Positions 1 to 51,672 of a DNA stretch of 51,672 bases are shown here, piece after piece. Source of the DNA: a virus; the IMG/VR virus record IMGVR_UViG_3300025127_006784, positions 1-51,672 of that record. One strand, given 5' to 3'. The translations under genes and the position numbers were made by a program. The stretch's first letter is position 1. Every line of letters begins with the position of its first letter. The notes below the pieces were generated by a model. The model made no database searches. It was given only the letters and a program-made list of their open reading frames with translations, and was not told where the DNA came from.

Positions 1-1
1 T

Positions 2-907
2 GATACTGCTCTAGAGTCGTCTCTAGTCGCTGCTATCGCAGGTGTCCAGTCTGATGTTGATCAGAACGAGTCTGACTCTGACGCTGCTCACTCTGCTGCT
101 ACAACTGATCGTGCTGCTATCCGCACTGAGTTTGCTGCTGCTGACTCCAGTCTTCTAGCAGCTATCAATGCTGTTCAATCTGACGTTGACGGTAATGAAG
201 CTGACTCTGACGCTGCTCACGGTGCTGCTACAACTGATCGTGCTGCTATCCGCAGTGAGTTTGCTGCTGCTGACGCTGTGCTATTGGGTGACGCTGCTGC
301 TGACTACAATACCCTCGGCAAATTAGAAGACAAGATTATTGCTCTTCAGGCTGACGTCGATGGTAACGAATCTGACTCTGACGCTGCTCACGGTGCTGCT
401 ACAACTGATCGTGCTGCTATCCGCAGTGAGTTTGCTGCTGCTGACTCCAGCCTTCTAGCTGCTATCAACGCTGTTCAGGCTGATGTTGACGGTAACGAAG
501 TTGACGCTGATGCTGCTATCGCTGCTCTTCAGGCTGATGTTGACGGTAACGAAGCTGACGCTGATGCTCTATTCGACAAGCACGAATCTGCTATCGGTCT
601 TGAGGCTGATGGTAGCTTCGGCGGCTTCTCAGGCACCAGCTACGTGGACACTGCTTCAACCGTAATGGACGGTGTAGTCAAGCTCGACGTTCAAGTAGCT
701 GCTAACGAAGGTGGTCTCACTTCTGAGATCGCTCGTGCTACTGGTGTTGAAGCTGGTCTAAACACTCGTCTTTCCGCTATGGAAAGCAAGTTCGTCTTTA
801 CCGGCGACAGTTCTTCGGGTGGTGCTCTAGTCCTTACAGACGGTAGTGATGTTGTCACAATGACCTTTACGGTTGTTGATGGTGTTAAGCAAATCACAAT
901 GTCCTAA
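2..907 (+). CDS. Repetitive coiled-coil fibre-like structural protein (5' end outside window)
   Basis: The reading frame is open from base 2, so this is the C-terminal ~301 residues of a longer protein; the ATG at 278 is internal. It consists of diverged repeats built from two blocks: an AVQADVDGNEADSDAA block and a TTDRAAIRSEFAAADSSLLAAI block. Successive copies of the TCT/GCT-GAC-TCT-GAC segment start at 71, 200 and 371, that is 43 and then 57 codons apart, followed by shorter LQADVDGNEADADA copies. Regular Ala/Asp heptad-like spacing suggests a trimeric coiled coil. The last ~90 residues lose the repeat and look like a beta-rich cap ending VDGVKQITMS. By analogy with repetitive fibre and structural proteins of marine myoviruses I infer a virion fibre or whisker; the exact role is unknown. 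A strong terminator follows. Confidence 0.75.
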   Translation, partial: DTALESSLVAAIAGVQSDVDQNESDSDAAHSAATTDRAAIRTEFAAADSSLLAAINAVQSDVDGNEADSDAAHGAATTDRAAIRSEFAAADAVLLGDAAADYNTLGKLEDKIIALQADVDGNESDSDAAHGAATTDRAAIRSEFAAADSSLLAAINAVQADVDGNEVDADAAIAALQADVDGNEADADALFDKHESAIGLEADGSFGGFSGTSYVDTASTVMDGVVKLDVQVAANEGGLTSEIARATGVEAGLNTRLSAMESKFVFTGDSSSGGALVLTDGSDVVTMTFTVVDGVKQITMS

Positions 908-953
908 GGGATCGTTAGTATCTAACTTCTGTTAGAGCACAATTAGTTTCATG

Positions 954-986
954 GAAGAGGCGGCTTTGGCTGCCTCTTCTTTTTTT
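954..986 (+). terminator. Rho-independent terminator
   Basis: An 11-bp stem (GAAGAGGCGGC at 954-964 with GCTGCCTCTTC at 969-979, one G-T wobble) with a TTTG loop is followed directly by seven T residues (980-986). It ends transcription of the fibre-like gene. The Shine-Dalgarno of the next gene (AGGAG, 987-991) starts right after the T run. Confidence 0.93.
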
Positions 987-1002
987 AGGAGATATTTATT
1001 GT

Positions 1003-1590
1003 ATGCCCGAAAAAAAGAATATAAAGAAATTAATTCTCCAATCTCAATTTGTAACAGAGGATTATGAAGATTCAGGAGAAAAACTAGCAAAATACACAGA
1101 AGAGTTCTATAAAGCTTTTCCTGAAGAGTATGAGAGAATGATGACCCATAAGGCAAAAAAAGCCAAAGAGAATCAAAACAACTCAGAATCTTCAAATATA
1201 AACCCTGAAGAGGAGCATTCATTAGAGGATACGAGTCCTAAATCCGAGACTATGAAGGTACTTTACAGGCGTATAACAAAGATTACACACCCAGATAAGG
1301 TGGAGTCCGAATTTCTTACCTCTTGCTTTAAAAAAGCCTCTACCGCATATGCTGAAAGTGATGTGGCAGAATTATTTACCATCGCCGCTACTTTAAATGT
1401 AGATGTTTCAGATTTGGATGCTGAGCAAATTGCCCTAGAACTTGAAGAGTCTATACTTGAGAAAAGTAACTCTATTAAGAATATGAAAGGTAGTTTGGCG
1501 TGGGCTTGGGCGAATGCGGAAACAGAAGAACAGAAAGAATTTATAAAAAAACAAGTCCAAGAACATGTGGATAAAAAATACCCTCAGTAA
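1003..1590 (+). CDS. J-domain-like (DnaJ-type) protein
   Basis: 195 residues. After a charged, low-complexity N-terminal half, residues 84-122 read MKVLYRRITKITHPDKV followed by F..ASTAYAESD, which is the helix II - HPD loop - helix III pattern of a J domain (HPD at 96-98). J domains recruit Hsp70 (DnaK) and stimulate its ATPase, so this protein may direct the host DnaK to a phage target such as virion assembly or replication. The C-terminal third is helical and charged (LAWAWANAETEEQ), a possible client-binding part. AGGAG at 987-991 is the likely ribosome site. It follows the terminator and precedes another small gene by 30 bases. Recognition rests on the HPD motif and its helical context. 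Confidence 0.7.
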   Translation: MPEKKNIKKLILQSQFVTEDYEDSGEKLAKYTEEFYKAFPEEYERMMTHKAKKAKENQNNSESSNINPEEEHSLEDTSPKSETMKVLYRRITKITHPDKVESEFLTSCFKKASTAYAESDVAELFTIAATLNVDVSDLDAEQIALELEESILEKSNSIKNMKGSLAWAWANAETEEQKEFIKKQVQEHVDKKYPQ

Positions 1591-1620
1591 ACCTATTTAT
1601 TACATCTTAAAGGAGTCACA

Positions 1621-2058
1621 ATGGAAGTTAAAGATATTGAACTCAAACTAAATGTAAAGAGTTTTAAAGCTCCTAAATATATTCATCTTATGGCTCTAGA
1701 CGCTATCCATTCTTTTGAAAATAGTCACCCAAAGAGCATCCCTCTACTTCTTTCCAGTTTAAAGATTGGCGACCCTAAATATTCTTATAACAAAATAGTA
1801 GAACTTTTGTCCACTATTGAAGAGTTTAAAGAATCTTTAGAACAAGTAAAGTCATTAATAGAAGAACATATGTATAATGATTTTTTAGAACCCACTTCAG
1901 ACTCAGGTCATCAATATATAACCCCAGATGGTGATATAGGAATATCATTAATGGATGGAAAGCAATCAGTGGAAATAAACCAAGGGAAAGAAAAACCCAA
2001 AAAGAAGCCTCGTAAAAAACGGGCAACAAAGAAAAAGACTACAAAAAAAGAAGAGTGA
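1621..2058 (+). CDS. Unknown protein with lysine-rich C-terminal tail
   Basis: 145 residues, AAGGAG Shine-Dalgarno 8 bases before the ATG. The first ~90 residues are mixed and partly helical (LLSTIEEFKESLEQVKSLIEEH). The last ~25 residues are almost entirely Lys, Arg, Thr and Pro (KPKKKPRKKRATKKK), a disordered basic tail suited to binding DNA, RNA or an acidic partner. No family recognised. It converges with the minus-strand gene at 2059, with no space between the two stop codons and no visible terminator. Confidence 0.75.
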   Translation: MEVKDIELKLNVKSFKAPKYIHLMALDAIHSFENSHPKSIPLLLSSLKIGDPKYSYNKIVELLSTIEEFKESLEQVKSLIEEHMYNDFLEPTSDSGHQYITPDGDIGISLMDGKQSVEINQGKEKPKKKPRKKRATKKKTTKKEE

Positions 2059-3306
2059 TCACCGTCCCATACAAAGATCATCAAAAATAGCTCTGATCTG
2101 TAGAAACACAGTTTCTGAATTTGCTGTTGGAGTATATAATCTATCTCTCCTACCCCTAACACAATTTATAAATGTATTGTGATGTTGTTGAAGCGCAAAA
2201 ACGAATAATTCAAATCCAAAACTATCTGCGTGTTCTGCTACCTCATAACAAGTCATAGGAAGAGAGTTCATTGTTTGCGCTTCTTCGTCTGTCATTGTTA
2301 TAATAACTTTTTGTGAGTCTGGTCTCCACGAAAACGGATATGTATTCATTGACCAATACATCGTATCTATTGTGGGTTCTTGTCCAGCACTGTCAATCAT
2401 TCTGCCAGCTTCTATCACAGCAAGAAACTCATCAGCGGGTACAAAATCAGACACCATTCTTGCGAGGTGATATGCGGGTCTTAGGTCGTCACCTGCCCTA
2501 GCACCAACGACAACGAGTCCAAAGCGAAATGTGCTCGTTATCGGGTCGTCTAAGAGGGGAGTAATACCTTGTACCATTGAATCTATCTCATCCCTGAATG
2601 AACCAGAGATATCAATTACAAAAACTAAATCTACACCACGAGTATCAAATCCTTCATCAACTTCCCCATCACAATCATTATCTAAGTCATCACATCTTTC
2701 TAATGCTGGTAAAACTTGACTGTCACATGGTCCGCCGAAAGATCCATCCGTACAGTATCTAATCCCTGCTCTACATTCGCCAACACCCAGGGTTCCATCT
2801 GGTCCCTCGTAGCATACAACTGCTGTTGCATTAGCAATACCTTCGTCAATAGTTCCATTACAATTATTATCAACACCGTCACAAATCTCATCAGTGGGTC
2901 CTACATGTCCGCCACAATATAAGACGCCGTTAGAACAACTCATCACTCCTGGTTTACAGATTCCTACTCCGTAATCTACATTTTCTTCAAATCCGCAAAG
3001 TTGATGTTCTTCTGGGTATGTTTCATCAATTACCGCATCACAATCGTTATCTATTCCGTCACAGACTTCATCGGTTGGCCCTTGTGCTCCTACACATTCG
3101 GACCAGCCATTCCTTGTACAGGTTTTTATACCGTATGAGCACTGCCCTGCTCGCTGTACAATATCAACAGGATCAGCGGAAGGAAAATCTTGTCCATGTT
3201 CATCGCAAACAATTTTACTACCAGGGACACACTCTAGTTTTATGAGGCGGTCCTCCTCACAGGCAACAAACAATAGTAGTGCGGGTAGGATTTTGATTAA
3301 TCTCAT
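2059..3306 (-). CDS. Lipoprotein with MopE-type metal-binding repeats and a von Willebrand A domain
   Basis: 415 residues. The N-terminus (MRLIKILPALLLFVAC) is a short signal peptide with a lipobox-like FVAC; the Phe at -3 is not ideal. Residues ~25-215 carry Cys-rich units with three clear copies of the MopE-type putative metal-binding motif: EVCDGIDNDCDAVIDE, EICDGVDNNCNGTIDE and ERCDDLDNDCDGEVDE, separated by paired-Cys segments such as GVGICKPGVMSC. From about residue 225 a vWA domain follows, with the MIDAS motif DISGS (in VFVIDISGSF) and a later TMTDEE that could give the MIDAS Asp. Such proteins are typical of Deltaproteobacteria/Myxococcota-like surfaces and are unexpected in a phage. 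It is the last gene of a three-gene minus-strand unit and overlaps the upstream gene by 4 bases (ATGA). A secreted adhesion or receptor-masking role is inference. Confidence 0.85.
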   Translation of the reverse strand: MRLIKILPALLLFVACEEDRLIKLECVPGSKIVCDEHGQDFPSADPVDIVQRAGQCSYGIKTCTRNGWSECVGAQGPTDEVCDGIDNDCDAVIDETYPEEHQLCGFEENVDYGVGICKPGVMSCSNGVLYCGGHVGPTDEICDGVDNNCNGTIDEGIANATAVVCYEGPDGTLGVGECRAGIRYCTDGSFGGPCDSQVLPALERCDDLDNDCDGEVDEGFDTRGVDLVFVIDISGSFRDEIDSMVQGITPLLDDPITSTFRFGLVVVGARAGDDLRPAYHLARMVSDFVPADEFLAVIEAGRMIDSAGQEPTIDTMYWSMNTYPFSWRPDSQKVIITMTDEEAQTMNSLPMTCYEVAEHADSFGFELFVFALQQHHNTFINCVRGRRDRLYTPTANSETVFLQIRAIFDDLCMGR

Positions 3307-3788
3307 TTTGTTAAACCACTAGCCGGAATTGAGGATAAGCATTTGTTTTTACTAGAAAATAAAAGTATAGTTATGGCACTACTTTGTGCCCACCTGAAAC
3401 GAACAAAATCAATAGGTAATGTTTTTTCCGAATAATCAGCAGTTAATACTACAGGAATTTTATCCTTGGACTTCCCTGGTGGTATAAAAGCTAATATCAA
3501 GGTATTATGAGGTCCGACCTCTACTCTTCCGCTAATAAAGCCCATTTTTTGAGCAGCAGGAATCCCTATCCGAATCTCGGTAGTTTCACCAGGAGTATTA
3601 TACAGGTTGTGGTCTGCTTGCATAACCCATTGGCAATTACTTCGTTGACCTGGGAGGTAATATGTTACATCTCCCGATAGAACAAGTTCGGGTTTAATGC
3701 TGTTATAATATATTAGAGAGGCAGCTAAGAGGGAGACAGTTCCTAGAATAAATAAGAGCACCCTTTTACGTGTTAACACTCTTATCAT
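3303..3788 (-). CDS. Membrane-anchored protein of unknown function
   Basis: 161 residues. A basic start (MIRVLTRKR) precedes one hydrophobic segment at about residues 10-27 (VLLFILGTVSLLAASLIY), so the protein is probably an inner-membrane-anchored or exported protein with a ~130-residue periplasmic part. That part is beta-rich (ELVLSGDVTYYLPG, TEIRIGIPAAQKMGF, NTLILAFIPPG) and has two Cys (in SNCQW and NKCLS) that could form a disulphide. No family recognised. It is translationally coupled to the vWA/MopE lipoprotein gene, which suggests they work together at the envelope. Confidence 0.7.
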   Translation of the reverse strand: MIRVLTRKRVLLFILGTVSLLAASLIYYNSIKPELVLSGDVTYYLPGQRSNCQWVMQADHNLYNTPGETTEIRIGIPAAQKMGFISGRVEVGPHNTLILAFIPPGKSKDKIPVVLTADYSEKTLPIDFVRFRWAQSSAITILLFSSKNKCLSSIPASGLTK

Positions 3789-3805
3789 TTTCTACTCCCA
3801 ATATT

Positions 3806-4105
3806 TTAGTGTAACGATAGTCCTTCTTTTTTATGTCCGTCTAGAATTAAAACGAACGGAAGTTTGACCATCTCTTTAGTAAGTATGTTTTTTGTTGAGT
3901 TATTCTTAGTTGTTGTAATAACATAGACTAAACTTTGGTACGAGTTTTTAGCTTCATTGTTGAATTTCCACTCCCCATTTATTTTTTCCCAGACTGGCTT
4001 GATGGTTGTTTGTTCGTCGTCACCATAAACATTTTGGGTAAATAAAACTAAAGCCGCTAATACAATAGCGACTGATTTGAAGAGGGATTTCATTTGTAAC
4101 AACAT
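3806..4105 (-). CDS. Small exported protein
   Basis: 99 residues with a convincing signal peptide: MLLQMKSLFKSVAIVLAALV then LFTQNVYGDD, with probable cleavage after VYG. The mature part is ~70 residues and contains WEKINGEWKFN and a beta-type VYVITTTKNN segment. The first ATG is chosen because AGAAGG precedes it by about 9 bases, whereas the second Met codon has no ribosome site. First gene of the minus-strand envelope unit; function unknown. Confidence 0.7.
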   Translation of the reverse strand: MLLQMKSLFKSVAIVLAALVLFTQNVYGDDEQTTIKPVWEKINGEWKFNNEAKNSYQSLVYVITTTKNNSTKNILTKEMVKLPFVLILDGHKKEGLSLH

Positions 4106-4191
4106 ATTGTTATACCTTCTTTATTATTGGATAGTATTAAAATAATACAACTTATATAGACAGAAAGTCCCAATTCGGAAATAGTTATTTT
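4106..4191. promoter_or_regulatory. Divergent intergenic region with a perfect inverted repeat
   Basis: 86 bases separate the minus-strand envelope unit from the protease gene, so both promoters should lie here. A perfect inverted repeat GTATTA-N3-TAATAC (4134-4148) is a possible operator. On the minus strand a TTGTAT followed by AT-rich -10-like sequence is plausible. I could not assign an exact promoter on either strand. Confidence 0.45.
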
Positions 4192-5127
4192 ATGATGCGT
4201 ATATTTACCGATGCCCTGCGAGTGTGTTCAATCACCCTGTTGTATATTATGGTCACAAGTTGCTCTTCTGCCTGCGCTACATCTAATCACGTTAAACCCG
4301 TAGTACACAATTTTCCTGTAAAATCATTTATACAATTACGAAGTGATACTCTCTGGAAAGGGTGTGAAAAAGATAAAGATGGCAAAATTAAGTGTCAAGA
4401 CGCAACCTCCCGAGCCGTATCTTCTGGCTCGTTTATTAAACATAGTGAAGTAGATACAAGTGTGAGTTATGCGCTTTCAGCAGGACATTCATGTAGAAGT
4501 ACTTTTGTTCCTGAGCGAATTATCTCAGGAGTAACAGTAACACATATCGCTCAAAGATTTACTGTGATTGATTATAACGGTTTTAAATACAAGGCTCAAG
4601 TAGTTGCCATAGATAAAAGATTTGACCTTTGTTTATTAGAGGTAAGGTCTGTGTTGATCAAACACCCTGTCCTTAAAGTAGCTAAAAATTCTCCTAAGCG
4701 TGGTGAACTGACTTACAATATGGCCGCACCTCATGGGATTGTGTTTCCCAGGATGGTCTTAACTTTTGATGGATACTTTACAGGGTATTCACCAGAAGGG
4801 TATGCCATGTATAGTATGCCAACTAAGCCTGGCAGCAGTGGTTCTCCTATTATGAATATCAATAATGAATTGGTCGGAAACATTTTTGCTGGTTATAGGT
4901 CCATGGAAAATATTGGTGTAGCATCTCCTCTTATAGCTATTAAGGTTTTCCTCAAAAATTCTATCGCTCAAGCCGAAATGAAAGTATGGGCTAGAATGAA
5001 TAAAAATATGGATAAAACTGATGTTCAAATGTTAGAAATGAGCCAAAAACTACACAAAAAAATGAGTGAATATTTTCATATTAAAACCGTCAAGGATAAT
5101 ATAGGGGAAAATTTCTTACCCCTGTAA
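4192..5127 (+). CDS. Exported trypsin-like serine protease
   Basis: 311 residues. The N-terminus (ALRVCSITLLYIMVTSC) is a signal sequence with a lipobox-like VTSC, so it may be a lipoprotein facing the periplasm. The chymotrypsin/HtrA-type triad is visible in order: His in SAGHSC, Asp in KRFDLCLLEV, and Ser in the GSSGSPI oxyanion loop preceded by TKPG. The N-terminal barrel carries VIDYNGFKYKAQVVAID, as in trypsin-like proteases. No PDZ domain follows; the C-terminal ~60 residues are helical. It is divergent from, and probably functionally tied to, the minus-strand surface proteins. Possible roles are processing those proteins or cleaving a host envelope protein; this is inference. A weak GGAA is the only ribosome-site-like sequence; two adjacent Met codons make the exact start uncertain. 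Confidence 0.85.
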   Translation: MMRIFTDALRVCSITLLYIMVTSCSSACATSNHVKPVVHNFPVKSFIQLRSDTLWKGCEKDKDGKIKCQDATSRAVSSGSFIKHSEVDTSVSYALSAGHSCRSTFVPERIISGVTVTHIAQRFTVIDYNGFKYKAQVVAIDKRFDLCLLEVRSVLIKHPVLKVAKNSPKRGELTYNMAAPHGIVFPRMVLTFDGYFTGYSPEGYAMYSMPTKPGSSGSPIMNINNELVGNIFAGYRSMENIGVASPLIAIKVFLKNSIAQAEMKVWARMNKNMDKTDVQMLEMSQKLHKKMSEYFHIKTVKDNIGENFLPL

Positions 5128-5140
5128 TAGGAGTGGGATC

Positions 5141-5314
5141 ATGACTAGTCGATATAAACCAGTCATCGTTGTTATTAAGAAAAAGAGCACTACTTCAGAA
5201 AGAAGCCTTGAACTTCCGTTGGGTCATTTTCCTGTCTGTGAAAAACTTGAACCAGTCATTAAGCCTCAGCGGGGCATAACTGTAATAAAGATTCACGGCG
5301 ACGAAAAAATCTAA
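5141..5314 (+). CDS. Small unknown protein (57 aa)
   Basis: A short ORF with ATG at 5141, stop TAA at 5312-5314 and a good ribosome site (AGGAGTGGG) right after the protease stop. The protein begins MTSRYKPVIVVIKKKS and ends ITVIKIHGDEKI; it is basic, has one Cys, and its two hydrophobic beta-like strands could pair. The close spacing to the protease gene suggests co-transcription. No family recognised. Confidence 0.6.
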   Translation: MTSRYKPVIVVIKKKSTTSERSLELPLGHFPVCEKLEPVIKPQRGITVIKIHGDEKI

Positions 5315-5375
5315 TTCATAAGATATTTATAGAAGTTTGGAATATGCGATATCCACCGCATTTTAGGAGACTTAT

Positions 5376-5819
5376 ATGCCAAATTTAATAAACCAGCCTA
5401 ATATACCTTCCCTTCAAAGCTCCTTAGCAGCGAAAAGTCCTGTTAGTCATGCTAAATTTAAACTGTCTGGAGCGGGTGAAAATAATAGTACCATCCTGAT
5501 GGCTTCAGGAGCAGCCAATCAAACAACTATTCATCAATGTTCTCCTGATGCTTTGGATGAAGTTTATTTATGGGCTTCAGTATCTGGCTCGACAGATGCT
5601 AAGGTTTATGTTTCCATTGACGGATCCAATGCGTCATTTATTAACGATATATCGGCTCAAGGAGGGTTGGTACAAATTTATCCTGGAGTACCACATCAGG
5701 GAGCAACAATTACTGCCTGGTCAAACGCTGCTGGTGTTTTAAGAATTTTTGGTTATGTTGCTCGTCATTATAAAATCGCTGATTATAATGTTTCTTTTGG
5801 TTACGATGGTACAGAATAG
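5376..5819 (+). CDS. Beta-rich unknown protein, possibly virion decoration
   Basis: 147 residues; TTTTAGGAG lies upstream of the ATG. The sequence alternates short hydrophobic strands and turns (DEVYLWASVSGSTDAKVYVS, QIYPGVPHQGATITAW, GVLRIFGYVARH), giving a beta-sandwich-like profile without signal peptide or membrane segment. Small proteins of this look in T4-like phages are often virion decoration or neck/tail accessory proteins, but no specific family is recognised. It is followed 15 bases later by another small gene with its own GGAGG site. Confidence 0.6.
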   Translation: MPNLINQPNIPSLQSSLAAKSPVSHAKFKLSGAGENNSTILMASGAANQTTIHQCSPDALDEVYLWASVSGSTDAKVYVSIDGSNASFINDISAQGGLVQIYPGVPHQGATITAWSNAAGVLRIFGYVARHYKIADYNVSFGYDGTE

Positions 5820-5834
5820 ACGGAGGATATTCTC

Positions 5835-6140
5835 ATGGGTAAAAGACGTATGCTTGGTTCTGTTGATCCTTTACAAGATAGTCGGAACCTTTTAAAGAAA
5901 ATAAGTACACTTCAAGAACAAATGCTTAATGTTCAACAAACTAGTGTTGGTGTTCGAAATGAGTTTATTCTACAAAACGAAATACTTACCACTAATCACA
6001 ACAGTATTTATGTTTCGGGATCAGATCACTATCTTTATATAAACGGTACCGATGAGTTTGGTGAATACGGAGTATACCAACTTGATATAAGAGATGGCGG
6101 GTTTTATGTTGAGAAAACTCCAGATCCTACAAAAGATTAA
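5835..6140 (+). CDS. Small unknown protein with N-terminal coiled coil
   Basis: 101 residues, CGGAGG ribosome site. Residues ~12-38 form an amphipathic helix (RNLLKKISTLQEQMLNVQQ), followed by beta-type sequence (NSIYVSGSDHYLYINGTDE, GVYQLDIRDGGFYVE). A short coiled coil plus a beta head suggests an oligomeric structural accessory protein. Function not recognised. Confidence 0.6.
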   Translation: MGKRRMLGSVDPLQDSRNLLKKISTLQEQMLNVQQTSVGVRNEFILQNEILTTNHNSIYVSGSDHYLYINGTDEFGEYGVYQLDIRDGGFYVEKTPDPTKD

Positions 6141-6201
6141 AAAGCACTTTTAACACACTATTTATTAGAGTTACCCGTTCGGGTTTTACGGAGGAATTAT
6201 A
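6141..6201 (+). other. Intergenic leader with small hairpin and TATTTAT box
   Basis: 61 bases. TATTTAT is at 6159-6165, a short hairpin ACCC-GTTC-GGGT at 6173-6184 is followed by a run of T (6184-6187), and a GGAGG ribosome site precedes the next ATG. The hairpin is too short to be a convincing terminator; it could be a weak attenuator. Confidence 0.35.
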
Positions 6202-6444
6202 ATGGCTAGTCCACGAGTTAGAAGATTAAGAAAAGCTGCTAGAGTCGCAACTCCAGCACCTGTAGTCACACCAGAAGCACCAGAGGTCGCCGCAGCACCT
6301 GCTCCAGCACCTGCTCCAGTAATTGAGGAGATCTGCGAAGAGGATCCTTGTGAGACAGAAGATTGTGAAACACACCCAGAACCAAAAGCTTCTAAAAAGT
6401 CTTCCAAGAAAGTAAAGAAATCAAGTGCTAAAAAGGCTAACTAA
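6202..6444 (+). CDS. Ala/Pro-rich protein with acidic Cys cluster and Lys/Ser tail
   Basis: 80 residues with three distinct low-complexity parts: a basic start (MASPRVRRLRKAARVATP), an Ala-Pro-Val linker with repeated PAPAPAP, an acidic segment with three Cys (EEICEEDPCETEDCETH), and a histone-H1-like C-terminus (KASKKSSKKVKKSSAKKAN). Strong GGAGG ribosome site. Most likely disordered; the basic tail may bind DNA or RNA and the Cys/acidic patch may bind metal. No family assigned. The next gene starts inside its last codons. Confidence 0.65.
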   Translation: MASPRVRRLRKAARVATPAPVVTPEAPEVAAAPAPAPAPVIEEICEEDPCETEDCETHPEPKASKKSSKKVKKSSAKKAN

Positions 6445-6664
6445 AAAGTTTCTTCTCAACGAAGAATTTAAAGTGGATGCTGGAGCATCTGTTCAAGCTC
6501 TTTATGATATTGTATCTAGTATTAGAGTTACAAACAAAAGAGACTCCGGAAGAGTCCAACTGGCAAAAGAACATATCCGTTCTATTAAACGTCACGTAAG
6601 ATCTCTAAACGAGCGTGTAAATGCTTTAGAAGAAGAATTAAAGATACTAACAGAGGATAAGTAA
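6425..6664 (+). CDS. Small basic coiled-coil protein
   Basis: 79 residues from a GTG at 6425 that overlaps the previous gene by 20 bases; the stop overlaps the ATG of the next gene (TAATG). Residues ~45-76 form a charged helix (HVRSLNERVNALEEELKIL) with heptad spacing, so a dimeric coiled coil is likely. No good ribosome site precedes the GTG, so the exact start is uncertain. Function unknown; coupling to the downstream 1119-residue gene suggests a partner role. Confidence 0.6.
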   Translation: MLKRLTKKFLLNEEFKVDAGASVQALYDIVSSIRVTNKRDSGRVQLAKEHIRSIKRHVRSLNERVNALEEELKILTEDK

Positions 6665-9600
6665 TGGGTGGCGTAGCTGGTCATATGGATCATCTCTATG
6701 AAAATAGGGATCTCACATTTGGTGAGATGAAGGAGATTCTTGAAGCTGCTGCTGCCGGTGAACTTACGGCAGAGGAAAAAGTAGACGGTCAGAATCTATT
6801 TCTTTCTTATTCTATTCCCGAAGGAAAAGCCAAGGGAGCCCGCAATAAAGGAAATCTTAAGTCCGGTGGACTAGATGCTGTAGGTCTCGCTCAGAAGTTT
6901 GCTGGTCGTGGAGGCTTAGAGAAAGCTTTTACTGGTGGTTTTTCTACTTTTGAAAAAGCTGTCGAAGCACTGTCAGATCAAGAGAAAGAAAGGATATTTG
7001 GACCAAATACAAATATCTGGTATAATGCCGAGGTTATGGACCCAGGCAATGCTAATGTCATCCTGTATGATGATAAGACACTAAAAATCCACGATGTTGG
7101 TCACTTTGTTTTTGATCGTGAGAGCGGCGAACAAACCCCTATCCCAGCAGGCACATTAGAAACACTAGATAATGCTATGGAAAGAATGGAGAAACAACTC
7201 CATGGCGATGACTTTAAACTAGCTCGGAAAGCCTTAGTAAATATTAAAAAAATTGAGGATGACGGATCTTCCTTACAAAAAGTCATGACCCGTATCAACA
7301 ATGAGATGAAAAAAGAAGGGCTCAGTAACCAATCCTCTGTTCTTGACTATATGTTGAAGAGATTAATGAATGGAATGGATTCCGATCTCCCACAAAATTT
7401 AAAGGAAGAAATAGTAAAATATCTTTTGAAATTACCTGGAAATATTGGGTTAAGGTCTCTCAAAAAAGGATTGAATCCTCAAGACTTGCAGGACCTCAAT
7501 TATATAATCGCTAACAAGAAAAACTTATTACAACAGGCTATAGAGCCACTTGAATTAGCTATCCACGATTTCACTGTTGATCTACTCAAGGGTCTTGAAA
7601 GTGTTTTTATAGCTGATAATCAAAAAGAAGTCATGCGACTTAAAGATGAATTAGCAATGGCTGTTAAAGAAATAACAGCCGTCGGTGCTGAAAACCCAGA
7701 AGCAATGGCAATCATGCAACGACATCTCAACAAAATCAAGGACTTCTCTACGATCACTACCCCAGTTGAGGCGGTGGTCTTTGATTATAATGGACACACA
7801 TACAAGTTTGCGGGCAACTTTGCTCCGTTAAATCAGATACTTGGGATGTTCCGCTACGGGAACCTAAAAAGAAGTACAAAAGAATCTCTAGTTGTTGATA
7901 GACCAATCATAACAGAGAAAGAAAATAATATTAAGAAAGAAAGAGCAAAACAATTTGTTCTAACCATTCCAAAGTTTTCTCCATCAGAGAACTGGGGCAC
8001 GCCTGGATCAATGGAAAGAAAACAGATAGAAAAAGTTTTTGCTACTATTGGCGGTGGAGCATCAATTCAAGAGAAGTTTGATGACCTTACAAAAAGAGTC
8101 AGCCTAGACACTAATATGAGAACACCTCAGAGAATTATTAGTACGCTTATTATTTTAGAATCTTTATCCGCCGTAATCAATAGTTTCAGTGCTTCCGGTG
8201 CTGGGTTTGTTTTTGAAGCCTTTTTGTCGGCTATGCTTCGTGGTAAGCAAGTTGTTGATCCAAAACAGGGCAGCTTACCAATTGAAGATTTAATTGCTTT
8301 TTCTGAACTTGAGGGCAGTGAAAATGTCCCTATCAGTTTAAAGTTGTTGAGACAAGATGGAAAAATTCATGGTAGTTTTACCAACCTCGTCAATGGCTTA
8401 GATACATATGGAAAAATTTCTTATATCGTCACATTTAAAGAAAAAGATGATTCTGATGATTCAACCACGAAACAAATTGAAATACAGAAGTTTGATATAA
8501 CTCAAGATAATATTATTGAACTTCTTACCCATAATAGATCAGCGAGCAGTACTTATAAACTTTTTGGTAATCCAAGATATCAATATAAATTAAATACTGC
8601 GAAGAGAAAGAAAGATTTTAAAAAGAATTGGACTAGAGACCTACAAATTATAATCAAAGAATATGCTGCTATGTCGTGGCCTGAAAGGTTTGAATTCTTA
8701 AGAACTTGTAATGGTTACAGTTCTAGTGAAAAAGAAAAGGTTGATGCCGCAGCAGAGAAAGTTAGAAAAGAAAAAGAGACAACAAAAGAGCCAGAAGTTC
8801 AAAACCCCGACACTGTTGAAAATCCAGTCGCCACGGAACCGAGACCAGAATTAGCCGAAGAAGGTAAAAAATGGCTGACCGTAGAAGATAATAGAAAAAT
8901 TTGGAACAATATATTATTGACGGAAGGTGACAGCAAGGGCGGAACTCAATGGACTATATCTCCTGCTACATTTAGCAACAAAGGAGGATTACCTCAATCT
9001 GTAACTGGGTTTGGAGTAGTAGCTAGTCTGCCAACTAACAATGACCAAATAGTAAAAATTGCTGAAAAATATATGGATGTGTTGGGCGAAACAGTAGAGA
9101 ATCTGTTCGGGGCTACAAAAAGTCTTTCGGACAATATTGACAACTACTTTACTTACGGAGACAGGAATACTGGCATTGCTTCTGGAGAAAAAGCAGTAAA
9201 AGATGCTAATGTTATTGAGGCTGAACTACAGCAACAAATTTCTAAAGAAAAAACAGCACCAGCCCAAAGAAACGAATCACTAAATAACACTACCCAGGTC
9301 ATTACTGAGAAAGAAGGTAAGCGCATAGCTCTATTCCCTGGTAAGTTCAAGCCACCACATCGTGGTCACTTTGATTATGTAAATAAGATTGCTAAACGGT
9401 CTGATGTGGATGAGGTGATTGTTTTGATTTCTCCCGTTGATTATCCAGAGGTAAGCAATGCGCAAAGTTTGCGCATCTGGGAAGAATATCTTGAGAACGG
9501 TGAACCAAACATCACAGCTAAGATCGCTGACTATCGTAGTCCAGTCCAGGCAGTCTACGAATTTGTTGCTGATCCCGAGTCAGCCTCTGATGGAGATACA

Positions 9601-10023
9601 ATCCTTTTAGTCAAGAGTAGTAAAGATGTAGGGGATACTCGCTTTGACCGTGCGCAATCGTATGCTGAGCGTCATAACCCCGGTGTAAATGTAGAGGATA
9701 TCGTTGAAGATCCTGTCCAGTCTAAAGATGGTATTGTTTACAGTGCTCGTGATATGAGAAAAGCTATTGCTGATGGAGATAAAGAAACATTTTTATCTTA
9801 TGCTCCTCCTTCAATAGATGGAGATGCTCTTTGGAATTCTTTAACTTCTCCGTCAAAAAGATTAAATTCTCTGATAGATGCTTCGATAGATGAAATGTCA
9901 ACCATGGCTGGTGGAGCGGTGGCTGGATATGCTGCGCCTATGGGTGGCACTGTTAATATAAGGAAGCGATCTAAAAGAGAGAAACCTAAAGTTAGAAGAG
10001 CAAAACGTCAAAGACGGAGATAA
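6664..10023 (+). CDS. Fusion of a ligase-like nucleotidyltransferase and an HxGH-family nucleotidyltransferase
   Basis: 1119 residues. The N-terminal region carries motifs of the covalent nucleotidyltransferase (DNA/RNA ligase) superfamily in order: motif I KVDG at 39-42 (candidate adenylated Lys39), GARNKGNLK at 58-66, NAEVMDP at 121-127 (motif III-like), VEAVVFDYNG from 368 (motif IV-like) and TYKFAG around 379-384 (motif V-like Lys). The long middle part is unassigned. From about residue 888, FPGKFKPPHRGHFDYVNK is the phosphate-binding loop of cytidylyltransferase/NMN adenylyltransferase-type enzymes (HRGH 899-902), with a later YSARDMR (1026-1032) in the place of the ISSTxxR motif. The C-terminus is Arg/Lys-rich. 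Homologues with this MGG..GHM start are common in T4-like marine phages as uncharacterised proteins, as far as I recall. Substrate unknown; RNA or NAD chemistry is inference. Confidence 0.8.
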   Translation: MGGVAGHMDHLYENRDLTFGEMKEILEAAAAGELTAEEKVDGQNLFLSYSIPEGKAKGARNKGNLKSGGLDAVGLAQKFAGRGGLEKAFTGGFSTFEKAVEALSDQEKERIFGPNTNIWYNAEVMDPGNANVILYDDKTLKIHDVGHFVFDRESGEQTPIPAGTLETLDNAMERMEKQLHGDDFKLARKALVNIKKIEDDGSSLQKVMTRINNEMKKEGLSNQSSVLDYMLKRLMNGMDSDLPQNLKEEIVKYLLKLPGNIGLRSLKKGLNPQDLQDLNYIIANKKNLLQQAIEPLELAIHDFTVDLLKGLESVFIADNQKEVMRLKDELAMAVKEITAVGAENPEAMAIMQRHLNKIKDFSTITTPVEAVVFDYNGHTYKFAGNFAPLNQILGMFRYGNLKRSTKESLVVDRPIITEKENNIKKERAKQFVLTIPKFSPSENWGTPGSMERKQIEKVFATIGGGASIQEKFDDLTKRVSLDTNMRTPQRIISTLIILESLSAVINSFSASGAGFVFEAFLSAMLRGKQVVDPKQGSLPIEDLIAFSELEGSENVPISLKLLRQDGKIHGSFTNLVNGLDTYGKISYIVTFKEKDDSDDSTTKQIEIQKFDITQDNIIELLTHNRSASSTYKLFGNPRYQYKLNTAKRKKDFKKNWTRDLQIIIKEYAAMSWPERFEFLRTCNGYSSSEKEKVDAAAEKVRKEKETTKEPEVQNPDTVENPVATEPRPELAEEGKKWLTVEDNRKIWNNILLTEGDSKGGTQWTISPATFSNKGGLPQSVTGFGVVASLPTNNDQIVKIAEKYMDVLGETVENLFGATKSLSDNIDNYFTYGDRNTGIASGEKAVKDANVIEAELQQQISKEKTAPAQRNESLNNTTQVITEKEGKRIALFPGKFKPPHRGHFDYVNKIAKRSDVDEVIVLISPVDYPEVSNAQSLRIWEEYLENGEPNITAKIADYRSPVQAVYEFVADPESASDGDTILLVKSSKDVGDTRFDRAQSYAERHNPGVNVEDIVEDPVQSKDGIVYSARDMRKAIADGDKETFLSYAPPSIDGDALWNSLTSPSKRLNSLIDASIDEMSTMAGGAVAGYAAPMGGTVNIRKRSKREKPKVRRAKRQRRR

Positions 10024-10033
10024 TTATAATACT

Positions 10034-10804
10034 ATGACTATTGACAGAGAACAACTCATCGCTGAAGAACTTATCAGGGAACACATCCGTAAAAGAATAA
10101 TTTTAAAGCTGGACCAGCAGAGACTTGCTGAGGAAAAGATAAGAAAAGTTGTTCGCCGATTAATTGAAGCTGAAACAGGCACGGAAGAAGCTAGTCGTAG
10201 TACTGGTATTAATGTTCTTGCTGATCTTTTACAAAACATTATTCCAACTGTTGAAGATGATTATAAAATGTTAACATCTTCAAAGGAACAAAGAGAATCT
10301 TTTAAGAACCATATCGTTCATGCTATTGAGAATTCCCTAAGACCAATTGAGGCTAGCACTCAGGGAGAAAAACAAACTGAAGATATAGAGTACGAAGTTG
10401 ATGCTGACACCCTTCTAGAAAAGATCTCTATTGATTTAGATCCACAGGACGACGGCAAGGAAGCACAATCAATTGAAGGCGAATTTATTGATATTGATAA
10501 TGATGGTGAGCCTGACGACTTTGTTGAATTAGAAGATCAGAATGAAACTGGTCGTAACTTCGCCGCCGCCTCATATAAAAGAGTAGAAAAACAAATTGTT
10601 GATGCTTATGATATGTTGGCAGACCAAGATGATAAAGATGTCTTCTATGATTACTTAGTCACAAACATGCTTCTCTATTTTGATAAATTTGAAGATGAAC
10701 TTCAGAACGAACTCTCTCCTGTATCTACTCCAGAATATGAGGAGGAAAAAGAAGACCCTACAGATGATACTGAACAAGGGGTTGATATGGAATTAGATCT
10801 TTAA
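10034..10804 (+). CDS. Acidic unknown protein linked to the nucleotidyltransferase fusion
   Basis: 256 residues, starting 11 bases after the fusion gene. The N-terminal ~50 residues are a long charged helix (EELIREHIRKRIILKLDQQ); the middle contains DIDNDGEPDDFVELED, which resembles a calcium-loop (dockerin/EF-hand-like DxDxDG) pattern; the C-terminus is very acidic (EEEKEDPTDDTEQGVDMELD). No signal peptide or membrane segment. Its acidity and helices would fit a scaffold or adaptor protein, but no family is recognised. Confidence 0.65.
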   Translation: MTIDREQLIAEELIREHIRKRIILKLDQQRLAEEKIRKVVRRLIEAETGTEEASRSTGINVLADLLQNIIPTVEDDYKMLTSSKEQRESFKNHIVHAIENSLRPIEASTQGEKQTEDIEYEVDADTLLEKISIDLDPQDDGKEAQSIEGEFIDIDNDGEPDDFVELEDQNETGRNFAAASYKRVEKQIVDAYDMLADQDDKDVFYDYLVTNMLLYFDKFEDELQNELSPVSTPEYEEEKEDPTDDTEQGVDMELDL

Positions 10805-10952
10805 TAAGATTTCCCCTTAACACTTTGTCAGGCTTCGTTATAATAGCTGCAAGCTGTTAAACAACGAAAAAAAACTCTTTTCTACTTTTCTTACTCTTTC
10901 TAGCTTTATTCAAGCTTAATAGCTTGCTAGCATATACAGAATAGTAAATAAT
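10805..10952 (+). other. Gene-free region upstream of tmRNA with inverted repeats
   Basis: About 150 bases without an ORF. It contains an inverted repeat TTCGTT (10834-10839) / AACGAA (10863-10868) enclosing AGCT-GCA-AGCT, then an AT-rich part with CTAGC (10900-10904) / GCTAG (10926-10930) arms around an AAGCTT palindrome (10912-10917). A TATAAT occurs at 10839 without a matching -35. These may form RNA hairpins that end the upstream operon or insulate the tmRNA promoter; no canonical stem plus T-run terminator is present. Confidence 0.45.
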
Positions 10953-10983
10953 TTGACAACTTGGATTGTGTGGTTTATAAATA
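10953..10983 (+). promoter_or_regulatory. tmRNA promoter: sigma70-type and T4-late-type combined
   Basis: A perfect TTGACA (10953-10958) lies 17 bases before TATAAA (10976-10981), a near-consensus sigma70 promoter. The same -10 extends to TATAAATA (10976-10983), which is the T4 late-promoter consensus read by gp55-type sigma. Start would be near 10988-10989, a few bases before the mature tmRNA 5' end at 10992, leaving a short leader for RNase P. Confidence 0.82.
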
Positions 10984-10991
10984 ATCTATAA

Positions 10992-11316
10992 GGGGGTAAC
11001 CGGAATCGATTGATAGGAAAGTAGAGAAGGTGCAAGGGTGAGGGAAGCGTGGCTCACTAAAAACGCTTAACTTCTAATCGCAAACGACGATTTTCAACTA
11101 GCACAAGCAGCTTAATAACCTGACTTGACTTGAGGCGACGGCAGCCAAAAAACAGAAAGCCGTATCTTTTGTCCTATAAGTGCTTTTGATTATTTCAGCC
11201 ATAATAAAATGATCTAGTCAAGTGATCTGTCTGACGAAAAAAACAGTTCTAACCTTGTGAACGACCTTTCTATGGAACTAGACAAGACGGGAGTTCAATT
11301 CTCCCTACCTCCACCA
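10992..11316 (+). ncRNA. ssrA: Transfer-messenger RNA (one-piece)
   Basis: A complete 325-base tmRNA that rescues stalled ribosomes by adding a degradation tag. The acceptor stem pairs GGGGGTA (10992-10998) with TACCTCC (11306-11312, one G-U), followed by an encoded ACCA end (11313-11316). The T arm is GGGAG-TTCAATT-CTCCC (11289-11305). Pseudoknot 1 is visible: GTGAG (11038-11042) with CTCAC (11053-11057), interleaved with AAGCG (11045-11049) and CGCTT (11064-11068). The tag reading frame follows with the classic AATCGCAAACGACGA context. 5' and 3' tRNA halves are in normal order, so it is not the two-piece form of Alphaproteobacteria. No smpB gene is in the window, so host SmpB is presumably used. 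Confidence 0.97.
11080..11118 (+). other. tmRNA tag reading frame
   Basis: The resume codon is GCA at 11080, giving ANDDFQLAQAA followed by tandem TAA TAA; with the alanine carried by tmRNA itself the tag is AANDDFQLAQAA. Compared with the E. coli tag ANDENYALAA it keeps the AND start (SspB contact region) and the terminal AA (ClpX contact) but has FQLAQ inserted/changed and AQAA instead of ALAA at the end. Confidence 0.92.
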
Positions 11317-11338
11317 GCCGCCTACGGGCGGCTTTTTT
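11317..11338 (+). terminator. Rho-independent terminator of tmRNA
   Basis: GCCGCC (11317-11322) pairs with GGCGGC (11327-11332) around TACG, making a very stable C(UACG)G tetraloop of the UNCG class, followed by six T residues. It begins at the base after the ACCA end of the tmRNA. Confidence 0.95.
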
Positions 11339-11385
11339 ATTGCTCTGAGAACTAATTATATAAACCCACTTTATTCGGGGAAAAT

Positions 11386-12690
11386 ATGAAAAAAACCATT
11401 ATTTTAGATACTAACGTGTATCTTACAGAGGCAGGTTCCATACTAGCGTTTGGGAAAAACAATATTGCGATTCCGACAATTGTACTGGATGAGATAGATA
11501 AACACAAACACCGTCAAGATACTGCCGGTCTCAATGCTCGCACAATGAATAGAGTGCTGGACGCCCTTCGAAAAAAGGGAAGTTTAATGGATGGTGTCTC
11601 TCTCGGTCGTGGCAAAGGTAAAGTATTTGCTGCTCATTTTGATGAGGCTTATATGCCACCAGGCATGAACCAAGATGATTCAGATAATAAGATTATTGCC
11701 GTTGCTCTCCGCCTGAAAGATAAAGGCCATGAAATTGCTGTAGTTTCTCGTGATTTAAATATGAGAGTTAAGTGTGATGCTCATGGGATTGAATGTCATG
11801 ATTATCAACCACAAAAAGTAATCAACTCAGTGGAGAATCTTTTTACCGGAACCCAGGAGATAGAAGTAGATTTTGGTGTTATAGATAGATTTTACACTGG
11901 CGAACCATTTGAGCTTCCCGAGCAAAAGTGTAAACTTTTTCCTAATCAATTTTTACTTCTAAAAAATGAAGCCACTAATAAATCAGCCATTTGTAGATAT
12001 CCAGGAGAAGGTAACCCGCTAAGAAAAGTCAACAAATACAAGAACATATGGGGCATGTCTGCTAGAAACAAAGAACAGCAATATGCCATGGACTTGCTTT
12101 TTGATCGAGATATTCATATAATGTCCTTGACAGGACCAGCAGGAACTGGTAAAACATTATTAGCGACAGCATGTGGACTTGAACAGGTAATGAATACAAC
12201 CAGTTCTAATGGTGGGTATGATAAATTAATCATTACACGCCCTGTACAGCCAATGGGTCGTGATATAGGTTTTTTACCTGGAACACTTGAAGAGAAGATG
12301 TTGCCATGGATCGCTCCTATACGGGACAATCTTGAACATCTATTTGGAGACAGGACTGCCTTGGATATGCAGGTGGAACAAGGAACTATTGAGATTGAGG
12401 CTATGACCTATATCCGGGGTCGTTCCATCGCTAACGCATTTATGATCGTAGATGAAGCCCAAAACTTGACAGCACACGAATTAAAGACTATAATAACAAG
12501 GGTAGGACATGGAACTAAACTGGTTCTAACAGGAGATATTCAACAGATTGATAATTCCTACGTAGATTCAGTGTCCAATGGGCTAACTCACGCCGTTGAA
12601 AAGTTCAAAGAGCACGACTTAGCTGGACACGTAACATTAACTAAAGGTGAGAGATCTAAATTAGCTACACTAGCTTCGGAGATATTATGA
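11386..12690 (+). CDS. phoH: PIN-PhoH fusion ATPase
   Basis: 434 residues. The N-terminal PIN ribonuclease domain (~1-140) keeps its acidic residues: D8 in ILDTNVYL, E36 in VLDEIDKH, D97/D98/D100 in NQDDSDNK and D123 in VSRDLNMR. The C-terminal PhoH ATPase has Walker A GPAGTGKT (250-257), Walker B FMIVDEAQ (D356 E357) and TGDIQQID. PIN-PhoH proteins (PhoH2 type) couple RNA unwinding to RNA cleavage; most T4-like marine phages are reported with the PhoH domain alone. A GGGGA ribosome site lies 5 bases before the ATG. It follows the tmRNA terminator, so it has its own start; TATATAAAC near 11358 could be part of a promoter. The next gene overlaps it by ATGA. Confidence 0.93.
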   Translation: MKKTIILDTNVYLTEAGSILAFGKNNIAIPTIVLDEIDKHKHRQDTAGLNARTMNRVLDALRKKGSLMDGVSLGRGKGKVFAAHFDEAYMPPGMNQDDSDNKIIAVALRLKDKGHEIAVVSRDLNMRVKCDAHGIECHDYQPQKVINSVENLFTGTQEIEVDFGVIDRFYTGEPFELPEQKCKLFPNQFLLLKNEATNKSAICRYPGEGNPLRKVNKYKNIWGMSARNKEQQYAMDLLFDRDIHIMSLTGPAGTGKTLLATACGLEQVMNTTSSNGGYDKLIITRPVQPMGRDIGFLPGTLEEKMLPWIAPIRDNLEHLFGDRTALDMQVEQGTIEIEAMTYIRGRSIANAFMIVDEAQNLTAHELKTIITRVGHGTKLVLTGDIQQIDNSYVDSVSNGLTHAVEKFKEHDLAGHVTLTKGERSKLATLASEIL

Positions 12691-13346
12691 GAGATTACAT
12701 CTTAGAAAAAGTAAAAGACACAACAGCTTATTTTAAATTTGGAAGTGTTCCTGTGCTTCAGCGAGATGAATTGCCTAGTAATGTTGATGGGCAAGCTATT
12801 TTTCGTTCCATTGAAGATATTATACCAAAAAAGTTCTTTCAAGGTTTAAAGGGCGTAGAAATTGGGCACCATGAAGTCTTTGACAAAAGAGACGCTAATG
12901 CTCTTTATAAAGATGGGGTATTTTATATCACTAATGATCAAGATAATGCCGCCGATTTGATTGACGATATTATTCATGAGTTTGCTCACCATGTCGAAAT
13001 GTTATACCCAGAAGAGATTTATGGCGACGAGAAGTTAAAAAAAGAATTTATCAAAAAAAGAGCACAACTAGAATTTGAGTTAAGGTCTGAAGGGTATTGG
13101 ACAAAAGAATATGATTTTAGAAATATGCTCTATGATCCAGATTTTGATAAGTTCTTATATAAAAGAGTCGGCGGAAATGCTCTAAGGATGGTAACGGCTG
13201 GTATTTTTGTGCGCCCATATTCTTCTGTGTCTATGAGAGAATACTTTGCGACAGGATTTGAAGCATATTTTCTGGGGAAGAAAAAACTATTAAAGGAACT
13301 TAGTCCGGAACTATACAAAAAGATTGATGATCTTGTTAACAACTAA
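12687..13346 (+). CDS. HExxH zinc metallopeptidase-like protein
   Basis: 219 residues, overlapping phoH by 4 bases. IIHEFAHHVEML carries the zinc-protease motif HEFAH (97-101), preceded by a beta strand (GVFYITNDQDNAADLIDDI). A downstream Glu/His third ligand could be in ELRSEGY or MREYFATGFEAYF; the latter resembles the third-ligand region of ImmA/SprT-type minigluzincins. No signal peptide, so it acts in the cytoplasm or in the virion. Coupling with PhoH recurs in marine myoviruses as far as I recall. The protein substrate is unknown. Confidence 0.8.
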   Translation: MRDYILEKVKDTTAYFKFGSVPVLQRDELPSNVDGQAIFRSIEDIIPKKFFQGLKGVEIGHHEVFDKRDANALYKDGVFYITNDQDNAADLIDDIIHEFAHHVEMLYPEEIYGDEKLKKEFIKKRAQLEFELRSEGYWTKEYDFRNMLYDPDFDKFLYKRVGGNALRMVTAGIFVRPYSSVSMREYFATGFEAYFLGKKKLLKELSPELYKKIDDLVNN

Positions 13347-13361
13347 GAAAGCGACGGAACT

Positions 13362-14201
13362 TTGGCTGGAAAACATATCTCTTATTCAGAGTGGAAGAAT
13401 TGGCTTATTTGCCCACACTATCATAAGCTTACCTATATTGATAAGATCAATAAGTTTCAGGGCAATATCTACACTGCCTTTGGAAAAGCTTTACATACCC
13501 TGTGTGAGGAAACTCTCACAAAGACTGAACAGTATAGGTCTCAGGAAAAGATCACTACTTTGCTTAAGGAGCAGTTTGTAAAAGAACTGAAAGCTCTGCC
13601 GGCTGATGAACAACAGAGAGCGGCTAATGAGTTTGATCTGCCTTTGTGGATGTCTCACGGCATTGAGATTATTCCCGACCTTTACCGCTCGTTGGTAGAA
13701 AAATTTGGGAAGCTGGGCGATGATTGGCATGTGTTGGCTGCGGAAGAGTTCCTCTATGAGCCCATTACTGAATTTACTGATGCCGATAAAAAATTTAAGG
13801 GTTTCATTGATCTAGTTGTTTACACGAAAGAGGATCAGAAAGTACACCTTATAGACTGGAAGACTTGTTCTTGGGGTTGGCGTAGAGAAAAGAAAAGCGA
13901 CAAAACTCTAGCCTATCAATTGGTTTTTTATAAGCATTTTTACTCTAAGAAATATGATGTTGATCCTAAAGATCTTGAGTGTCACTTTGTTCTACTTAAA
14001 CGAACAGCTAAGCCAGGAAACAAAGTAGAGTTTGTCAGAGTAACGGCAGCTAAAAAAAGAACAACAGATGCTTTAAAATCTTTGACTACAGCCCTATACA
14101 ATATCACAAACGAGAGGTATATTAAAAATAGAAATTCATGTACCAAGTGTAAACAGCGACCAGGGGTATGCGAATTTTATCAAACAGAATATTGTAAATG
14201 A
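13362..14201 (+). CDS. PD-(D/E)XK nuclease, RecB/Cas4-like
   Basis: 279 residues from a TTG start just after the metallopeptidase gene; the ribosome site is weak. SYSEWKNWLICPHYHKL is the N-terminal helix seen in RecB/Cas4-like nucleases. The catalytic core is FKGFIDLVV (D150) then LIDWKT (D165, K167), followed by AYQLVFYKHFY as the QxxxY motif. Four Cys near the C-terminus (260, 263, 270, 278; C-x2-C-x6-C-x7-C) look like a Cas4/AddB-type cluster, although here all four are C-terminal, so zinc is as likely as iron-sulphur. Likely a DNA exonuclease for recombination or host-DNA degradation. It is the last gene before the glycan island. Confidence 0.88.
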   Translation: MAGKHISYSEWKNWLICPHYHKLTYIDKINKFQGNIYTAFGKALHTLCEETLTKTEQYRSQEKITTLLKEQFVKELKALPADEQQRAANEFDLPLWMSHGIEIIPDLYRSLVEKFGKLGDDWHVLAAEEFLYEPITEFTDADKKFKGFIDLVVYTKEDQKVHLIDWKTCSWGWRREKKSDKTLAYQLVFYKHFYSKKYDVDPKDLECHFVLLKRTAKPGNKVEFVRVTAAKKRTTDALKSLTTALYNITNERYIKNRNSCTKCKQRPGVCEFYQTEYCK

Positions 14202-14211
14202 GGGTACTGAT

Positions 14212-15471
14212 TTGACAAAGAAAATAAAAATTTTAACCATTAGCGACCATCCGCTTCTACCTTCGGGTGTGGGCACACAGACAAAGTATGTAATCGAGGC
14301 GCTATTAAACACCGGCCAGTTTGATGTCGTTTCCATGGGTGGAGCAGTAAAGCATCAGGATTATACACCTAAAAGAGTTGAAGGATTTAAAGGGGAGTGG
14401 TTAATCTTCCCTGTGGATGGGTATGGAAACCCTCAGGTTGTACAGACTTTTATTAGAGAACATCGCCCAGATATTTTGTACTTTATGACAGACCCACGTT
14501 TTTATGAATGGTTGTGGGCTATCGATGACTCAATACGTGCTAGTATTCCTATGGTTTACTATCATGTGTGGGATAATTATCCTGCTCCTAAATTTAATCA
14601 AATATACTATGAATCCACAGATGTTATTGCCACCATTTCTAAAGTAACAAGTGATATTGTACAGACGGTAGCACCCTCAGTGGATGAGCAATATATTCCC
14701 CATGCTGTAGATGGTCGGATTTTCTCAAAGAAAGATCCCGAAATTCTTAATAAAATTTACGAAGACAATCCACAACTTAAGGATCGTTTTATCTTTTTCT
14801 GGAATAACAGGAATGCCAGAAGAAAACAGACAGGAAGTCTAGTTCATTGGTTCAAAGATTTTATGGACCTAGAAAATGTAGACAGGGACAAGGTTTGTCT
14901 ATTTTTACACACTGATCCTAACGACCCTCATGGTCAGCCACTTAAATATCTGGTGGACCATCTAGGGTTTAAAGATGGAGAGGTCTTTTTGTCTACGAAC
15001 AAGCTGCCAGCAGAGCACTTAAGTTTGCTTTATAATATTGCTGATTGTACAGTTAATATTTCAGATGCCGAAGGTTTCGGCTTAGCCACTCTGGAATCCC
15101 TTTCTTGTGAAACACCTATCATTGTTAATATGACGGGCGGACTACAAGAACAGGTAACAGACGGAGAAAATTGGTTCGGTATTGGTATTGAACCATGTTC
15201 CAAAGCAATCATTGGTTCACAACAAGTTCCTTATATTTATGAAGATCGTATATCCAAGGAAGACTTTATAAATGCTCTGTTGGAAATGTATAACAAGACA
15301 CCAGAACAGTTAGAAGAATTAGGAAAGATGGGTCGCCAACATGTGGAGACAAATTATAATTTTGATAACTTTAGAAAACAATGGGTGGACTTGATGACCT
15401 CAACTCATGAGAAATACGGGTCATGGGAAAACCGGAAAAATAACAAAACCATTCGAACTGAGGTCCTATAA
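14212..15471 (+). CDS. GT-B glycosyltransferase (family 4-like)
   Basis: 419 residues; TTG start with GAGGG about 8 bases upstream. The N-terminal Rossmann lobe opens with KIKILTISDHPLLPSGVG, a donor/acceptor-binding Gly loop, and the C-terminal lobe has EGFGLATLES, the glycosyltransferase-1 motif whose Glu contacts the nucleotide sugar, followed by ETPIIVN and TGG. It transfers a sugar from an activated nucleotide in the cytoplasm; donor unknown. First gene of the island, and the next gene overlaps its stop (TAATG). Confidence 0.9.
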   Translation: MTKKIKILTISDHPLLPSGVGTQTKYVIEALLNTGQFDVVSMGGAVKHQDYTPKRVEGFKGEWLIFPVDGYGNPQVVQTFIREHRPDILYFMTDPRFYEWLWAIDDSIRASIPMVYYHVWDNYPAPKFNQIYYESTDVIATISKVTSDIVQTVAPSVDEQYIPHAVDGRIFSKKDPEILNKIYEDNPQLKDRFIFFWNNRNARRKQTGSLVHWFKDFMDLENVDRDKVCLFLHTDPNDPHGQPLKYLVDHLGFKDGEVFLSTNKLPAEHLSLLYNIADCTVNISDAEGFGLATLESLSCETPIIVNMTGGLQEQVTDGENWFGIGIEPCSKAIIGSQQVPYIYEDRISKEDFINALLEMYNKTPEQLEELGKMGRQHVETNYNFDNFRKQWVDLMTSTHEKYGSWENRKNNKTIRTEVL

Positions 15472-16742
15472 TGAATAAACCCAAAGTACTAGTAATAGGT
15501 CCTGTATGTAATATATCAGGATACAGTGAACATGCTCGAACACTCTTAGACGCCCTTATCAAGATAGAAGATAAGATTGATTTATACATTCAGAATACAC
15601 AATGGGCAGCAGCAAGTACGGACATGAAGTACGTTGAAAAGTATTCTAATCTTCTACAGAAAACTCATACAGTTCTATCTCAGCGAGCAGATAAAGATGG
15701 GAACGTTAATTTGTATGGCATCTTTGATATGTCGTTTCAAGTTCGCCCACCTAATGAATTCCAAAAGGTTACGCCTATGGATGTTGGTGTCACCGCTGCC
15801 TTGGAGACAACTTTTGCCCCGGCTAGTTGGATACCAAACTGTAATCAAATGAGTCATATTTTAGTCGTCTCTCAGCACGCCAAGAAGAGTTTAACAAATG
15901 CCAAAGGTGATGATGGTTCTAGAATTGCCACGCCAATTAGCATTATTCCTTTTGGGCATGATAGTAGTGTAAAAACCACTGATATTTATCAGGAAATGGG
16001 AATTACAACTAAGTTTAATTTTCTAACAGTGGCTCAGAGGGCTCCCAGAAAAAATCTTGAAAAGATGCTACTTTGGTTCTTACGGGAGTTTGGCGATAAC
16101 GAAGAAGTGGGTCTTGTCATCAAGAGTCACACTCAAAACTCTAGCACTGGTGACTTTTATAATACCAGAGCATTTTTACGGACTTATCTAGATCACCTTA
16201 ACTCAAATAGAAAGTGTAAATTCTATCTCACTCATGGTAAATTCTCTGAAGAGAGAATGTTATCTCTCTATAATCCAGAATATATCAACTGTTACATTAC
16301 TGCTACTCATGGCGAAGGGTTTGGTATTCCTGTTTTTAACGCAGCTTGCGCTGGTATTCCAATTGTTGCTACTAACTGGTCTGGTCACCTAGACTACCTG
16401 CGGATGCCTGTGGAGAACAAGAGTGGGAAAAAGCAAATAAAAAGCCAGTTTGTAAAAGTTAACTACGATATTAAAAAGGTTGAACAGAAACATTTGATGC
16501 CTGGGTTGATTACAGAAGATTGTGAGTGGGCCTATCCTAAAGAGCAGTCCTTTAGGCAGGGTTTGCGACAAGTTTATTCTCAAAGTGATCAATTCGTTGA
16601 GAGTTCTAAACAACTATCAGAATTCTTAAAGAATAAATATGACATTTCTGAGATTCATAACATGTATATTGATTTTGTTAACACTCATCTTGACACAGTT
16701 ACATCGGATACTAATAATGACCAATCCACTTTTTACCTGTAG
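15471..16742 (+). CDS. GT-B glycosyltransferase (family 4-like)
   Basis: 423 residues. The start VLVIGPVCNISGYSEHART has the Gly-rich acceptor loop, and GEGFGIPVFNAACAGIP is the family-4 donor-binding motif, followed by ATNWSGHLDYL. A middle FLTVAQRAPRKNLEKML is typical of the inter-lobe strand of this family. It is related in layout to the preceding gene but not a recent duplicate. The ATG overlaps the previous stop codon. Sugar specificity cannot be read from sequence. Confidence 0.9.
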   Translation: MNKPKVLVIGPVCNISGYSEHARTLLDALIKIEDKIDLYIQNTQWAAASTDMKYVEKYSNLLQKTHTVLSQRADKDGNVNLYGIFDMSFQVRPPNEFQKVTPMDVGVTAALETTFAPASWIPNCNQMSHILVVSQHAKKSLTNAKGDDGSRIATPISIIPFGHDSSVKTTDIYQEMGITTKFNFLTVAQRAPRKNLEKMLLWFLREFGDNEEVGLVIKSHTQNSSTGDFYNTRAFLRTYLDHLNSNRKCKFYLTHGKFSEERMLSLYNPEYINCYITATHGEGFGIPVFNAACAGIPIVATNWSGHLDYLRMPVENKSGKKQIKSQFVKVNYDIKKVEQKHLMPGLITEDCEWAYPKEQSFRQGLRQVYSQSDQFVESSKQLSEFLKNKYDISEIHNMYIDFVNTHLDTVTSDTNNDQSTFYL

Positions 16743-17895
16743 TTTTTTAAAACACTTTGAAAACCTAGATAAGAAAATTATAGAAGAAGATTATGAAATA
16801 TCTTTAGAACAGACAGAGCTTCGCCTGAGGGATAATAATCCTCACACAATTGTGGAGGCATTTCAACAATTTGATTCTCGACCTGAGATAGCTTATAATA
16901 AAAAGGTCGTTAACTATACGGCTAAATATAGCAACATCAAAGACTTGGACCTAAACAAGACTCCGGCATTGATACCTGCGAAAGATAGTTTGGAATTATT
17001 GAGGTTTACGTTTTCTAACCTTAAGGGTCATGGTGTTTTTGAACATATAGTTCCTGTGCTGATTGATGATCGATCTACTCGACAGAAGGAGATGAGAGAA
17101 TTAGCAGACGAATATAACGCAATATATATCAGGATGGATTACAATAGTCCCACCTTCAATTTCTCAGTGATCAACAACGCTGCGGCTGCTTTTTTAAAGA
17201 CTGTTGGTTACAGTGACGTAATTCTCTGGAATTCAGATTTGTGGGTTGATAACGATAAGGTTATCCCTTACATTCTCAATAAGCATAAAAATGGAAAAGA
17301 AGAAGATTTCTACGCTACAGGGGTTAAACTTTTATACCCTACTAGAGGTTTCTGTGATTTAATGGACGACGAGAAATTTATTACCTCTCTGGCTAGCGAC
17401 TTTAACCTACCGCCCGCACAGATTGAAAGTTATAATCCTTTTGGGTCTATACAGTTTGGTGGCAGTTCTTTTGTTATTACTCCCTTTTTAAAACGAGTAA
17501 CACCAATTGTTGCCTCGCCTATTCATTTTGGACGCTTCACCAGTAGGAACGCAAAGGGTATGAATATAGATAAGCAAGTTCATTTTATGACTGGTGCTTT
17601 TATTTTATGTGACCTAGAAAAGTTTGAACAAGTAGGTGGCTTAAATCCAAGCATGAATTCACAATTTCAGGACGTAGACTTATGTCTTAAGTTGAACGCA
17701 GCCGGGTCAAAGATTATGTTTTACGGTAAAGATGTACACCTTCTCCACGCAGAGTCAATGTCACTTTCCTCCAAGGCAGAAGAATCATCTGGAATAAAAA
17801 CAACACCCGCTTTTAGAGACGATATGATCACTAACCAGGCATTGTATGCTACTGTTTGGAACCCTGTTTACTTATATGGAACTTTAGGAATATAA
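16717..17895 (+). CDS. GT-A glycosyltransferase (family 2-like)
   Basis: I place the start at ATG 16717 (MTNPLFTCSFLKHF), giving 392 residues; an upstream in-frame ATG at 16639 would add a hydrophobic stretch encoded over the previous gene and is not supported. The fold is GT-A: LIPAKDSLELLRFTF, VPVLIDDRST (nucleotide-binding Asp), then VILWNSDLWVDNDK as the DxD-like site. MTGAFILCDLEKFEQVGG and SQFQDVDLCLKL match the acceptor-side motif of rhamnosyltransferase-type family-2 enzymes (ED-like). This fits the following rml genes, but the acceptor is unknown. Confidence 0.85.
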   Translation: MTNPLFTCSFLKHFENLDKKIIEEDYEISLEQTELRLRDNNPHTIVEAFQQFDSRPEIAYNKKVVNYTAKYSNIKDLDLNKTPALIPAKDSLELLRFTFSNLKGHGVFEHIVPVLIDDRSTRQKEMRELADEYNAIYIRMDYNSPTFNFSVINNAAAAFLKTVGYSDVILWNSDLWVDNDKVIPYILNKHKNGKEEDFYATGVKLLYPTRGFCDLMDDEKFITSLASDFNLPPAQIESYNPFGSIQFGGSSFVITPFLKRVTPIVASPIHFGRFTSRNAKGMNIDKQVHFMTGAFILCDLEKFEQVGGLNPSMNSQFQDVDLCLKLNAAGSKIMFYGKDVHLLHAESMSLSSKAEESSGIKTTPAFRDDMITNQALYATVWNPVYLYGTLGI

Positions 17896-18414
17896 ATGAG
17901 CTTTGAAGGTATAAATTATTTAAACCTAACAACATTTCAAGACCACAGAGGTGAGTTTTGTGAAATGTACAATCATGGTATAATGGAACACTTTGAAGAA
18001 AGGTTCGTACAGACCAATATCTCAAAGTCTCGTCAAGGAGTCTTTAGAGGTTTACATTACCAGTGGGACGATCCTATGGGTAAACTTATTACCGTTCTTC
18101 ATGGAGAGATAGTAGATTTTTGGATGGATATACGTCAAGACTCCCCAACATATGGCGAGACAGGGAAAATGAACCTTAGGGACTCAAACCCCACTTTATT
18201 ATATCTTCCTCCAGGTTTTGCCCATGGATTCTATTCTGTTACAGATTCTATAGTTAAATATGAGTGTACTTCTTACTATAATAAGCACGGGGAAGGTGCG
18301 ATATCTTATAAGGAAATACCTAATCTAGACAAAGAGGGGTTGATAATTTCTGAAAAAGATAAAAGCGCCCCCCGTTTCTCTGAGTACAAAGAAAATGCCA
18401 AATTCTTCTACTAA
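17896..18414 (+). CDS. rmlC: dTDP-4-dehydrorhamnose 3,5-epimerase
   Basis: 172 residues, close to the usual ~180. The cupin core carries DHRGEFCEMY, NISKSRQGVFRGLHYQ (RGLHYQ is the family signature), GEIVDFWMDIRQDSPTYG and YLPPGFAHGFYS (catalytic/metal-side His). It epimerises C3 and C5 of the 4-keto-6-deoxy sugar from RmlB, making the precursor of dTDP-L-rhamnose. The ATG follows the previous stop directly; the next gene overlaps its end by 20 bases. Confidence 0.93.
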   Translation: MSFEGINYLNLTTFQDHRGEFCEMYNHGIMEHFEERFVQTNISKSRQGVFRGLHYQWDDPMGKLITVLHGEIVDFWMDIRQDSPTYGETGKMNLRDSNPTLLYLPPGFAHGFYSVTDSIVKYECTSYYNKHGEGAISYKEIPNLDKEGLIISEKDKSAPRFSEYKENAKFFY

Positions 18415-19108
18415 GGCAATGATCCTGACTGGTGGCAGTGGAACGCTGGGCACAGAATTACGTCACATAGGAAAAGATAACGATTGTATGTTTATATCTC
18501 CCACGTCTAGCGAGTGTAACATATTGGTGTATCGTGATGTCTTGAGAACGCTGAGTAAATATAAGTGTGACACCGTAGTTCATGCTGCGGCAGCTACAGA
18601 TGTTTCTGGTCTTGAGGATAATCCTATAAAAGCATTTGAGGTTAATGTGATAGGGACTTTTAATATTCTTAAGGCTTGTATAGAATTAGATAAGAATTTA
18701 GTTTATATTTCAACAGATTATGTTTTCGACGGATCTTCAGGACCATACAATACATCAGACGCTATAAACCCTTTATCTGTTTATGCTAAATCTAAAGCAT
18801 CTGCTGAATTGATGGTCCGAGCCTATGATAAGTCTACGATTATTCGTACTAGTTTCTTTGGTCGTGAGTTCCCCCACAAGGCAGCTTTTACAGATCAGTG
18901 GAGTTCAAAGGATTATGTAGATGAAATAGCGCCAAAAATAATAAAATGCTTAAAGAGTGGGCAAAGGGGTGTATTTCATATAGGCTCACCCCGCCGCACC
19001 ATTTATGAAATAGCTAAAACAAGATCACCAGACGTTGATAAAATTTCAAGAACAATTATCAACCACCAGGTCCCAGAGGACACATCTCTGGTGTTGTCAG
19101 ATTTTTAA
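18395..19108 (+). CDS. rmlD: dTDP-4-dehydrorhamnose reductase-like (short)
   Basis: 237 residues versus ~290 in typical RmlD. Short-chain dehydrogenase features: GGSGTLG nucleotide loop, VVHAAAATDVSGLEDNP, LVYISTDYVFDG with the catalytic Ser/Thr, YAKSKASAE (YxxxK), and VFHIGS in the C-terminal lobe. The shortened C-terminal region may alter the sugar site. It would reduce the product of RmlC to dTDP-rhamnose with NADPH. The start is uncertain: a Met at 18419 gives the usual MILTGG start but lacks a correctly spaced ribosome site, so I kept 18395. Confidence 0.85.
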   Translation: MPNSSTKAMILTGGSGTLGTELRHIGKDNDCMFISPTSSECNILVYRDVLRTLSKYKCDTVVHAAAATDVSGLEDNPIKAFEVNVIGTFNILKACIELDKNLVYISTDYVFDGSSGPYNTSDAINPLSVYAKSKASAELMVRAYDKSTIIRTSFFGREFPHKAAFTDQWSSKDYVDEIAPKIIKCLKSGQRGVFHIGSPRRTIYEIAKTRSPDVDKISRTIINHQVPEDTSLVLSDF

Positions 19109-19117
19109 GGAGATGTA

Positions 19118-20005
19118 ATGAAAATTGTAGTAACAGGCGGCCGAGGCTTTATTGGTAGTCATTTTGTCGAAGAAGCTCTTAAAAGAGGTTGGAAAATAAC
19201 TGATATTGATTGTATGACATATGCTGCTCATGAGGAACTTCCATGGGATGAACATAAAAATTATAAGCTTATAAAGGAAGATATAGCCACCCTAAAAAGT
19301 TTACCAAAGTGCGACTACGTAATTAATTTTGCGGCTGAAAGTCACGTAGACAATTCCATCAGAGATACAGAGCCATTTATTCACAGTAATATAATAGGGG
19401 TTCATAACCTTCTTCAGCTTGTTAGAGGTAAGGAAAAATACGATAGACCTGTGTTTTTTCAAATTAGCACTGATGAGGTCTACGGAGATATAGAGCAAGG
19501 CTCATTTGTTGAGACAGATACTTTGAAACCATCTAATCCTTATTCAGCCACAAAAGCATCGGCTGAGATGCTTGTGCTTTCGTATGCTCGCACTTATGGG
19601 TTGGAATACATTATAACTCGGAGCGGTAATAATTATGGATCTCGTCAATATGAGGAGAAACTGATCCCTAAGTGTATAGAGTCCATTACAAATAATAAGA
19701 AGATACCAATTCATGGCGACGGTAGTTATGTAAGGGACTGGACCCATGTTAAGGATAATGTTTCTGCCCTAATTCACCTCATAGAAGGTGGCTATAAAAA
19801 TCAGGTTTTCAATATCGCTGCCCAGAATCACTTAACTAATCTGGAAGTAGTTGATATTATACTTGGGTGGTATGGTAAAGATAGAGAAATGATTGAGTTT
19901 GTTCCAAACCGTTGGGGACAAGATACCCGATACTCTATTAATACTGATAAAATTTTAGAAACAGGGTGGAAACCAATCCGCCTTGGTGGTATTCACAGGG
20001 ATTAG
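19118..20005 (+). CDS. rmlB: dTDP-glucose 4,6-dehydratase
   Basis: 295 residues, somewhat short for RmlB (~340-360). It has TGGRGFIGSHF (NAD loop), INFAAESHVDNSI, FQISTDEVYGDI with the active-site Thr-Asp-Glu, NPYSATKASAEM (YxxxK), SGNNYGSRQYEEKLIP and RWGQDTRYSI near the end. AAGGAG precedes the ATG by about 5 bases. It makes dTDP-4-keto-6-deoxyglucose, the shared precursor of rhamnose and other 6-deoxy sugars. No RmlA thymidylyltransferase is in the window. Confidence 0.93.
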   Translation: MKIVVTGGRGFIGSHFVEEALKRGWKITDIDCMTYAAHEELPWDEHKNYKLIKEDIATLKSLPKCDYVINFAAESHVDNSIRDTEPFIHSNIIGVHNLLQLVRGKEKYDRPVFFQISTDEVYGDIEQGSFVETDTLKPSNPYSATKASAEMLVLSYARTYGLEYIITRSGNNYGSRQYEEKLIPKCIESITNNKKIPIHGDGSYVRDWTHVKDNVSALIHLIEGGYKNQVFNIAAQNHLTNLEVVDIILGWYGKDREMIEFVPNRWGQDTRYSINTDKILETGWKPIRLGGIHRD

Positions 20006-20006
20006 A

Positions 20007-21326
20007 ATGAAACTAGCTGCGGTATATAGCGTCTTTGACTCGGAGGAGTTGTTACCTTACAGCATATCTTCTATTAGAGACTTGGTAGATGAAATTATCA
20101 TTGTCTATCAGACTGTAAGTAACTGCGGCAATACTCACCCTAACGAGTCATTTGTTAGCTTTATAAGTGAACTAGGGGTAGATAACCTTGTGTTGTATCA
20201 GCCTAGTATTACTAATCACCCTCACAATGCTGAATTGAATGAAAGAAACAAGAGAGGCATTGGGTGTAAACATGCCATGAATCTCGGCTGTACTCACTTT
20301 GTTTTTGTTGATTGTGATGAGTTCTATGACAGGGAACAATTTATTCAAGCAAAGAAGCAGATTGTTGATAATGATTACGACTCAAGCGCATGTCAGATGG
20401 CAACTTATTACAAATCCCCCACTTATCGGTTAACTCCAAACGAAGAATATTACGTCCCTTTCATAACAAAGCTTCAACCTGGCGTAACGCAACTAGCAAA
20501 TTTCCCAGACTATCCAGTATTGGCAGACCCTTCTAGGAAGAGTTTTCCGTGGAACAACTTTAAAAAGTTTGAAAGATCCGAATTGGAAATGCATCACTTT
20601 ACGATGGTCCGCAAGGATATCGAGCTAAAGTTTAAGAATCATTCTACCTTAAGTACACGTAGTTATTCTTTTGAGCAGTTGGTTAGTGACTTTAACAATT
20701 TTAAACCTGGAAACAAACTAGTCCCTCCGTTTGAAAAATATAATGTTACAATAGTAGATAACAAGTTCAATATCCCTGAAGAAATACCAGACTACGTGGA
20801 TAAATCATTTTCTGTACTAACTGAAATTTGTAATGCTTTAGGAGATTCTAATATTGATTACTGGCTATCTTCTGGCACTTATCTTTCTCTGTATAGAGAA
20901 AACAGATTTTTCCCCTGGGATCTAGATTTAGATATTGATATAGATGGAACAAAAACCGACCTGAACAAACTGAAGAATATTATGAATTCTTTAGGCTATG
21001 AAATGATCAAAGAGTGTAATCTTGGCGGCAAGACAAATCAAATAATGTACAGATCAAATAAAATCGAAAGGATTATAGATTTCTATATCTGGTACAAAGA
21101 GGAAGATCAATACGTAACTCATTGTGATGTTGGGTATTTGTTTTACCCAGTCGAGATAGTGGAGAATGTTCACCCTCAATCTATTAGAGATCAGATTTTT
21201 AACTGCCCTCCGCCTCATGAGTATTTTACATTACGTTATGGAGAAGATTGGATGACTCCCAAGAGGGTCAGCGGTCTACCTGGCGGGGGATGGGATATTA
21301 CTAAGAATTTAGTAAGGAGAAGATAA
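20007..21326 (+). CDS. Glycosyltransferase-LicD-like phospho(no)transferase fusion
   Basis: Start placed at ATG 20007, right after the rmlB stop, giving 439 residues. Residues ~1-215 are a GT-A-like domain: KLAAVYSVFDSEELLPYSI, CTHFVFVDCDEFYD with the DxD at 102-104. Residues ~265-425 are LicD-like: YWLSSGTYLSLYRENRFFPW (286-305) followed by DLDLDID, and LRYGEDWMTP at 409-418, the family's usual C-terminal signature. LicD proteins attach phosphocholine or similar groups from a CDP/CMP-activated donor to glycans. The next gene (overlap TAATG) makes exactly such a CMP-activated donor, so I infer transfer of hydroxyethylphosphonate to the sugar added by, or recognised by, the N-terminal domain. 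Confidence 0.8.
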   Translation: MKLAAVYSVFDSEELLPYSISSIRDLVDEIIIVYQTVSNCGNTHPNESFVSFISELGVDNLVLYQPSITNHPHNAELNERNKRGIGCKHAMNLGCTHFVFVDCDEFYDREQFIQAKKQIVDNDYDSSACQMATYYKSPTYRLTPNEEYYVPFITKLQPGVTQLANFPDYPVLADPSRKSFPWNNFKKFERSELEMHHFTMVRKDIELKFKNHSTLSTRSYSFEQLVSDFNNFKPGNKLVPPFEKYNVTIVDNKFNIPEEIPDYVDKSFSVLTEICNALGDSNIDYWLSSGTYLSLYRENRFFPWDLDLDIDIDGTKTDLNKLKNIMNSLGYEMIKECNLGGKTNQIMYRSNKIERIIDFYIWYKEEDQYVTHCDVGYLFYPVEIVENVHPQSIRDQIFNCPPPHEYFTLRYGEDWMTPKRVSGLPGGGWDITKNLVRRR

Positions 21327-22636
21327 TGAGTAATGATAAAATAGCCTATGTGGCAATGTGTGCTGATTTTATTCACCATGGTCATCTCAATATTATCAAC
21401 GAAGCAGCCAAATATGGAACTGTTGTTGTTGGTGTCCTTACCGATGATGCCATCGCAAGTTATAAGAGAATACCAGCACTTACCTATGAACAGAGGAAAG
21501 TGATTGTTGAGAATATCAAAAACGTTTCCCGAGTCATACCTCAAAATACTCTTGATTATGTCCCAAACTTAGAACTTCTCAAGCCGGACTTTGTTGTCCA
21601 TGGAGATGACTGGGTTAAGGGACAACAAGAAAACGTAAGAAAGTCTGTTGTTGATAAAGTCCAAGAGTGGGGTGGAAAGGTCATAGATGTTCCCTACACT
21701 AAGGGTATTTCCTCGACCAAACTTCATGAGCACCTAAAGGAGATTGGCACAACTCCTGATGTAAGAAGAAAAATGCTGCGTAGAATTTTAAACTCTAAAG
21801 GTTTTGCTAGGATTGTAGAAACCCATAACGGATTGACAGGTTTAATTGCTGAAAAAATCTCTGTAAATGTCAATGAGCAAAAGAGAGAGTTCGACGGAAT
21901 GTGGCTGTCCAGCCTGACACATTCAGCGTCTAAAGGTAAGCCTGATATTCAATATGTGGATATCACTTCTATGTCTTCTACTATTAGTGAGATTTTTGAG
22001 GCTACCACAAAGCCAATGATTGTTGATGCTGATAGCGGTGGTCTTACAGAGCATTTCCGTTTCATGGTTCGCACCCTGGAGAGACTTGGGGTTTCGGCTG
22101 TTATTATTGAGGATAAAATAGGAGCAAAAAGAAATTCACTTTTCGGAAATGAGCGTGGTCAGAAGCAAGATACTATTGATAATTTTTGCTTTAAGATTTC
22201 TGAAGGAAAGAAAGCACAAATAACTAAAGACTTCATGATAATTGCTCGCATTGAGAGCTTGATTCTAAAACAAGGCTTAGAAGATGCTCTTAGGCGTGCT
22301 CATGCCTATGTCGCTTCGGGGTCAGATGCCATAATGATTCATAGCAAAGAGAATGAACCAGATGAGATTATTGCCTTCTGTAAAAAGTTTAGAGAAGATG
22401 ATCCATCTACACCGCTGGTTGTTGTCCCTTCTACATATAACTCTATAACAGAGACGGAACTAAAAAACCTAGGTGTTAATGTTGTGATATACGCAAATCA
22501 CTTGCTTAGAAGCGCCTATCCAGCGATGGTTAATGTGTGCGAAAAGATATTAGTACATGAGCGGTCACTAGAGGTTGATGATCAGTGTTTACCAATCAAA
22601 GAAATTATTACACTTATCCCAGGTACTGACAAATGA
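21326..22636 (+). CDS. pepM: Cytidylyltransferase-phosphoenolpyruvate mutase fusion
   Basis: 436 residues. Residues 1-140 are a cytidylyltransferase domain: FIHHGH (HxGH at 17-20) and ISSTK (128-132). Residues ~150-436 are PEP mutase: IVDADSGG (234-239 holds the metal-binding DxD) and EDKIGAKRNS (262-271), the EDKxxxxxNS signature that separates mutases from isocitrate lyase relatives. PEP mutase makes phosphonopyruvate, forming the C-P bond; the fused domain should activate a phosphonate with CTP. The equilibrium favours PEP, so the decarboxylase genes directly downstream are the usual driver. The start overlaps the previous stop, and the end overlaps the next ATG. Confidence 0.95.
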   Translation: MSNDKIAYVAMCADFIHHGHLNIINEAAKYGTVVVGVLTDDAIASYKRIPALTYEQRKVIVENIKNVSRVIPQNTLDYVPNLELLKPDFVVHGDDWVKGQQENVRKSVVDKVQEWGGKVIDVPYTKGISSTKLHEHLKEIGTTPDVRRKMLRRILNSKGFARIVETHNGLTGLIAEKISVNVNEQKREFDGMWLSSLTHSASKGKPDIQYVDITSMSSTISEIFEATTKPMIVDADSGGLTEHFRFMVRTLERLGVSAVIIEDKIGAKRNSLFGNERGQKQDTIDNFCFKISEGKKAQITKDFMIIARIESLILKQGLEDALRRAHAYVASGSDAIMIHSKENEPDEIIAFCKKFREDDPSTPLVVVPSTYNSITETELKNLGVNVVIYANHLLRSAYPAMVNVCEKILVHERSLEVDDQCLPIKEIITLIPGTDK

Positions 22637-23037
22637 GAACTGAAGAAAACAAAGGTCTTTTCGACAAATTGAAAGACGAGGTTGACATTTTCATTGGAGT
22701 CCCTGATAGTCTCCTCAAAGAATTTATTAAGGACATAGAGAATTCTAATATGCGCCACATTGTAGCAACCAATGAGGCACACGCTGTTGCTATTGCTTTT
22801 GGTGCGATATTGTCTGGAGCTAATCCTTGTGTATATCTTCAAAACTCTGGGCTCGGAAATATTATCAACCCTCTTACCAGCCTTTGTATTCCGGCTGATA
22901 TTACGCCCCTTTTAGTAATCGGTCATCGCCACACACTCCCTCAGCATAAAATAATGGGAGAAGTCGATGATCAAATGCTTAAACTAATTGGGTATGACAA
23001 TTATATTCTTGTCACAGGGGATAATAATGCTAAGTAG
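22633..23037 (+). CDS. Phosphonopyruvate decarboxylase, alpha (PYR-domain) subunit
   Basis: 134 residues. The pyrimidine-binding half of a thiamine-diphosphate decarboxylase: DIFIGVPDSLLKEF, IVATNEAHAVAIAFGAIL (E48 is the cofactor-activating Glu), PCVYLQNSGLGN and DITPLLVIGHR. Phosphonopyruvate decarboxylase is usually a single ~370-residue chain; here it is split as in sulfopyruvate decarboxylase (ComD/ComE). Removal of CO2 gives phosphonoacetaldehyde and makes the PEP mutase step irreversible. It overlaps pepM by 4 bases and the beta subunit by 11. Confidence 0.9.
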   Translation: MRTEENKGLFDKLKDEVDIFIGVPDSLLKEFIKDIENSNMRHIVATNEAHAVAIAFGAILSGANPCVYLQNSGLGNIINPLTSLCIPADITPLLVIGHRHTLPQHKIMGEVDDQMLKLIGYDNYILVTGDNNAK

Positions 23038-23497
23038 AAAAGCAGCACTACAAGAAATATTTAACAAGCATGGTCAAGAAGCAGTCTACATAGCCCCTAC
23101 TGGCTTTTTGTCTAGGGCTGTGTATCAATTATATCCTACTTGGGGAAACATATTTTATATGCAAGGGTCTATGGGATTATCGCCAGGCATTGGAATTGGT
23201 ATAGCCCTCAACACGGATAAAGAGGTTGTGGTCCTAAACGGTGACGGAGGTCACCTTATGCATCTAGGTCTTACGCATACTGTTCGAGATTTAAAACTTG
23301 ATAATTTGTTTGTTTATATTTTAGATAACGGGGTACATGAATCTGTGGGGTCTCAAGAATGTTCTGTTCTAGAAAAAGAATATCCTGGCGTGAATAAGAT
23401 ATATAAAATCTCGTGTGATGGAAAATGCCCACGAGTAGCAATTGGTTTCGAGGACAACGCAAATACGATTGCCAATTTTGTAAGAGATTTAGAATGA
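23027..23497 (+). CDS. Phosphonopyruvate decarboxylase, beta (TPP-binding) subunit
   Basis: 156 residues from ATG 23027, which has AGGGG 7 bases upstream; an earlier in-frame Met at 22988 lies deep in the alpha gene and is not supported. VVVLNGDGGHLMHLG (GDG 72-74) and YILDNGVHESVG (DN 100-101) form the GDG-N thiamine-diphosphate motif. The sequence MQGSMGLSPGIGIGIAL matches the partner-domain contact region of this decarboxylase family. Good spacing of a ribosome site and an intact start argue that the split is real, not a frameshift. Confidence 0.9.
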   Translation: MLSRKAALQEIFNKHGQEAVYIAPTGFLSRAVYQLYPTWGNIFYMQGSMGLSPGIGIGIALNTDKEVVVLNGDGGHLMHLGLTHTVRDLKLDNLFVYILDNGVHESVGSQECSVLEKEYPGVNKIYKISCDGKCPRVAIGFEDNANTIANFVRDLE

Positions 23498-24294
23498 AAA
23501 AAACTCTGCTAGTTTGCTCAAGGTCTACCCGTAAGTATTTTCCGGACATCGACAAAACTAGAGTCATAACAGGACCTCTAAGTGCGACAGAAGCTAAAAA
23601 ATTACACAACTCCGAGGATGATGTGATAGCGGTTGGTGGAGGTGCTGTCATAGATGCTGCGAAGATCATCTGTAAGAACCCAATTGTTTGTTATCCCACA
23701 ACAGCAGCCGGCACTGTACATACAAAGCACTCGGTGGTTTGGGATGGTCATAATAAAATATCTATTTCTGTTCCTGTTCCTGATCAAGTTATAGTGAAAG
23801 AGGAGTTTTTAACATCTCTACCATTTTCGGTGACACTAAAAACTACCTATGATGCGGTAAGTCATTGCCTTGATAGTTTATGGTCTACTAAGAGAAACGA
23901 TCTTAGCACAGAATTTGCTGAAAGAGCTTTAAGTATTTTACTCAAGTGCGACAATAATTTAGATTTGGTGAACGCTGGTAACTTAGCCGGTCGAGCTATA
24001 GCTATAACACCAACAACAATTCTACACTCTCTATCATATCCTTTAACAGGAATCTATGGTATAGATCATGGACTTGCTTTAGGGTTTCTTCTTGAATCAG
24101 TGTGTGATAGAATGGGTTCAGATGTTGCCAGCCGCCTAGCTATACCAAAATTGAATGTTGAAGATTTTGATGTCGAGGAAACTTCGACGGAAGCATTAAA
24201 ATATAGTAAATTACAAGATACAAACAAAGTGTTTAAGATCGAAGATGTAAAGAGTATATACAGAGAATCTATCACTAGGAATAACGAGAAATAA
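23494..24294 (+). CDS. Phosphonoacetaldehyde reductase-like iron alcohol dehydrogenase (compact)
   Basis: Start placed at ATG 23494 (ATGA overlap with the beta subunit), 266 residues; the family usually has ~380. It keeps the nucleotide site GGGAVIDAAK (48-57), PTTAAGTVHTKHSV and all four iron ligands: D120 and H124 in DAVSHCLDSLW, H178 in HSLSYP and H192 in GIDHG (H-x13-H). N-terminal strands and the C-terminal helical domain are trimmed. Iron dehydrogenases next to pepM-ppd reduce phosphonoacetaldehyde to 2-hydroxyethylphosphonate. No aminotransferase (aminoethylphosphonate route) or methyltransferase is in the cassette, so hydroxyethylphosphonate is the most likely product. Confidence 0.85.
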   Translation: MKKTLLVCSRSTRKYFPDIDKTRVITGPLSATEAKKLHNSEDDVIAVGGGAVIDAAKIICKNPIVCYPTTAAGTVHTKHSVVWDGHNKISISVPVPDQVIVKEEFLTSLPFSVTLKTTYDAVSHCLDSLWSTKRNDLSTEFAERALSILLKCDNNLDLVNAGNLAGRAIAITPTTILHSLSYPLTGIYGIDHGLALGFLLESVCDRMGSDVASRLAIPKLNVEDFDVEETSTEALKYSKLQDTNKVFKIEDVKSIYRESITRNNEK

Positions 24295-24298
24295 TCTG

Positions 24299-24979
24299 AT
24301 GAACTATACTTCCAGGCACAATCAAGCTCTTAAAAAATTTGAAGGAGTACACGAGGGTAAGGACGCTATAATTTTTGCCACTGGTCCCAGTGTGAGTAAA
24401 TTTCACTGGACTCCTGATTTTACTAACTGTATCAAGCTTGGATTGAATGGCATTTATCAGTATGATAATATTGCTCAATCTTTAGACTATTACATGTTTG
24501 GAAGTGGGTACCATACAGATACAGCGCACTACAATCAGATAAACCAACTTCGAGAAGAAAACTCTGATGCTGTTTTTTTATCATCTACTTTTACCGCAAA
24601 ACATGGAGATGGTCGGGAAACAGGACTTGGAAACATCACTGAGAAAGCTGCCATAGAACTCGGAGCGATACCGTTTGAAGTCGGATATCCTGGATATGGA
24701 CCAGGTATTGAGTGGCAGAAAGATATTAGCAATAAGCCTTTTTACGGAGCTACGATAGCCCAACCAGCAACACAATTTCTGTTATACACTGGTGTTAAAA
24801 AAGTCTACCTAGTTGGATGTGATCTTGGCAATTCCTACAACGACCAATACGCAGTGCGTGTCTGGACTGATGCCTGGAAAAAATTACCTCCCTTCCTCCA
24901 AGAGAACTACCCAGGGGTTGAGATTATATCTGTTAATCCAGAAGGTCTTACAGGGGTCTTTAGTGACATCTATACCTGA
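24299..24979 (+). CDS. DUF115 / GT42-like putative glycosyltransferase
   Basis: 226 residues. The start AIIFATGPSVSKFHW resembles the GxGPS nucleotide loop of the Campylobacter-type sialyltransferases (GT42) and of DUF115 (flagellar glycosylation) proteins; then IKLGLNGIYQY, LDYYMFGSG and the late VKKVYLVGCDLGNSY match the same Rossmann layout. Its neighbourhood with NeuA/NeuB-type genes suggests transfer of a nonulosonic acid, but I cannot identify the His/Arg pair of GT42 with certainty. The following gene starts inside its last codons. Confidence 0.65.
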   Translation: MNYTSRHNQALKKFEGVHEGKDAIIFATGPSVSKFHWTPDFTNCIKLGLNGIYQYDNIAQSLDYYMFGSGYHTDTAHYNQINQLREENSDAVFLSSTFTAKHGDGRETGLGNITEKAAIELGAIPFEVGYPGYGPGIEWQKDISNKPFYGATIAQPATQFLLYTGVKKVYLVGCDLGNSYNDQYAVRVWTDAWKKLPPFLQENYPGVEIISVNPEGLTGVFSDIYT

Positions 24980-26222
24980 ACTAATACTGAACAATGTGTG
25001 CCCCTTACGACGCAGTTTATTGGGAACTGAAAACGATAAAGCTTTGTCGATTATTGAAGAATATTACCCTTTAATAACTCATAGTTTTAAATCGGGTGAC
25101 GGTGTTCTTGACTGGACAGTTCCTAAAGAATGGAAACTCAGCAGAGCAACTTTAACTTCAGAGCGTGGAGAGTTAATTTGTGATTCTGATAGGAGTATTC
25201 TAGAAGTTGTTAATTATAGTGAACCATATGTTGGAACTTTATCATTTGATGATTTAAAGGAGCATTTACACTTTTCAACCACTCTTCCCTTCTCTATCCC
25301 TTATCGAACATCCTATTATAACAGAAGTTGGGGATTCTGCCTCTCTAAAAGTTCTTATGACAATTTAGACACATCCTCTCTTTACAGGGTGAACATAGAT
25401 GCCGAGTTTGTTGATGGGTCCATGAATATTGGAGAACTCTGTATCGAAGGAAAGTCAAAGAAAGAAATAATTCTTACCTCATATTTGTGCCACCCGGAAC
25501 AGGCCCATGATGGATTGTCTGGAGTCATTTGTCTTCTAGATTTGTATGACAAACTCAAGGACCTAGACAACTTTTACACATACCGTTTCTTTTTTATACC
25601 AGAAACTATTGGATCTATTTGTCTTTTAGGTCGGGGAATAATAAAACCTTCCAAGGTTGAATTTGCGATTGTATCTACTTGTGTGGGTTATGGTGAAGAA
25701 CTTACTTACAAGGAGACATTTATTGGGAATCATCCTATAGATAACATCGTAAAAAATAGAAACAAAACTATAAATCAAAAGTTTACCCCAACTGGTAGTG
25801 ATGAGAGACAATTGTCGAGTCCAAAGGTTCGGATCCCAACTGCTTCCCTGATGACAAATCCTCACTCGGAATTTCCAGAGTATCATACTTCTAGTGACAA
25901 TCTAAATCTTGTCAATATAGAAACCATTAAACAAGTTTCTTCGTTTTACTTTGAAATATTACAAGAATATGAAAATAGAAAGTGCTACACCATATGTCAT
26001 GACGGCGGCGAGCCTTTTCTGGCACACAAAAATATTTATCGTCAAACTGGAGGAACTTCAAACACAACTTGGGATACGGTAAGAAACTGGGTTATATTTC
26101 TTTCAGACACCAACAATTCGATGTTAGACATGTCAGTTAAAACTGACATACCGATTAAAGAAATAGAAAAATGTGTTAAGGTATTGGTGGATAAAGAAAT
26201 AATTAAGCTTGAGGATCAATGA
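24963..26222 (+). CDS. DUF4910-type aminopeptidase-like polysaccharide-locus protein
   Basis: I choose GTG 24963 (with CAGGGG ~7 bases upstream) giving 419 residues; the frame runs open further back over the previous gene. SYYNRSWGFCLSKSSYDNL, EIILTSYLCHPEQAHDGLSG (metal-binding His/Asp of M28-like peptidases) and RFFFIPETIGSICLLG are hallmarks of DUF4910/DUF2172 proteins in polysaccharide loci; HSEFPEYHTSSDNL supplies later metal-side residues. The C-terminal ~80 residues resemble a winged helix (IKEIEKCVKVLVDKEIIKL), as in relatives. It may deacylate or hydrolyse a sugar amide; the reaction is not established for the family. Confidence 0.82.
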   Translation: MTSIPELILNNVCPLRRSLLGTENDKALSIIEEYYPLITHSFKSGDGVLDWTVPKEWKLSRATLTSERGELICDSDRSILEVVNYSEPYVGTLSFDDLKEHLHFSTTLPFSIPYRTSYYNRSWGFCLSKSSYDNLDTSSLYRVNIDAEFVDGSMNIGELCIEGKSKKEIILTSYLCHPEQAHDGLSGVICLLDLYDKLKDLDNFYTYRFFFIPETIGSICLLGRGIIKPSKVEFAIVSTCVGYGEELTYKETFIGNHPIDNIVKNRNKTINQKFTPTGSDERQLSSPKVRIPTASLMTNPHSEFPEYHTSSDNLNLVNIETIKQVSSFYFEILQEYENRKCYTICHDGGEPFLAHKNIYRQTGGTSNTTWDTVRNWVIFLSDTNNSMLDMSVKTDIPIKEIEKCVKVLVDKEIIKLEDQ

Positions 26223-26223
26223 C

Positions 26224-26766
26224 ATGTTTGTCGGTTTAGTCGCAGCTAAGGGAGAGTCTAAAAGGTTTAAGAATAAAAACATTCACCGGGTTGAAGGCTA
26301 TCCAATGTTTTGGCATAGTGTAAAACCATTACTTGACAGCGACCTTGTGGATGATGTATATGTCTTAACAGACTCCGACTTTGTAAAGGATTACTGTAGA
26401 GAAAACGGAGTGAAGACAATTCATCGTGCCCGGAACGCCTCCAGGTCCGAAGATAAACTGATCAGTGTTCTTAGATACGGCTATTATAATTTGGACCAAG
26501 AATATGATGGGGTTATTACTATAATGGCAAACTGCCCTGGACACACCACCGAACAAGTTGATTCATGTATTTCTATGATGAAAGATAAAAATCTTTTTGA
26601 GGTAAGGTCTTTCAATACTTCGGGGGAAGAGAGCGGTCTTATCGTCTTCTCGAAAAAGATCATGGAATCTAATCAAGATGTGTCATATTATGTCGGGTGT
26701 AGTGTAGATGAGGTAATCGAAATCCACTACGAAGAAGACCTAGAAAAGGTAAAAAAAGTATGGTAA
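26224..26766 (+). CDS. CMP-sugar synthetase-like nucleotidyltransferase (NeuA-like, short)
   Basis: Start at ATG 26224, one base after the previous stop, giving 180 residues versus ~220-230 in CMP-sialate synthetases. VGLVAAKGESKRFKNKNI is the CTP-binding loop (usual form ARGGSKR..KNI), VYVLTDSDFVKDYC the following strand, and ITIMANCPGHTTEQVDSC matches the QPTSPLRT segment in a degenerate form. It would activate the product of the NeuB-type enzyme with CTP. The shortening removes part of the dimerisation region, so activity needs testing. Confidence 0.75.
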   Translation: MFVGLVAAKGESKRFKNKNIHRVEGYPMFWHSVKPLLDSDLVDDVYVLTDSDFVKDYCRENGVKTIHRARNASRSEDKLISVLRYGYYNLDQEYDGVITIMANCPGHTTEQVDSCISMMKDKNLFEVRSFNTSGEESGLIVFSKKIMESNQDVSYYVGCSVDEVIEIHYEEDLEKVKKVW

Positions 26767-27668
26767 AAGTTTTAATTACAGGTGGAACGGGCACTATAGG
26801 GGGAGCTTATATTTCGCACTACCCAGAGAACGAGTATTACAATATCAGCCGTAATGAGAAACTGGTTGCTGATCTTAAGCGTAAAAATCCGGATGTAAAA
26901 ACATTTCTTGGTTCAGTTGAGGATTATGGCTTTATAAGAAGTGCTTTTGAAAAGATCCGACCTGATATCGTCATCCACGCAGCCGCATTGAAACATGTTG
27001 ACCTAGCAGAGGAAAATCCCACCCAAACTGTTATGGTAAATGTCTTGGGAAGTTTAAACATTATTCGTGCGAGCAAGGAATATGATGTCCCAATCACAGT
27101 GGCTATCAGCACGGACAAGGCTAGTAGCCCTGAAAATGTGTATGGCTATAGTAAGTGTTTGATGGAAAAAATGTTTCTAGAGGCAAATACTGATAAAAAC
27201 AAATTTGCTGTGTGTCGTTTTGCTAACGTGGCAAACAGTAATGGCTCAGTGATACCCTATTGGAAGAAACTGAATTCCTCAGGTTTATCTTTGCGTCTTA
27301 CCGATCCTAAAATGAATCGCTTAATCTTTTCAAAAGAGCAAGCAGCCTCATTAATAGGTAGAGTTGTAGATATATGTAACAATGAAAGAGGAGGACTGGT
27401 AGGCTCCTATCAGATGAAGTCGGTAAATATGCTCGACCTAGCCCAGGCTATATCAAGTGATATAGAAATAGTAGGTCGCCGCCCCGGAGAAAAGATAGAT
27501 GAAGATCTTATTTCTGAAGCCGAGCTTCCGTATACATATGTGGACGGTGATTTTATAGCTATTCGTAATCAGATTAATAAAGGAAAGAACAGATTGAAGT
27601 CTCCTTATAATTCCAAAACAGCGCCAAAAATGACTCGAAATGAGATAGAGGGTCTTCTGAATGAATAA
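26760..27668 (+). CDS. UDP-sugar 4,6-dehydratase, PseB/CapD-like
   Basis: 302 residues. An extended SDR of the CapD/FlaA1 family: VLITGGTGTIGGAY, DIVIHAAALKHVDLAEENP, AISTDKASSPENVYGYSK (Thr-Asp-Lys plus YxxxK-type Tyr), FANVANSNGSVIPYW and RRPGEKIDEDL near the end. PseB acts on UDP-GlcNAc as the first pseudaminic acid step; other family members serve capsule sugars. The overlap with the previous gene and proximity to NeuB/NeuA-like genes favours a nonulosonic acid route. The PseC aminotransferase, PseH and PseG are not in the window. Confidence 0.88.
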   Translation: MVKVLITGGTGTIGGAYISHYPENEYYNISRNEKLVADLKRKNPDVKTFLGSVEDYGFIRSAFEKIRPDIVIHAAALKHVDLAEENPTQTVMVNVLGSLNIIRASKEYDVPITVAISTDKASSPENVYGYSKCLMEKMFLEANTDKNKFAVCRFANVANSNGSVIPYWKKLNSSGLSLRLTDPKMNRLIFSKEQAASLIGRVVDICNNERGGLVGSYQMKSVNMLDLAQAISSDIEIVGRRPGEKIDEDLISEAELPYTYVDGDFIAIRNQINKGKNRLKSPYNSKTAPKMTRNEIEGLLNE

Positions 27669-28332
27669 GAAAATAAGCGTAATAATAACATGTTACAACC
27701 TAGAAAAATATATTTCACGAGCTATTAATAGTTGTATAAATCAAACTTTGTCTGATGAAAAGTATGAAATCATAATTGTTGATGACTGCTCAACTGATAG
27801 GAGTTGGGACATTATTTCTGGTTATCATGACATGGGCGGTCTGATCAAGACTGTCAAAATGGAGAAAAACTCAGGTGTTTCTGCTGCGTCTAATAAAGGA
27901 ATATCTATCAGCGAGGGCACATATGTAGTTCGGGTGGACGGTGATGATTTTATTAATAAGAACTTTCTTCTTTCTATGTCGCAAATCTTAGACTGGAACG
28001 AGGATATTGGTTTCGTATATTGCGATCAGATCATCACCTCAGAAGATAATGAGAGAAAACAAGAAATCAACACCCTGGATCGCTTACTGGACAACGGTGC
28101 TGGAGTAATGTTCCGCCGTCGTTATCTAGATGTGATCGGGTGCTATAACGAGTCTCTGAGAAATAGAGAAGATTATGACCTGATTATTAGGTACATAAGA
28201 AACTTTGACGGGTATCACCTGAGATTGCCCTATTACAGATATTTTAAACGATCGGGTTCACTAACTAGCCAAGTAACGGCTAGAGAAGAAATAAAACAAA
28301 AACTAGATAGGATAAATAATGTATCAACTTGA
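27661..28332 (+). CDS. GT-A glycosyltransferase (family 2)
   Basis: 223 residues. The start KISVIITCYNLEKYI, then IIIVDDCSTDRSW and SAASNKGISISEGTYVV, leads into RVDGDDF, the DxD motif. NREDYDLIIRYI is the acceptor-side ED motif. This is a minimal family-2 domain with no membrane segments, so it works in the cytoplasm. It overlaps both neighbours by 8 and 14 bases. Confidence 0.92.
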   Translation: MNKKISVIITCYNLEKYISRAINSCINQTLSDEKYEIIIVDDCSTDRSWDIISGYHDMGGLIKTVKMEKNSGVSAASNKGISISEGTYVVRVDGDDFINKNFLLSMSQILDWNEDIGFVYCDQIITSEDNERKQEINTLDRLLDNGAGVMFRRRYLDVIGCYNESLRNREDYDLIIRYIRNFDGYHLRLPYYRYFKRSGSLTSQVTAREEIKQKLDRINNVST

Positions 28333-29380
28333 AGAATTGTGGCTAAAGTTACGCACCGGAGAACCATTTTTTATTGCTGAAGCTGGTGTTAATCATCTTG
28401 GCTCTTTAGAATTAGGAGAGAGATTAATTAAAGAAGCGGCTGAGGCAGGTGCTCATGCTATTAAGTTTCAATCTTATAAGGCTGAAAATCTTTGTACAAA
28501 AGACGCCCCAAGGTTCTGGGACTGGGAAGGTGAGATAGATCAAGAAGGATCACAGCATGATTCGTATTCTCATCTAGATTCTTTCGGCGAAGCTGAGCAC
28601 TTAGAATTAAAGAAGTTGTGTGATAGTTACGGGATAGAGTTTATGTCTACCCCATTTGACGACGAGGCTACCAATTACCTTGATCGAGTAGGTATCAATG
28701 CTTATAAAATTGCTTCCTGTGACGTAACCAATCACCCCCTCTTGAGAACAGTCGCCGCCAAGGGCAAGATAGTAATGTTATCTACAGGGGCATCTACTCT
28801 TGAGGAGATTCAAGATGCTGTCGATGTCTTAGAAAATAACGGTACAGATAAAATTGTCATTATGCATTGTAATTTGAAATATCCTACGGATCCAAGTGAT
28901 ATTAACCTATCCATGATAGATTCCATCAGGGATCATTTTGGTGACAGTTACGTGTATGGTTTATCCGATCACACCATGAATGTAGAGACACCATCCTTCG
29001 CCGTTGCTAAGGGTGCTAATGTTGTGGAAAAACATTATACAGTGGATAAAACCTTAGACAAAAGTGCGGATCATTGGTTGTCTGTAGACCCACCACAGGT
29101 AAAACAAATTGTCCGACTTATGGATCTGAGTTCTGTGATGCTTGGGAAACATACCACAAAACAGTCAACCCCCAGTGAAGATCGTGCCAGGTTGTATGCT
29201 CGACGGAGTATTGTAACAATTGATTCTATAAAAGAAGGAGATTTCTTTACGACTGAAAATATTGGATGTAAGAGACCTGGGACCGGAATTTCACCAACTA
29301 TGTTTGAAACAATAATAGGAAAGCGAGCAACTAAAGATATCCAAGTTGACAGCGTTTTGGACCCTAAAGATGTAGAATAA
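28319..29380 (+). CDS. neuB: NeuB-family nonulosonic acid synthase
   Basis: 353 residues, the usual length. FFIAEAGVNHLGSLELGERL and AHAIKFQSYKAENLCTKDAP open the TIM barrel; GIEFMSTPFDDEA, YKIASCDVTNHPLL, IVMLSTGAST and VEKHYTVDKTL hold the PEP-, sugar- and metal-site residues. A C-terminal SAF (antifreeze-like) domain occupies ~290-353 (RRSIVTIDSIKEGDFFTTENI). It condenses PEP with an N-acetyl amino sugar to form a sialic, legionaminic or pseudaminic acid; the exact sugar cannot be read from sequence. PEP is also the substrate of the PEP mutase in this island. Last gene of the island. Confidence 0.95.
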   Translation: MYQLEELWLKLRTGEPFFIAEAGVNHLGSLELGERLIKEAAEAGAHAIKFQSYKAENLCTKDAPRFWDWEGEIDQEGSQHDSYSHLDSFGEAEHLELKKLCDSYGIEFMSTPFDDEATNYLDRVGINAYKIASCDVTNHPLLRTVAAKGKIVMLSTGASTLEEIQDAVDVLENNGTDKIVIMHCNLKYPTDPSDINLSMIDSIRDHFGDSYVYGLSDHTMNVETPSFAVAKGANVVEKHYTVDKTLDKSADHWLSVDPPQVKQIVRLMDLSSVMLGKHTTKQSTPSEDRARLYARRSIVTIDSIKEGDFFTTENIGCKRPGTGISPTMFETIIGKRATKDIQVDSVLDPKDVE

Positions 29381-29440
29381 ATAAAAGATATAAAATATAT
29401 AAAAAAGTGATAAAATAAAACAAACCTTAAGGAGAATAAA
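29381..29440 (+). promoter_or_regulatory. AT-rich leader with possible late promoter
   Basis: 60 bases between neuB and the next gene. TATAAAATA (29389-29397) is one base longer than the T4 late consensus TATAAATA. A strong AAGGAG ribosome site precedes the next ATG. A TTGACA at 29346 lacks a correctly spaced -10. This is a natural boundary between the glycan island and the late-gene module. Confidence 0.4.
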
Positions 29441-29608
29441 ATGAAACTTTCTAACCAAGCTGTAGGTGCTCTGTTGATGACCCTACAAAAATGCCTAGCA
29501 GAAGAGACAGATATTACAGAACTTCTTGCTGACTGGAAATTGGAAGTCAAAGATGATGAGATTGTTGTAACAAATCCTCCATCTTTTACCACACCAGCCA
29601 CAGACTAA
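29441..29608 (+). CDS. Small conserved-looking protein (55 aa)
   Basis: ATG 29441 with AAGGAG 9 bases upstream; the stop TAA at 29606-29608 overlaps the next ATG. The protein begins MKLSNQAVGALLMTLQKCL and continues EETDITELLADWKLEV, then a short beta part and VVTNPPS. Similar ~55-residue proteins occur next to the gp55 region in marine T4-like phages as far as I recall. Helix plus strand; function unknown. Confidence 0.75.
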   Translation: MKLSNQAVGALLMTLQKCLAEETDITELLADWKLEVKDDEIVVTNPPSFTTPATD

Positions 29609-29871
29609 TGCCTTTATATGCTTATGATTGTAGTGACTGCGAAGCGTCAATAAATATAAGACACCCTTATGGTGCTAAGGACGTGGTATGTACAGAATGT
29701 AATTCGCCTAACATTAAGAAGAATCTATCGGGTGTTTTACAACTAACGAAAAAATGCTATAATATTAAAGACAAAGTTGGCAATGAAGTCAATAAAGCCA
29801 TAAAAGAGGGGAAAAAAGAACTCGATAATTACAAGAAACAAAGAAAAAATCGAGTATATAAAGATAAATGA
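29608..29871 (+). CDS. FmdB-type zinc-ribbon protein
   Basis: 87 residues. MPLYAYDCSDCEASINIRH opens a CxxC zinc ribbon completed by VVCTECNSPNIKKNLSG, the FmdB/CxxC_CxxC regulatory-protein signature. The C-terminal ~45 residues are a lysine-rich helix. These small proteins are thought to bind nucleic acid or proteins; its place three genes before the late sigma factor suggests a transcription role (inference). Overlaps at both ends show translational coupling. Confidence 0.85.
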   Translation: MPLYAYDCSDCEASINIRHPYGAKDVVCTECNSPNIKKNLSGVLQLTKKCYNIKDKVGNEVNKAIKEGKKELDNYKKQRKNRVYKDK

Positions 29872-30164
29872 TAACCACAATTTTAACAGTAGCCTTGATA
29901 TCTTCTATGTTTATGAACATACTATTGGGCTGGTACACTCGCAAACTTTTAAATTACTTAGAAATGACTAATACCGAAACCAGAACAGTATTGATGTCTG
30001 TAGCTGCTTTTGAGAATCACTTGACTGAGGTATACAATAAAGACCTTCTCTATGGCGATCCTACTCTTGAAAGTCTGCTAAAACACACCAATCAGGTAGC
30101 TGACGAAATACAAGAATTTCTCAAAGTTAATGAAGAATTAACCATGGAGTCACCTGATGCCTAG
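29868..30164 (+). CDS. Small membrane protein
   Basis: 98 residues with one N-terminal membrane helix (MITTILTVALISSMFMNILL) and a cytoplasmic or periplasmic helical part (LLKHTNQVADEIQEFLKV). ATGA overlap with the zinc-ribbon gene and an 8-base overlap with the sigma factor gene. Function unknown. Confidence 0.72.
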   Translation: MITTILTVALISSMFMNILLGWYTRKLLNYLEMTNTETRTVLMSVAAFENHLTEVYNKDLLYGDPTLESLLKHTNQVADEIQEFLKVNEELTMESPDA

Positions 30165-30846
30165 AAAGAAAAAGAAAAACAATTACTATTTTACAGAGAT
30201 AACTGAAAAAGCAATTGTTGATTACTGTAATACGGACAGTCTTCCCAAAAGATCAGAACTATACGTCGAACACATACAGCCTGCCTTCGATGAACTAGTC
30301 AATAAAATTGTTTACACTTATAAATTTACCTCCCTTGAAAATATTGAATATCATAAAGACGACTGTAAGATTTGGCTCACAACCATTCTAGGAAAGTTTG
30401 ACCCATCTCAGGGCAAAAAAGCATTTTCATATTTTTCTGTTGTGACCAAAAATTGGTTTACACACAAAGCTAAAAAACAGACCAAGAAAAATCGTAGAGA
30501 AGTCAACTATGATGAAATGGTAAGGGAGGTAGAAGCAATATCATCAGGATCAGATGCTGACCTTCTAAATGAGATAGAAGAAAAAGAATTTTGGTCATCT
30601 CTGTTAACTGAAATTAACAGTTGGCAAAATCTTAAGTTAAAGCCCAACGAACAAAAGGTTCTCGACGCAGTGGTTACGCTGATGGAAAATATCGACCAGA
30701 TTGAGATTTTCAACAAGAAGGCGGTCTACCTTTACATGCGAGAGATCACGGGTCTGAATACTAAGCAGATTGTGAGCGCACTTAATAAGATGCGGGAAAG
30801 ATACAGGACATTCAAGAAAAAATGGAATGAGGGAGAAATTGTCTAG
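30157..30846 (+). CDS. 55: Late-transcription sigma factor, T4 gp55-like
   Basis: 229 residues versus 185 in T4. KRSELYVEHIQPAFDELVNK, then LTTILGKFDPSQGKKAFSYF and SVVTKNWFTHKAKKQTKK match the sigma region-2 core of gp55-type factors (core binding and -10 recognition); a basic start MPRKKKKNNYYF and a longer C-terminal helical region (LYMREITGLNTKQIVSALNK) follow, which may be a region-4-like helix-turn-helix. gp55 directs host polymerase to TATAAATA late promoters, and such sequences occur in this window. Confidence 0.88.
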   Translation: MPRKKKKNNYYFTEITEKAIVDYCNTDSLPKRSELYVEHIQPAFDELVNKIVYTYKFTSLENIEYHKDDCKIWLTTILGKFDPSQGKKAFSYFSVVTKNWFTHKAKKQTKKNRREVNYDEMVREVEAISSGSDADLLNEIEEKEFWSSLLTEINSWQNLKLKPNEQKVLDAVVTLMENIDQIEIFNKKAVYLYMREITGLNTKQIVSALNKMRERYRTFKKKWNEGEIV

Positions 30847-30861
30847 CATTCTATTTATGGT

Positions 30862-31152
30862 ATGAAAAAAGATCTTAACTCACTTATAGAACAAGCCCTT
30901 GAAAACATTAACAAGGATAGACAAGAAACAGAAATACTTCTAGACAATTTAAAGGAGTATATGAGCGTCTCTAATGATCGCTATTCTGATTCTGGTGCTA
31001 CTGCTGCTAAATTTGTAGAAACATTACAAAGAAGTAACGAACAACTGGTCAAATTAGCAACGCTAGTTTATAAAAAAGATTCCGCTAATAATCAAGCCGG
31101 CTTATCTGAAGATGATAAGAAACAGCTATTTGATATAATCAAGGAGGAATAG
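30862..31152 (+). CDS. Small helical protein
   Basis: 96 residues, almost entirely predicted helix (LIEQALENINKDRQETEILL, KFVETLQRSNEQLVKLATL). It begins 15 bases after the sigma gene, with TATTTAT just before the ATG. No family recognised; the position between gp55 and the baseplate genes suggests a small assembly or transcription accessory. Confidence 0.65.
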   Translation: MKKDLNSLIEQALENINKDRQETEILLDNLKEYMSVSNDRYSDSGATAAKFVETLQRSNEQLVKLATLVYKKDSANNQAGLSEDDKKQLFDIIKEE

Positions 31153-31154
31153 CT

Positions 31155-32306
31155 GTGGGTAAAAATGAAAACTTACCTCCTGAGTCAATTTATACCGCTG
31201 AGAAACAATTTCTTTTACGTCGAGACCAGGCGCTAGGGACAGATATTGGTCAGCGAATGTATGGACTCGATCGATCCACTCCGATGGATGCGATTCGAGA
31301 TATGATTCGCCAGTATTATTCACCATCACAAGTTCTAGACCAGAAAAACGTTTTAGCAGTAGTCCTGAGGTCAGAGAAAGAAATTGCTACGCAATATGGA
31401 TTGGCGGACTCTGGAAAAAAGTCACCTGCCTCCAGCATGAATATGTTAAGGGTCAGAGTTATCAGTGATGCTCGACACTACTGGATCCCTGCTCCTAGGA
31501 ATTCAGAAGATCCTGCTATTAATCTACATCCTTATGTAAGATATGATGGTTTTCTTCAGGCAGGATCTGTCGTTACCGTTGATTTTGATAACGATAAATA
31601 TCAATTTTCAAGTGTATTGGATATTGGTCAAGTCACAGGTATTGTAGGAGATCAGTTTTATAGTTTTGATGGAACTCCTATAGTTAGAAGTAGAAGGGGT
31701 CTGCCCAGGGAGATACCCGCAAATTACTTAAGAGGGCAGGAATTACTTAATGATCCTGCTTTTAATAAGAAGCTTCAAGAGGTTGCCAAGAGTTTAAAAG
31801 TATCAGTAACCAACCTGGTTAAGATAATGGAGTTTGAATCTGGTTTAGATCCAAAGATTCAAAACGCTATCGGTGCGACGGGCTTGATTCAATGGGTTCC
31901 AGCCACAGCAAGAGATGTACATAAAACTACTACAGATAAAATTCGGAACATGTCTGGAGTTGAACAGTTAGATTTAGTAGAGGAGTATTTTATCGCCAAA
32001 GGCATCAGGAAGTATCCTAATGCCACGTTAGGAACTTTATATTTGCTTGTATTATATCCCGTTGCTGCTAATAAACCTGCGAGCTTTAAGATAGGTTCAG
32101 AGAGAAGTTCAAAATATAAAAGGGTTCGTCGAAAAATTGGTGGAAAATGGCGATGGCGCTATGTATATGACAGAAATGGATCTATTACTTATGAACAGTT
32201 ATTCGCCATACAGAACCCTATTCCAGGTTCATCAAAAGCTAAAGGGTTTGTCACCAAGGGTGAGATCGTAAATTACATTAACAGTCGCAGTTATAAATAC
32301 GCATAG
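31155..32306 (+). CDS. Baseplate hub-like protein with lytic transglycosylase domain
   Basis: 383 residues; GTG start with AAGGAGG 8 bases upstream. The middle (~95-170) is beta-rich (RVRVISDARHYWIPAP, GSVVTVDFDNDKYQFSSVL) and could be an OB-type domain as in T4 gp5. From ~205, VSVTNLVKIMEFESGLDP and IQNAIGATGLIQWVPATA form the SLT lytic-transglycosylase core (catalytic Glu226 or Glu228, GATGLIQ signature). It should cut peptidoglycan locally during injection. The C-terminus (KYKRVRRKIGGKWRWRY) is basic. Confidence 0.83.
   Translation: MGKNENLPPESIYTAEKQFLLRRDQALGTDIGQRMYGLDRSTPMDAIRDMIRQYYSPSQVLDQKNVLAVVLRSEKEIATQYGLADSGKKSPASSMNMLRVRVISDARHYWIPAPRNSEDPAINLHPYVRYDGFLQAGSVVTVDFDNDKYQFSSVLDIGQVTGIVGDQFYSFDGTPIVRSRRGLPREIPANYLRGQELLNDPAFNKKLQEVAKSLKVSVTNLVKIMEFESGLDPKIQNAIGATGLIQWVPATARDVHKTTTDKIRNMSGVEQLDLVEEYFIAKGIRKYPNATLGTLYLLVLYPVAANKPASFKIGSERSSKYKRVRRKIGGKWRWRYVYDRNGSITYEQLFAIQNPIPGSSKAKGFVTKGEIVNYINSRSYKYA
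32292..32299 (+). promoter_or_regulatory. Candidate T4-type late promoter (TATAAATA)
   Basis: Exact TATAAATA at the end of the transglycosylase gene. A gp55-type start would fall near 32305, 13 bases before the next ATG. It lies in codons Tyr-Lys-Tyr, so chance is possible. Confidence 0.4.
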
Positions 32307-32317
32307 GGCAGCAAAAG

Positions 32318-33436
32318 ATGGCAAACTTAACACCAGAACAAACGGCAGCAAGGTATAGAGAACTTTTTGGAAGTTTGAATCCTGCTGCGGATGACGATAG
32401 GGATGGCATACCTGATGGTCTGGAGGCTGTCTTTGAGGAAAATACCGATGATATTTTAGAAGCTCAAAGAATTCTTGATCAAACTGATCCACCAAAAACT
32501 CCCCCTACACCAACCCAACCACCTGGGTTTGGTCCAACAGTAGATGGTGTGCGAGATTCTTTACTAGGCGGTGCTAAAAACAACCTTAAGAATGATTTCC
32601 CTAGAAGGGTGGCCCGAGAGTACTCAGGAATTTTTAATAGCAAAATTTTAGAACCCAATCCAATATATCAAGCTACTGAAGCAGAAGATATAATACAAGG
32701 ACAACACAATACTATAATCATCCAAGGAAGGGACCGCCCTAGAGGACCTGATTCAGGTGCTGGCTCAGAGGTTAGAACTCATACTGGGTGTATTGATATC
32801 ATAGCCGGACTTTCTGGACCACTAGCCAGAGAAGTTGACGCTGATGGAAACGAGGTTTTCACAAACAAGAGCCCAGAACTCGATTCAGCACGAATTTATA
32901 TCACTCAGAATGCTATCAATATTGACGGTAAAGAATATTTTAATCTAGCCGAGGGTCAGGTTGGGTATCGACCCAATGCTTCTGCTATTGTTGTAAAAGC
33001 AGACTCGGTTCGCTTAGTTGGTCGTGAGGGTATTAAGCTAGTTACAAGCGGAGATAATTTTAACGGACTAGGGTATTATATTGGTGGTGGCATCCAGGGT
33101 GTGGATATAATTGCGGGTAACAACGACGCTGATCTTCAACCTATGGTGAAAGCGGACAGCCTTATAAAAGTAATGGACAACCTTGTAGAGATGATGGCAG
33201 ACGTTCAAGGCTCTACTGCTTTTTTGTATGAAATGCTTGTTACAGTCATGGCTTGCTTTATCGATCCTACTGGTGCTTCTATGATGAAACTCACTGACGT
33301 TCTAACCAGGCTACCGATTGAAGTAGGCAACCTTTCAACACAAGATATGAATTTTGTTAAACACAAATTAAACTACAGTAAGGACAATCCCTTCGGCGCT
33401 TGGCGTTTTGATAGTAAATTTAATAACGTAAACTAG
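32318..33436 (+). CDS. Spike-like virion protein
   Basis: 372 residues. A linker rich in Pro (DPPKTPPTPTQPPGFGPT) separates a helical start containing DDDRDGIPDGLEAV (a calcium-loop-like repeat) from a beta-helix-like body: IIQGQHNTIIIQGRDRP, TGCIDIIAGLSG, SARIYITQNAINIDG, ASAIVVKADSVRLVGREGIK. Regular short strands with DII/VKADSVRL repeats resemble gp5/VgrG-type spike shafts. It follows the hub/transglycosylase gene, as gp5 parts do in T4. The C-terminal ~90 residues are helical. Confidence 0.72.
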   Translation: MANLTPEQTAARYRELFGSLNPAADDDRDGIPDGLEAVFEENTDDILEAQRILDQTDPPKTPPTPTQPPGFGPTVDGVRDSLLGGAKNNLKNDFPRRVAREYSGIFNSKILEPNPIYQATEAEDIIQGQHNTIIIQGRDRPRGPDSGAGSEVRTHTGCIDIIAGLSGPLAREVDADGNEVFTNKSPELDSARIYITQNAINIDGKEYFNLAEGQVGYRPNASAIVVKADSVRLVGREGIKLVTSGDNFNGLGYYIGGGIQGVDIIAGNNDADLQPMVKADSLIKVMDNLVEMMADVQGSTAFLYEMLVTVMACFIDPTGASMMKLTDVLTRLPIEVGNLSTQDMNFVKHKLNYSKDNPFGAWRFDSKFNNVN

Positions 33437-33443
33437 GTATTTT

Positions 33444-36400
33444 ATGAGTTTAAGCAACCGTCAAAAGAATATTGTAAATCCATTTGCCCAGGTGACAAAT
33501 TCGGATACCCGAAATGGGGAAGGGTATGATTACTCATTATTACGAAATAGGTTTGTTCTAGACGCTATTCATGAACAGTATATCAATTTCTATAGTTTTC
33601 CAGTCATAGGGACAATTTTAAGGGGTGTAGGTTATGAATTGACAGAAGAAGATATGTTGGCATATTTTGCCCTATACCCTCAAAACGGTGAGTTGGTTGA
33701 AGGTGAGAGCCGTCTCCTAACGGATGATGAGGCTATTACAGTCCTTAGCACAATCACACAACTACTTGAGGAATCTGATGTTTTACAGAAGTACACCTCT
33801 AAAACTTCTATGGAGTCATTTGAAGAATTTTATCAAGAAGAGTCTTTACAAAAGGTTGCCAACTTAATTTCTATTCCTCCTTTTCATTCAAAAGCTTACC
33901 AGGATAAGTTGAGGCATTCCTTGAATTTACCTGCGGTTCAGTACAATGAAAATGTAGGATTAGACCAGTTGAGTGTAGAGCCTGAGGTCGCAATTTATAT
34001 GAGCACTGACTCAAGTGTCGATTTATATGATTGGACTCAGAACGGATTACCTGGAGAAGATAATGATAGGGTATATTACAATCCTATAGATTCACACTAT
34101 TATTATGTAAGAAGAACGAATGATGTTTCTAGGGGCGGTTTTTCTCTTGCGACCATATTAAGAAACACTGCTAAGACGCAAAATATTCAAGCGGCAGTAA
34201 ATTATTGGAATAACTCTCCACAAGATTTAAAAGACTCCTATCTTGAGGCTTTGGATAATGGCATAAGGGAGATTCTAAAACTAAGCCAAAAAAACTCCGA
34301 GGAAAACTTTACAAATCTTAAAACTCTTCTGTCCCCACCAACCTCATATGAGGGTATAGATTTGGAACAACAATCTGATGAAGTTTTTCCACTTCTATCA
34401 TATAAAGGAACCCGCCCAGGATCTAGATGGATATATGCCCTTAAAATTGATTCAGCAGCAGTGGCCTCACTGGAGACCAACGACGATGACCAAAGACCAT
34501 CTCAGAATGAATACCAGCTTGCGCCTCTCGAAAAAGCTAAGAGAATTATAGGGACAACCAATCTATCATCGACCAGTGTAACATTTCAGGTACTTGAAAT
34601 CATTAGAAACCTTTTGCCTGTACGAACTGCTTTGAGAAGTAATTTTGAATTATTAACAAATCAAGGCTTGACCCCAGAAGTTTTAGAGGGTATAGACCTA
34701 GATCGAGAGGCTGTTCGGCTTGAGAGCTTCGTTGAATTGATGGAGATATTTTACAATCACAATAGAATCTCAATAGACGAATCTGATCGTGTTCAGATTT
34801 TCTTCCGTAGAAATTATACTATTGATCATTTTATAATAAACGGTAATTTTTATTATCATGGTTGTGGAGAAAATAACTATTTTGATACCTCTTCTGAGGC
34901 GGTCAGTATTGTAAATGCTTTTAGTCTTTTCACCTCTACAACTTTTTCAATCCTAAAAAGTAGTCAAGAGATCTACGAAAGAACATCGGTTAGTTCTATA
35001 GCTCAAGATCCTGATCCTATAAACTTTCTAAATTCCTATGTTTATCCAAAGGTTGACCTTAATGCCTTAAAGGTAAAAAGAAGAAACAGGCAAGCTTCCT
35101 CCACTAAACAAAGAAAGAGACGAGAGACCCTTTTTACAAAACTTTCCAACCTCGCTTCGACAAGTCCGGCAGAATTTGAACGCCTGTATGACCAGAGGGA
35201 TCGTAAATTTAGAATCGGTGCCGCTATAAAAAATATGGATTGTAACACAGGACAGGCTCGTGCTGCTAAGTATGCTTTGAAATTCTATCAGGCCCTTCAA
35301 GGTAAAACAAAGGTTAAATCACTAATTCGTGAAACAATACTAGTTCTAAGACAAGAGGTGGTACAAGATGAATTAGCCAAGAGGATTTTAAGTGAGGGTC
35401 AGGCATACAATGAAAATCCTGATCTTTTCATCCGAGACGCAGAGAAGTTTATTAATGATCAAATTTTTTGCTCACTAGATGTCTTGGGAGATTTTATCGA
35501 AGATAGATTCTTAGATCCAGCAGGATTACCACCTGCAGCAAACGCCCTAAGTCGTAAGAGTCTTTCTATGGTTCCCACGGTAGAATTAAAAAAGCAAAAG
35601 ATGATCTCCTTGAAAGTGAAACAGTCAGAAATATACAGAAAGGCTGTTAAGGTCATTATAGAGAACTTTATAAAGTCTATTGTGGCTGGTGTTATTAAAG
35701 ATATAGTTAATGCTTTATTCGGTTGTGGTCCTGCTGCTCGTGATAGGGATTCTAACATGGGTCTTAGAAATATATCGTCACGCACAAATTATGGTGGGAT
35801 TGATCTTGTGGCAGCAACATCTACATTAGACCTGGTGGAAATAGCAAAGCAGACACCTTTGTTTAACGTGACCACTGAGAATGTAGACGATCGCTCTGTA
35901 GAGATATACACTTCAGCAACGAATGAACAGTTGGTGTTTTTGTTGAATGACATTTCAGCTATGTGTACGCCAGTAGAAGCTCAGCAGTTATTAGATGGTG
36001 AAGCTGATTATGATCTGGTGGAACATATCCTAGAAACAGTATCTGGAAATATTCTAATCCCCTCGGCTGAGATCGATCCTACAAACTATAACACTATTGA
36101 ATTTTCAAATCAAAACATAGTAGATTTTTTCATATTATTGGGAGATAATTTAGATTTTGAAAATGATGACGTGATACAGAATTCACCACTAGCAGCATTC
36201 TGTGAAAATAAGAATCTTCTCATTAACAATGAAATATCACCAGATGATTTTCAGTTCTCCTTAGAAGATCAGTATGTTCAAATTGTCAATGCTAAATTAG
36301 ACAAGATAAACTTTTTATGTGATTTCCTTAGAGGACTTGAAGGGCTAGACCTTAGGCTTCAACGACTGTTCTCTTTATTGCCGGAGATGACTTGGTACAA

Positions 36401-39296
36401 TGACCTTCTAATTTTTATAGCTCAGATTAGTAATGAGCTAACCGATCAGATATCATCCTTCTTCCGAGATCTGTTCGATCAAGAAGAGACCAGATATACT
36501 AGAGAAAAGGGAGAATATAATATCTATAACTCTAGGATGGGGACCGAGCTATTTTATCAGATGTTCTTCCCCATGAGAGAGTTGACTATTAATCAAGTAT
36601 TTGTTGAGGACAGAGATACGGGTTTCCTTACGCCTGCTGGCTGGAACCCCAGTCGTGTAGGATTTTCTATAAGAACGGCACTGAATGGCGATGTCGAATG
36701 GCGCCCCGGAGGTAATTTTGGTGGAAGGAGAAACGATCAAACTCCAGCAAACGTCTTTTCAAAAATTTGGTCTGATACGAGAGCTAATGTAGACATTTAC
36801 CGAGAGTGGCAAGCAGACCCTAATCGGGATCCCGGTGATCGACCTCCTGAGGGAGCTTTCCCTCGCTTGCGAGAAATTCCACGTTTAGGGCTTCCTCAAT
36901 TTATAGAACACCCTCAGAAACAATATGATGTTTGGGATACAGCCTATTATGCTACGAGAACAGCACCTGACTCATTGTTGCCTTCTATCAATAGTTTATT
37001 GACTCGTCAGAACTTGTCCTTGTTGGGATCAGTAAATGATGAAGGCAGTCGTACACAGGAGGAGAGGAACTTCCTTAGTATTCTGGGCAACAGAGTAGAA
37101 GATTATTTTAAGAAGAGAGAATCAACTGCCCCATTTATTGGGTGGACAGGGGCAACCTATTTGAAATATACAACTCCTGACGTAACAATTTCATTCTTTG
37201 CCCCTGTTCTACGTCGATCCCTAAGGAGACAAGGACAAAGATATACTCAAAATATTGTTGCTTCTTTCTCTCCAGGGACAAGAAACAGCTTGGATGCTGA
37301 CGGAGCTATCAATTATAATATATTCAATGGCGTTCAAGTAGGAAATAATACAGTCAGACTCAATAATCAGCCAGGCAATCAGTATTTGATAGTGAATAAT
37401 ATTGTAATGCCACCTGTATCATCGCCAGGTTACAAGAAAATGTATGGTGATTTATCGATTGGAGAACACAATAATCGAGAGGCAGGTAATTTTACCATGT
37501 GTCTTCAGAATTATTCTCGACGAATTGATGAGCAAATAAACGACAGTATAGTAGCAGGTCCTGGTCCTGAAAGAATGTCGCAATATATTAAGGCTCTTAA
37601 TTTATCTCCTTTTGTTAATTCTGGCGACGAATGTATAACTCCTGAAGACGTAACTAAAGCAAATTCTGGAATTCGGGCAATACAGACTCGCATGTTTATG
37701 TTCTTTTTAAATATCAATCCTCTCACTACAACATACAACAGGTGGGGAAGCCAAGGAACAATCAATCTTGTTACTGATTATTTACATAGAAAAATTTCTG
37801 AAGAGTTAGAAGACGCTGATATTCTGGGTGCTCTTTATACAACGTTTGATTCCATCGCTAAGGTCTATGGACGTAACGAGGATGTTGACAAGTTAAGGCT
37901 TAATCCAGAAATATTATCCTCAAACACTCCTAGTCAAAATTTATATAACATCATTGAAGCCATGTATGTGGGGATGATAAACAATTTAGCAAACACAAAT
38001 TCGTTTAAAGATTTTAATCTTTCCGCTTTCACGGAAGAATATAATCAGATGTTACTGCTCGTTTACAGACACCTTTCAGAAGATAGAACAGACTTAAGTG
38101 AGTTCCAGATTAACCCTAACCGGGCTCCCGGAGTGAAGGAACAAATTAGACAATTTTATGATGATGATGGTATCACAGAGTTGGGGATGTTGGTAAGCCC
38201 ATATTTCTTACCCATAGCATTTCAGATCGCTTCTTATTTTATTTATATGGACAAGGGAATTAAATATTCAGAACGCTATTCCGCTACATTTTTGAAATCT
38301 ATTAGCATGACCGCCGCAGCAGACGATGCTCTACTTAGCGCTGTCAAAGGACAATCAATATATAGAGGTTCAAAACTTCTAAGAAAATTCCCAGCGACGA
38401 TAAGAACGTTTGAAACTAATATCGACATCACATATTTTAGACCACGGGAAGTTAGACAAAGAATAGAACAACTTGAACTGTATCTTGGAAACTTTGAGGA
38501 TACAGTAAATGAATTTTTTGGGATTTACGACATAGATAGAATTTTTGAAATTCAAAGCAGTCAAGAAGCAGATATTACCGACACATCATTGTGGGAAAAT
38601 TATCTCACTTTACCAAGAAGTTCAGCCGAGAGGCGCCAGATAAGTTCCCGTCGTCGTGAAATAATACCTGAGATCAATAGAATATTTAATGAATGGATAG
38701 GTCCAGACGCACCTCTACCACCTGAGTTGGAACCTGCCGACCAAGTTCGTTTACTTCAAATGACGGCGGAAGTAACTCAATTAAGATTAAGGTTAGCGGC
38801 ACTTCCTCCTTTTGGTAATGAAAGAGAGAGACAAAGACTGGTGCAAGAGATTAATACCCTGGAACAGCAGATAGAGGCCATTGAGGCTGTTGGTCGTCGA
38901 TTGGTACCGTTCAATTATAATAGGACTCTAGAGAATGCCATTCAACAATCACAGAACCAAAACATATCAGAAATAGTTCGTGCGGCAAACGAGTTTTGGA
39001 AAATTATTCTAGAGAATGAATATAAATCTATTGATATCGATGTATTGACTCCTGAGAGTTATTATGACGCCGTAGGAAATTACTTTAGAGTTTGGGGCGA
39101 AATTACACAAGCAAGATATGAAACTGAACGAGGCGACCGCCGTGGTATAGAAATTCCTCGTGAAGTTGAAGCTATAAAATACGCTGCTGATTTTATAACA
39201 TACATTGGTAATACTTATGACAATGGTATAAATATTGGTCCCAAGCTTTTGCTAGAAAAAACTAAACTAGAAAACCTAATTAATACAAATGAGTAA
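33444..39296 (+). CDS. Very large baseplate-associated virion protein (1950 aa)
   Basis: The largest complete ORF here. No signal peptide or enzymatic motif seen. The first ~600 residues are mixed, the middle contains a basic segment (KVKRRNRQASSTKQRKRRET) and several helical bundles (RKAVKVIIENFIKSIVAG), and the C-terminal 250 residues are coiled-coil-like (EVTQLRLRLAALPPF, QRLVQEINTLEQQIEAIEA). Position directly before gp25 and gp6 places it in the baseplate; large wedge or peripheral baseplate proteins of T4-like marine phages occur here. The stop overlaps the gp25 ATG by 8 bases. Specific function unassigned. Confidence 0.75.
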   Translation: MSLSNRQKNIVNPFAQVTNSDTRNGEGYDYSLLRNRFVLDAIHEQYINFYSFPVIGTILRGVGYELTEEDMLAYFALYPQNGELVEGESRLLTDDEAITVLSTITQLLEESDVLQKYTSKTSMESFEEFYQEESLQKVANLISIPPFHSKAYQDKLRHSLNLPAVQYNENVGLDQLSVEPEVAIYMSTDSSVDLYDWTQNGLPGEDNDRVYYNPIDSHYYYVRRTNDVSRGGFSLATILRNTAKTQNIQAAVNYWNNSPQDLKDSYLEALDNGIREILKLSQKNSEENFTNLKTLLSPPTSYEGIDLEQQSDEVFPLLSYKGTRPGSRWIYALKIDSAAVASLETNDDDQRPSQNEYQLAPLEKAKRIIGTTNLSSTSVTFQVLEIIRNLLPVRTALRSNFELLTNQGLTPEVLEGIDLDREAVRLESFVELMEIFYNHNRISIDESDRVQIFFRRNYTIDHFIINGNFYYHGCGENNYFDTSSEAVSIVNAFSLFTSTTFSILKSSQEIYERTSVSSIAQDPDPINFLNSYVYPKVDLNALKVKRRNRQASSTKQRKRRETLFTKLSNLASTSPAEFERLYDQRDRKFRIGAAIKNMDCNTGQARAAKYALKFYQALQGKTKVKSLIRETILVLRQEVVQDELAKRILSEGQAYNENPDLFIRDAEKFINDQIFCSLDVLGDFIEDRFLDPAGLPPAANALSRKSLSMVPTVELKKQKMISLKVKQSEIYRKAVKVIIENFIKSIVAGVIKDIVNALFGCGPAARDRDSNMGLRNISSRTNYGGIDLVAATSTLDLVEIAKQTPLFNVTTENVDDRSVEIYTSATNEQLVFLLNDISAMCTPVEAQQLLDGEADYDLVEHILETVSGNILIPSAEIDPTNYNTIEFSNQNIVDFFILLGDNLDFENDDVIQNSPLAAFCENKNLLINNEISPDDFQFSLEDQYVQIVNAKLDKINFLCDFLRGLEGLDLRLQRLFSLLPEMTWYNDLLIFIAQISNELTDQISSFFRDLFDQEETRYTREKGEYNIYNSRMGTELFYQMFFPMRELTINQVFVEDRDTGFLTPAGWNPSRVGFSIRTALNGDVEWRPGGNFGGRRNDQTPANVFSKIWSDTRANVDIYREWQADPNRDPGDRPPEGAFPRLREIPRLGLPQFIEHPQKQYDVWDTAYYATRTAPDSLLPSINSLLTRQNLSLLGSVNDEGSRTQEERNFLSILGNRVEDYFKKRESTAPFIGWTGATYLKYTTPDVTISFFAPVLRRSLRRQGQRYTQNIVASFSPGTRNSLDADGAINYNIFNGVQVGNNTVRLNNQPGNQYLIVNNIVMPPVSSPGYKKMYGDLSIGEHNNREAGNFTMCLQNYSRRIDEQINDSIVAGPGPERMSQYIKALNLSPFVNSGDECITPEDVTKANSGIRAIQTRMFMFFLNINPLTTTYNRWGSQGTINLVTDYLHRKISEELEDADILGALYTTFDSIAKVYGRNEDVDKLRLNPEILSSNTPSQNLYNIIEAMYVGMINNLANTNSFKDFNLSAFTEEYNQMLLLVYRHLSEDRTDLSEFQINPNRAPGVKEQIRQFYDDDGITELGMLVSPYFLPIAFQIASYFIYMDKGIKYSERYSATFLKSISMTAAADDALLSAVKGQSIYRGSKLLRKFPATIRTFETNIDITYFRPREVRQRIEQLELYLGNFEDTVNEFFGIYDIDRIFEIQSSQEADITDTSLWENYLTLPRSSAERRQISSRRREIIPEINRIFNEWIGPDAPLPPELEPADQVRLLQMTAEVTQLRLRLAALPPFGNERERQRLVQEINTLEQQIEAIEAVGRRLVPFNYNRTLENAIQQSQNQNISEIVRAANEFWKIILENEYKSIDIDVLTPESYYDAVGNYFRVWGEITQARYETERGDRRGIEIPREVEAIKYAADFITYIGNTYDNGINIGPKLLLEKTKLENLINTNE
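39227..39234 (+). promoter_or_regulatory. Candidate T4-type late promoter (TATAAATA) before gp25
   Basis: Exact TATAAATA, 55 bases before the gp25 ATG and inside the end of the 1950-residue gene. A start near 39240 would give a ~49-base leader for the wedge genes. Could be chance, as it encodes Gly-Ile-Asn-Ile. Confidence 0.4.
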
Positions 39297-39693
39297 ATTA
39301 CAAGGCATATCACCCCGAGTTCCCCTAGTGTATGATCCCACAGATGGACCATATCAACTTAATAAAACTTTGGGACAAACAGTAAAACAGAATTTAAAAA
39401 TGTTGGTTCTTACGGTACCTGGGGAACGAATCATGGTTCCTGAATTCGGGGTGGGTTTGTCAAAATTCCTCTTTGAACAAATAAACGAAGAAACTTTCAG
39501 TGATATTACTCAAAAACTAGCAGAACAAATCAACCTTTATATGCCCGCAGTAAACCTTGAAGAGGTGAGATTTGTAACAAGCGACGAAGATATAACTCTA
39601 GCTTTCAATGAGGTTCAGGTTGTTATCAAATACAATATATTACCATTCAATGCGAGCGATCAGTTGATAATAACTACAACAATGACTAATTAA
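39289..39693 (+). CDS. 25: Baseplate wedge protein gp25-like
   Basis: 134 residues, as in T4 gp25. LNKTLGQTVKQNLKMLVLT followed by ERIMVPEFGVGLSKFLFE is the gp25/GPW family signature (EFG and GER context), then INLYMPAVNLEEVRF and NEVQVVIKYNI close the fold. gp25 initiates sheath assembly on the baseplate in contractile-tail phages. Confidence 0.93.
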   Translation: MSKLQGISPRVPLVYDPTDGPYQLNKTLGQTVKQNLKMLVLTVPGERIMVPEFGVGLSKFLFEQINEETFSDITQKLAEQINLYMPAVNLEEVRFVTSDEDITLAFNEVQVVIKYNILPFNASDQLIITTTMTN

Positions 39694-39711
39694 AGTCAGG
39701 GTAAAAATAAT

Positions 39712-41508
39712 ATGGCAAAGAGACCGATAAATTATACTAGTAGAGATTTTGAGTCAATCAAGACAGATTTAGAGAATTACGCTAAACGCTATTATCCTAC
39801 TACGTTCAAAGATTTTAGTGAGGCATCTTTTGGTGCCTTGATGTTGGATATGGTTGCTTATGTGGGGGACCAGTTGTCTTTTTATGCTGACTTTCAAGCG
39901 AACGAAAGTTTTCTAGATAGCGCTATTCGATATGACAATGTTGTTCGCCTATCTGAGACTTTGGGGTACAAGAATCAGGGTGCTGCTAAAGCAACAGGAC
40001 AAATAGCAATTTATATGTTAGTGCCAGTATCTACCACTTCAAGGGCACCCGATTTAAATTATTTCCCAATCCTTCAAAGGGGCACTATCGTTACAGGAGA
40101 CAATGGTGCTAGTTATACCCTTATTAATGATGTAGATTTCTCTGACGAAAATAATGAGATTACAGTCGCTCGCACAGATTCCACCACAGGTAATCCAACA
40201 TTTTTTGCTGTTAAAGCTTTTGGGCAGATAGTGTCTGGACAAGTGTTTGAAGAAGTTATTGATGTGGGTAATTATGAAAGATTTTTGCGCCTAACATTAG
40301 CTAGAGCGAATATTACAGAGATCATATCTGTTAAAGATGCTCAAGGAAATGAATATTTTGAAGTGGAAAATTTATCTCAAGATGTTGTATTATCTCAGGT
40401 TAAAAATATTGACAACATAACAAGAGATTCAGTTCCTTACACTATGAGAGTTACTCCAGTGCCTCGACGTTTTATTACAGAGTTTATGCCCACTGGTTTA
40501 ACACAAATACAGTTTGGATATGGTTCGGAAGACAATTTAACTGGTGACATAATTGCTGATCCTGCTGATGTAGTTTTGAATGTTGATAGCAAACCTTACG
40601 TGACTCAGACAACTTTTGACCCCACTAATCTGATTAAAACAGACAAGTTTGGGGTTGTTCCCACTAATACTAGCCTTACAGTGACTTACACCGCTAATAC
40701 AAGTGTTGTTTCGAACGCTTCAGTAGGATCCATTCAAAACATGGTGGCTCCTCAGTTGCTTTTTAAAGATCGAGCAGCTTTGTCTGAGCCAATCATCTCA
40801 ACTATGATAGGTTCTATTGAAGTAGATAATGAAACTGCTATCTTAGGTGACACCGAAGATCTTACGGCAGAGGAAATAAAGATTAGAGCTTTCGGGACCT
40901 ATGCTTCTCAGAATCGTGCGGTTACCAGAGAAGATTATATGAACCTGTGCTATCGTATGCCAGCAAAGTTTGGTAAAATTAAGCGAGTAAACATAGTTCG
41001 AGATGAAAACTCTCTCAAGAGAAATTTAAACCTTTTTGTGCTTTCAGAAGATGACGAAGGTAATCTCACGGCTCCTAATAGTGTCCTGAAGGATAATTTA
41101 AAAACATGGCTTGATAATTATCGGATGATTAATGACACAATTGATATTCTTAACGGTAATGTAGTAAATATTGGGATCAAATACGAAATCCTGCCAGATG
41201 TAGACGTTAATCGTTTTGATCTGATTCAAGCTTGTAATCAAGCTATTATTGACAACTTTTTGACAATTAAGTTTAGCCTTGGGGAGTCAATCTTTATTTC
41301 AGATATTTTCAAAGTTCTTAACGATGTCCCAGGTGTTACGGATACAACTGTTGTAACTCTTGACAATAAAGTTGGCGGACAATATAGTAGTATCACCTAT
41401 GATATTGATGCTAATCTTTCAAATGACGGAAGATATTTAAGACTTCCTGCCGACACCGCTGCTGAAATATTGTTACCAAACACAGATATTGTGGGAGTGA
41501 TAGCATAA
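39712..41508 (+). CDS. 6: Baseplate wedge protein gp6-like (baseplate J family)
   Basis: 598 residues. The start RPINYTSRDFESIKTDL, then FGALMLDMVAYVGDQLSFYA and NESFLDSAIRYDNVVRLSET, is typical of gp6/baseplate J proteins; FGTYASQNRAVTREDYMNL is their second conserved block. gp6 forms the ring joining wedges. Located right after gp25 as expected; the next gene follows by one base. Confidence 0.93.
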   Translation: MAKRPINYTSRDFESIKTDLENYAKRYYPTTFKDFSEASFGALMLDMVAYVGDQLSFYADFQANESFLDSAIRYDNVVRLSETLGYKNQGAAKATGQIAIYMLVPVSTTSRAPDLNYFPILQRGTIVTGDNGASYTLINDVDFSDENNEITVARTDSTTGNPTFFAVKAFGQIVSGQVFEEVIDVGNYERFLRLTLARANITEIISVKDAQGNEYFEVENLSQDVVLSQVKNIDNITRDSVPYTMRVTPVPRRFITEFMPTGLTQIQFGYGSEDNLTGDIIADPADVVLNVDSKPYVTQTTFDPTNLIKTDKFGVVPTNTSLTVTYTANTSVVSNASVGSIQNMVAPQLLFKDRAALSEPIISTMIGSIEVDNETAILGDTEDLTAEEIKIRAFGTYASQNRAVTREDYMNLCYRMPAKFGKIKRVNIVRDENSLKRNLNLFVLSEDDEGNLTAPNSVLKDNLKTWLDNYRMINDTIDILNGNVVNIGIKYEILPDVDVNRFDLIQACNQAIIDNFLTIKFSLGESIFISDIFKVLNDVPGVTDTTVVTLDNKVGGQYSSITYDIDANLSNDGRYLRLPADTAAEILLPNTDIVGVIA

Positions 41509-41509
41509 A

Positions 41510-43018
41510 ATGGGTATAAAGAAATATTACGCAACAAAAGATAACACTATTGCGAACGCTTTCGAAGGTAATCTTATTACAAGGGGTACAGGAGCTAACA
41601 TGGGTGCTGCTGATATCTTGGAGACATTTGTCATCCATGGTCAGACATCTGCTTCGTTATCAGATTCTCCATCTCTTGCTAACGCCAACGCCGCAGAGCA
41701 ATCTAGGTTTATTATTGAGTTTCCAATAAGTTCCATTCAATCTGATATGACTGATGGAATATTACCAACATCAACTGGTAGTATTAAATTTCACTTGAAC
41801 ATCTACAATGCTCCTCATGGCAGTACAACTCCAGAGGGTTTTACTTTAGACCTCTTCATGCTTTCTCAAAGTTGGTCTGAGGGTCGTGGTCTAGATATGG
41901 ACAACTATAGTGATCTTGGCGTATCTAACTGGATTTCTTCTTCCGCCGGAGTCACTTGGACAAATCCTGGGGGCTCGTTTCATAAGGGTGCTAACTATTC
42001 TTCAAGTATCTATTTCAACACAGGGTTAGAAGATATATCTATAGATGTATCTGAACAGGTTTATAAGTGGTTAGATTCTACGAACAACGATGGTTTCCTT
42101 CTCAAGTTTCCAGATAGTGTAGTTTCTGGGTCTTCTACGTTATTCACAAAGAAGTTTTTCTCACGTACTAGTGAATATTATTTCTACCAACCAACTCTTG
42201 AGGCACGTTGGGATGATACTCGAAAAGACAACAGAGGAAATTTCTTAATAAGTAGTAGTATAGCACCAGCTAGCGACAACATCAATACTTTGTATCTCTA
42301 CAATGTGGTCCGTGGTCAGCTTGCGAATATTCCGGGTCTTGCCAACAATACTTTAATGGTAGAAGTTTTTTCAGGAAGTACTGAACCTACAGGCAGTGCT
42401 CTTAATATTATTAATTCTTCTGGACAGTCTGTTACTGCTGTAACAGGAGGTTTACTAATAGAGAATGGCAACGCAATCACTGGCGTTTATACTGCTTCTT
42501 GGGCTTCTACCAGTAGCCTCACCACTTTATTTGATGTTTGGCACACTGGATCAGGAGTATCTCGTATTGAATATAAGACAGGATCATATACTCCAGAAGA
42601 AGTAGGCACGTCTAATCTTCTATATGACACTCAATACATAACAAAAATAACAAACTTAGAAGATCAATATGCCAAGGGTCAAACCCCACGCTTGCGTGTA
42701 TTTGTTCGTGATAAAAATTGGCAACCCAATATCTTTACAGTCGCTAGCAAAAAAGTTAAGACCACCGTCATTGAAGACGCATATTATAAGGTTTTTCGAT
42801 CTATTGATAATTTAGAAATCATTCCTTATGGTACAGGAAGCTCCAACAATAACTTCACCCGCTTATCATATGACGTAAGCGGCAACTATTTTGAATTAGA
42901 CACATCGTGTTTAGAGGCTGGATATTCGTACGGAATTCAGTTTGCTTACTATTTACAGGGAGACTATCGTCAACAACCTGAAATATTTAAATTCAAAATA
43001 GAAGAAGAAGATGTATGA
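41510..43018 (+). CDS. Tail/baseplate protein with DNRLRE-like domain
   Basis: 502 residues. The start KKYYATKDNTIANAFEGNL, the segment QSRFIIEFPISSIQSDM, and SIDVSEQVYKWLDSTNNDGF with LKFPDS form the layout of DNRLRE beta-sandwich domains (residues ~1-230); the rest is more beta-rich Ser/Thr/Gly sequence (SGSALNIINSSGQSV). DNRLRE domains occur in secreted carbohydrate-interacting proteins. In the baseplate cluster it is probably a peripheral adhesion or fibre-anchoring protein. The end overlaps the next ATG (ATGA). Confidence 0.7.
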   Translation: MGIKKYYATKDNTIANAFEGNLITRGTGANMGAADILETFVIHGQTSASLSDSPSLANANAAEQSRFIIEFPISSIQSDMTDGILPTSTGSIKFHLNIYNAPHGSTTPEGFTLDLFMLSQSWSEGRGLDMDNYSDLGVSNWISSSAGVTWTNPGGSFHKGANYSSSIYFNTGLEDISIDVSEQVYKWLDSTNNDGFLLKFPDSVVSGSSTLFTKKFFSRTSEYYFYQPTLEARWDDTRKDNRGNFLISSSIAPASDNINTLYLYNVVRGQLANIPGLANNTLMVEVFSGSTEPTGSALNIINSSGQSVTAVTGGLLIENGNAITGVYTASWASTSSLTTLFDVWHTGSGVSRIEYKTGSYTPEEVGTSNLLYDTQYITKITNLEDQYAKGQTPRLRVFVRDKNWQPNIFTVASKKVKTTVIEDAYYKVFRSIDNLEIIPYGTGSSNNNFTRLSYDVSGNYFELDTSCLEAGYSYGIQFAYYLQGDYRQQPEIFKFKIEEEDV

Positions 43019-46000
43019 GCAGCTTAAAGAGTCTATATCAACAAAATAAAGAAGGCGTTACCGTTAGTAAATATTTGAAGCAGAGTTCTCCGGACTCTCT
43101 TGGTGGTGGTGTAGAATCTGGCGCACACTTAGAATCTTTAAAGGAACGACAAAACTATTTCCTTCCTCCGATTGATTATTCTAAGCCAGAGAACTTTGTA
43201 AGATTTGGTTCTGCATTCCAATACTATAAGAACACATTTGAATATATTTCTAGCTATTATCCCTATGATGGTTCAGGGCTAGAAAAAACAAACTTCTACA
43301 ATGATATCAATCCGCTTGAAAAATACATGCTGGAAGAAGAATATCCTAAATCAACAGGATTCATAGTAGTTGGGTCTCCGTATGGGTTCGCTGATAAGAA
43401 CACCTCTCAGTACGATTACATTACGACTAAGCAATTTCTTAATGTCAAAGGTGGACCTCACAAGACAACTAAATATAACGAAGCTAAGCGACGCACATCT
43501 AACTTAGAATTTGGTGGACCCTCAGGTTCAACGGTTGAGTTTTTCCTGAAAAAAGACTCTCTTATTGACCAGACATCTGAATCACGAAAGATGGTTATTT
43601 TTGATGTTACAAATGGCGTGTCAACAGCCAATTCTTCCAGTGCTGATTACGGAAGACTAAGAATTTCTTTAGCATCAGGATCCGAAACACAGTTTTTCGT
43701 GACAATGCTTTCGGGTACAAATGGGTTTATTGAGACACCAGTTCCGTCAACACCTGACCAAATAACAATTTCTGATGGAAAATGGAGAAATTTTTCTTTC
43801 GTATTTAAAACTGATGAGCAACCTCCTAAAATAGATTTTTTCGTAAATGGTACTTGTATAGAGACTAGTATCCCACCATCGGCATCTTCTGGATATGACC
43901 CTAGTAAAGCCATTGGACTGGTAACAGGAACCATGATCGGAAATATTGGAGCCTTGCGTGCTGCTCCTGATGGCTTTGCTGGTCTCGGAACACCAATAAC
44001 TGAAGGCGACGCCAAGTTATCAGCCTCTGTTGACGAATTTAGGTTTTGGAAAAGTGAAAGAACCGCTGAAGATATTGGGAGATACTGGTTTACTAACGTA
44101 GAGGGCGGCAGCGATAAATATGATGCTAACGTAAACTTGGGGGTATATTTTAAATTCAATGAGGGTATTACTACAACTTCAAGCGTAGACAGTGTGGTTC
44201 TGGATTATTCGGGACGAATTTCTAATGGATCTTTTACTGGCTATACAGAAGCCTGTCGTAATACAGGGTCTGCCATCGATCAATTAGAAATTCAATATGT
44301 CAGTGAGCCAGGTGATCCAATTATTAGAACTGGAAATCCTAGATATACCAGCGCAAAATTTCAATATGAGTCAACTGGTTCGACATATGACATCACTAAT
44401 ACAACTTACCTAATAAACAATCTTCCAAACTGGATAGTCGAAGCAGAAGAGAACAGTGAAAATGAAATTTTGGGACTGACCCAGATTATTTCAAGCTATT
44501 TTGACACTTTGTATAATCAACTAACTGCTTTAAGAAAGCTTAAATATAATGAGTATGTTAGTGGAACCTTGTCTAATTCTATAGATGAGTTCCCGTTTAA
44601 CGACCGACTTGTGGATAACTTTGGCATTCAGGCACCTGAACTTTTTGAAAATGCTGATGTTTTAGCGCAGTTTTTTAAGCGTGATGAACAGATAAATTTT
44701 GACCAACGTTTGGTAGACATAAAGAATTCCATCTACAAAAACATCTACAATAACCTTAATTTTATTTTAAAATCTAAAGGCAATGAAAAGTCAGTCAGAA
44801 ACTTTATAAGGTGCTTGGGCGTTGGAGAGGAGATTCTTTCGTTCAATGTTTATTCAGATAACAGAGACTATGAATTATCTAGCAGCTATAATTCTACAGT
44901 AAGTACAAAAAAGTATATTGATTTTACTTCCCTTCTAAACCAAACAGACAGTGAGGCAACTGTATATCAATACTATGATTCAACTAATGCTAATTCCGTG
45001 GGGCTAATTAGTGGGTCAAATCTTTTAGACCAATTTGCCTTTACTTTACAAAGTGAGTTTGTTTTCCCCAATAAAGATTTACAAGAGACGCTTTCCTATA
45101 ATGTACCTCAGGTAGTGACCTCCTCTTTGTTCGGTTTTCACACTCCGCTCTTTACGGACCCAACATCTAGTAACTTAACTTGGGCTTCCGCTGCTGATGA
45201 TTTTGGACTCCAGGTTTATGCGATTAAGTCTCCCGCCGAATATGCGGAAATATTTGCCCCATCCTATAAAGTTAAGGACGCTTATTTTGTAGTAAAGAAT
45301 AGGGCTGGCGCAACGCTGCTAACTTCTAGCGTTTTTAGAAATGTATACGACAATTCTCGGTGGGGTTTTTCGCTAAGCCTCAAGCCTAAAAAATATCCAT
45401 TCTCAAATGGTGTTCTAGGTACAACAGTTTCATCATATGAGTTATCCTTGGACGGTGTTAATTATGAGTCTGGTATAAAACAGGGCGTCTTTAATGTCAA
45501 GACTGACCTGACTTATCCAACAGGATCAAGCACTTTGCGCTCGGCAAAGCGAGTATATGTCGGGGCACATAAAACAAATTATACGGGAAGCACTTTGGAG
45601 TCTACCGATATAAGGGCTTCAAGTACACGATTCTGGACAGATCACTTAACGCAGGATAATTTATCCTTTCAGACTAAAGAGGTTGATACATCTGGACGCA
45701 TATATCCATCTCGTAACGCTTTCTTGTTTCAGACTGGCAGTGCTCTTAATACAAGTATGCAAGTGTACATCCCTAGAGCCCAAACTTTGGCACTTGATTG
45801 GGATTATGCGGATGTAACAGGTTCAGACGCTAGCGGTATGTTTACTGTATCTGACGCATCGTATGGCTTAAATGATGGATCATATGAAGCGACATATCAA
45901 AAAAACCCATTCAGCAATATAAATCTGCGTCAACATACAGGACGTGGGGATAGTTTTACAGCTTTAGCTACTCCTGCCAGAAAACAATACGTACAGGCTG

Positions 46001-46776
46001 ATAGACTTTTACCACCTGACTTTACATCTACTAGTGATATGGTACAATCTTTATCGGCTGACGATGAGATTTTCCAAACTTTCCAGAAGCCTATAAGTAA
46101 TTTCTTCGCTATAGAGAAGAGTATGTATCGAAGTATATCTAATCGAATGTTGGCTTTGTTCGCCTCTATAAAAGAATTTAACAATTTTATTGGTGAACCT
46201 GTTAATAAATATCGACTAGAATACAAGCGCATGGAAAAAATGCGTGAGATTTTCTTTCGACAAGTTCAAAACGATATTGTTGATCTACAGAAATATCTTG
46301 ACTATTACAAGTGGCTCGACACAGCTATGACTCAAATGTTAGACCAGCTTATGCCCGCATCAGCAAGATATGCTCCTAATGTTCGGAACGTGGTAGAGAG
46401 TCACACTTTAGAGAGAAATAAGATTCAATATAAAGCACCGCTCCTTACAACCCCAGGATCTTTGAACAGGGTTAATATTATAGAAGGATCAGTGAATGGT
46501 GACCCGGAACAGGTGGGAGAACCTGGTGGTGGTGTTCTCCCTCCGCAGCAGCCAGCTAGTCCCAGTCCACGAAATCTTGGTGGCAATGGCATCAGTATTG
46601 CTCCCGGTGCCCTAGAGGGCTTGGGTCTTTCTAGGGAACAAATTAATGTAGAAAGATTTGAACAATATTTAAGGGATTTTGATCCTGAATCCCTTATTCG
46701 TCCCAATCTTGGTCCAGGTCTAAATCCAAGTCCTCGTCCTATTCCCGGTCCAAGGCGCCCTGGATCAGGTTACTAA
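43015..46776 (+). CDS. Large tail protein with LamG-like domain (1253 aa)
   Basis: A concanavalin/LamG fold is visible at ~160-370: GPSGSTVEFFLKKDSLID, DGKWRNFSFVFKTDEQPP, IDFFVNGTCIE, GNIGALRAAPDG and ASVDEFRFWKSERTAEDI, the last being the characteristic closing motif with the metal-side Asp. The region ~480-620 is helical and resembles tail-protein joining segments (FFKRDEQINFDQRLVDIKN). The C-terminus is Pro/Gly-rich (PGLNPSPRPIPGPRRPGSG). A carbohydrate-binding baseplate or fibre role is inferred. Confidence 0.78.
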   Translation: MSSLKSLYQQNKEGVTVSKYLKQSSPDSLGGGVESGAHLESLKERQNYFLPPIDYSKPENFVRFGSAFQYYKNTFEYISSYYPYDGSGLEKTNFYNDINPLEKYMLEEEYPKSTGFIVVGSPYGFADKNTSQYDYITTKQFLNVKGGPHKTTKYNEAKRRTSNLEFGGPSGSTVEFFLKKDSLIDQTSESRKMVIFDVTNGVSTANSSSADYGRLRISLASGSETQFFVTMLSGTNGFIETPVPSTPDQITISDGKWRNFSFVFKTDEQPPKIDFFVNGTCIETSIPPSASSGYDPSKAIGLVTGTMIGNIGALRAAPDGFAGLGTPITEGDAKLSASVDEFRFWKSERTAEDIGRYWFTNVEGGSDKYDANVNLGVYFKFNEGITTTSSVDSVVLDYSGRISNGSFTGYTEACRNTGSAIDQLEIQYVSEPGDPIIRTGNPRYTSAKFQYESTGSTYDITNTTYLINNLPNWIVEAEENSENEILGLTQIISSYFDTLYNQLTALRKLKYNEYVSGTLSNSIDEFPFNDRLVDNFGIQAPELFENADVLAQFFKRDEQINFDQRLVDIKNSIYKNIYNNLNFILKSKGNEKSVRNFIRCLGVGEEILSFNVYSDNRDYELSSSYNSTVSTKKYIDFTSLLNQTDSEATVYQYYDSTNANSVGLISGSNLLDQFAFTLQSEFVFPNKDLQETLSYNVPQVVTSSLFGFHTPLFTDPTSSNLTWASAADDFGLQVYAIKSPAEYAEIFAPSYKVKDAYFVVKNRAGATLLTSSVFRNVYDNSRWGFSLSLKPKKYPFSNGVLGTTVSSYELSLDGVNYESGIKQGVFNVKTDLTYPTGSSTLRSAKRVYVGAHKTNYTGSTLESTDIRASSTRFWTDHLTQDNLSFQTKEVDTSGRIYPSRNAFLFQTGSALNTSMQVYIPRAQTLALDWDYADVTGSDASGMFTVSDASYGLNDGSYEATYQKNPFSNINLRQHTGRGDSFTALATPARKQYVQADRLLPPDFTSTSDMVQSLSADDEIFQTFQKPISNFFAIEKSMYRSISNRMLALFASIKEFNNFIGEPVNKYRLEYKRMEKMREIFFRQVQNDIVDLQKYLDYYKWLDTAMTQMLDQLMPASARYAPNVRNVVESHTLERNKIQYKAPLLTTPGSLNRVNIIEGSVNGDPEQVGEPGGGVLPPQQPASPSPRNLGGNGISIAPGALEGLGLSREQINVERFEQYLRDFDPESLIRPNLGPGLNPSPRPIPGPRRPGSGY

Positions 46777-46816
46777 CCTAGGGTTACATATAATATCTTA
46801 AGAGACTAGTTACTAA

Positions 46817-49800
46817 ATGCCAAACATTAACATTTTCAAAAAGAAATCAAAAATAATAATATCGACTGCCCCTCCTAAGCCATCCAGGAGGATCGTAGGA
46901 GGTTCAAATCAAAGAAGTCCACTCCAGCAACAACTCCAGGGTTCGGAGGGTTGGAAATACAATCATGCCCCTCTTGACGCCAGTCAGAAAAAGAATTATC
47001 TGTGGTGGAAACAATCGGCTAATTTTACGGCACCTCCTCTATCTTCTTCCTCCAACCTAAACAACCTCTATACTAATCAGGCTGTTCGAGGGCAGGTACA
47101 GAGAGGATTAGATTTTAAAAGAATTTTAAACTTTCACACCGACATTGAAAAAACCATAAAGGGTGGAAGTAATCAACCTTTTAATAAAAAGCATCGTTTA
47201 ACTAATATTTCATTTGGACCACCTGAGTCAGAGATAGATATAGATGATGAGATATATCCTCACACAAAGAAAAGGGTAACTTTAAAAGCAACCCTTGACG
47301 GAAACACATTTGTAGGAGAGCAGGTACTACCGTTCAGTGCTTTTAGTTCAAGCATTATTTCAGGATACCAGGCGTCTTTATCGGCTTCTGGGTACAATGA
47401 CGTAGATTTTGCCAATCTTCATAACGATAAGATACAACCTTATGGCGGGGAGATCCCAGCCCAGGGTCCATTTACTGAGAGATTTGTTGGCGGCATCCAG
47501 GCGAGACACAATGCTCCTCTGATGACAACAGACAGAAAAGAACAATTTTCTTTATCGTTGGATGGTGGTTTTGCCATAGCAACAATAACAATTAGTGTTG
47601 GCGGCGGCGGCTCGTTCGCTACTTCAAACTATAACGCTAAAGATGTAACTTTAAGTTTGGGTGGTGTTACTTTTGAAACACAGTTAGATAATACTGCTGA
47701 CATGGATGAGAGCACTGAGGTTGTTACAGGTGTACAGGATGCTACTAGTGTTACAGATGTAGCATCTTCCCTTGTGACAAGTATAAACGCTAGCGCCGCC
47801 GAACAGGGTCTTCGTGTTAGTGCCTACAATCTTGGATCAGTAATTGTAATTACCACTACAATTCCAGGGCCTTCAGTAAACGGGACTGAATTTGCGGGCA
47901 CTCTTATAGCTAGTGCTTTTGGATCTACTTCTGCTTTTGCTGGTGGTAAACAACCAACCGCTGGAATCACAGCAATATCGGGACCAAATCCAAGAGGACA
48001 CTATCTAAGGGATCAGGCTGCTAAGGCACCTGTAAATATTAAAAACATACAAACTTTATTTACATCTAATAGCGTTAGGGTTGTAGGCAATTTCACTAGA
48101 AACTATGAAGTGGTTCAGGGAAGTAACAGAGTTGCTACCAATATGGATCTTGCTTTCAATACAGAGAACTATAACTTTAGTGCTCCTAGTGCTTTCGTTA
48201 CAACTCCTTCTCGGAGAGCGTTAGGGTTAACTGGTTCAGCGGATTACCCTGCTCCTCGTCAAAGAGCCGACGTAAGAACTAATGATACTATTTTTGTTAA
48301 TAGGTTTAGCGCACCAGGGGGTAAGACCACTTCCAAACAGCAGTTTAGAGATGTGGCCTCTGATCAGTTTTCTCCTAATAATGTTCTTCCTTTTAGAAAC
48401 CTTCTTGTAAGGCTTCCTTATAATAAGCAACTTGGAACTCACGTTGCTTTTGGTGGTCTGGTTCCTGGTTCACCAAATGAAGCATCAGTTTATAAGACCC
48501 AAAGAAATGAAACTCAAAGAATTGAAATAACGGGTGTACTGCCAAACACTCACGTAACCGGCAACTTTTTCGATACTTATTATTTCACAAGACCAATACC
48601 AGCAGGTGATAGTACGCAGTGGTTTATGTCTCTGTCGGGCTCTAATACTAAAACTTATAGTAACTATGTTTTGGCAGGGTCTAAGTATCCTGAGAGCATC
48701 ACTTCTACGGTCACTTATTTTCCTACTAATCCATTTGGAAGTTCATGTAAATTAGCCACTAATGGTCAATTCAAATTTGCATGGATAAATTCTATACCTA
48801 ATGTAGCTCCTTGGACACAGACACGTAATTCTTCTGCCCCCTCTGTTCAGCACCTAAAAAACAATAGTTTATTTGAAATACTCCCAGAAGAAGTCAACGG
48901 GTTTAATACTATAGGTTTTAGTCCGAATACTCAGATTCGTACTTATGCTTCTCAAACAGGGGTATCCATAAATAATTATTACTCTAGACAATATCGAGAG
49001 CCTGTAATTACTTCACGTTATAAGCCTCTAGTTCACCACATAGAGACATTCATTGGTGATGCGGAGAGCACAAGTGATAATAAAATAACTCTAAACCTAG
49101 AGTACAGTTATGGAAACTCTTTGATGGGTTTTGCGAACAAAGAGTTAAATAAGAGATTACAGGGAAATCTTAAGTTTAATCACAACATTGTTAAGAGACC
49201 ATACGAAGTTCTACGGGACGAGGTTAATCGTGGTCCATCCCCTTCTTTAAATGGCATCAACATGATAAAAATGTTTGCCTACAACGAGACAATATATCCT
49301 AGAGAGGTCAACACTTATCTTTCTGGAACCAGGGCTCGTCTTTCGTTTGCTAATAATTATTGGAGAGATGACAACCCACCTCCAGCCACAATTGTTGGTT
49401 ACTTTAATTATAATTCTTTATTTTATATCCCATCTATTATCAAGGAGAACAACCCTCAACTACCAAGAATAGTGGGTCCATTCACAACATCACAGGGCTA
49501 TGTTGTACAGAGAGGGGAACAACTTCCTTTTAGTAATACAAACCCCTCCTTCCCCCAGGCTACAGGATACGGTTCGGCATCTATCTGGCCTCTGGATTCT
49601 TATTTGTATTCCAGCCAGGCACAAACATACGCTACCAATACTTTTAAAACAGGGACTTTCTCCACGCACATTGTGCTAGCTGATCAAGCAACCACAGAGT
49701 GCGGCGAATTAATGATGACAAGTTTTGGTACTGTGATTGATCACGCTACAGATAGCGATGTGGCGTATAATACTCAATCATTTGCCTTCCAGCAGAACGC

Positions 49801-51672
49801 ACCCAATAAGGTATCTGCTCAGTACATTTATTGTAGACCATTTGTTACTGGAAATGAGGGCACCACCTCTTTTAATGTAGCTGCTGCTTTCCCTGGTGGA
49901 CCTGCCTTTTCTCGACCACCGTGGACAGCAGGTTCGGAACGTCGCCATGTTGATGGAGAGATAAAATACTCTTTGAACACAAAATCATTCCCATTTTACA
50001 ACAGTTATGATGAATGGGCAGAAGAGTTGAGGCTGATCGGAAAGGCTTACACTATTGTTCCAGAATACCGGATTAGTGAGCATGTATCAACGTTTAAAAC
50101 AAATCGTTCCCTGTTTACAGCAATATCTTCATCGCTAGAAATAACGGGAGCAAATTCTAATATCCATGACGGTACAAATCCCAATTTTTATACTCGTTTT
50201 GCCACAACTGACAATATAGAGTTTATGTCTGATTTTATGAGTTATGACAAGGGAGATGTGGATTATATATTTAACAAGTATCCACGCCACTTAGAGTTGT
50301 CGTCTGACGCCATAGTTAAACTCCTACCTTATGAGGGATTCTATCCTGTTAATAGAACTTTGCAATTGGCTACGTTATATTCGCAGTCGTATGGTCCAAA
50401 TTCGCAGTATTCGCCATCTTCTGTGACAGGTTCTTTTGGAAAGTGGAGAAGTCTTCTTAGACCTTTCTTCGCCCCAGGAATCATGTACAACTCAATCAAG
50501 TCAGGCATCGCTGTTGATTATCCTATTCGCCGAGCAGGAAGAAATAGACCATCATCACTGGCTTATGAAAATTCAGATGGATCAGCTTGGAGTGCTATTC
50601 AGTATGATCCGATCTATCCGGGTTATAAGATTGGGCATCCACTTTTTGGTTGTTTAGTTGGTGGAACTACAAGTTCTCTACCATTGTCTGGTAACCTCCC
50701 TGGAAACACTCGTCGTAATCCAAATTCTATGGACTGGTCAGATCCAGATGTCAATAATTTGTTCTGGGCTGACAGGTTACCCTTTGAATCGATCTTGTCT
50801 CCTGAAGACTATCTGAGTGCTGACTTAACCACAAAGACTGGATCTTTAGCTACTATCTTGTCAGATGTTAATTCCTTAATGAAGTTAGATGCCACAGGGT
50901 CATTTATTCCAGGAACTATAGACTCTAACAATTTATACAAGAAAGCAGTTTCTAATTTTATTGCTAATGTCCCAAGATTTTTCTTAAGGACCAAAAATAA
51001 TAAATTTGGTCATCCTGGAAAAATGACTAAGTTTGTATCTCAATTTGGCAACCCTTCAAGAGGGTCTCAAGAAGTCACCAGTGCTGAGAGAAAAGTATCA
51101 GTTGATGCTGGGACTGCTTACATGATGGAGATTGGACTTTTAAAGACAGATCAATTTAATTTGTATAGTAATCCTGCTGCTTTTGGACAGGCTACCAGTA
51201 CCAACTCACTACTAAAACCGTGGCATATTGTCCAGGGGTCAGGCTCTTGGACTCCATCTGGGTCTAATTGGCCTAAACACCAAGGGGAATATGCCCCGTT
51301 TGCCCCGCCATACTACTATGGACCATCTCTAGCTCGTATAACCTTTATGCCCGCTGGGGATAAGACAGAATATACTCTAGATGAAATTGTTAACAATTCT
51401 CGTGGCGAAGTATTTGTAGATTACCTAAACGAAAGCGGAAGTTATTATGACATTAATTCTGGCTCGTTCGTAACTTCAGACAACGTAACAATTAGTTCAA
51501 ACCAAACCCCAGAATATGGGTGGAACAGGGCTTGGCTAAATCGCATGGATATTGATGCCTCGATAAATATTGGGAATGAATTCCCTGTCGGACCAGGATC
51601 GTCTTATAAATCTTCGGACCCTAACAGATGGACAATTATGCCAAAATGGGAAACTCCAGTTCTTGATTTTCC
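46817..51672 (+). CDS. Giant virion structural protein, truncated by window end
   Basis: ATG 46817 opens a frame with no stop through the last base (1618 codons and counting), so the 3' end lies outside. It starts MPNINIFKKKSKIIISTAPP with a basic, Pro-rich tail, then beta-rich sequence. Around residues 390-460, GPNPRGHYLRDQAAKAPVNI and VGNFTRNYEVVQGSNRVA resemble segments of giant structural proteins I recall from other marine phages. The rest is long Asn/Ser/Tyr-rich structural sequence without enzymatic motifs. The 40-base gap before it contains TATAAT at 46789-46794 but no clear ribosome site. All short ORFs inside it on either strand are shadows. Confidence 0.85.
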   Translation, partial: MPNINIFKKKSKIIISTAPPKPSRRIVGGSNQRSPLQQQLQGSEGWKYNHAPLDASQKKNYLWWKQSANFTAPPLSSSSNLNNLYTNQAVRGQVQRGLDFKRILNFHTDIEKTIKGGSNQPFNKKHRLTNISFGPPESEIDIDDEIYPHTKKRVTLKATLDGNTFVGEQVLPFSAFSSSIISGYQASLSASGYNDVDFANLHNDKIQPYGGEIPAQGPFTERFVGGIQARHNAPLMTTDRKEQFSLSLDGGFAIATITISVGGGGSFATSNYNAKDVTLSLGGVTFETQLDNTADMDESTEVVTGVQDATSVTDVASSLVTSINASAAEQGLRVSAYNLGSVIVITTTIPGPSVNGTEFAGTLIASAFGSTSAFAGGKQPTAGITAISGPNPRGHYLRDQAAKAPVNIKNIQTLFTSNSVRVVGNFTRNYEVVQGSNRVATNMDLAFNTENYNFSAPSAFVTTPSRRALGLTGSADYPAPRQRADVRTNDTIFVNRFSAPGGKTTSKQQFRDVASDQFSPNNVLPFRNLLVRLPYNKQLGTHVAFGGLVPGSPNEASVYKTQRNETQRIEITGVLPNTHVTGNFFDTYYFTRPIPAGDSTQWFMSLSGSNTKTYSNYVLAGSKYPESITSTVTYFPTNPFGSSCKLATNGQFKFAWINSIPNVAPWTQTRNSSAPSVQHLKNNSLFEILPEEVNGFNTIGFSPNTQIRTYASQTGVSINNYYSRQYREPVITSRYKPLVHHIETFIGDAESTSDNKITLNLEYSYGNSLMGFANKELNKRLQGNLKFNHNIVKRPYEVLRDEVNRGPSPSLNGINMIKMFAYNETIYPREVNTYLSGTRARLSFANNYWRDDNPPPATIVGYFNYNSLFYIPSIIKENNPQLPRIVGPFTTSQGYVVQRGEQLPFSNTNPSFPQATGYGSASIWPLDSYLYSSQAQTYATNTFKTGTFSTHIVLADQATTECGELMMTSFGTVIDHATDSDVAYNTQSFAFQQNAPNKVSAQYIYCRPFVTGNEGTTSFNVAAAFPGGPAFSRPPWTAGSERRHVDGEIKYSLNTKSFPFYNSYDEWAEELRLIGKAYTIVPEYRISEHVSTFKTNRSLFTAISSSLEITGANSNIHDGTNPNFYTRFATTDNIEFMSDFMSYDKGDVDYIFNKYPRHLELSSDAIVKLLPYEGFYPVNRTLQLATLYSQSYGPNSQYSPSSVTGSFGKWRSLLRPFFAPGIMYNSIKSGIAVDYPIRRAGRNRPSSLAYENSDGSAWSAIQYDPIYPGYKIGHPLFGCLVGGTTSSLPLSGNLPGNTRRNPNSMDWSDPDVNNLFWADRLPFESILSPEDYLSADLTTKTGSLATILSDVNSLMKLDATGSFIPGTIDSNNLYKKAVSNFIANVPRFFLRTKNNKFGHPGKMTKFVSQFGNPSRGSQEVTSAERKVSVDAGTAYMMEIGLLKTDQFNLYSNPAAFGQATSTNSLLKPWHIVQGSGSWTPSGSNWPKHQGEYAPFAPPYYYGPSLARITFMPAGDKTEYTLDEIVNNSRGEVFVDYLNESGSYYDINSGSFVTSDNVTISSNQTPEYGWNRAWLNRMDIDASINIGNEFPVGPGSSYKSSDPNRWTIMPKWETPVLDF

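Follow-up and report, generated by a model that had tools for sequence, protein, structure and literature searches.

The window analysed here, a 51,672-base contig of an uncultured virus (IMG/VR class; labelled G000 among its relatives), carries one complete one-piece tmRNA gene at 10992-11316 (+), and among related phages the inner C-terminal part of the encoded tag, which reads ANDDFQLAQAA in the window, is exchanged within a strongly conserved RNA. Alanyl-tmRNA enters stalled ribosomes together with SmpB, and the tag that it adds is a proteolysis signal. In our reading the gene probably specifies a functional phage tmRNA that would rescue ribosomes with host factors and still send the tagged proteins to degradation, with a tag whose inner C-terminus can be exchanged.

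The tmRNA gene, its structure and its surroundings

ARAGORN and the Rfam tmRNA model agree on a single complete tmRNA, and the RF00023 match covers the full length (1-374) and scores 86.9 bits, above the gathering score of 47 (E = 2e-32). The order of the elements in this match, acceptor 5' strand, tag and acceptor 3' strand, rules out a two-piece (permuted) tmRNA. The 5' strand of the acceptor stem (10992-10998) forms seven pairs with 11306-11312, including G3-U70, the T arm of the tRNA-like domain lies at 11289-11305, and the discriminator A and the CCA end are both encoded at 11313-11316. The pseudoknot PK1 (GUGAG/CUCAC and AAGCG/CGCUU; 11038-11068) lies 5' of the resume codon GCA at 11080, which sits in the context UAAUCGCA. 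From there the tag frame runs to 11118, with a hydrophobic Ala-Ala terminus followed by the two stops TAATAA, and the last tag codons pair with the sequence after the stops in helix H5 (11104-11127), which contains the CAA codon of the -3 residue (11104-11106); all of these elements are on the plus strand. The first-pass annotation, made from the letters alone, had read a virus-encoded, complete one-piece tmRNA with acceptor stem, encoded ACCA, T arm, PK1 and a tag that keeps the AND start and the AA end and has AQAA where many bacteria have ALAA, and every one of these elements was recovered. Its span of 10992 to 11338 is correct at the start and too long at the end, where it includes the terminator: the RNA gene stops with ACCA at 11316.

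Conservation of the structure was analyzed in 34 aligned relatives. The named helices are paired in 97.5% of the cells, compared to about 40-54% when the partners are slid. Pair 3 of the acceptor stem is G-U in 34/34, the discriminator A and the encoded CCA end are likewise present in all 34, and PK1 is nearly invariant, with 98.8% and 100% of the cells paired in its two helices. Compensatory pairs occur in the acceptor stem, where pair 7 changes from A-U to G-C in 4 of the 34, in the T arm (100% paired, with compensatory change in two pairs), and in H5, where they affect the pairs 114-137, 115-136 and 116-135 of alignment A1, the last of which shows up to three forms (A-U, G-C and C-G). This conservation speaks against the idea that the phage tmRNA chiefly ties up host SmpB, or competes with the tmRNA of the host, and does not serve rescue. 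The tmRNA of mycobacteriophage DS6A, which consists of the tRNA-like domain only, is thought to act in this way (PMC4131195), and the two-alanine allele of one relative (G028, see below) would fit. However, the whole mRNA-like domain, PK1, the resume context and the tag frame are kept by selection, and we consider an inhibitory role very improbable.

A sigma70-type promoter (TTGACA, 17-nt spacer, TATAAA) is predicted at 10953-10981 (+), 10 nt 5' of the tmRNA, and 29 of the 42 clade loci have a strict version of the pattern (TTGACA-N16-19-TANA) in the corresponding position, as opposed to 0.3% of shuffled upstream sequences. An intrinsic terminator, GCCGCC-TACG-GGCGGC-U6, follows directly after the CCA at 11316-11338 (+; stem 11316-11333 plus U tract), and a GC-rich hairpin of the same type lies directly 3' of the tmRNA in 41/42 clade loci. 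Judged from the predicted promoter and terminator, the tmRNA is its own transcription unit. It had been suggested that the gene might support fast late translation, but late expression found no support, as the promoter is of the sigma70 type. The T4-type late promoter TATAAATA was rejected as a candidate: it occurs 5 times in the window against 5.2 expected, and it is present at the promoter spot in just 2/42 loci, overlapping the -10 box of the sigma70-type promoter. Since TATAAATA is neither enriched nor conserved, transcription of the tmRNA by the host RNA polymerase from its own sigma70-type promoter is the better guess.

Relatives were gathered by a scan with the neighbouring PhoH protein, which gave 75 loci, and the tmRNA was counted over 46 records comprising the near clade and tag-pattern hits. 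A tmRNA above the Rfam cut-off is present in 41 of the 46, and the remaining five records break off at the PhoH gene or within it; every record that covers the site thus has a tmRNA (41/41). In all 41 it lies just upstream of a PIN-PhoH (PhoH2-like) gene. In the window this gene occupies 11386-12690 (+), and its product scores above cut-off for the PIN domain (PF13638) and the PhoH ATPase (PF02562), while PhoH2, its best NCBIfam model, reaches 300.8 bits, below the equivalog cut-off of 680. From this synteny one may speculate that the PIN domain marks an RNase that possibly creates broken messages.

The window holds further cargo. Between the PhoH/exonuclease and the baseplate genes there is a surface-glycan-type cluster (14212-29380) with two glycosyltransferases, an RmlC-like isomerase, sugar epimerases, LicD, NeuB and a cytidylyltransferase. 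An apparently complete phosphonate pathway is found at 21326-24294. Its PEP mutase carries a fused cytidylyltransferase (TIGR02320, 398 bits, exceeding the cut-off of 319.55), its phosphonopyruvate decarboxylase is split (22633-23037 and 22988-23497), and its iron-dependent alcohol dehydrogenase, at 23425-24294, resembles PsrA most; among 36 relatives searched the PEP mutase was found only in the window. A putative lipoprotein at 2059-3306 (-), with Cu-binding MopE motifs and a VWA domain, is also unusual cargo for a phage.

Tag alleles and their exchange among relatives

The tags of tmRNAs are usually regarded as fixed for a bacterial lineage. Over 42 sequences including the window we found 19 tags ending in AQAA, 4 reading ANDDFQLALAA, 6 reading ANNNAELALAA, 12 ending in [M/L]EMAA, and one, in G028, with Ala-Ala only. 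The tag frame is open and ends with AA-stop in 41/42 (window included), and the 42nd, G028, reads AA-stop at once, so terminal Ala-Ala is kept in every readable clade tag. Only Q, L and M occur at -3. In the LAA alleles three different codons (CTA, CTC and TTA) encode the Leu, which suggests that selection acts at the peptide level. The kept Ala-Ala is not pure evidence of such selection, since pairing in H5 partly dictates the final codons, GC(A/G)GCT. The N-terminal and middle residues of the tag vary too (ANNNAEL, ANNDL, ANNDS).

In the G028 record (IMGVR_UViG_3300009129_001478; tmRNA at L186 266-592), GCT TAA comes after the resume codon and leaves a tag of two alanines. The sequence GCAGCTTAAAAAC occurs twice in it, as a possible duplication or assembly error, and a search for a second contig with this type of tag found none. 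Going by this single contig, a tag of the usual kind might be dispensable.

The AQAA ending is really uncommon, as the first-pass annotation had proposed. In an IMG/VR survey of loci collected via a generic tmRNA 3' end, a rough yardstick that contains bacterial prophage flanks, the 76 ARAGORN tags among the matches listed included 49 LAA, 7 MAA, 4 VAA and 3 IAA endings, and QAA was found in 0/76. The tag was also looked for in a scan of 84,980 prokaryote species, each represented by a single genome, in which no AQAA-ending tag of the form AND[DN]Fx[LIMVF][AED]xAA was found; this pattern leaves out the ANNNAELALAA and ANNDLNMEMAA alleles, and MAGs can lack the tmRNA gene. The only readable matches were the ANDNFELALAA tags of Acidobacteriota-type MAGs. 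It follows that the AQAA tmRNA was not simply copied in recent times from any host gene sampled, and recent capture from a host was rejected for the ANDDF-type pattern searched.

The three ending classes (QAA, LAA and MAA) require at least 12 changes on the PhoH DNA tree, a parsimony minimum on one tree with many weak branches, while shuffled labels give a mean of 18 and a minimum of 14, indicating some inheritance and much switching. Class switches separate well-supported sisters in G033/G036-G037, G025/G027, G032/G034-G035, G005/G006 and G013/G007-G009. A tree of the tmRNA without its tag region gives 13 class changes, which means that the tag is also mobile with respect to the remainder of the RNA. 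The tag cassettes (alignment columns 78-145) of G033 and G025 are identical to that of G016 (0/67 differences). Compared with its sister G036, G033 has 11/67 differences in the cassette and 1/77 and 9/180 outside it, and G025 has 10/68 differences to its sister G027 in the cassette and 4/77 and 11/179 outside. The exchanged segment includes the H5 partner strand with which the -3 codon pairs. At least two of the switches thus look like cassette exchanges inside the tmRNA. More distant phages (50-57% PhoH identity) often carry tmRNAs whose tags are of an ordinary type, for example ANDNVEFDYALAA and ANTDTYSEYALAA, and tags of the type [..]NMEMAA are found directly 5' of PhoH at 46-51% PhoH identity (L335 1282-1600, L342 6518-6836 and L329 2808-3150), suggesting that the MEMAA ending may be old in the group.

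Two accounts of what drives the switching can be set side by side. One is neutral drift combined with recombination, where the inner residues hardly matter as long as AND...AA and H5 are kept. The constraint is indeed strongest on the RNA structure, the N-terminal and middle residues vary as listed above, and recombination is common in phages; on the other hand, the restriction of -3 to Q, L and M is not random, its Leu is kept with three synonymous codons, and MEMAA persists even where PhoH identity falls to 46-51%. We give this account real weight, if somewhat short of an even chance. In the other, the cassettes would be selected to suit each host's ClpX or adaptor, with swaps following changes of host. 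It appears as if the at least 12 class changes and the clear cassette exchanges in otherwise conserved tmRNAs suit such host matching, and natural tags do differ between bacterial groups, with 710-734 unique tags known (PMC4131195, PMC4383926), but no sampled species has an AQAA or MEMAA tag of the ANDDF type, and hence no host match was found. We give host matching slightly less weight than drift.

Candidate partner proteins and the proposed fate of the tagged proteins

A search of 16 records, possibly incomplete ones, for SmpB, SspB or an AAA_2 (ClpX/ClpA-type) unfoldase found none, and host SmpB and a host unfoldase are therefore presumably used. A ClpP-family protein is present in 10 clade records, including all seven of at least 97 kb; the window is without it. 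The protein matches PF00574 with E about 1e-31, and its Ser-His-Asp triad (S in GKAMSCG, H in MIHD, D in ADWFMDA) aligns with that of the solved ClpP 6w9t. With 94.5 bits it stays below the NCBIfam ClpP equivalog cut-off of 249, but ClpP models still outscore the head-maturation model (62.8 bits). We therefore assign it from its sequence to the ClpP-family peptidases without equating it with ClpP proper, and since the equivalog cut-offs are missed it may conceivably serve in head maturation. The gene, with an intact triad at L315 4225-4827 (G020) and L317 4254-4856 (G045), adjoins glutaredoxin (L315 3958-4215) and transglycosylase-like genes and is near a phage GroEL gene (L315 1-843), and it is not near capsid genes in the stretches read.

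These findings bear on a further suggestion of the first-pass annotation, namely that the altered ending spares tagged proteins from host ClpXP. In this scenario Q or M at -3 would weaken ClpX recognition, so that tagged or truncated phage proteins escape while the ribosomes are still freed. The Leu at -3 does contact ClpX, and its mutation raises KM (PMC7652416); the rarity of QAA (0/76 among the matches listed) also speaks for this scenario. However, terminal Ala-Ala is the most important element for ClpX recognition and the effect of Leu at -3 on KM is only modest (PMC7652416), as far as can be judged from a literature on tag-directed degradation that concerns E. coli tags (PMC7652416, PMC8512704). 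Ala-Ala is kept in 41/42 tags, the same phages switch freely among QAA, LAA and MAA, with LAA and QAA alleles interchanging between sisters, and the ten records with a ClpP-family peptidase represent a gain rather than a loss of proteolysis. Q at -3 may thus weaken ClpX recognition but should not abolish it, and we regard a protective tag as unlikely.

Returning to rescue with continued degradation, we propose that host AlaRS charges the tmRNA and host SmpB loads it, and that the phage tmRNA would then free ribosomes stalled on broken messages during infection, with (A)ANDDFQLAQAA added to each unfinished protein. Since these proteins retain the terminal Ala-Ala, ClpX-type unfoldases would still take them up for degradation, possibly together with a ClpP-family peptidase of the phage where one is encoded. 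The tag's inner C-terminal portion (Q at -3 in the window) would be a module swapped by recombination among relatives, and the swaps may plausibly tune the uptake of the tag by the unfoldase or adaptor of a given host.

Relation to known tmRNAs and significance

With bacterial one-piece tmRNA (ssrA, RF00023) the window gene shares the G3-U70 acceptor stem, T arm, PK1, resume codon, Ala-Ala and encoded CCA; it differs in being virus-encoded, in the many AQAA or [M/L]EMAA alleles of its clade, and in a cassette exchanged between relatives. The closest bacterial tag pattern in the species scan, ANDNFELALAA of Holophagaceae and other Acidobacteriota, also has 11 residues and the form AND-x-F-x-L-A-x-A-A but ends in ALAA and not AQAA, a likeness of tag pattern that implies no host link. 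A tmRNA has been reported in 402 of 18,146 phage genomes (2.3%), with proposed roles in rescue and protein recycling (PMC9004378), and ten named examples of tmRNAs in cultured phages include mycobacteriophages Bxz1, Catera and Wildcat and Bacillus phage G (PMC4131195). As in these, a complete gene lies in a phage genome, and here no phage SmpB was found; the present clade differs from them in being the only tmRNA clade of this analysis in which tag endings were followed across relatives, and the window has no DNA match in 50,697 phage records, its nearest cultured relatives showing about 30-39% identity by protein. The methylophage Melnitz and the pelagimyophages are likewise marine myoviruses with the tmRNA in a small transcription unit and a proposed rescue or recycling role, but their tmRNA is two-piece, permuted and joined to a glutamine riboswitch (PMC9004378), whereas that of the window is one-piece with a sigma70-type promoter, and an Rfam search found no riboswitch.

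Phage tmRNAs were already known, and the swapping of tags is the new part; the open-licence literature yielded no report of tag endings being exchanged among members of one phage clade. As a tentative and, on balance, improbable extension, the tag end with its H5 partner strand might form an exchangeable module that re-addresses rescued proteins to different unfoldases or adaptors, and that together with the phages' own ClpP-family peptidase and GroEL would make up a phage-run protein-quality system. The clade raises the question why a lytic phage would retain an RNA for rescue together with a chaperonin and a ClpP-family peptidase, and yet encode neither SmpB nor an unfoldase. It also provides natural QAA, LAA, MAA and perhaps bare Ala-Ala alleles in nearly the same RNA body, and such naturally matched pairs could be used for testing how the -3 residue and the inner tag affect degradation, adaptor use and phage fitness.
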